A stretch of 30,503 nt of DNA from a virus. Below the pieces are notes generated by a model that was not told where the DNA came from, made no database searches, and was given only the letters and a program-made list of their open reading frames with translations. Location of the stretch: positions 1 through 30,503 of IMG/VR virus record IMGVR_UViG_3300032296_001776. The stretch is one strand, 5' to 3'. Both the position numbers and the translations under genes were made by a program. Positions 1-30,503 of this stretch are shown here, piece after piece; the first letter of the stretch is position 1, and each line of letters begins with the position of its first letter.

Positions 1-1074
1 CCATTCAACAGCATGGGTCGTGCGCTCAAGCACTTCAAGACAAACTATGGCAAGGCAGATGGTGGCACGATCTACCTCATGGAAGGTTTGAATCTTATAT
101 CTGTCGGTGCGTACAGTAACCACGGATGTCAGACATTTGAAAGATATTTGACTTTCCGTCCTGCACCTGGCCTGACAAGAGATCAAGTCAAACTAAACGG
201 CAACCCTGCGGGTGGATTGAGAGTCAACTTCATCAAGGTGGAGGATGTGACTTTCTATACCGATCCTGCAAGACCAAACACCTATTTTAGAAACGGAAAT
301 AGTTCATCTTGCTACTTTTGGGCGAACCGATGCCATGCGATCTACGAGGCGTACAACCCTGACGGAACATGGGCAGAACCAGCGTATGGCGGTGGATTTG
401 CACTTGGAAACGGAACGATTGGTTCTTTCACCGCTGTTCATGTAACTAATTGCTCGTCTTTCAACACCCGTGGAAATGTGCGATCAAATCAAATGGTCAT
501 CAACTATCATTGTGTTAGGCCTGGTGACACTCCATTCAGCGGAGCATTCCTCACGATCAATGCAGAGGCATATGAACCAGTAAGAATAGGTAGCGATCAC
601 CTTGACGGGTGGCATTGGTTTGGTACGGAAGGTTCTCCCATCCGCAGGGAGAACCACATCATGTACAACATATTCATGCGTAACTTTTGGGGACAGGGCA
701 TGATGTATGAGTATTTTTCCCCGGGAACCGAGAGTTTCGATGATGTAGCACTTGTCAACATCGACATAGAGCAGAATGTAGTAACATCAGCGGGTGGGTG
801 GTGGGAGATGGACACGAACCATCTGCTCATCAAGAATGTAACTCAATCAGATCAGACCTTGCGTTTCAAGCGTCCCGATCAGTTCACCTCCAATCCAAGA
901 CTTCAACTCAGGAATGTCCTGATAGAGAACTATTGCGGTAGTCTTTCAGATTTTGGTGATACACAACCTGTCGCTGGATCACCCAAATATCTCATAGAAC
1001 CAAATGTCAGAATAGTAAACTGGACAAGTCCTTGTATGGGTCAATGTCCAAACATAACTTGGCCATGCAACTAA
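1..1074 (+). CDS. Parallel beta-helix protein, 5' end cut by window edge
   Basis: The frame is open from base 1; an in-frame ATG lies at 13, but the reading continues upstream (PFNS before that Met), so the gene is probably truncated at the left edge. The visible 350 or so residues resemble the central part of the next gene: both have a phrase of the type GGTIYLMEG / DGITIYLSEG followed by repeated short strands with Asn and hydrophobic ladders, typical of right-handed parallel beta-helix (pectate-lyase-like) folds. In the neighbour about 200 residues with a signal peptide precede this point, so a similar missing N-terminus is likely here. No dockerin loop is present; it ends in a Cys-rich tail (CMGQCPNITWPCN). 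Such folds bind or cut polysaccharides or form adhesins, but no catalytic residues can be assigned. Adjacent paralogues suggest a duplication. Confidence 0.75.
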   Translation, partial: PFNSMGRALKHFKTNYGKADGGTIYLMEGLNLISVGAYSNHGCQTFERYLTFRPAPGLTRDQVKLNGNPAGGLRVNFIKVEDVTFYTDPARPNTYFRNGNSSSCYFWANRCHAIYEAYNPDGTWAEPAYGGGFALGNGTIGSFTAVHVTNCSSFNTRGNVRSNQMVINYHCVRPGDTPFSGAFLTINAEAYEPVRIGSDHLDGWHWFGTEGSPIRRENHIMYNIFMRNFWGQGMMYEYFSPGTESFDDVALVNIDIEQNVVTSAGGWWEMDTNHLLIKNVTQSDQTLRFKRPDQFTSNPRLQLRNVLIENYCGSLSDFGDTQPVAGSPKYLIEPNVRIVNWTSPCMGQCPNITWPCN

Positions 1075-1111
1075 CAACTTTTGTCATGTAACCATTAAAA
1101 GGAGAAAACAC

Positions 1112-2992
1112 ATGAAATGGTTAGTAACAGTATTCGCAGCACTTTTAATTACATCTTCAATTCACGCACAAAACATAATATCAGGCAACAATCCAAATTT
1201 TGTTCCCGAGCAACCCGCCGCCGTAGGTGACTCTGCGGCATATGGTTATCAAAATCGAGTGGTTGCTCGTTGGGTCAGTCCACAGTTTGAGACTATAAAT
1301 CAACCAACACGAATGGGAGTGCTTGCATATCACTTCACCGATATTGCAAGAGTTGACTTTTATTTGAATGGAGGGCCAGCACACAGCGTTTTCTCAAAGA
1401 CTCTACATCAAAATATCAATGGATATTGGGTAGATGTTGGAGAACTTCCTGATGCAGAAAAGAACACGCTGACTGCCATCGTCTATCCAAATAGCGGAAC
1501 TCCTTTTGTTTTGGGAAGAGGAACGATCAAATCTCGTCCACAGTATGAACCATTTCTCGATACTTTGAGAAACGCAACATGGAAGTTTACTGCAATGGGT
1601 GTCGAACCTCTACAGTTTGCATCAGACTTTAACAATACCCTGTCAAAACCTGTTGTTTATGTTGCAACTTGGGGTAATGACGCAAATCCCGGCACAGAAG
1701 CATTACCAAAGAAAACTCTTTATAATGCTATGGTGTCCAAATCAATTAATGGAAATCTTGATGGTATCACCATCTATCTCTCCGAAGGAGATCATGCTTG
1801 GGCCGCTCAATACTGGGCAGGATATCATGGAAACAAATATCGCTATGTTACTGTAAAGAATAATCCAAACAATCAAGTTTCTGCTCGCATTGGGTATATT
1901 GGCAATAGTGCAGGTTTCAGAACCAACAAAGTTAAGATTGAAGGTTTAATAATTCAACACGCAAATGGCCCAAATGTTGGTGCTATAATGACCACCACTT
2001 CATCTCCAATGCAATATTGGGAAGAGGGTCAGGCACTCCGTCTTGTGAACTGCACCATTGACAATTGGACTGCAACCAACAATCAAGTTACAGGCATGGC
2101 GGGTGGGGGATGGGATCATGTCGAGGCGTTCGATTGCATCATTTCAAATCTGTGGAGTGGATTTGCTACTGTGATGATTCGTTGCGATATAGAGAATATA
2201 GAAAGCGATCTTACTGGCAAAGGCGCACTCATTGTTACATCAACATTCAAGAACTACGGCAATGTTGGATGCAACAGCGGACTACAGAACTGCACAGAGG
2301 CACATCCCGATCTGATGCAATGGTTTTCTGGTTTTGAACCAAACTGCGACTACGGAATAACCAACAGCATCCTGTATAAGTACAGACCAAAGGATCGCTT
2401 TGATCCCATTTGGTCACAAGGTATCTTTGGTCAGGGTGCGGTGGATGTTGTAATTGATGATGTTGTGTTTCAAGGCGGTCGTATCGGATCATACGAACCA
2501 AGCACAAGTTGGATGCGTGGTTTGCATATCACCGAGTCCTACAATGTTATGATTCGTAACACCAATATTGGTAGCAACTGGACATCAGGTATTGGTAAGA
2601 TGCCCAATTACGGGCCACACACCGCTTTGATTCAGAACCTTAAGCAAATCAAGTGGAACTACACTACGCAAGACCCAGTATGGTATGGAACAACAATTGA
2701 TGGTAGATGGTTGATGTCTGCACATCAAGTAGAATATGTTTCAGCAGGAAAACCAGACATATATGATGCTGCTGCTAATGATTATGCGACAGAAAACGAA
2801 CCAAGACTTGGACCTGTCGGAGTACGATATGACTTTGATTGGACTGATCCTGACATTACCTATGATGCAAAGCATCTAGGAGTTGTTCTCGCAAATTGGG
2901 GACTATTGGGAGTTGGAGCAGAGGGAGATTTGAACAAAGATGGTTATGTTAACGCTGAAGATATTTCTTATGTTTTCAGTAAATGGAAGTAA
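1112..2992 (+). CDS. Secreted beta-helix protein with C-terminal dockerin loop
   Basis: Protein of 626 residues with an AAAGGAG ribosome site before the ATG. Residues 1-19 form a signal peptide (positive start, hydrophobic core, IHA before Q). Residues about 45-150 look like an Ig-like beta domain. From about 180 the phrase YVATWGNDANPGTEALPKKT is the classic opening of secreted parallel beta-helix proteins (G-N-D-x-N-P-G-T, then P-x-x-T). The helix runs to about residue 560. The C-terminus holds GDLNKDGYVNAEDISYVFSKW, which has Asp/Asn at calcium positions 1, 3, 5, 9 and 12 of a type I dockerin/EF-hand loop. It is preceded by LGVVLANWG, which looks like the tail of a degenerate first dockerin repeat. 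Such endings are abundant in Planctomycetes. The role may be host-surface modification or adhesion; this is inference. Confidence 0.8.
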   Translation: MKWLVTVFAALLITSSIHAQNIISGNNPNFVPEQPAAVGDSAAYGYQNRVVARWVSPQFETINQPTRMGVLAYHFTDIARVDFYLNGGPAHSVFSKTLHQNINGYWVDVGELPDAEKNTLTAIVYPNSGTPFVLGRGTIKSRPQYEPFLDTLRNATWKFTAMGVEPLQFASDFNNTLSKPVVYVATWGNDANPGTEALPKKTLYNAMVSKSINGNLDGITIYLSEGDHAWAAQYWAGYHGNKYRYVTVKNNPNNQVSARIGYIGNSAGFRTNKVKIEGLIIQHANGPNVGAIMTTTSSPMQYWEEGQALRLVNCTIDNWTATNNQVTGMAGGGWDHVEAFDCIISNLWSGFATVMIRCDIENIESDLTGKGALIVTSTFKNYGNVGCNSGLQNCTEAHPDLMQWFSGFEPNCDYGITNSILYKYRPKDRFDPIWSQGIFGQGAVDVVIDDVVFQGGRIGSYEPSTSWMRGLHITESYNVMIRNTNIGSNWTSGIGKMPNYGPHTALIQNLKQIKWNYTTQDPVWYGTTIDGRWLMSAHQVEYVSAGKPDIYDAAANDYATENEPRLGPVGVRYDFDWTDPDITYDAKHLGVVLANWGLLGVGAEGDLNKDGYVNAEDISYVFSKWK

Positions 2993-3031
2993 TAAGCAAA
3001 AAAGCATATAAGTGATTCTTCCACTCTGTTC

Positions 3032-3059
3032 TTGACAAGTAAATTAGTCGCTGTATACT
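3032..3059 (+). promoter_or_regulatory. Sigma70-type promoter for the PEP-CTERM gene
   Basis: TTGACA at 3032-3037, a 16-base spacer, and TATACT at 3054-3059. The predicted transcript would start near 3066, about 68 bases before the preferred start codon at 3134. The same TTGACA-N16-TATACT arrangement precedes the gp32-like gene at 19084-19111. The coding frame upstream of 3134 therefore overlaps the promoter and is not expected to be translated. Confidence 0.8.
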
Positions 3060-3133
3060 CTGAGTGTCAGCGAAGAAGAGGGGATAAGGTTCTCCTCATG
3101 TGTGGAATGCAAAGCAAAAAGGAAAGAAGAAGA

Positions 3134-3835
3134 ATGGTAAATAACTTTGTCGTCAAGTTGTGTGGTGTAGGAATTTGGGGCCTTGGGATGTTTGGGATTT
3201 CAAATTATGCTAACGCGGGTTTCGTGGTCTTCGAAAATGCTCCAGTTTTCGAAGGTGTTGGGTTCTATTCAGATGGTTTCGACAGCAAGGGTAACTATAA
3301 CTACCCACAGAGTGGAGCGCAAGCATTTTCTTTGGAGGATTTCACTACCGTAGGTGGACTTACATGGTGGGGTTCAATGAATGGTTTCTTTGGTCAAGGA
3401 TTGACCAATGTTGATTGTTTCCAAATCGTTGTTTGGGATTCAGCATTTGAAAATCAAATTTATTCGAAGCGCGTCGATATTTCGGATATCACAATTTCTT
3501 CTACGGGAATGGATAGTTTTTACGGACAACCTGTGTATCAGTTCGGGGTTGATGCTCTTGATGTTGCTGACTTTAATCTAACATCAGGTTCATATTTTAT
3601 GAACATCGGTGCAATTCTCAACATTTCTACTGGAGATCAGTTTGTTTGGTCACAAGGAGAGAATGTTGAAGGTTTTTGGTATACGGATTCCAATAATTGG
3701 GGTTCTTGGCAACCGCTTCCAACACAGATTGAAAACACGGCAGGTGGGGCATTTCAGATGTACGCTCTAGTTCCAAGTCCAAGTGCAATTGCCCTCCTTG
3801 GTATGGCAGGTTTGGTCGCTCGTCGTAGACGATAA
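3134..3835 (+). CDS. PEP-CTERM-like secreted protein
   Basis: The preferred start is ATG 3134, with GGA/GAAG purines upstream; in-frame ATGs at 3098 and 3107 are possible alternatives. Residues 1-28 form a signal peptide (core GVGIWGLGMFGIS, cleavage after NYANA). The body of about 180 residues is beta-rich with many aromatic residues and few charges, including a GGLTWWGSMNG phrase like those of PEP-CTERM beta-sandwich proteins. The last 20 or so residues carry a short P-S-P-S motif, a hydrophobic helix (AIALLGMAGLVA) and RRRR. This is the tripartite sorting signal read by exosortase systems, in the form seen in Phycisphaerae-type planctomycetes. The protein would be exported and processed by host machinery. 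The gene has its own strong promoter and tandem hairpins behind it, so it behaves like an independently expressed cargo (moron) gene. Confidence 0.8.
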   Translation: MVNNFVVKLCGVGIWGLGMFGISNYANAGFVVFENAPVFEGVGFYSDGFDSKGNYNYPQSGAQAFSLEDFTTVGGLTWWGSMNGFFGQGLTNVDCFQIVVWDSAFENQIYSKRVDISDITISSTGMDSFYGQPVYQFGVDALDVADFNLTSGSYFMNIGAILNISTGDQFVWSQGENVEGFWYTDSNNWGSWQPLPTQIENTAGGAFQMYALVPSPSAIALLGMAGLVARRRR

Positions 3836-3853
3836 AAAATATGAGAATTCAAA

Positions 3854-3910
3854 GCGGTGGATTTGACACACCGCATATGCCCACCCTCCTGACTTCACAC
3901 AGGAGGGTGG
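3854..3910 (+). terminator. Tandem hairpins ending the PEP-CTERM unit
   Basis: The first hairpin pairs GCGGTG (3854-3859) with CACCGC (3869-3874) around a 9-base loop. The second pairs CCACCCTCCTG (3881-3891) with CAGGAGGGTGG (3900-3910), an 11-bp perfect stem with an 8-base loop. Only a weak T-rich run (CTTTATAC) follows, so termination may be partial. Confidence 0.6.
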
Positions 3911-3914
3911 TGCT

Positions 3915-3924
3915 TTATACATAC
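3915..3924 (+). promoter_or_regulatory. TTATACATAC element, possible phage promoter core
   Basis: TTATACATAC lies 15 bases before the start of the zinc-ribbon gene. The identical 10-mer lies on the minus strand before the gene starting at 9504, and TAATACATAC lies before the baseplate operon at 24959-24968. A phage-specific late promoter is possible but untested. Confidence 0.3.
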
Positions 3925-3939
3925 ATTTGAGGTAATATC

Positions 3940-4233
3940 ATGCCAACATATTCTTTTTCATGCTCGTCGTGCAATGAATCATTTGATACCTACAGCACAA
4001 TAGCGAATCGTGATAATCCAATAAATGAACCTTGTCCTCTTTGTGGAAAGGAAAAGTGCGTGTCTAGATTATACGACACCCCACCCAACATGACGATGGA
4101 CTACAATCACAGAATCGACAGACCACACAATGTCGGTGGATTCCGTGAAGCAATTGAGAGAGTATGCGAAGCACCCGGTGTAAAAGGAACAGCAGCAGAA
4201 AAGACGCTAAGACAGAAACATACAACGAGATAA
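3940..4233 (+). CDS. FmdB-type zinc-ribbon protein
   Basis: Protein of 97 residues. It opens MPTYSFSCSSC, and a second knuckle (CPLCG) lies at residues 32-36, giving the CxxC...CxxC zinc ribbon of the FmdB regulatory-protein family, which is often carried by T4-like marine phages. The N-terminal Y-x-F-x-C is typical of the family. The remainder is polar and basic. A GAGG ribosome site lies 7 bases before the ATG, in the setting GAGGTAATATCATG. It leads the first plus-strand phage run after the PEP-CTERM unit. The molecular role is unknown; nucleic-acid or protein binding through zinc is inferred. Confidence 0.75.
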   Translation: MPTYSFSCSSCNESFDTYSTIANRDNPINEPCPLCGKEKCVSRLYDTPPNMTMDYNHRIDRPHNVGGFREAIERVCEAPGVKGTAAEKTLRQKHTTR

Positions 4234-4236
4234 TAA

Positions 4237-4920
4237 TTGAAGTCCTTCAAGCAGTACATCATCGAACTATTTCAAAAAGTTTCACCCTATAAACTTTGGT
4301 CATCGGGGAATGGTAACTGGTCGTGGACTTTCCAACTGTTGTCTGTAAAGAACACCAAGAGTTTCTTTGCCACCAGTAGTGCCGAAACAGATAGTTTCAT
4401 CGACAAACATGGCATGGAAGCGGTGAAGGGTTATCAATACGAGGTTGAGTATAGGAACATTCTTGGTTTTGGTGGCAAAGAGTATTCAGAATTCATCTTC
4501 GACTTCACCACCGAACATGACATTGATTCTAAGGGAATCTATGAACTTTCCTTTGGAATGAGATGGATGAACATAATTACCGCAGAGGAAGCAAGAAAAC
4601 AAGGATGGAGCAGAGTAAAAACCAAATATGTTTTCGAATGGGATGAGGGAACCGATGATGATATTAATTTGTTTGATGCTAGTACGGTTTCCACCATATT
4701 TGCAACAATAATGGAAATTTCGCGTACCTTCTTCAGAGACAATAAACCAAAAGCAATTGTGTTTGGAACGAAGGTAAATGTAAATCCTGCAAGAGCAAGA
4801 ATTTATTCTTCTCTTGCTAAAAGAATGGCAAAGGAACTAGGTGGGCAGTACTATGAACCCAGTTCCATCAGAAAAGACTTGGCAAACCCAATGGTTGTCA
4901 TGTTCCCACAAAACTTCTAA
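4237..4920 (+). CDS. Unknown phage protein with capsid-targeting-like leader
   Basis: Protein of 227 residues starting at a TTG codon 3 bases after the previous stop; no ATG near the N-terminus fits. The first residues, MKSFKQYIIELF, closely resemble the capsid-targeting leader of T4 internal proteins (MKTYQEFIAEA), including an I-x-E site like that cut by prohead protease gp21. The rest has no family I recognise. It is mixed alpha/beta, with a Lys/Arg-rich C-terminal third (NPARARIYSSLAKRMAKELG). A capsid-internal or co-packaged protein is inferred from the leader and from similar leaders in nearby genes. Confidence 0.6.
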   Translation: MKSFKQYIIELFQKVSPYKLWSSGNGNWSWTFQLLSVKNTKSFFATSSAETDSFIDKHGMEAVKGYQYEVEYRNILGFGGKEYSEFIFDFTTEHDIDSKGIYELSFGMRWMNIITAEEARKQGWSRVKTKYVFEWDEGTDDDINLFDASTVSTIFATIMEISRTFFRDNKPKAIVFGTKVNVNPARARIYSSLAKRMAKELGGQYYEPSSIRKDLANPMVVMFPQNF

Positions 4921-4929
4921 GGAGAAACT

Positions 4930-5154
4930 ATGGAAACAGTAAGCGTACCACAAGGGATCAAGTCAACAGAGTTTTGGACAACTTTTGCGGTTTTCCTCCC
5001 TGCTCTTGTTGAGAATTTAGGTTGGAAGGACAATGCCCCTTTGAGTGAATCGGGTCAGATAGCAATGTGGTGTGTAATGGGAATTGTCGGATGCGTGTAC
5101 ATAGTCTGTAGATCATGGGTAAAGGTAAATACATTAAAGAACGAGGCAAAATGA
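4930..5154 (+). CDS. Small membrane protein, holin candidate
   Basis: Protein of 74 residues with an AAGGAG ribosome site. A weakly hydrophobic segment at about residues 17-28 (FWTTFAVFLPALV) and a clear transmembrane helix at about 45-62 (IAMWCVMGIVGCVYIVCRSW) are followed by a short basic tail. Size and layout fit a small class II-like holin. It ends inside an ATGATGA overlap with the next gene. No lysis enzyme lies next to it, so holin is only one possibility; it could be another small inner-membrane phage protein. Confidence 0.5.
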   Translation: METVSVPQGIKSTEFWTTFAVFLPALVENLGWKDNAPLSESGQIAMWCVMGIVGCVYIVCRSWVKVNTLKNEAK

Positions 5155-6080
5155 TGAGCAAGATTATTCCTTATAGTACATTTCTAAAGACATTTCATAT
5201 CAATGAGACAATTGATCCACATGAGTTTCCTGATCCACTTCCCTCAAAGTTGATGAAATATTTTGCCACAAAAGGTAAGATGGATGGTGATGTCAATGAT
5301 GACAAGATTCGCACCAAGAATGCATCTTGGTCAGCATCTAAACTTCTCCCCTCACAGGATGCCATCTACCTTGGCAAGACCCTTGGCATGGCAATCGGTG
5401 GTGTCAAAGGTGGTGAACTCGGTTCCATCGTGTCGAACGATATGCGTATCCTCGACGGACACCACAGATGGGCAGCGACCATGTTTAATGATCCAAGAGC
5501 AAAGGTCGGTGGTATTGAGGTCGATATGAATATTCGCGAACTTATCCCCGTTCTTCGTGCTATGGGTGATGCCTACGGAAACGCTCGTAGAGGAAATCCC
5601 GGCGGAGGTGATATCAACATCTTCGAAGCATCTGTCAATGATGCAATCCTTGCAATCAAGGAAGGCAAGTATATGAATCCCAAGTTCTACGATCAGGCGA
5701 AAGCACTCGCATGGTTAGAGGAAATCGGTGGTGAACAGGTTCTAAAGGCAAGACTACAGAAGATTCAGTCCATGACTCCACCCGCAGATGCACCACCCCG
5801 TGTCAAGATGCCCGTGATCGACGCAGACAAGAAGCAGCATCTATCGGTTGCCGCAGCAATGAAGAAGGGTGATATTGACATCAATCCTCCTTATGCAAAG
5901 ATCGGTGAGGCAAAAGAAGAGCAAGAGGCAGAAAGACCACTTATGAAATGGTTCCGTGAGTTTGAAATGGAACTCAAGAAAATCGGTGGAAACTACAGCA
6001 AGATCAACCCAACTGATATGCTTGAACTATATTACGATCACGAATCGCCAAAAGAGGCAGCAAAGAAGTTGAAGAAATGA
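5151..6080 (+). CDS. ParB/sulfiredoxin-fold phage protein
   Basis: Start chosen at ATG 5151, which overlaps the previous stop (ATGATGA) and has GAGG at 5143; the ATG at 5115 lies inside the upstream gene without a good site. The protein is about 309 residues. MRILDGHHRWAATMF at about residues 98-112 is the signature of the ParB/Srx superfamily nucleotide-binding loop (D-G-H-H-R-W). The remainder is alpha-helical, charged and Lys-rich at the C-terminus. The N-terminus contains FHINET, an I-x-E site like those of gp21-processed internal proteins. ParB-fold phage proteins may bind CTP, ATP or DNA; the actual reaction cannot be told from sequence. The next gene overlaps its stop (ATGA), so the two are probably co-translated. 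Confidence 0.65.
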   Translation: MMSKIIPYSTFLKTFHINETIDPHEFPDPLPSKLMKYFATKGKMDGDVNDDKIRTKNASWSASKLLPSQDAIYLGKTLGMAIGGVKGGELGSIVSNDMRILDGHHRWAATMFNDPRAKVGGIEVDMNIRELIPVLRAMGDAYGNARRGNPGGGDINIFEASVNDAILAIKEGKYMNPKFYDQAKALAWLEEIGGEQVLKARLQKIQSMTPPADAPPRVKMPVIDADKKQHLSVAAAMKKGDIDINPPYAKIGEAKEEQEAERPLMKWFREFEMELKKIGGNYSKINPTDMLELYYDHESPKEAAKKLKK

Positions 6081-7102
6081 ATTTTCGCGTAATACAGAAT
6101 CTAATTAATGAAAAAGTCTACGGCAAGTCGGGACTTGGTGCTTGGTTTAATCAGCAATCCGCAGGAGGAGAGGCGGGTTGGGATCGCTACAACGAGAAGG
6201 GTGAAAGAGTAGGAGAGTGTGGTGATGCCAAAGAGGGAGAACCATACGCTGCTTGTCTGTCTCGTCAAAAAGCAGAAAAACTAGGCAAGAAAAAGATAGG
6301 TGACTTTGTGCGTAGAAAACGAGAGGCACAGAAGAAGGCAGGAGATGCCACCAAGGGTGGAGAGTCCAAGAAAGGACAGAAACCCGTGTTTGTCAAAACA
6401 GGAGTGACTGATATGGAAGAAGAAAACAAACCAACCAATCCCTCTCTTTGGAAGAAGGCGATTGCAATGGCAAAGAAGACATTCGATGTGTATCCATCTG
6501 CATATGCAAATGCATGGGCATCGAAGTGGTATAAAAAACACGGAGGAAGTTGGAAGACGGTCAGCGAGGACTGTGGTTGTGACGAGGAGATCGAAGATGT
6601 GATGATCTTTGAGGGTGGAGAACCCAAGAATGTCAAGTTGAACGATCCATTTCGCACACCCGATGGCCCCAAGAAGTTCGGGGTTTATGTCCGAAATGAC
6701 AAGGGTAATGTGGTTCTCGTTCGTTTCGGTGATCCAAACCTTTCCATCAAGCGTGACCAACCCGAGCGTCTTAAGAACTTCCGTGCAAGACATGGTTGCG
6801 ACGAAGACCCAGGCCCGAAGTGGAAGGCGAAATATTGGTCTTGCAAGTTTTGGGAGAAGGACAGTCCTGTGAGCAAGTTGCTCTCCAAGGGGGAAGTGTC
6901 AGAAGAAGTAAAAGTCCAATCAGTAGAACAACTCGCTAAAAAGCATGGAGTTTCTGTCGGGAAGATTGAGAAGGAACTCAAGATGGGCATCAAGGTCGAG
7001 ATGGAACACACCGATGATCCTGATGAAGCAGAGAATATTGCATTGCAACACTTGGCAGAGGTTCCTGACTACTACACCAAGTTGCTCAAGTATGTCGAAT
7101 AA
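6077..7102 (+). CDS. Modular phage protein with DUF5661-like C-terminus
   Basis: Protein of 341 residues built from short modules. Residues 10-14 (INEKV) may be a processing site after a short leader. Residues 18-85 hold a GLGAWFNQQSAGG...C-x-D...AACLSRQKA...FVRRKREAQ module common in phage and marine-virus proteins. Residues 122-160 form a Lys/Trp-rich helical module (AYANAWASKWYKKHGG). Residues 186-260 carry the motif ARHGCDEDPGPKWKAKYW-S-C, a recurrent phage module of unknown role. Residues 282-341 (VEQLAKKHGVSV...EMEHTDDPDEAENIALQHLAE) fit the DUF5661 family. Segments are joined by acidic linkers, one of them CGCDEEIED, which recurs in the gene at 9904. A virion-internal or scaffold-associated role is inferred. 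Confidence 0.6.
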   Translation: MNFRVIQNLINEKVYGKSGLGAWFNQQSAGGEAGWDRYNEKGERVGECGDAKEGEPYAACLSRQKAEKLGKKKIGDFVRRKREAQKKAGDATKGGESKKGQKPVFVKTGVTDMEEENKPTNPSLWKKAIAMAKKTFDVYPSAYANAWASKWYKKHGGSWKTVSEDCGCDEEIEDVMIFEGGEPKNVKLNDPFRTPDGPKKFGVYVRNDKGNVVLVRFGDPNLSIKRDQPERLKNFRARHGCDEDPGPKWKAKYWSCKFWEKDSPVSKLLSKGEVSEEVKVQSVEQLAKKHGVSVGKIEKELKMGIKVEMEHTDDPDEAENIALQHLAEVPDYYTKLLKYVE

Positions 7103-7117
7103 CACACGGAGGAGTGC

Positions 7118-7633
7118 ATGGTAAGAGATAGAGAAGTTCTTCTCTTGAATGCGTGTGAGCAAGTTTTGAAAATAATACCTTGGACTAAAGCAGTCAAACT
7201 GCTTATGACAGGGAAGGCGACCCAACCAACAAATTACAATAAATTCTACGAAATAAGAACGACAGGTGGCGTGTTTAAATTACCCGCCGCCATCGTTCTT
7301 CTTCGTTTTTATGAAGTACCATGTGCGGTTGTAAACCCAACAAGGGCAAATATCTTCAGAAGAGACAATTATACCTGTCAGTACTGTGGTCTTCATAGTA
7401 AAAAAATGATGACAATTGACCATGTGCATCCTAGAAGCAAGGGTGGTGATTCCTCATGGACAAATCTGACCACCGCCTGTAGAGAATGTAACTCCAAGAA
7501 GGGTAATAAAACTCTGAGGGAATGCAATATGATTATAAGGGAAAGACCTAAAAAACCTACATATTATGCGTTTTACATCAAGGGGATTGACAAAAACGGG
7601 AAGTTACTTTGGGAGAAATGGATCAATGTTTGA
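7118..7633 (+). CDS. HNH endonuclease
   Basis: Protein of 171 residues with a strong ACGGAGG ribosome site. The core at about residues 85-130 is RRDNYTCQYC...IDHVHPRSKGGDSSWTNL...ACRECNSKKGN. This gives two CxxC zinc knuckles around the HNH centre: the IDH His, the Asn of WTNL, and the conserved N-x-K-K-G-N tail. The N-terminal region (VLLLNACEQVLKIIPWTKAVKLLM) matches the fixed upstream domain of the stand-alone McrA-type HNH family in bacteria and phages. It is expected to nick or cut DNA using a metal ion. It could be a free-standing homing nuclease or help packaging or exclude rivals; nothing here decides between these. It overlaps the next gene by 8 bases. Confidence 0.88.
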   Translation: MVRDREVLLLNACEQVLKIIPWTKAVKLLMTGKATQPTNYNKFYEIRTTGGVFKLPAAIVLLRFYEVPCAVVNPTRANIFRRDNYTCQYCGLHSKKMMTIDHVHPRSKGGDSSWTNLTTACRECNSKKGNKTLRECNMIIRERPKKPTYYAFYIKGIDKNGKLLWEKWINV

Positions 7634-8939
7634 CAAAAAGTTGTTCTTATCACATCACACAAATCGACAAAACACACCAAGAGGCGCAAATTTCGACAAG
7701 GTTGTTGTCGATAGTCAAGGTATGCGTTGGGGTTTTGATGCAAGAAAAGGCATCTATGAAAATCTAAACACAGGTCAGAGAATGAACAGCGTTCTCTTTG
7801 AGAACACCAACCTTTCCAATGCTACTTCCTCGGCCGCTGCGGCAGGAGATTCTTCAAGTGGTTGGGGTGTCAGCAACAGGTCTTCGGATGTAAATACTCC
7901 CGAAGTACAGGCAAGACTCACACAAAGAGGAACAACAAGAGGAAAGTCCTTTAGACAAGCAGAGGCAACACTTGGTGTTGCCGCCAGTATTGTACAAACA
8001 GAATCATTCTTTCCTCTAGACTCTGTTTTCTATGGTAGACTCAAGGGGCCATATTTTGACGACAATGTTACAAGATCAGATAGTGTAGGTGAAACTGGTT
8101 CCGTTTATCACGCAACATGGAAGACCACAGGTGGTAGAGTCAAGGCATATTTCAATCCTGATGCATTGTCGGGTTCCACATTCACAGACATTGATACACC
8201 GGGATCAGGGCATATTCAGGTAGAAAAACTGAGAATATATCAGATTTTCGAAGAGAGTACTGCTTCAAATTTGATGAGAATGGATGTTCTATTTGGTAGC
8301 ACAACCGATGCATTTAACGCTTATAGCATGATATGGGGTGTTACAGGAACCACAAGTACAAGTATCAATGACTACTATATTGGTGCGCCCGTTGATGAAG
8401 ACACAGAAGGAAGAAAAGTATTCTACGCAAGAATCACAGATTCAGGGAAGACTGCAAGATATCGTGGAGGTAGACTATTCAATTCATACTCTGATTCTTC
8501 AGTTCCAAACAATGGTTCATTCAAAATTCAAGACCCATTTGAACAGTTATTTACTGGTTACGGGGGTGCGTATGCAGCAATGGGGTGGGAACAAAGACTG
8601 TCTGGTTACTACGGCCCTGGTTCTCCTCTAGGTACAACAGGAGAGAGTCTAACAGGTCCAGCGGGAGATTTGGTAAGCAGGTCTTTGTACATAATCTTCT
8701 CAGGAGGGGGAACTGGTACTGATCGTCAACCATTCTCGATGGACTTCTCCATTAACGATTCACTAACAAGACCAACCAATATCTTGTACAATAATCCAAA
8801 TGGAGTGGGATCGACTACGCCATTCGAATTTGACTTCGCGTTCCTCAAGGGAACAAACGGAACGACTTGGAGTGTCAACCACACCAGTTACAGTATTGGA
8901 GGGGCAACCACAAGTGGAGAAGTTCCCGGTTTCGATTGA
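7626..8939 (+). CDS. Probable virion structural protein, unknown family
   Basis: Start chosen at ATG 7626, overlapping the HNH stop, with GGGAG upstream; an earlier in-frame ATG at 7566 lies deep inside the HNH gene. The protein is about 437 residues, rich in Gly, Ser, Thr and Asn with few Lys, as expected of beta-rich virion proteins. A low-complexity stretch (SSAAAAGDSSSGWG) lies near residue 80. Other phrases such as RGKSFRQAEATLG and TTWSVNHTSYSIGG are not diagnostic. It closes the first plus-strand run and is followed by a strong terminator. A fibre, head-decoration or baseplate-periphery role is possible; no assignment is made. Confidence 0.6.
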   Translation: MFDKKLFLSHHTNRQNTPRGANFDKVVVDSQGMRWGFDARKGIYENLNTGQRMNSVLFENTNLSNATSSAAAAGDSSSGWGVSNRSSDVNTPEVQARLTQRGTTRGKSFRQAEATLGVAASIVQTESFFPLDSVFYGRLKGPYFDDNVTRSDSVGETGSVYHATWKTTGGRVKAYFNPDALSGSTFTDIDTPGSGHIQVEKLRIYQIFEESTASNLMRMDVLFGSTTDAFNAYSMIWGVTGTTSTSINDYYIGAPVDEDTEGRKVFYARITDSGKTARYRGGRLFNSYSDSSVPNNGSFKIQDPFEQLFTGYGGAYAAMGWEQRLSGYYGPGSPLGTTGESLTGPAGDLVSRSLYIIFSGGGTGTDRQPFSMDFSINDSLTRPTNILYNNPNGVGSTTPFEFDFAFLKGTNGTTWSVNHTSYSIGGATTSGEVPGFD

Positions 8940-8964
8940 TTCAAGAAAACATAAATACAAGAAA

Positions 8965-8993
8965 GGGAGGGCAAACGCCCTCCCTTTTCTTTT
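8965..8993. terminator. Bidirectional rho-independent terminator
   Basis: A perfect stem GGGAGGGC (8965-8972) / GCCCTCCC (8977-8984) with loop AAAC is extended by AAA/TTT pairs and followed by TTTTCTTTT. On the minus strand the same hairpin is followed by TTTCTTG. It sits between convergent genes and can serve both. Confidence 0.92.
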
Positions 8994-9504
8994 ACAGAGA
9001 CTTTCGTCTAGTTTTACTCGTAAACCTTGCCCTTAATGCACGATTGACCACTTGATTATATCTAATGATAATATCAGCGATCTCGCGATCCTTTACATCA
9101 TTTATGTCATCCTCTTCTGTTTCTTTAATAGCATCTTCTTCGACTGATTCAAAGACTCCACTTAGTTTTGGATCGTGAACATCTGCTACGCTCAAGATTT
9201 TTCTAACAGAACTGAGAACATATGAAATCATGTTGGGTGATTCCGTGTATAGGAATTCAGGAAGTCCTTGGATTAGTTCCCACAAGGACATTTTCTCCCC
9301 AGTTTGGGGGTGATCCCAAATACCTTTAAGACCACCTTTGTTATAAACTTTCTCTATTTGATTGATGAGTTGATCTGCATCTCTTTTTGTCAAAGAGGGT
9401 GTGTTCCACCATGATTCTATGATTTTCTTTTTTGAATTTTCGCTATAAAGTTCTCTGTTGATGGTTTCCATCAAAGAAAAATGGTTGTTTTTGTTGAGTC
9501 TCAT
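8992..9504 (-). CDS. Unknown acidic phage protein
   Basis: The open frame extends to 9570, but ATG 9504 (MRLNKNNHF) is preferred because a GAGAGGG purine run lies about 10 bases before it. The protein is about 170 residues and mostly helical. It has a Trp-rich early segment (IIESWWNTPSL, GIWDHPQTGEKMSLWELI), an acidic middle (EEDAIKETEEDDINDV) and a basic tail (RARFTSKTRRKSL). I do not recognise the family. It is the only minus-strand gene between two plus-strand runs, so it has its own transcript; the element at 9525-9534 is a candidate promoter core. It ends inside the U-run of the shared terminator. Confidence 0.55.
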   Translation of the reverse strand: MRLNKNNHFSLMETINRELYSENSKKKIIESWWNTPSLTKRDADQLINQIEKVYNKGGLKGIWDHPQTGEKMSLWELIQGLPEFLYTESPNMISYVLSSVRKILSVADVHDPKLSGVFESVEEDAIKETEEDDINDVKDREIADIIIRYNQVVNRALRARFTSKTRRKSL

Positions 9505-9524
9505 GTCTTGATGCCCTCTCTGTG

Positions 9525-9534
9525 GTATGTATAA
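9525..9534 (-). promoter_or_regulatory. TTATACATAC element before the minus-strand gene
   Basis: Read on the minus strand, TTATACATAC lies 20 bases before the preferred start at 9504. It is identical to the element at 3915-3924. On the other side of this divergent region GTTTCA (9564-9569) / TGAAAC (9573-9578) forms an inverted repeat with a 3-base centre, ahead of the plus-strand gene at 9604. Confidence 0.3.
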
Positions 9535-9603
9535 GATCAAGAAACACCTACATATAGCGTAAGGTTTCATCCTGAAACTTCAAATATTAACCAAGGAGAT
9601 GAA

Positions 9604-9885
9604 ATGCCTGACGCTGATCGAAACTTGAATGCCGTACACAAAAAGTTTAGCGTGACTGCAATCCTGATGGGATGGTTTTTGACTATTGCTATCTTTATTT
9701 GGAATGTCTCCTCTACGAACACAAACTACATTTATAGATTAGATAGAATCGAAAAAGAAATCATTACAATTGACGAAAGACTTGATATTGGCGATGCATT
9801 TCGTATGCAAATCAACACGGATATCGCCCAAATAAAGACAGACCTGTTGTGGATTAGAAAAACTCTAGAACACACATCTAAATAA
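9604..9885 (+). CDS. Single-span membrane protein with coiled-coil tail
   Basis: Protein of 93 residues with a strong AAGGAG site. A transmembrane helix lies at about residues 16-36 (FSVTAILMGWFLTIAIFIWN). The remainder, about 40-90, shows heptad-like spacing of Leu/Ile among charged residues (YRLDRIEKEIITIDERL...IAQIKTDLLWIRKTL). The topology, one N-terminal span and a long helical domain, fits inner-membrane spanins and several other small phage membrane proteins. No outer-membrane partner gene is visible, so no function is assigned. Confidence 0.55.
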   Translation: MPDADRNLNAVHKKFSVTAILMGWFLTIAIFIWNVSSTNTNYIYRLDRIEKEIITIDERLDIGDAFRMQINTDIAQIKTDLLWIRKTLEHTSK

Positions 9886-9903
9886 GACTGAAAGGTAAAG
9901 ACT

Positions 9904-11535
9904 ATGTGGACACCCCCTAGCAGACAACAAATCGAAAGCAACGCCAATCCCTATCGCGCCCTCACAAGCGAACAAGTGAGACAAAACGCACACAAGGCGT
10001 GGAAAGAGGCAGCGGACAAGAAACTCAAGGATCAGTATACTTGGGATGCCAAGAAGGGCAAGTATGTCCGTCTTGATGGAGAAAAGACCCCCTTTGATGA
10101 TCTTGAGGATCAGTACACTTGGGACGAGAAAAGTGGCAAGTATGTTCGTCTTGATGGAGAGACAGGTATTGTCGAGGAGTCTGTTGACTTGTCAGAAGGT
10201 GGTGTCAAAGCAGCACTTGAAGACTATATGTACTCAATTCCCAAGGCAGCGATTGAGGAACTCAAACCAATAATGAAGCAGAAGGCATCTACCAAGAAGT
10301 TTGGTCAGATCACCAAGATTCTCAAGAAGCACGGTTTCACCGACAAGTTTATGGGTTCTTACCCTGCAAATGTGGTGAACGACTATTTCGATACCTTCTT
10401 CGGTGAGTCAACTGAACTTGATGAAGTTTCTCCTCCCGGTTGGGAAGGAACTGTCAAGGCAATGAAGAAGAAGAAGGAAATTGACAATCCTTGGGCATTG
10501 GCATGGTGGATGAAGGGCAAGGGATACAAGTCTCACCGCAAGGAAGACGGAACCAAGAAGGAATCTGTCGAACTTGGTGAGCAAGAGAAAGCAATCAAGT
10601 CAGACAAGGTTGATCCCGAGGGGTACTATGCCGTATACAAAGACGGTGGCAAGTTAAAGGTGGCAGGGCCCTATTCCACCGAGTCTGCGGCAACAGACTA
10701 CAACTACGAAGGTCTGGTGGATGTGCTTGACGGTGCGGAACTGGTGAAGAGTCGCTACAAAGCGATATCGGTGGTGAAGGAATCTGTCGAACTTGGTGAG
10801 GCATCAGAGAGCATCAAAAAGGTAAAAAAGATGGGTTTCCAAACTCTTTATCAGTTTGGAGGCAAATACTACATAGTATCCACTTCTCCGATGGCAGATG
10901 AAACAGCAATTTTCAACTCTGACAAGAACGGTGATGTGAAGGACTATAGAGAAATTTGGTCAGAGAGAGAAAGAGTAAGTCACGACTACGCAATCAAGGA
11001 CTACATCGACAACAAATTCAAAGCATTTGGTGTCAAAATTGAATCAGTATGCGGTTGTGATGAAAAAATAGACGAATCACACACCCGCGCCGAATTGGAA
11101 AAGTTGTCCATTAGCAAACTACGCGAACTAATGAAGGAATACGACAAGAAAGCAGCAAATGGTGACGATGATGCAGCGCGTGAACTTGCCGACATCAGAG
11201 GAATCCTTCGTAGCAGAGGTGCGGGTAGTGTTGTAGAGGAGAATCTACAAGAGCGTTCTATTGCTGACATGGCAGCGGAGATCATTCCAATCAAGCACCG
11301 TGGCCCAAGCATGAAACCCAAGAAGGTTACTGCAATCAAGTTGGTTCTTCCCGACACACCTGATATCAAGAAAAAGATGAAGGCAGTCATGGATAAGGAT
11401 GCCACCTTCCGTAGAAAGATGTTGGATTTGGTGATTGATAGGGAAGAAAGATCAAACGGAGAACTTGTTCTTCATTTTGCATCGTTCAGAGGTCGTGAGA
11501 AGTTCTCTGAAATGATGAACGATGCCGCAAAGTGA
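9904..11535 (+). CDS. Modular repeat protein, probable capsid-internal protein
   Basis: Protein of 543 residues. Residues 43-60 and 69-86 are near-identical repeats (DQYTWDAKKGKYVRLDGE / DQYTWDEKSGKYVRLDGE). Acidic linkers recur: EESVDLSEGG (91-100), KESVELGEQ (219-227) and KESVELGEAS (292-301). Each contains L-x-E, two of them followed by Gly or Ala, the pattern cut by T4 prohead protease. A CGCDEKIDES linker (383-392) echoes one in the gene at 6077. Segments between linkers look like small independent domains, for example WEGTVKAMKKKKEIDNPWAL and TRAELEKLSISKLRELMKEY. The N-terminus, SNANPYRALTSEQVRQNAHK, is helical. I infer a polyprotein-like protein packaged in the prohead and processed; no enzyme domain is recognised. 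Confidence 0.6.
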   Translation: MWTPPSRQQIESNANPYRALTSEQVRQNAHKAWKEAADKKLKDQYTWDAKKGKYVRLDGEKTPFDDLEDQYTWDEKSGKYVRLDGETGIVEESVDLSEGGVKAALEDYMYSIPKAAIEELKPIMKQKASTKKFGQITKILKKHGFTDKFMGSYPANVVNDYFDTFFGESTELDEVSPPGWEGTVKAMKKKKEIDNPWALAWWMKGKGYKSHRKEDGTKKESVELGEQEKAIKSDKVDPEGYYAVYKDGGKLKVAGPYSTESAATDYNYEGLVDVLDGAELVKSRYKAISVVKESVELGEASESIKKVKKMGFQTLYQFGGKYYIVSTSPMADETAIFNSDKNGDVKDYREIWSERERVSHDYAIKDYIDNKFKAFGVKIESVCGCDEKIDESHTRAELEKLSISKLRELMKEYDKKAANGDDDAARELADIRGILRSRGAGSVVEENLQERSIADMAAEIIPIKHRGPSMKPKKVTAIKLVLPDTPDIKKKMKAVMDKDATFRRKMLDLVIDREERSNGELVLHFASFRGREKFSEMMNDAAK

Positions 11536-11541
11536 GGTAAT

Positions 11542-12810
11542 ATGCTAGACTTCAATAGTTTTCTAGACATCTCCGAGGGTAAGCGCGGAAAGAAGCGTAG
11601 AGCAAAAGAACGCGCAGAACGCGCAAAGAAGCGTGGTTCCTATCAGAACACGAAACTTATCCGTAAGAAAATGCCAGCGGATGATGCTGCGAAAGCAAGT
11701 GACGATGTTCTAAAGGACATCGTTGCCCGTGGAGGTGCTAGTGCGAGTTCAGCAGCAGCAGAACTCAGCAAAAGAGATGTCGAGGTTCCCGAGAAGGGAA
11801 GTGAAGACCCAAATGATGATCCCATGAACAAGGGAGAGGGCGATACCACAAAGGAACCCGAACCCAAAGAAGAACCCAAAGACGAGAAGGAACCCGAAAA
11901 GGAACCCGAACCCAAAGAAGAACCCAAGGACGAGAAGGAACCCGAACCCGAGGGCGATGATAAACCAAAAGATGATGCTGAAAGCGAAGGTCAAAAAGAA
12001 CTAGAAGATGCCTCTGCCAAGGTGGAGGACGCTATTGATAATGCGGTTGAGGGAGATGGTAAAGAAGAAAAGGGAGAGTATGATTGGGATGTGATTTCTA
12101 GTAAGTTAGATGTGAAAGACAAAGAGGAAGAGAACAAATTAAAGAAGTTCCTTGAGAAAAACAAGATAGGACAACTCCTTCAAGCATTTATCAACACAAA
12201 ACCCGCAGAACTCACAAATGTAGAAGCGGCACAACAAGACCTACTACAAACAGTAGTGGACAAGATCAACAATAAAATTGACACCAACATAGAAGCAAGA
12301 AGAGAGAAGAAAGAGAAAGAAAGTGAAGTGAACGATCTAGTCAAGGATGCCACAGACAAAGATTTGGATGACCTCATTAAGAAGGGCGGGGAGCAAGGTA
12401 AACTTGCAAAGAAAGCGAAACAAGAAAGAGAAAGACTCACAACCAAGTTCAATAAAAAGAGCAATGACGATCTAAAGGACGCTATAAGAAAAGGTGGAGA
12501 CGAAGGCAAGGAAGCACAAAAAGAACTTGATAGAAGAAAAGGAAGAGTTGATCGTGCCAAGGAACAACTCTCTGACAAGTATGGAAGTCTAGACAAGGTG
12601 GACTTCGAAATGGCGAAACAAGTTCTTGGTAGCGAACTTGCACAGGAACTAGTCGATCTAGGATCAATCAAGAAAGAGTTGAAGACCAAGAAGGAAGAGT
12701 CTTATCGCAGTCTTCATACAACCATTCTAGAGATGACAGAAAATAGTAGTTCAAACTACAGAAACCTCCACAACGCAATAAGAGATGTGTGGAGTAGAGG
12801 AAATCAATAA
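11542..12810 (+). CDS. Highly charged repeat protein with targeting-like leader
   Basis: Protein of 422 residues beginning MLDFNSFLDISEGKRGKKRR. The hydrophobic leader followed by I-S-E then Gly resembles the cleaved capsid-targeting leader of T4 internal proteins, and a strongly basic segment follows it. Residues about 80-155 are a low-complexity run of KEPEPKEEPKDE units, probably disordered. Three copies of a helical motif with a central GG occur: DDVLKDIVARGGASASSAA near 55, KDLDDLIKKGGEQGKLAKKA near 275 and DDLKDAIRKGGDEGKEAQKE near 313. GAGG lies 6 bases before the ATG. The stop overlaps the next start (TAATG). A DNA-associated internal head protein is inferred. Confidence 0.6.
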   Translation: MLDFNSFLDISEGKRGKKRRAKERAERAKKRGSYQNTKLIRKKMPADDAAKASDDVLKDIVARGGASASSAAAELSKRDVEVPEKGSEDPNDDPMNKGEGDTTKEPEPKEEPKDEKEPEKEPEPKEEPKDEKEPEPEGDDKPKDDAESEGQKELEDASAKVEDAIDNAVEGDGKEEKGEYDWDVISSKLDVKDKEEENKLKKFLEKNKIGQLLQAFINTKPAELTNVEAAQQDLLQTVVDKINNKIDTNIEARREKKEKESEVNDLVKDATDKDLDDLIKKGGEQGKLAKKAKQERERLTTKFNKKSNDDLKDAIRKGGDEGKEAQKELDRRKGRVDRAKEQLSDKYGSLDKVDFEMAKQVLGSELAQELVDLGSIKKELKTKKEESYRSLHTTILEMTENSSSNYRNLHNAIRDVWSRGNQ

Positions 12811-13580
12811 TGCTCAATAAACTAATCACTATAATTACATCGTTGTTCATAACTACATCTGCTCTCGCACAGACTGATCCAAATGCCAAGATTGATCTGA
12901 CCCTAGTTCCCGAAACAAACAAGGTTTCGCAGGATCAGACATTCTCGGTTTCTCTAATGATGTCTGCACAAACTACCCCACAAAGATATCTTGTATCAGA
13001 TATCATTTTCTCTTGGGATCATACCGTTCTAGAGTTTGTTGGAATCTCACATGAGGGTTCCCACCCAATGATTTGGGTTCCTCCTAGTGGTATGCCTTGC
13101 CCACAAGATGTGACAGAGTGTGCAGGAATCGGTGGTGATTACACAGGAATCAACGAGTCTATTCCACCCGCAGACGGAAACGGACTGTACTATGGATATG
13201 GTCAACTTGGTCAAGTTTTCATTGTAACTGAACCTGTTCAAATAGTTAAGTTCATATTCAAGGTCATTGCTCCATTTGAAACTACTCAAATCTCATTGCT
13301 ACCCGAATTGACTGTCGCCTATAGAGCAGAGACGGTAGTGTATGGTAGTTACATTCCAGGCCTAGATACACTTGGAAACATCAATAACGCTATTGTTGAA
13401 TTTTCGCAACCATTGGTCGGAGACTTCAATGGAAATGGAACGGTTGCATCTGATGATCTTGCAGAACTTCTTGCCAACTGGGGAACAATCACATTTGATG
13501 AAAATCCATATGACCTCAATGGTAACGGAGTCGTGGATGGCCCAGATATGAGCATCTTGTTCTCAAATTGGACGATGTAA
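12810..13580 (+). CDS. Secreted cohesin-like protein with two dockerin loops
   Basis: Protein of 256 residues whose ATG shares one base with the previous stop. Residues 1-20 are a signal peptide (SLFITTSALA before Q). Residues about 25-190 resemble a cohesin-type beta-sandwich: TLVPETNKVSQDQTFSVSL early, then IFSWDHTVLEFVGIS, the usual position of the conserved W-D-P/H-x-V-L-E-F phrase. The C-terminus has two type I dockerin loops, DFNGNGTVASDDLAELLANW and DLNGNGVVDGPDMSILFSNW, each with Asp/Asn at calcium positions 1, 3, 5 and 12. In the first, Ala replaces the usual residue at position 9. This is the standard design of planctomycete secreted proteins. It sits inside a run of phage virion genes, so it may decorate the infected cell surface or be recruited to virions. 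Confidence 0.8.
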   Translation: MLNKLITIITSLFITTSALAQTDPNAKIDLTLVPETNKVSQDQTFSVSLMMSAQTTPQRYLVSDIIFSWDHTVLEFVGISHEGSHPMIWVPPSGMPCPQDVTECAGIGGDYTGINESIPPADGNGLYYGYGQLGQVFIVTEPVQIVKFIFKVIAPFETTQISLLPELTVAYRAETVVYGSYIPGLDTLGNINNAIVEFSQPLVGDFNGNGTVASDDLAELLANWGTITFDENPYDLNGNGVVDGPDMSILFSNWTM

Positions 13581-13612
13581 GAGATAGATATAACAGATAA
13601 GGAAAAAAACAC

Positions 13613-14011
13613 ATGGGAGACTTAACAGCAGGTGGTACAATCGACTACAGCGCAATGCCCTCTTGGACTGCGCGTATGCACTCTTCGGCACATGATATCC
13701 GTAGAACAGTATCGCCCGAACCAACGGTAATTGGAAATAAAAGAGTCATCAGTTCGGCAGGATTCACTAATGCAAATAATTCCATTTTTGGTGATGGTAA
13801 TAGCAAACAGTTGAACTCAGGTATTCTCATCCGTGTTGTGGATGCGCCCGGTTCTAGACTTTTTTGGGGATTTACACAGGCAGGACTTGCAGAAGGTCAA
13901 TGTAACTTCTTGTCTAACGGAGAGTCTACATTTGTCCCAACAACTGATCTAGGAAGAATATTCTTCAAGACATCTTCGGGTGGTTGTACGATTTCTGTTC
14001 TTGGAGAATAA
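13613..14011 (+). CDS. Small virion-like protein, paralogue of next gene
   Basis: Protein of 132 residues with an AAGGAAA site. The N-terminus MGDLTAGGTIDYSAMPSW, followed later by DIRR, matches that of the next gene (MGDLDVNGNVDNSAMPSY...DIRR), so both share a leader module. The rest is beta-rich. It ends with a phrase of the type F-V-P-T-T-D-L-G-R-I-F-F-K-T, similar in layout to V-F-I-P-V-T-D-M-S-R-V-V in the next gene and to E-V-F-V-E-I-K-N-L-D in the gene at 17962. A head-decoration or fibre-associated virion protein is inferred; no named family is recognised. Confidence 0.6.
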   Translation: MGDLTAGGTIDYSAMPSWTARMHSSAHDIRRTVSPEPTVIGNKRVISSAGFTNANNSIFGDGNSKQLNSGILIRVVDAPGSRLFWGFTQAGLAEGQCNFLSNGESTFVPTTDLGRIFFKTSSGGCTISVLGE

Positions 14012-14014
14012 CAC

Positions 14015-14548
14015 ATGGGCGATCTTGATGTCAATGGAAATGTTGATAACTCTGCGATGCCATCGTATCGCAGAAAAAGTAATTCTTTTGACATAAGAAG
14101 AGAAATAGATCAGACTGAATCTAGTCTAGCGACAACGACCCAAAGTGAACATACGGTCATCATAGGAAAACAACCCGCCGCTTGGTTTGAGTACACAGGC
14201 GCACAGACCATCAAGGATATGACAGGTGTCGCAACCGCTGTAGAAGGTGTGAACATCAAAATTTCTCCCGGTGGAATAACTTCAGATACTTCAGGATCAA
14301 GTTATCTTATACTGTACAATTATGCTGTCGGTATAACAGATGGAGGAACAGCGGGAATAACGCAGGGAGACAATGTATATGATCTATTCATTATGAATGG
14401 GTCAGTAGACGGTCTTTTAGAACAACAGGTGTTTATTCCAGTTACGGATATGTCAAGAGTTGTTCTTGTTGCACTACCAAACAATATCAGCGCAGGACTT
14501 GAAACAATCGCCACTTATGCAAATAGATTGGAGATCAACATCAGATGA
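14015..14548 (+). CDS. Small virion-like protein, paralogue of previous gene
   Basis: Protein of 177 residues starting 3 bases after the previous stop. It shares the N-terminal module and the C-terminal strand pattern (VFIPVTDMSRVVLVAL) with its neighbour. It then diverges, with a Gly/Thr/Ile-rich beta domain (GVNIKISPGGITSDTSGSSY). Its stop overlaps the next start (ATGA). It probably belongs to a set of surface or decoration proteins made together with the genes on either side. Confidence 0.6.
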   Translation: MGDLDVNGNVDNSAMPSYRRKSNSFDIRREIDQTESSLATTTQSEHTVIIGKQPAAWFEYTGAQTIKDMTGVATAVEGVNIKISPGGITSDTSGSSYLILYNYAVGITDGGTAGITQGDNVYDLFIMNGSVDGLLEQQVFIPVTDMSRVVLVALPNNISAGLETIATYANRLEINIR

Positions 14549-15024
14549 ACTCGCTGATATATCAGAACTATATTAATACCTTTGGTAGCGGAATCGCCAC
14601 AGGAAACTTCACTTCATTAACAACCACCAATCAACTCAAAGAAAGAGTTTCGATCACGGGATCATTTACTGTTGCAGCAAAGGTTGTAACTCCTGTGATG
14701 ATATCAAACGAAGATAATGATGTTTCTGCACTCACCGCTGTTGCAAAGGTCACATACGAAGGAACTCCTGTCATGCAGATATCATTGACTGCGGGATCAA
14801 ACAAATGGGCAACTGCAACCGCATTCACAGATACATTGAAAAGAATAGTTCCTAAATTCTCTTATACTGATGTAAGTACAGGAACCACATACAATTTCAA
14901 TGCTGCTGTTATTGTGGAGAAAACAGGATCGACCATGAAGATAAATTACTTGGATTCGGTTGGTGCTGATTTTGACAGAATAGAGACAAGTGATACATTC
15001 CGAGTTGACTTTGATTATACTTGA
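14545..15024 (+). CDS. Unknown beta-rich virion-like protein
   Basis: Protein of 159 residues, translationally coupled to the previous gene. The N-terminus (MNSLIYQNYINTFGSGIATG) is helical. The rest is Thr/Val-rich beta structure with regular alternation (KVTYEGTPVMQISLT, YNFNAAVIVEKTG). No family is recognised. Composition and context suggest a third small virion protein. Its stop lies inside the ribosome site region of the nuclease gene that follows. Confidence 0.5.
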   Translation: MNSLIYQNYINTFGSGIATGNFTSLTTTNQLKERVSITGSFTVAAKVVTPVMISNEDNDVSALTAVAKVTYEGTPVMQISLTAGSNKWATATAFTDTLKRIVPKFSYTDVSTGTTYNFNAAVIVEKTGSTMKINYLDSVGADFDRIETSDTFRVDFDYT

Positions 15025-15032
15025 GGTATACT

Positions 15033-15719
15033 ATGATCGTGAACAACAAGAAGACTTTTCATCATGTAGAAAAAGATTACGCATTTGAACCACTTCAATG
15101 CGTAACAACAGAAGAGGGTAGGTATTATACCACCCCTGACGGTGTGAGATACTATTCCGTCACAACGGTAACTGGACATAAAAAGAAGAAGTTCTTCGCT
15201 GAATGGCGTAAGAACAATCCCGATGAGTCCAAGCGAGTGACTGTTCGCGGAAACTATCTCCACTCTATCATCGAAGATTATCTCAACAACAAGGAGGAAC
15301 TAGAACCGAAGGGTTCGGAGGTTCTTCTCTTCAAACAGATGATCTCACAACTCAACAACATCGACAACATCCATGCTCTAGAGGTTCCTCTCTATAGCAA
15401 ATTACTCAAACTGGCAGGGAGAGTCGATTGTATTGCTGAGTATAACGGGGTTCTATCCGTGATTGACTTCAAGGGGTCAAGCAAGGAGAAGCGTCCTTCC
15501 GATATCGACAATTACTTCGAACAGGCAACCGCCTATGCGATCATGTGGAAGGAACTTACTGGAGAGACAATAGGACAGATCGTCGTGTTGATCTCAAGCG
15601 AAGACGGAACGGTACAAGAGTTCGTAGAGAACCCCGTGAATTTCGTTCCGTCCCTCCGTCAGACAATCAATGACTTCAGGAAGAGTACGCAAGACGATAT
15701 CGTGCCACAGCAGGGTTGA
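15033..15719 (+). CDS. PD-(D/E)XK nuclease, Cas4/MGME1-like
   Basis: Start chosen at ATG 15033 with GAGG 6 bases upstream; an in-frame TTG at 15021 overlaps the previous stop. The protein is 228 residues. Motifs: YSVTTVTGHKKKKFFAEWRK near the N-terminus; R-G-N-Y-L-H-S-I-I-E-D-Y with His77; GRVDCIAEYNG with Asp132; and VIDFKGSSK with Asp145 and Lys147, the D-x-K core. Then YFEQATAYA, the usual helix with conserved Gln. This fits the exonuclease family that cyanophages of the T4 group carry, related to mitochondrial MGME1 and RecB/Cas4 nucleases, which trims single-stranded DNA ends. A role in phage recombination, replication or host DNA breakdown is likely. Its last 44 bases overlap the end of the opposite-strand gene. 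Confidence 0.82.
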   Translation: MIVNNKKTFHHVEKDYAFEPLQCVTTEEGRYYTTPDGVRYYSVTTVTGHKKKKFFAEWRKNNPDESKRVTVRGNYLHSIIEDYLNNKEELEPKGSEVLLFKQMISQLNNIDNIHALEVPLYSKLLKLAGRVDCIAEYNGVLSVIDFKGSSKEKRPSDIDNYFEQATAYAIMWKELTGETIGQIVVLISSEDGTVQEFVENPVNFVPSLRQTINDFRKSTQDDIVPQQG

Positions 15720-17958
15720 GTCTTGATGTAGCGGGTCTTAGATTCTGATTGATCTCCGTTACAACTCTTGGCCCATTACTACCGCTTGAGTAGAACTCCA
15801 AAAGCATAGCAGGATGTGATTCGCGATCAGCGACATCCAAACCAGTTGATGCATCATAGAAACCATCGGGTTCGATCATAAAGCGGAGAACCCCATCGCC
15901 GTTTCTCACAGCGTCACGGGCAACAGCGGTAAGATCAACATAAACCTTATCCCCCGCCTTGACATTTGTTCCCACGGTGAATGAGGACAATGCCTCGGTT
16001 CTATCTGTCGCACTACGAGCATTCTCTGTGTTCCATGAATCTGAACCATTACGGAGATTGCAATTTGCATTTGCGGGATCGAAGTCGGAATAGAGAATCT
16101 TATGGACATTGAACTTGGTTGGTTTGACATATGGAGTAGCACCAACATACGCCAACTTTCCATAGACCTGTGCTACCGTTAGTTCGACAATACAAGACAG
16201 AACCGTATCTGTTGAACTCGCAATATAAGAACTCGACAAACCTTGGTTCAGATCGTGACTCATGTAGACTACGGAAACCAAACTTCTCTGTGAGAAGTTG
16301 CCCATCATTGATGTAACATCTGATCCTGTCTGTGTATAGGATAGAACATCAGCACATGGATCACAAACCTCACAGGTCTTCGAACCATCTGCGGGGCAGC
16401 ACTTATTCTCTTCGGGGTTACAATCCGTCTCGGAGCAAGGGCAGCAACTACCCGAACCTGGGCCTATAAATCCACTTCCGACATCAAAGTCGATGAATCC
16501 TGCACCATTATCGCAGTTAACAGGATAGCACACTCCGTCCTCACAGTAGGTGCAGGGATCGGTACATAGTGGGAAACATAGATCGCCTATGCATTGCTCG
16601 CAATTTTCACATTTACTCGCACAATTGCATTGACAAGTTATAGGATCGCGTAGGCACTCGTAACAACCAGTAGATGGTTGACATGGATCAGGTGCTTTGC
16701 ATTTTCCACATTCACAAGTATAGCATTGGGGGCATCCACCCGCACAGGTCTTCGCGATACAGACTCCATTAACGCAGTCTTCGCATTCTGTGCATTGACC
16801 ACAAGGATCAGCAGTACATTCACCAACACAGACACCATTGACACAAGAGCAATTTGGATATTTGCCACCTTGAGTACAGTCTTTTCCTTGACATGGATCA
16901 ACAGGAGCGCAGTCACCCTCGCAAATTCCACCAACACAATAACAGTTTGGATAAAGACCACCTTGAGTGCAGTCTATGAAATCACAAGGATCAATTGGTG
17001 AGACAGTAACTCCTGCACCAGTACAGAATTCGCTGATGCTTTGCCCACCACTCAAACCCGCCTGTTGGCATAGTTCTAGTTGTGTCTTACCACCCGCAGC
17101 ACAGTTAAGGCAACCAATCTTTCCTGCACAATTGTTTAGAGAATCCATTCCCTGACAACAGCAGCATCTTGCTCTTGCTCTTGGGTCTGAACAAGTATTA
17201 CAACAAGAAGGACTAAAACTTCTATATGCGTTGTCTGCCACAAAGTTTAGATCGGATACTTCATTGACGAACGCAACCGTGTCATCCACATCAATGAAGA
17301 AGGATTGATCGTTTCTTTCTTTCTTCTTATCAACAAATCTAGGGTCTGTTTTTCTAGTCAATGTGGTGGGACGAATCGCGTCTAGATTTTGATTATCATA
17401 CGAGAAGTCAATTCCACCCGAGTTCTCTCTTGTCTTAATTGTATCAATGAGAGGACTAGAAGAACCCATAGACATCGCGGGGGTAGTGCCGATGATCTTC
17501 TTGATTTGTCCGTAGTTTGCTCTTGGAAATGCATCGTTGATTTGAGCATTTGGATGGTAGCGAGCATATCCAAGATTCGATGCGATATTGAAAACAGGTG
17601 AGTGTGAGTCCAAAGCAGCATCGTTCAACTTTGATTTATTTTCAGAGAACAACTGTGAGTGTGACGGAACCAATAGATTTATGCTTCCCACACCGAACAC
17701 ATTAATGATGTGACCACCATTGGTAATACCAAATGTGGCGGTAGCACCATAATAGTTGTTGAAACTTGAATTGGCAGAACTGATCCCTGTTGGAACACCG
17801 GGATCACAGCAAGGATCAGTATCAAAATCACAGACAGGGGGGTTGCAGTTACCAGTAAGACATGGATTCCTGAATATAGGAGAATCCTGTACCAATCTTA
17901 CCAAGCGACCCGCACCGAGATGCCGACCCGCAGATAGTCTGTGTCTGTTTACACCCAT
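15676..17958 (-). CDS. Cysteine-rich multi-repeat virion-like protein with DNRLRE-like end
   Basis: Protein of 760 residues. The basic N-terminus (MGVNRHRLSAGRHLGAGRLV) has no signal peptide. Residues 60-250 are Asn/Ser-rich. Residues about 252-535 contain about 59 cysteines by hand count. Two adjacent units (325-350 and 356-381) share the spacing C-x4-C-x8-C-x-C-x4-C-x3-C and the words CTQGG-x-YPNC; further C-x2-C-x2-C units follow, like disulphide-knotted EGF or metallothionein-type modules. Residues about 540-740 resemble a DNRLRE-type carbohydrate/surface beta domain (YVDLTAVARDAVRNGDGVLRFMIEPDG). It is transcribed just after the gene at 17962. An exposed fibre or adhesin stabilised by disulphides or metal is inferred. 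Confidence 0.65.
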   Translation of the reverse strand: MGVNRHRLSAGRHLGAGRLVRLVQDSPIFRNPCLTGNCNPPVCDFDTDPCCDPGVPTGISSANSSFNNYYGATATFGITNGGHIINVFGVGSINLLVPSHSQLFSENKSKLNDAALDSHSPVFNIASNLGYARYHPNAQINDAFPRANYGQIKKIIGTTPAMSMGSSSPLIDTIKTRENSGGIDFSYDNQNLDAIRPTTLTRKTDPRFVDKKKERNDQSFFIDVDDTVAFVNEVSDLNFVADNAYRSFSPSCCNTCSDPRARARCCCCQGMDSLNNCAGKIGCLNCAAGGKTQLELCQQAGLSGGQSISEFCTGAGVTVSPIDPCDFIDCTQGGLYPNCYCVGGICEGDCAPVDPCQGKDCTQGGKYPNCSCVNGVCVGECTADPCGQCTECEDCVNGVCIAKTCAGGCPQCYTCECGKCKAPDPCQPSTGCYECLRDPITCQCNCASKCENCEQCIGDLCFPLCTDPCTYCEDGVCYPVNCDNGAGFIDFDVGSGFIGPGSGSCCPCSETDCNPEENKCCPADGSKTCEVCDPCADVLSYTQTGSDVTSMMGNFSQRSLVSVVYMSHDLNQGLSSSYIASSTDTVLSCIVELTVAQVYGKLAYVGATPYVKPTKFNVHKILYSDFDPANANCNLRNGSDSWNTENARSATDRTEALSSFTVGTNVKAGDKVYVDLTAVARDAVRNGDGVLRFMIEPDGFYDASTGLDVADRESHPAMLLEFYSSGSNGPRVVTEINQNLRPATSRLNPAVARYRLAYSS

Positions 17959-17961
17959 ATG

Positions 17962-18783
17962 TTATGTTCCTAGAATGGACATAATGACATAGGTTTGATT
18001 GCCATCAAAATTCACGGAAGTTGCAAGTAGTTTATCCAAGTTCTTTATTTCTACGAATACTTCTTCACCGGGAGACAACAGGAATCCTGTCGATGCACCG
18101 GCAGATAGCGCACCTGTATATCCAAGACAAAGAAGTCCACCACCTGGGCCTGCTTGACCGGGGGTTAGACCTTCAAGACCGCTGAAGTAGTTTTTGACTT
18201 TAACACCAGATTCAAGTGTAAATCCCGAGAAGGAGTATAGTGTCGTGTCATCAAACCCCTTACTCCATGCGGTCATACCTGAAGGAAGTGGTAAAGAACG
18301 AATATCACAAGATACACCCTTGCCCACCATAACATCTCCCGTGACGGAGACACTATTGCTATTGATTCCCACGACAGATAGAGTGATTCCTGCTTTAATT
18401 GAACGAATGTCAGCAGAGACACCATCTGCAATACGATCAATGGTTCCACCTACAATTGTAATATCACTAACTTCAAGGGTTGCACCTGAAAGGGATACGG
18501 GAACTGCTTGATCTCCAACTGTATTACCACGAACCGCAATAAAACCATTGGAGACATCTGTATTTCCAATCATCCATACCTGTACGGGTGCGGGTGATTC
18601 TTGGGATAGAAGAGCATATTCTCCTGCCCCACCTGTACTCAACTTAACAATTTGAAAGTGTGCTGGGCCAGACGCATTGCCAAAACCCATGTCAACTGTG
18701 TTAACAAAATCTGTGGCGATTACTGCGCCACCCGAACCTAGATTTAGCGTCACATGATCTTCTGCTGTAAAACCGTTTGCCAT
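17962..18783 (-). CDS. Beta-rich virion-like protein
   Basis: Protein of 273 residues with AAGGGAG before the ATG. It is rich in Gly, Ser, Val and Ile. A central run of alternating short strands (VSLSGATLEVSDITIVGGTIDRIADGVSADIRSIKAG, here in part) looks like a small beta-helix or stacked sheet, containing the repeated unit A/C-D-I-R-S at about residues 125 and 157. The C-terminal part (GFLLSPGEEVFVEIKNLDKLLATSVNF) parallels the ends of the small proteins at 13613 and 14015. It lies 3 bases upstream of the cysteine-rich gene, so the two form one operon, probably of surface virion proteins. Confidence 0.55.
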   Translation of the reverse strand: MANGFTAEDHVTLNLGSGGAVIATDFVNTVDMGFGNASGPAHFQIVKLSTGGAGEYALLSQESPAPVQVWMIGNTDVSNGFIAVRGNTVGDQAVPVSLSGATLEVSDITIVGGTIDRIADGVSADIRSIKAGITLSVVGINSNSVSVTGDVMVGKGVSCDIRSLPLPSGMTAWSKGFDDTTLYSFSGFTLESGVKVKNYFSGLEGLTPGQAGPGGGLLCLGYTGALSAGASTGFLLSPGEEVFVEIKNLDKLLATSVNFDGNQTYVIMSILGT

Positions 18784-18785
18784 GC

Positions 18786-18814
18786 TTGATATCTCCCTTG
18801 AGGTGATGTATACT
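18786..18814 (+). promoter_or_regulatory. Sigma70-like promoter for gp33
   Basis: TTGATA (18786-18791), a 17-base spacer, and TATACT (18809-18814). The predicted start near 18821 leaves a leader of about 42 bases before the gp33 ATG at 18863. It overlaps the ribosome site of the divergent gene at 18783. Confidence 0.55.
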
Positions 18815-18817
18815 GCC

Positions 18818-18830
18818 TACATACTATGTA
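18818..18830. repeat. Shared 13-mer TACATACTATGTA (copy 1)
   Basis: TACATACTATGTA, a near-palindrome, lies in the divergent region between the 17962 gene and gp33. An exact copy lies at 24962-24974 in the other minus/plus divergent region. It may be an operator or promoter element. Confidence 0.4.
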
Positions 18831-18862
18831 TCGCTCAACTAATCTTGCATTATGGAGAAACC

Positions 18863-19078
18863 ATGTTCGATAGACTAGAAAAAGAATTCTCAAAACGAGT
18901 CGAAACTCATGTTTCGAAAAACAATAGAGGATACCTTGAGGCAGTTGTAGAGGTCTGTGAGGAGTTTCAAATAGAACCCGAACTCGCCTCCAAGTATCTA
19001 TCTAAACCAATTAAAGAGAAAATAAGAGTAGAGGGGGAGGAAAGAAATCTTCTCCCAAAGACACCAAAACTGTGGTGA
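18863..19078 (+). CDS. 33: gp33-like late transcription co-activator
   Basis: An in-frame ATG exists at 18782, but that start overlaps the promoter and the divergent gene. ATG 18863 has GGAG 8 bases before it and gives 71 residues (MFDRLEKEFSKRVETHV...). The core, GYLEAVVEVCEEFQIEPELASKYLSKPIKEKIRVEGEERNLL (given here in part), matches the pattern of T4 gp33: Y-L-E-A, a helix, E-E-x-x-I, then A-x-x-x-x-x-x-x-I-x-E-K-I and N-L-L. In T4, gp33 bridges RNA polymerase and the sliding clamp gp45, with sigma-like gp55, for late transcription. Position directly before gp32 also matches T4-like phages. It is shorter than T4 gp33 (about 112 residues), lacking much of the N-terminus and the clamp-binding tail. 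Confidence 0.75.
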   Translation: MFDRLEKEFSKRVETHVSKNNRGYLEAVVEVCEEFQIEPELASKYLSKPIKEKIRVEGEERNLLPKTPKLW

Positions 19079-19083
19079 GTCGC

Positions 19084-19111
19084 TTGACAACCACGCACAA
19101 CAGAGTATACT
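19084..19111 (+). promoter_or_regulatory. Consensus-like promoter for gp32
   Basis: TTGACA (19084-19089), 16-base spacer, TATACT (19106-19111). The transcript start is predicted near 19118, 49 bases before the gp32 ATG. Both boxes and the spacing are identical to those at 3032-3059. Confidence 0.85.
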
Positions 19112-19120
19112 TACCTCATA

Positions 19121-19147
19121 CAACTGACGGAAACAGTTGGAAACAGT
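19121..19147 (+). promoter_or_regulatory. gp32 leader hairpin and direct repeat, possible autoregulatory site
   Basis: CAACTG (19121-19126) can pair with CAGTTG (19134-19139) around a 7-base loop. GGAAACAGT occurs twice, at 19129-19137 and 19139-19147, just before an A-rich stretch and the AAGGAG ribosome site. T4 gp32 represses its own mRNA by binding a structured leader and spreading to the ribosome site; this leader has a compatible layout. Confidence 0.4.
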
Positions 19148-19166
19148 ATAAAAAGGAGCAAAACAG

Positions 19167-20066
19167 ATGTCGTTTGAATCACTAAAGAAAAACAGCAAGA
19201 ACACGAATGCCCTCATTCAGAAGTTGGCATCAATGGATTCAGAAAAGAATTCATACAAGGATGATCGCTTTTGGCGACCAACCGTGGATGATGCGGGAAC
19301 AGGACAGGCAATTGTTCGTTTCCTCCCCGAGTCCCCCAATGAGGACTCCCCCTATATTCTCTACTACTCACACGCCTTCCAAGGGCCTGGTGGTTGGTAC
19401 ATTGAGAACTCTCGTACCACTCTTGGTGAGAAAGACCCTGTTTCGGAGATGAACACTCGTCTTTGGAACAGCGGTGAGCAGGGCAAGAAGGACTTGGTTT
19501 CACAGAAGTACAAGCGAAAGAAGAACTATATTTCCAATATTCTTGTGGTTGATGATCCATCCAATCCACAGAACAACGGTAAGGTCTTCCTCTTCCGTTA
19601 TGGAACCAAGATTTTTCAGAAGATTCAGGATGCAATGAAACCCGAGTTCGCTGATGAGGAACCAGTTGTTCCCTTTGATTTTTGGAAGGGCGCAAACTTC
19701 CGTATCCGCATTCGTAAGGTCGCAGGATATCTCAACTACGACAAGTCAGAGTTTGATTCACCAACCGAACTATTCGGTGGCGACGACACCAAACTCAAGA
19801 AGTTGTGGGAGAGTCAGCACAAGTTGAATGAGTTTACAGACCCATCCAACTATAAGTCCTATGACGAACTTAAGACACGCCTTGACGCGGTACTGGGTGG
19901 ATCAACTCCCCGTGCTACTGCGGAGTCCAAGTCGCTAGAGTCGGACTTTGATGATGAGGAAACCCCAACTCCTCCACCATCGAAGAAGAACAAGGTGCGG
20001 GAAGAAGCACCTTCAGGAGAGGACGATGCAATGTCCTACTTCGAACGACTCGCCGCTGAGGACTAA
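19167..20066 (+). CDS. 32: gp32-like single-stranded DNA-binding protein
   Basis: Protein of 299 residues with AAGGAG upstream. It has the order of T4-type gp32: a basic N-terminal cooperativity segment (FESLKKNSKNTNALIQKL), then an OB-fold core with FQGPGGWYIENSRTTLGEKDP and LWNSGEQGKK, phrases characteristic of cyanophage-type gp32. NYISNILVVDDPSNPQNNGKVFLF is a further core strand region. The tail (about 245-299) is acidic with a Pro run (ESDFDDEETPTPPP) and ends AAED, as in gp32 proteins that recruit replication partners. The zinc Cys/His cluster of T4 gp32 is absent: the equivalent region around residues 68-95 has no Cys, as in cyanophages. It coats single-stranded DNA in replication and recombination. 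Confidence 0.93.
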   Translation: MSFESLKKNSKNTNALIQKLASMDSEKNSYKDDRFWRPTVDDAGTGQAIVRFLPESPNEDSPYILYYSHAFQGPGGWYIENSRTTLGEKDPVSEMNTRLWNSGEQGKKDLVSQKYKRKKNYISNILVVDDPSNPQNNGKVFLFRYGTKIFQKIQDAMKPEFADEEPVVPFDFWKGANFRIRIRKVAGYLNYDKSEFDSPTELFGGDDTKLKKLWESQHKLNEFTDPSNYKSYDELKTRLDAVLGGSTPRATAESKSLESDFDDEETPTPPPSKKNKVREEAPSGEDDAMSYFERLAAED

Positions 20067-20072
20067 AAGGCA

Positions 20073-20117
20073 GTCTCCTGCGGGAGACAAAAACCCCCCG
20101 AGCAATCGGGGGGTTTT
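20073..20117. terminator. Tandem hairpin terminator between gp32 and tape measure
   Basis: A small hairpin GTCTCC (20073-20078) / GGAGAC (20083-20088) is followed by a strong one, CCCCCCGA (20094-20101) / TCGGGGGG (20106-20113) with loop GCAA, flanked by A and T runs (AAAA before, TTTTCTTTT after). It can stop both convergent units. Confidence 0.93.
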
Positions 20118-20120
20118 CTT

Positions 20121-22316
20121 TTATATCCCTGCTCCATAATAAGGAACATTTCCCGCTGCTCTTCGAAGAGAGGGATCAGACTCCGTTGCGGGTTGCTTCC
20201 CTGTAGAGACAGCAGTAGTCGCCGCATTAGTGGTCGTGACAACATTCATAGTTGTGTTTCCCCCAACTCTCGACATCATCTCACGCATTGCTTTTCTTTC
20301 TTCTTCTCTAGTCTCTTTGTCAAGTTGAGTTAGATTGTTTTCTCTCACTTGTATGTCTTTCAATCTTTGTTTTTCTCGGGCAGCATCTTGCTGTAGTGGA
20401 GTAAGTTTTCTTTCTCCCTTTCCTTCCAACATATCAAGTTTTTTCTTGGCAGCGACAACGGCAGGATCATCTTCATCTGCACCAAAGATGTTCAATGCTT
20501 CAGCAATCCAAAGATCAATTTTCGCAAACATAATCTGCAAGTCCTTGACTAGATTGCTGAAAAAATCACTTATCATTATGAATGGATAGGTAATGGCATC
20601 CCATGCCATCTGTGCTGCCGACTTTATACCCTCCCATATAGTGCTACCCAACCAAGCAAAGAAATTTGGAATAGTCACCGTGAAGAAGTTTGGTATTGTC
20701 TCTGTAAAGAAACTGGGTAGTGTATCTGTGAAGAACTCATAGATTTTATAAAACACATCTCCCAACCATGTTGTCGCCGTATCAAACCAACCCATGATCT
20801 GATTGAACTCTAGGAATCCTAGTGAAAGACCCGAGACAATTCCTGCAATAACTCCTTGGAATACCATTCCAATTCTCTCAAGAATACCCTTTCCTTCACT
20901 TGCAAAGAATCCTTTTACTGCACCTATGATTCCGTCTATTGCTGTGATAACCCAACCTAGTATGGGAACCCATTTGATGAGTCTTCCAACAAAGGGAACA
21001 AATCTCACAATAAAGTTACCCACACTCTTCACCACATTGAAGACCGATGATCCAACTCGCATGAGTGTTGAACTAACTCTACTGAAGATGCTGAAAATCT
21101 GCGACAGTCCACCACCTGATTTGAACAACCCTCCTATCATATCAATAGCGGGTTTCAAGAAAGAAACGACAGTTGAAATCTTTGAGACTATTGAAGAGAA
21201 TATAGCAGATACTTCTGCAAATGTTGCAGGAGCGATAAGGTTGATTATTTTCGATATCCTAGAGGCGATACCCGAAAACACTTTTGCTATTCTACTGACA
21301 ATCGGAGTAACTGATTTGAATAGAGAAGCAAATCTAACGGATACGGTCTGAAAAAAAGAACTAACAGTCGAGTAGACTTTAACAAAAACACCAGATAGTC
21401 TTGAAAAAATTGAAGACAGACTTGAAACTAGTTTACTTGTTGTGCCTATCACGAATGCCTTCGCTGTATTGAAAGCGTTACCTAGTCTAGTAAAAAAGTT
21501 TGTTATCGCTGTTACTATCTTGCTGCTTCTCAAAGTTGCAACAAGAATCTTTATATCTTTTAGCAGTAATCCGAACTCTCTCACAACAAGATTGATGACA
21601 GGTCTTATTTTTCCAAACAAGAAATTAAGTCCACGCGCAATATCGCTGCCCAACGCTTTTAATACTCTAAAGAATTTAGATTCTTTTATTAGATTCCACA
21701 TCCTAGAGAAAAGATTTGCTATCCTAGCATAGACTCCCTCTCTTATGGTTCTGAATAGATTTGCCATCCATCCCTTTAGAGAAGTGGATATCGCCTTGAA
21801 ATAATCAAGTACTGCTTTTACCAGTTTTCCATCTTTTATAAGATTGTATAGGTTCTTTATCCCTCGGATTACTACATCAACAACTTTGTAAAGTCTCCAA
21901 AAGTATGCCAAACCTACTGCGGTGATCCAAAACGCCGCTTCCTTGATTAAATCCCACCAAGACCATTCTTTCTTTACTCTGAAGAACTCTTTCAGGTCTT
22001 TGAATGCGTTTCCGAAGAAGTCGAACACATTGTCCCATATGGCATTCTGTCTTCTTATTTCTTCTTGTCTTTCTTCTTTGGTTTGTGATAGTTTCTTCGC
22101 TATCATCTCACCTGTCTTTTTAATCGTTTCTCCTATGGAGGAAACCATAACCTCTATATTTGCTATTAGTTGTGAAATAGCATCATCAACACTACCAACC
22201 ACTTGATCCGTTTGCTGTTGTGCAATTCTCTCCTCTTCTGACTTGTTTCCAAGTAAAGCGAGGAGTGGGTTGTCTCTTTCTGTAAATGATTTTGGTGGTG
22301 TCGGTTCCTTTGCCAT
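20121..22316 (-). CDS. Tape-measure-like tail protein (gp29 position)
   Basis: Protein of 731 residues with AAGG before the ATG, starting 4 bases after the gp51 stop. The N-terminal 100 residues are charged and helical (KLSQTKEERQEEIRRQNAIW). About 120-600 is a long series of amphipathic and hydrophobic helices with recurring F/I/L-x-x-V-x-S-x-F patterns (VSSLSSIFSRLSGVFVKVYSTV), including Gly-rich apolar segments (FVPFVGRLIKWVPILGWVIT). A repeated unit, SFFTETIPNFFTVTIPNFFAW, lies near 560. The C-terminus is charged. These are hallmarks of tape-measure proteins, which set tail length and reach the membrane at injection. T4 gp29 fills this role at a similar length (590 residues). Its place directly after gp26/gp51 supports the call. 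Confidence 0.8.
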   Translation of the reverse strand: MAKEPTPPKSFTERDNPLLALLGNKSEEERIAQQQTDQVVGSVDDAISQLIANIEVMVSSIGETIKKTGEMIAKKLSQTKEERQEEIRRQNAIWDNVFDFFGNAFKDLKEFFRVKKEWSWWDLIKEAAFWITAVGLAYFWRLYKVVDVVIRGIKNLYNLIKDGKLVKAVLDYFKAISTSLKGWMANLFRTIREGVYARIANLFSRMWNLIKESKFFRVLKALGSDIARGLNFLFGKIRPVINLVVREFGLLLKDIKILVATLRSSKIVTAITNFFTRLGNAFNTAKAFVIGTTSKLVSSLSSIFSRLSGVFVKVYSTVSSFFQTVSVRFASLFKSVTPIVSRIAKVFSGIASRISKIINLIAPATFAEVSAIFSSIVSKISTVVSFLKPAIDMIGGLFKSGGGLSQIFSIFSRVSSTLMRVGSSVFNVVKSVGNFIVRFVPFVGRLIKWVPILGWVITAIDGIIGAVKGFFASEGKGILERIGMVFQGVIAGIVSGLSLGFLEFNQIMGWFDTATTWLGDVFYKIYEFFTDTLPSFFTETIPNFFTVTIPNFFAWLGSTIWEGIKSAAQMAWDAITYPFIMISDFFSNLVKDLQIMFAKIDLWIAEALNIFGADEDDPAVVAAKKKLDMLEGKGERKLTPLQQDAAREKQRLKDIQVRENNLTQLDKETREEERKAMREMMSRVGGNTTMNVVTTTNAATTAVSTGKQPATESDPSLRRAAGNVPYYGAGI

Positions 22317-22320
22317 CAGA

Positions 22321-22509
22321 TTACCTTATCTTGTTCTTCTCGTACATTTGTTTTTCCATTTCCAAGTGTTCTCTGAGCAATCCAAGATACACTTGCCTTT
22401 CCCACGGAATCATATTATCAAGTTCGGTCAGACTATATTTATGATTTTGCATCAACATGAAGTTTATTCTATAGTGTGAAACCAAGTCATCGTGTGAAAG
22501 GCAAATCAG
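22321..22509 (-). CDS. 51: gp51-like reading frame, probably a -1 frameshift extension of gp26
   Basis: A 62-codon open frame follows the end of gp26 in the -1 frame: LICLSHDDLVSHYRINFMLM..., then SLTELDNMIPWERQVYLGLL and a charged helix ending EKNKIR. The phrase M-I-P-W-E-R-x-V-Y-x-x-L-L-x-x-H-L-E is what I know from gp51-type baseplate hub assembly proteins, usually encoded right after gp26. No good independent start is seen: TTG 22485 and ATG 22458 lack Shine-Dalgarno sites, and conserved-looking residues lie upstream of both. The frame begins exactly at the slippery site of gp26, so synthesis as a gp26-gp51 fusion is the simplest reading. Coordinates give the -1 frame portion only; alternative independent translation from 22458 would give 45 residues. 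Confidence 0.65.
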   Translation of the reverse strand: MICLSHDDLVSHYRINFMLMQNHKYSLTELDNMIPWERQVYLGLLREHLEMEKQMYEKNKIR

Positions 22510-22515
22510 AAAAAA
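22506..22515 (-). promoter_or_regulatory. Candidate -1 frameshift site T_TTT_TTC before the gp26 stop
   Basis: On the minus strand gp26 ends AAC AAT TTT TTC TGA. The heptamer T TTT TTC (22509-22515) fits X_XXY_YYZ, and the stop follows at once. A -1 slip yields TTT TTT CTG ATT and continues into the gp51 frame without a stop. The repeated word TTTCACAC lies downstream; no strong stimulatory hairpin was seen. Confidence 0.6.
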
Positions 22516-23204
22516 TTGTTGATGCCTTCTATGTTAAATGTGTTGTCAGAGGAGCATCCATGACAATGAAACTCTACCTTGCACTTTACCTTGGGCATAG
22601 ATGCAAAGAAGTTTTGAATCTTTTGCATCTCTTTCATACCGAGAGAACCAAGAAACTCCTTGACTTCCTTTGCTGTGTAATCGGTGATATTGTGTACAGT
22701 TTTGTCATCGTAGATAGACTCAATAGACGAAGCAAGAACATCCAAAGAGTCCTCTTCTTTGCCTCCCGTAGAGAGGAATGACTCCATACTTGGGTACTTC
22801 ATAATCAAACCGACCGTACTGGTCAATGGAACCTTGAAGTCAACTTTCTTTTCTTTGTTTTCTATAAAGATATCTTCATCAAGATTGACAGAGACGGCGC
22901 ACTTGTTTGAGCATTTCTCACATGGAATCATAAGTTCCACTTCTTCTCCGACTGATTTCGATCTGAAATTCAGAAACAGATATTCGATATCAAATGGGGT
23001 AAGTGTGTCGAACTCAATTGTGTCTAGAACGCAACTTGTGACAAGTTTTCGTAGAGTTTCCACGATTTCCTTGGGGTTCTTTGCTTCCTTCGACATCAAG
23101 AGGAGTTTTTCCTCCTTGACCAAAAATGGTCTATAATTGATTGTCTTTCCCGTGGATGGTAGTTTGAGTTTATATGTTGGTGTGTCTAGTTTCGGTAGTG
23201 ACAT
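22506..23204 (-). CDS. 26: gp26-like baseplate hub / tail assembly chaperone
   Basis: Protein of 232 residues with AAAGGA before the ATG. It matches the T4 baseplate gp26 family (PF12322 type): KLPSTGKTINYRPFLVKEEKLLLMSKEA near the start (given here in parts), then CVLDTIEFDTLTPFDIEYLF and FRSKSVGEEVEL. It contains zinc-ribbon-like cysteines: C-x2-C-x3-C (CEKCSNKC) near 110 and C-x-C-x2-C near 220. In T4 this protein is needed to build the baseplate hub. Here it precedes the tape measure, as tail assembly chaperones do in most tailed phages, and it ends on a slippery heptamer. Confidence 0.88.
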   Translation of the reverse strand: MSLPKLDTPTYKLKLPSTGKTINYRPFLVKEEKLLLMSKEAKNPKEIVETLRKLVTSCVLDTIEFDTLTPFDIEYLFLNFRSKSVGEEVELMIPCEKCSNKCAVSVNLDEDIFIENKEKKVDFKVPLTSTVGLIMKYPSMESFLSTGGKEEDSLDVLASSIESIYDDKTVHNITDYTAKEVKEFLGSLGMKEMQKIQNFFASMPKVKCKVEFHCHGCSSDNTFNIEGINNFF

Positions 23205-23223
23205 GATTTATCCTTTCATTCAT

Positions 23224-23922
23224 TCAGATACCAAGAATACTTGAAATTCCTGCTGTCTTTAGGAATCTCTTTCCTGCCAGTAAAAATTGACTGTTGGATT
23301 TCCACATTCTAAAGGAAAGTCCAACTTTTGTTGTTATTAGTCCCTCTGAATCTGACGCAAGTTCTATTGTGTCTATTGACTTGGGCCAGACATCATAGAC
23401 GGTTATGCTGTAAGTTGTAGATGTCTCGCTTGCTTCTTCAACGGACAATTGTTGTGGAACTTGAACTTTTCCCAAAAAAGGAACATCAATTTCACCAACT
23501 CTTGTTCTACCAGCATTCACACCCTTCATTGACTCAAGATTGATTATGAGATTACAAGTGTAGTTGTTATAGTAACCTACTTTGAGTGTTTCTTCGTCTA
23601 TGACTTGACCCTGCCATCTCTCAAATATTGATCTAATGGACAAATTCTTATCATCAAGAAACTCCATGTCAATATCGCCTTCATAGACTCTACCATAAGG
23701 CATTTCACGACCAAGACCTGCTAAATTCAGTTCCTTGCTTCCAATCGAAACTTGTGGGAAGGATGTCTTTGTAAGACGGAGATTCATTTTCTCTTGTTCA
23801 CTTCTAGAGAACTTTATCAGTCCACTAGGTGAACTTTCAAACTGGATAGAATATCGAGTCGGATGAGCAACACCCGACTTTCCGATTTCCGATATGAAAC
23901 TTCCGATATTGAATCCGTTCAT
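23224..23922 (-). CDS. Tail-tube-fold protein (gp19/gp54-like)
   Basis: Protein of 232 residues starting directly after the previous stop (TAAATG). The phrases MPYGRVYEGDIDMEFLDD and SIRSIFERWQGQVIDEET resemble the tube-fold family of T4 (gp19 tube; gp48 and gp54 initiators): a beta strand with a short acidic turn, then a helix with F-x-x-W. Later, TYSITVYDVWPKSIDTIEL and KVGLSFRMWKS fit the closing strands. Position right before the chaperone-like gp26 is where many phages encode the tube protein. I cannot choose between main tube and baseplate tube initiator, though its smaller size than gp54 (320 residues) and its location allow either. Confidence 0.65.
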   Translation of the reverse strand: MNGFNIGSFISEIGKSGVAHPTRYSIQFESSPSGLIKFSRSEQEKMNLRLTKTSFPQVSIGSKELNLAGLGREMPYGRVYEGDIDMEFLDDKNLSIRSIFERWQGQVIDEETLKVGYYNNYTCNLIINLESMKGVNAGRTRVGEIDVPFLGKVQVPQQLSVEEASETSTTYSITVYDVWPKSIDTIELASDSEGLITTKVGLSFRMWKSNSQFLLAGKRFLKTAGISSILGI

Positions 23923-24522
23923 TTACTTCTTCTTTCTCGTAAGATTTTGCTTTATCGTTGCAAAACTTTCACTCCATACCGTTTTTGCATTTTTCCCTTG
24001 GAAGAATAGTTCATGTCTTCTAGCAATATCACCAAGATAGAATTCCTTCCACAACTCAGGTTTGACACCGATTACCACTCTACTCATCCTCTGATGGATG
24101 TATCTTTTTATGCAAGGAAAAGCGGTTCTCCATCTTCTTCTGTATTTAGCAACCATCTTATATGTTATTCTTGCTCTTGTCTCGGGGTCGTCGGGTTCGC
24201 CTATTAGGGCGTTCTCTAGACCTAGCACCAGTTCCTCCCTTTGGTCAGGACGGAGGTAGAACGGGTTCAGAGCAAGCATGGAGTCCTGTTCTTGCTGAAG
24301 AAGGATCACCATTGGGCAAAGGTGGAAATAGGGCAGGTCTTTTGTTCCTTTTCCCTGTGGTGTTCTATAAGAAAACATAAACGATCTTCCAACAAATCTT
24401 CTTGCTCTTGGAATTGATTTTGGACTATAAAGTTCCACATCCTCTTCCTTGAGTTCAGGTGCTACCTTTTCAGCGTATGCTGCCAAAGCAGGGGAAAGTT
24501 TCTTTATGTTCTTGAATAGCAT
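23923..24522 (-). CDS. Conserved T4-like phage protein, possible DNA end protector (gp2-like)
   Basis: Protein of 199 residues, overlapping the gp4 stop by one base. The pattern FMFSYRTPQGKGTKDLPYFH, then P-M-V-I-L-L...L-N-P-F-Y-L-R-P-D-Q-R, followed by RITYKMVAKYR and F-P-C-I-K-R-Y-I-H-Q-R-M-S-R-V-V-I, matches a family I recall from marine T4-like phages that is often labelled DNA end protector. The label rests on memory of such annotations, and similarity to T4 gp2 itself is not evident here. The protein is very basic, as a DNA-end binder would be. Its neighbour gp4 acts at the same head-completion step, which fits. Confidence 0.5.
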   Translation of the reverse strand: MLFKNIKKLSPALAAYAEKVAPELKEEDVELYSPKSIPRARRFVGRSFMFSYRTPQGKGTKDLPYFHLCPMVILLQQEQDSMLALNPFYLRPDQREELVLGLENALIGEPDDPETRARITYKMVAKYRRRWRTAFPCIKRYIHQRMSRVVIGVKPELWKEFYLGDIARRHELFFQGKNAKTVWSESFATIKQNLTRKKK

Positions 24523-24959
24523 TAGAAGATTTCCTTTTCGGTGATTACCTTAAACTTCCAACCCTTCTTCTTGCAGACTTCCTCCGCTGCCTCCCATTTT
24601 GCGTTATTGACGGCGTATGTTTTGACCTCTTTGATGTATCTTCTTGTCATCTTCCCGCTTTCAGGTTTCTTTGGGAGATTGGTTTGCTTCTTTGGTTTAA
24701 CCTCTATGAGCAGAGTCTCCACATCCCCATCTTTGTTTATCAATTCAACTAGAAAGTCAGGGAAGTATCTGTGAACTTTTCCATCTACTGGTGATAGATA
24801 AGGTATGCAAAGTTCCTCGGATGCCCATGATATGACATTCGGGTTTTCATCGAATGTGACCATGCACTTTCGTTCCCACAGACTCCTATAGACAATCTTT
24901 GTAGGATCACCGAAATACTTGTGGGGATTCTTTGGTTTGAATTTGCCCTTGTATGCCAT
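24522..24959 (-). CDS. 4: gp4-like head completion protein
   Basis: The frame is open to 24995, but the family start is at ATG 24959: MAYKGKFKPKNPHKYFGDPT. The protein is 145 residues, close to T4 gp4 (150). Characteristic words: IVYRSLWERKCM, DENPNVISWASEE, IPYLSPVDGKVHRYFPDF and LLIEVKPKKQT. These give the E29, D68, E86-x-K88 set of a PD-(D/E)XK/TnsA-like fold. T4 gp4 is required to finish DNA-filled heads before tail joining. It is the first gene of the minus-strand tail operon, and its ribosome site is unusually far upstream. Confidence 0.93.
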   Translation of the reverse strand: MAYKGKFKPKNPHKYFGDPTKIVYRSLWERKCMVTFDENPNVISWASEELCIPYLSPVDGKVHRYFPDFLVELINKDGDVETLLIEVKPKKQTNLPKKPESGKMTRRYIKEVKTYAVNNAKWEAAEEVCKKKGWKFKVITEKEIF

Positions 24960-24984
24960 AATACATACTATGTAGTATGCCTCC
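24959..24984 (-). promoter_or_regulatory. Split ribosome site of gp4 with intervening hairpin
   Basis: On the minus strand GGAGG (24984-24980) lies 20 bases before the gp4 ATG, too far to act directly. Between them CATACTA (24979-24973) can pair with TAGTATG (24970-24964). If the 16-base hairpin forms, only TATT separates its base from the ATG, restoring normal spacing. T4 gene 38 is a known precedent for such a hairpin. Confidence 0.5.
24962..24974. repeat. Shared 13-mer TACATACTATGTA (copy 2)
   Basis: Exact copy of the 13-mer at 18818-18830, in the divergent region between gp4 and gp48. On the plus strand it continues TAATACATAC (24959-24968), 49 bases before the gp48 ATG, and could be a promoter core. 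Confidence 0.4.
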
Positions 24985-25016
24985 ATTAAAGGCAAAGATC
25001 ATTATCGGGAGAAAAA

Positions 25017-26228
25017 ATGCCACTAGACAATCAAACAGGTGACGAGACTTATCCTGACAACAATGAAGGGGGGTTTTTCGAATCTCTTGACAAAGGTGTT
25101 GAAACTGCTAAGAGGTTTCTGAGTATTTCCAAGAAGAGTGGAAAGTTCGACACCCTCTTTGGTAAACCTCTATATTATCCCATTGATCTTGCTTCGAACG
25201 ATAGATCAAAAACTGAAATAACGAACTGGTTGCAGTTCAGGGTGTTCACGGTCAAAAATGGAAATCTTAGTTCTATTGTGGATAAGGTCAAGAACGCCTA
25301 TAACACAGCAGCAGAGAATGTTTGGGATGAAAATGCAACACAAGAGGAAGAAATAAAAAATCTTGAAGAATGGATTAGAACAGCACAAACAGAACTATTG
25401 GGAAAAGACAGCACACTAAATCAAGAGGCAAGAGAGGGTGTTCAAGAAGTAGTAAATGAAAGAAAAAGAGAATTAAGTCGTCTTATTCAAGAGAAAGCAA
25501 AGTATGACAGTAAGGACAGAAAATTCCTAGCATCAGAGGTTGCAAAGGGCGACACAATCCTCAACGATTCAATCGAACAGTCTGGTGATTCTGTTTTCTT
25601 ATATCTTCCCGGTGGATTGGATTTCAATGACTCTCTCAAGTACGAGGAGAAGGATTTTGGTGCGTTAAAAGCATTGACCACCGATCTGTCTGCTGCGGGT
25701 GGGTTGTTTTCTTTGAGTGCTTTGGCAAAAATAGGTGGATTCGTTGATAAGGCCGCGGCAATCGTCGGTCAAGAAACACTCAACACGGGTAATTTCATTG
25801 AAAAACAACTCGGTGTAATTGTCAATCCAAGAAAAGAACAGATGTTCCAAGGGGTTGAGTTCAGAAAATGGGATTTCAAATTTGACTTTGCTCCAAGAAG
25901 TAAATCGGAGGCACAGATGGTTGCCGATATCATCAAAGTGTTTAGATTCCATGCCTACCCCGAGGTTTCTAGAAACAAAGCATTCTTCAACTTCCCCTCT
26001 GAATTTGAGATCAGCGCGAAGACATATAATCCCCAAACTCAAACAACTAGTCCAAACCCTGCTCTGCCAAAGATGAACAGATGTGTTCTCACCGACATTA
26101 AGACGAACTATACGCCTGAAGAGGTATACCATTCTTTTGTAGATGGATTCCCACCAAGAATAGAAATGACACTTTCGTTCGTGGAGGCAGATTACCTAAC
26201 AAGACAGCATATTTTTGAGGGTTACTGA
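25017..26228 (+). CDS. 48: gp48-like baseplate tube cap protein
   Basis: Protein of 403 residues with GGGAG before the ATG; T4 gp48 has 364. A helical, charged insert lies at about 95-180 (EEEIKNLEEWIRTAQTELLG). After it comes SVFLYLPGGLDFNDSLKYEEKDFGA, the start of the tube-fold domain. NPRKEQMFQGVEFRKWDFKF, followed by P-R-S-x-x-E-A and I-I-K-V-F-R-F-H-A-Y-P-E, is diagnostic of the gp48/gp54 group. The protein caps the baseplate and starts the tail tube. It opens the plus-strand baseplate operon. gp54 is the alternative name. Confidence 0.8.
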   Translation: MPLDNQTGDETYPDNNEGGFFESLDKGVETAKRFLSISKKSGKFDTLFGKPLYYPIDLASNDRSKTEITNWLQFRVFTVKNGNLSSIVDKVKNAYNTAAENVWDENATQEEEIKNLEEWIRTAQTELLGKDSTLNQEAREGVQEVVNERKRELSRLIQEKAKYDSKDRKFLASEVAKGDTILNDSIEQSGDSVFLYLPGGLDFNDSLKYEEKDFGALKALTTDLSAAGGLFSLSALAKIGGFVDKAAAIVGQETLNTGNFIEKQLGVIVNPRKEQMFQGVEFRKWDFKFDFAPRSKSEAQMVADIIKVFRFHAYPEVSRNKAFFNFPSEFEISAKTYNPQTQTTSPNPALPKMNRCVLTDIKTNYTPEEVYHSFVDGFPPRIEMTLSFVEADYLTRQHIFEGY

Positions 26229-27115
26229 TGTACTTTAAACACTTTCCATTCGTACAGTATCCTACACAAAACCAACAGACAGAATTGGCAAAAGATATCA
26301 CCATTCGTCTTGGTTTTTCCACAGCAGCAAAGGACACAAATGATCTCTTTGCTGAATATATCGTTGAAGAAGGAATGACCCCCGAAAGAATTGCAGAGGA
26401 AGTATACGGCGATCCTCGTTATTTTTGGATTGTTCTTCTATTCAATGAAGTACAAGACCCACAGTACAACTTCTCATTGAGATCAAAGTCATTGGATGAG
26501 TACATAGACAGAAAATATAGATCAAAGACATTGTTCATTTCTCCTGTTGGAATCACACAACAGTTCTACAGTCACTATTTGGGTGCTACATCCGATATCA
26601 AAAACTTCTCCGAGGGTGATACCATCACGATATATCTGTCTAGAAACAACTACAAGGACACAGGAGAGGATAAGGTGTTGGGGGTCGTCAAGCGTTTTAT
26701 TCCTGAACTATCCGCCATCCAGTTGGACAGTCTTCAAGGTGAAATTCAAGAAGGAGATGTCATCGCTAGAGGTTATAACGGAGAGATAAGAGCAGAAGTT
26801 AGAAAGATCATAGACAGCAGATATTCTCTGCACCACTTCGAAGAGGACGAGATCAGATTGAATCCAATGGCAACTCCACCAGACGGAGATGGCAATCAAG
26901 TTCCCCTCGGTCAAACAGGAGGGGGATTTGTTGATCCAGTTGGAACAACTCAAACAATACTCGAAAATTACATAAACGACGATAACACCGTTTATGTCGT
27001 TACAAATGAAGAGTATGAGTTCAGAAACAACGATCAGTTCAAAAAAATCAAACTACTTGATCCAAGATACCTTGAGAATATCAACAGAGAAATCAGAGAG
27101 GTATTGAAGAAATAA
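26228..27115 (+). CDS. 53: gp53-like baseplate wedge protein
   Basis: Protein of 295 residues, with its ATG sharing a base with the gp48 stop (TGATG). The N-terminus MYFKHFPFVQYP, then LFAEYIVEEGMTPERIAEEV and YGDPRYFWIVLLFNEVQDPQ (residues 60-79), are the hallmark of baseplate wedge gp53, whose LysM-like helix pair contains Y-G-D-x-x-Y-x-W-I-x-L-x-x-N. The protein is about 100 residues longer than T4 gp53 (196). The extra C-terminal part has a second beta domain (DTITIYLSRNNYK...) and a Gly-rich linker (LGQTGGGFVDPVGTTQ). gp53 joins wedges around the hub. Confidence 0.9.
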   Translation: MYFKHFPFVQYPTQNQQTELAKDITIRLGFSTAAKDTNDLFAEYIVEEGMTPERIAEEVYGDPRYFWIVLLFNEVQDPQYNFSLRSKSLDEYIDRKYRSKTLFISPVGITQQFYSHYLGATSDIKNFSEGDTITIYLSRNNYKDTGEDKVLGVVKRFIPELSAIQLDSLQGEIQEGDVIARGYNGEIRAEVRKIIDSRYSLHHFEEDEIRLNPMATPPDGDGNQVPLGQTGGGFVDPVGTTQTILENYINDDNTVYVVTNEEYEFRNNDQFKKIKLLDPRYLENINREIREVLKK

Positions 27116-28479
27116 TGTTCAGACTTGATCCAAAGGTATCCCCATCCGATCAGTATACAAAACTGAACGACTATGAACTATCATCCATATACCTTGAGTA
27201 TGATGGTGGTGGAAGAGTCGATCTTAAGAATGTGTTTCAGAACTTCTCCTTTGTCGAAGACATCACGACACAAGCGATGATGGGTACTTTGTTCATCAAA
27301 GACAATCTAGACCTTTTGAACACATTTCCAATATCAGGTCACGAAACCCTTCATGTCAAATTTAGAACTCCCGGTATAAATTCAGATTTCATAGATGTGA
27401 AATTCAGAATCATAGAAGTTTCTGATCGTGTAAGATCGCCTAACGAAAGAGGTGAAGTATACAAGATCAAGTTTGTTTCGAATACTGCTATTGAGAATCA
27501 AACCAAGAAGATTTCCAAGTCATTTAAGGGTAAGATTTCCTCTATAGCAAAAAGCATATACAGAGATTACATTGGTGGTTCTCTCAACACACAGGAAACA
27601 CAAGGAGAAACCAAGTGCGTAATACCAATGTGGCAACCATTCCGAGCATTGGAGTGGTTGGCATCCCGTGCAATCCCAAGTGGTAACGATAAAGAAACAA
27701 ACTACTTCTTCTATGAAACCGTAGATGGTCATCAGTTTGTATCTTTGAGCAAACTATGCTCACAAACACCTGTTATGAAATACTATCAGATGCCATCGGG
27801 TATTAGAAATGCAAATGACAATTACGCATTAGCAAGTCCAAAATCTTTGGCAAGAGATTTCTCAAATGTAAGAGACTTGGAGTTCTTGCGTGTAAATCAG
27901 AAGTTAGAGGAATACATGGACGCGGCGTTCTCCTCCACTCTAATCATCCATGATGTCACTACAAAAACTTGGGGTAGGAAAATATTCAACTACAATAAAG
28001 ATCAACCAAAAATAAGAACAGTCGCAAACGAGAAAGTGACTGTAAACAATAGTGCGTATACAGATACACCCCAAGGAAATATCATGCTAGTCACACGACA
28101 GAGTGGTCTTATGGGAGGGGACTATCCAAATACACAAAATCACGATAAATGGTTGCAGCAGTCATTTTCATCAAGAACTTTGCTAAATACAATTAGGACA
28201 AAGATAGAAGTAGCAGGGAACTCCGTCCTGCGTGTAGGTGATGTTGTCGAGTTGTTCATACCAAAATCTGCACCGCTCAAAACATCTGATACCGAGTGGT
28301 ACGACGAAAGAGCGAGTGGAAAATACTTAATCACAACTGTTCGACACACACTTACGCCAGACGAATACAAGACTTCTCTAATACTCTCAAAGAATTCCTA
28401 TGAAGTTCCCCTGCCCGATGAGGCAGCATTCATGGGTACGGATAGAGAGTCCCCCACCAATTTTATTGAGAGGAAATAA
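27115..28479 (+). CDS. 27: gp27-like baseplate hub protein
   Basis: Protein of 454 residues (T4 gp27: 391), with TAATG overlap to gp53. Residues about 22-125 match the first hub beta-barrel (SIYLEYDGGGRVDLKNVFQN, TLFIKDNLDLLNTFPI). PMWQPFRALEWLASRA at 171-186, followed by YFFYETVDGHQFVSL, is the characteristic hub signature. VLRVGDVVELFIPKSAP near the end corresponds to the second barrel. gp27 forms the trimeric hub that holds the gp5 spike. Confidence 0.88.
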   Translation: MFRLDPKVSPSDQYTKLNDYELSSIYLEYDGGGRVDLKNVFQNFSFVEDITTQAMMGTLFIKDNLDLLNTFPISGHETLHVKFRTPGINSDFIDVKFRIIEVSDRVRSPNERGEVYKIKFVSNTAIENQTKKISKSFKGKISSIAKSIYRDYIGGSLNTQETQGETKCVIPMWQPFRALEWLASRAIPSGNDKETNYFFYETVDGHQFVSLSKLCSQTPVMKYYQMPSGIRNANDNYALASPKSLARDFSNVRDLEFLRVNQKLEEYMDAAFSSTLIIHDVTTKTWGRKIFNYNKDQPKIRTVANEKVTVNNSAYTDTPQGNIMLVTRQSGLMGGDYPNTQNHDKWLQQSFSSRTLLNTIRTKIEVAGNSVLRVGDVVELFIPKSAPLKTSDTEWYDERASGKYLITTVRHTLTPDEYKTSLILSKNSYEVPLPDEAAFMGTDRESPTNFIERK

Positions 28480-28484
28480 ACTCT

Positions 28485-29390
28485 ATGGAACTTTTCGCAG
28501 GAAAGATGGGTTTTGTGTGGTTTCAAGGTGTTGTGGAGGATAGGAATGATCCTGAAATGCTTGGTAGAGTTCGTGTTCGCTGTCTCGGATTTCACACAGA
28601 GAACAAACAAGAACTCCCAACAGAAGACCTTCCTTGGGCATACCCAATACAACCACTCACATCTGCTGCAATGAACGGGATTGGAACCACGCCGTTGGGC
28701 CCAGTAGAGGGTACATGGGTGTTTGGTTTCTTCCGTGATGGTGAATCCGCACAAGAACCAATGATTCTTGGTACTCTAGGTGGAATTCCTGTCAAGAAGA
28801 CAAATCCCAACGACGGATTCACCGATCCCGATGGAATCTATCCATTGGAAGGATACATTGGAGAACCCGATACACATAGAATTGCAAGAGGTGTTGTGAA
28901 GGACACTATTGTTGAAAGAAAAGTCAATAATCTTGATAGTATGATCTTGGCGGGTGGTGTAGGTTCTTCATCTGAGATACAAGAACCTGTAACACCATAC
29001 AATGCCCAGTATCCATTCAATCATGTGAAGCAAACCGAATGTGGTCACATTGAAGAATTCGATGATACTCCGGGTGCAGAAAGACTCCATAAATATCACA
29101 AGTCAGGAACATTTGAAGAGATACATCCTGATGGCAAAAAGGTAATCAAGATCGTAGGAGACAAATACGAAGCAGTCATTAGAGATGACAATCTCCATGT
29201 GAGAGGAAATTTAAACATTACTGTCGAAGGAAACTCATCAATCTATACTAAAAACGATTGTGTTATTCAAGTAGATGGAAACATGGAGCAAGTCGTGGGT
29301 GGTGATCTAACGATAAATGCGGGTGGTCAGGTTAAAATTACTGCGGGTCTTGATGTCACCATAAAAGGCGAAGCAATTAGGTTAAACTGA
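28485..29390 (+). CDS. 5: gp5-like central spike without lysozyme domain
   Basis: Protein of 301 residues with GAGG upstream. Residues 1-110 are the gp5 OB-fold: GFVWFQGVVEDRNDPEMLGR, VRVRCLGFH, then LPWAYPIQPLT and GTWVFGFFRDGESAQEPMIL. The C-terminal part, about 195-301, is a needle-like beta-helix with repeating strands (LNITVEGNSSIYTKND, QVDGNMEQVVGGDLTINAGG, VKITAGLDVTIKG), as in gp5/VgrG spikes. T4 gp5 (575 residues) has a lysozyme domain between these parts; here only a linker of about 85 residues is present, so peptidoglycan must be cut by something else. Confidence 0.9.
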   Translation: MELFAGKMGFVWFQGVVEDRNDPEMLGRVRVRCLGFHTENKQELPTEDLPWAYPIQPLTSAAMNGIGTTPLGPVEGTWVFGFFRDGESAQEPMILGTLGGIPVKKTNPNDGFTDPDGIYPLEGYIGEPDTHRIARGVVKDTIVERKVNNLDSMILAGGVGSSSEIQEPVTPYNAQYPFNHVKQTECGHIEEFDDTPGAERLHKYHKSGTFEEIHPDGKKVIKIVGDKYEAVIRDDNLHVRGNLNITVEGNSSIYTKNDCVIQVDGNMEQVVGGDLTINAGGQVKITAGLDVTIKGEAIRLN

Positions 29391-29391
29391 A

Positions 29392-30503
29392 ATGGCATAC
29401 GAGTTCGTTCAAAAACTCATCTCCGATCTAAAGATACGCAGAATCTATCTGCGTCTTTTCTACACAGATACACCAAAACCAGTAAATGCACTTCGACCGT
29501 TCAACTATGTGGTCGATGGTATCGGTGTAGAAGTTTATGGTGAAATTGATGATGTCACCCCCTCTATACTAAAGTCGCTAACGGATAATATAGTTGACAT
29601 CCATTCATATCTGTCAGAAACTCAACCACTTGCACCAAAGGTTGATCCCGGTAAAATCTCTGCGGGTGATAGAGAAATCCAACTAATAACATTCGGAACA
29701 TTTACTCCAAAATTGCCACAGGGGCCAATCGTCGGTGCAACTGGTCCTGCTGGCCCAACTGGTGCAGGTGTTGAAGATGTGGTTGTAAATGACGAAGGAA
29801 AACTCATCGTCACAATCAAGCAACCAACTGGTGTTACAACCGTCATTGATGCGGGTGGAGTTACAGGTGCGCCCGGAGCAACGGGAGCGGGTGTTACAGG
29901 AATTACAATTACAGACGATGGTTTGCTTGTTATTGATGTTGCAGATTCTTCGGGTAAAGTGATATCAACTACGAGCGGAAAGGTTCGTGGAAATACTGGT
30001 TCTCCCGGTGTTACTGGTTCCACAGGAACAACTGGAGCGGGAATTAGTGCAACTACAAAAGACCCTGCGGGTAATCTTGTTCTTATTCTTGATACTGGTG
30101 TTGAACTTGAAACAGGAGTGAGGACAGGAGGAACAGGAGCAACTGGTGGCACAGGTTCAACAGGAAGCACAGGAACTACTGGTACAACAGGAACCACAGG
30201 AACTACTGGTACAACTGGAACCACAGGTACAACTGGAAAAACAGGAACAGGTTACACAAACGCATCTGTTTCAGGTGATGGCGATCTTTATGTCAGCACC
30301 ATTGACAACGATGGAATTATTAGTAAGACTAAAACGAATCTTGGTAAGGTTCGTGGAAATACAGGTGGAACAGGAACCACAGGTACAACAGGAACCACAG
30401 GTACAACAGGTACAACAGGAACAACTGGTCAAACAGGAACTACTGGTACAACAGGAACTACTGGTACAACAGGAACTACTGGAAATACGGGTGCAACTGG
30501 AAA
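29392..30503 (+). CDS. Collagen-like fibre protein, 3' end cut by window edge
   Basis: A plus-strand frame opens at ATG 29392, two bases after the gp5 stop, and stays open to the window end (at least 370 residues). Residues 1-115 are a folded head domain (MAYEFVQKLISDLKIRRIYL). Then Gly-x-Thr collagen-like triplets (GATGPAGPTG, GSTGTTGTTG) alternate with short beta modules that recur four times in the form V-x-D-D/E-G-x-L-x-V-x-I, two ending GKVRGNTG. The triplet blocks near 30127-30249 and 30358-30503 are almost pure G-T-T. Such trimeric collagen-like rods are common in tail fibres. The location after the spike suggests a fibre attached to the baseplate. The opposite-strand Pro/Val-rich frame is a shadow. 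Confidence 0.85.
   Translation, partial: MAYEFVQKLISDLKIRRIYLRLFYTDTPKPVNALRPFNYVVDGIGVEVYGEIDDVTPSILKSLTDNIVDIHSYLSETQPLAPKVDPGKISAGDREIQLITFGTFTPKLPQGPIVGATGPAGPTGAGVEDVVVNDEGKLIVTIKQPTGVTTVIDAGGVTGAPGATGAGVTGITITDDGLLVIDVADSSGKVISTTSGKVRGNTGSPGVTGSTGTTGAGISATTKDPAGNLVLILDTGVELETGVRTGGTGATGGTGSTGSTGTTGTTGTTGTTGTTGTTGTTGKTGTGYTNASVSGDGDLYVSTIDNDGIISKTKTNLGKVRGNTGGTGTTGTTGTTGTTGTTGTTGQTGTTGTTGTTGTTGTTGNTGATG
30127..30503 (+). repeat. Low-complexity collagen-coding repeat
   Basis: Tandem 9- and 12-base variants of GGAACAACT/ACAGGTACAACA encode Gly-Thr-Thr triplets in two blocks (about 30127-30249 and 30358-30503) separated by one beta module. Copies are nearly identical at the DNA level, so length may vary by slippage or recombination. 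Confidence 0.85.

Follow-up and report, generated by a model that had tools for sequence, protein, structure and literature searches.

Phage morons are promoter-gene-terminator cassettes located between phage genes; they are variable in presence, common to different phages, and have mostly been described in temperate phages. Phages may also encode proteins of the host envelope, such as Llp of phage T5, an exported envelope protein that is expressed during infection and sorted by the lipoprotein route. This lipoprotein is associated with superinfection exclusion (PMC9586334). In bacteria, a different route is provided by the PEP-CTERM/exosortase (EpsH) sorting system (Haft et al. 2006, PMC1569441), which is represented by the models TIGR02595, PF07589, and TIGR02602. 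Searches of the open literature gave no precedent for a phage or viral PEP-CTERM protein or exosortase substrate, an absence that is not proof of novelty.

The DNA analyzed here (the window) is the whole IMG/VR record IMGVR_UViG_3300032296_001776, 30,503 bases in length, in which the element of interest occupies positions 3032-3913 (Table 1). A first-pass annotation had described this element as a PEP-CTERM protein gene of a T4-like phage with its own strong promoter. Comparison with other viral contigs and with bacterial genomes (loci and contigs are labeled L, genomes G) shows that a gene of this kind is present, often behind a strong promoter of its own, in several mutually unrelated phages that probably infect freshwater planctomycete-type bacteria. 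The encoded secreted protein ends in the sorting tag found on surface proteins of these bacteria themselves, which suggests that infected cells are made to display a viral protein.

Table 1. Features of the window (positions of the 30,503-base record)
Feature	Positions	Strand	Basis
Secreted protein, C-terminal part, apparently cut by contig end	13..1074	+	94.6% identity to 591-aa L309/L310 protein
Secreted protein, dockerin-like end GDLNKDGYVNAEDISYVFSKW	1112..2992	+	Dockerin_1 only E 0.15; viral homologues
Sigma-70-type promoter (TTGACA 3032-3037, spacer 16, TATACT 3054-3059)	3032..3059	+	11/12 consensus match
Probable ribosome-binding site region AAAAGGAAAGAAGAAGA	3117..3133	+	Read from sequence
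CDS of exported protein (233 aa plus stop)	3134..3835	+	Sequence reading, family alignments
Predicted signal peptide, residues 1-28, cleavage between ANA and G	3134..3217	+	Sequence reading
Exported beta-sandwich-like domain, WWGSMNG and GDQFVW motifs	3218..3763	+	AlphaFold2; pN/pS; chromosomal homologues
Phycisphaerales-type exosortase-like sorting tail PSPSAIALLGMAGLVARRRR	3773..3832	+	Family alignment, host tails, AlphaFold2 helix 216-231
First downstream hairpin	3854..3874	+	z -2.35
Strong terminator-like hairpin, then TGCTTTATAC	3879..3913	+	-25.9 kcal/mol, z -6.65
Small membrane protein	4930..5154	+	Relatives directly after tail-protein gene in L002, L003, L031
Second exported protein, Dockerin_1 end	12810..13580	+	PF00404 E 4.3e-5, above cut-off

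The gene and its product

Matches to a baseplate hub, tail tube, DNA end protector, and head closure protein, together with a tail tube cap and a baseplate hub with tail lysozyme, support the assignment of the window as a T4-like contig. Mis-assembly with host sequence, which had been named as a possible objection, was rejected, because the same gene is present in dozens of other contigs and its GC content equals that of the contig (0.428 vs 0.427); it is a real phage gene. The open reading frame had been started at 3032, where a TTG lies inside the -35 box; the ATG at 3134, preceded by AAGGAAAGAAGAAG, is the likely start. Two further genes of the window were observed in passing: a 760-aa cysteine-rich repeat protein without family match (15676-17958, minus strand) and an HNH endonuclease (7118-7633), the HNH part of which resembles that of IscB and Cas9, below the cut-offs of those models.

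The predicted protein consists of a signal peptide, a beta-rich domain, a P-S-P tail, a hydrophobic helix, and RRRR. Its hydrophobic N-terminus has an AxA-type site, and A28 is at least 90% conserved in the family alignment; the AlphaFold2 confidence is low at residues 1-28. AlphaFold2 predicted a beta-sandwich-like domain followed by the C-terminal helix, with a mean pLDDT of 70.6. The best PDB fold match was weak (a baseplate protein of phage phi812, E 1.7e-4, TM 0.38), lower-ranked weak matches included carbohydrate-binding modules and lectins, and matches among viral structures were similarly weak; the function proposed below is not based on fold matches. The window protein had no match when the PDB was searched by sequence, and no enzyme family matched it. 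The signal peptide, PSPS, hydrophobic helix, and RRRR noticed at first reading were all recovered, and the tail is kept in the family alignment.

The C-terminal tail

The window protein ends in VPSPSAIALLGMAGLVARRRR, with a tail that runs from P214-S-P-S to R-R-R-R. Across an alignment of 31 family members, P214, P216, L221, G226, and R231-R233 do not vary. The tail partly follows the PEP-CTERM layout, with a hydrophobic helix and then a basic cluster (RRRR), in a protein with an N-terminal signal peptide. The Glu of Pro-Glu-Pro, a motif that is near-invariant in PEP-CTERM proteins, is absent: the middle residue of P-x-P in 30 phage copies was T in 15, A in 11, S in 4 (the residue of the window protein), and E in none. 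The window protein did not match TIGR02595 or PF07589, and the family members remained below the cut-offs of these two models (best E 0.13 and 0.041, respectively). Among sorting models, MYXO-CTERM (TIGR03901) matched the most members (15 of 20), with weak scores (best E 0.031).

The designation as a PEP-CTERM protein was therefore not upheld, as Glu is missing in 30/30 copies and the models stay below cut-off, an outcome named beforehand as counting against it. What stands is that a phage encodes an exported protein whose C-terminus carries an exosortase-type signal; membership in the PEP-CTERM family does not. The PEP-CTERM models look too narrow for the Phycisphaerales clade, because the tails of these bacteria also lack Glu (125/125, see below). 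The P-[A/S/T]-P-G motif is abundant in Phycisphaerales, and TIGR02595 and PF07589 may miss such tails there too.

The viral family and its genomic contexts

Two scans of viral contigs (IMG/VR) returned 33 and 44 loci, corresponding to about 45 distinct sequences, most of which align almost end to end with the window protein at 50-63% identity. Both signal peptide and tail are kept in all intact complete copies, and the gene is under purifying selection (mean pN/pS 0.23; domain 0.19, tail 0.25, signal peptide 0.64). Neither a set of 50,697 phage records nor PHROGs contained a match to the window protein. The same ending does occur in other viral contigs, a point that had been proposed for checking: a DNA pattern of the tail, slightly looser than the one run on species genomes, hit 34 loci in 2.9 million viral contigs, 33 of which belong to the family by reading. 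The exception, L224, is a different secreted protein on a T4-like contig, where two proteins unrelated to the family (4904-5914, minus strand; 3509-4192, plus strand) end in P-x-P, a hydrophobic stretch, and RRR.

Six genomic contexts were distinguished. In the window, the gene lies beside two secreted dockerin-like genes (i). In T4-like contigs with the gene order UvsX-helicase-primase-ThyX, it is found between ribonucleotide reductase and a RuvC-like resolvase (ii). In T7-like contigs, tail fibre, small membrane protein, lipoprotein, and terminase small subunit genes are upstream and the terminase large subunit gene is downstream (iii). The remaining contexts are those of L027, L028, and L034 (iv), of L030 (v), and of L002, L031, and L234, which are T4-like by tail tube matches (vi). 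The T7-like backbone was assigned from terminase, head, and tail proteins, and the T4-like backbone from replication genes. All T7-like copies fall into a single supported clade nested among the T4-like copies, so that at least one transfer of the gene between unrelated phages seems to have taken place. Its presence is facultative, since the island from ribonucleotide reductase to RuvC contains it in L003, L008, and L206 and lacks it in L309 and L310. In L033 (8926-9761), the gene is split by a frameshift, which could reflect decay or sequencing error.

The two adjacent secreted genes with dockerin-like repeats at 13-2992 of the window form an accessory island. The 591-aa relative of the first has a signal peptide and an N-terminal dockerin-like repeat, and homologues of the second are present in T4-like L309, L310, and L206 and in the apparent podovirus L311. 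Close relatives (90-95%) of the window dockerin genes in L309 and L310 occupy the same ribonucleotide reductase-RuvC island, and L311, whose podovirus-like backbone was judged by eye only, has a 69% relative of one of them. The family of the second exported protein of the window (12810-13580) follows the tail-protein gene in L002, L003, L007, L031, L210, and L212, and its window member is 40-43% identical to products of Phycisphaerales chromosomal genes. In addition, L031 encodes a subtilisin-like serine protease (15726-17177) whose N-terminus resembles a signal peptide and whose C-terminus is dockerin-like, of the GC type, at a score below threshold.

Promoter and terminator

The strong promoter and tandem hairpins reported at first reading both held up. 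The promoter is the best promoter-like site within positions 1-15000 of the window, and comparable sites recur in the family: a perfect 12/12 match (TTGACA-16/17-TATAAT) is located within 150 nt upstream of 11 of 30 copies, and a match of at least 11/12 in 12 of 30, the window being the additional case. Elsewhere in the same contigs, the background per 150-nt window was 0.0041 (at least 11/12) and 0.00065 (12/12), so that about 0.02 perfect sites would be expected in 30 copies. In L018, L019, and L029, the promoter comes directly after a terminator-like hairpin. The two downstream hairpins of the window jointly had a z of -5.77, with 0/200 shuffles equally stable; stable hairpins follow most T4-like copies, many with a T run behind, and in T4-like contigs the gene mostly forms a transcription unit by itself. 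Such a promoter and such hairpins are lacking in the T7-like copies, which are located among late genes, and early expression would therefore not be general.

The host group

A near-identical tail pattern (P-x-P-G...AGLxxRRRR) was detected at no fewer than 120 loci in 84,980 species genomes. Among the matches listed, nearly all records are titled Phycisphaerales, Phycisphaera, other Planctomycetota, or uncultured. Phycisphaerales-type tails were also seen in four records titled Limnohabitans, Chitinophaga, Kuenenia, and Singulisphaera (JASGCF01, CALQCP02, CAMDMA01, and CAMBWI01, respectively), bins that are suspected to be, and probably are, wrongly titled. The products at the listed loci are mostly signal-peptide proteins with ends such as VPAPGAIALLGLAGLAGRRRR, nearly letter-for-letter the phage tails. 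The Phycisphaerales form is P[A/S/T]PGAIALLGLAGLxxRRRR, to which the phage tail conforms, with S replacing G after the second Pro in the window. When the middle residue was left free, all 125 tails among the listed matches in 14 host-type genomes had A, S, or T, the set of residues also seen in the phage tails, and none had Glu, under a pattern that fixes length and RRRR and to which classical PEP tails of other lengths are invisible.

Exosortase (PF09721) was found above cut-off in 17 of 18 tail-bearing genomes, and the AECSG, NxxR, and HxxxG motifs, with the catalytic Cys, Arg, and His, are present in nine of ten exosortase loci read (L157 was translated in a wrong frame). All five exosortases scanned scored above the TIGR02602 cut-off and none fits a named subtype. 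Such co-occurrence was rejected as proof of tail processing, because 291 of 298 genomes of the class encode exosortase, which makes it nearly universal there. At the ten exosortase genes read, no tail protein was adjacent.

A profile search of 301 genomes of the order revealed two near-full-length chromosomal homologues, L292 (E 1.8e-63) and L293 (E 2.4e-56). The former adjoins a ClpC-like gene and the latter lies near EF-Tu- and prolyl-tRNA-synthetase-like genes, neighbors that were named by reading the sequence. An earlier alignment-based genome scan had returned no relative, probably owing to exact patterns that were too strict. For the family contigs, neither an isolate nor a CRISPR spacer nor any other direct link to a host turned up. 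The host is very probably a Phycisphaerales bacterium.

Proposed role and alternative explanations

We consider export of the protein and its processing by exosortase likely, and only slightly less so that the gene is a phage moron captured from a Phycisphaerales surface-protein gene, the host exosortase acting on the exported product; that the protein is then presented at the cell surface or within the exopolysaccharide layer is also rather probable. In T4-like phages, host RNA polymerase would transcribe the gene from early infection, Sec would export the protein, and the tail would lodge in the inner membrane and so retain the protein there. Cleavage near P-x-P by the exosortase of the host might then release the domain to the surface or to the layer of exopolysaccharide, where it could cover or alter the layer to which phages attach, so that other phages are kept out and released progeny do not stick to debris. 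By analogy with Llp of phage T5, superinfection exclusion or the shielding of progeny from debris is put forward as the purpose only tentatively. On the whole scenario, in which unrelated lytic-type T4-like and T7-like phages have exchanged a captured Phycisphaerales gene encoding the first viral exosortase substrate, displayed to exclude competitors or protect progeny, our judgment is evenly balanced.

The main rival to this purpose is that the exported protein alters the extracellular matrix or aggregation together with its dockerin-type neighbors, promoting progeny spread or loosening the matrix. Genes for secreted proteins with dockerin-type tails accompany it in the window and in L002, L003, L007, L031, L206, L210, and L212, the fold has a weak, low-ranked likeness to carbohydrate-binding modules and lectins, and L031 adds the subtilisin-like protease. 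However, such neighbors are not always present, no enzyme family was matched, and even the best fold match is weak, which leaves a change of the matrix somewhat unlikely.

A second alternative concerns the processing step: the tail might be cut by another membrane protease of the rhombosortase or MYXO-CTERM type, or serve as a mere membrane anchor, with no role for exosortase. The weak TIGR03901 matches and the absence of a strict PEP motif would fit, whereas tail-bearing genomes encode exosortases with intact catalytic motifs, and motif, helix, and basic cluster form the layout of exosortase substrates; this explanation is considered improbable. A place for the protein in the virion, as a fibre or decoration protein whose hydrophobic tail misleads, is very improbable. 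The window is a tail-gene contig, and phage baseplate and tail proteins are among the best structural matches, but assembly of phage particles is cytoplasmic, the family conserves the signal peptide together with the membrane tail, bacterial chromosomes carry homologues, and the gene has its own host-type promoter and, in other T4-like phages, the ribonucleotide reductase-RuvC position. Host DNA contamination, mis-assembly, or a non-functional passenger gene, for which the chromosomal homologues and the frameshift-split copy might be cited, was rejected as next to impossible given dozens of viral contigs, several fixed phage contexts, a pN/pS of 0.23, and the phage-matched GC content in the window.

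Exosortase sorting is widespread in environmental bacteria yet poorly understood. If the exosortase reading is correct, a small substrate that unrelated phages carry behind a strong promoter would point to something that phages need on the Phycisphaerales surface. The phage protein could serve as a natural reporter for a tail-exosortase pair and its gene as a sequence marker tying uncultured phages to Phycisphaerales hosts. The tails of this clade appear to be missed by current PEP-CTERM models.

Comparison with known systems

Like substrates of the PEP-CTERM system, the phage protein has a signal peptide, a short C-terminal motif, a hydrophobic helix of about 14 residues, and a basic cluster, and it is encoded by a free-standing gene, contains a domain without known family, and has an exosortase in its likely host. 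It differs in being phage-encoded, in having P-[A/S/T]-P-G instead of P-E-P, and in remaining below the cut-offs of the models. The closest relatives are the Phycisphaerales chromosomal proteins L292 (in G548) and L293 (in G539), which have the same full architecture, are 39-48% identical to phage family members, and end in IPGPGATVLLALASLMGITSRRRR or VPAPGALALLGLAGLVRRRRAR; unlike the phage copies, they are bacterial and of higher GC content. The likeness to Llp, as a phage-made exported envelope protein, is a proposed analogy only: there is no sequence relation, and Llp is a lipoprotein sorted by its own route. As in phage morons, the gene has its own promoter and terminator in the window and in many T4-like copies and is facultative in a common backbone; unlike most described morons, which are those of temperate phages, it occurs in T4-like and T7-like contigs, and the T7-like copies lack the promoter and terminator. 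Exosortase-type tails, morons, and phage surface proteins are thus all of known kinds, and it is their phage-borne combination, common to T4-like and T7-like phages, for which the open literature searched gave no example.
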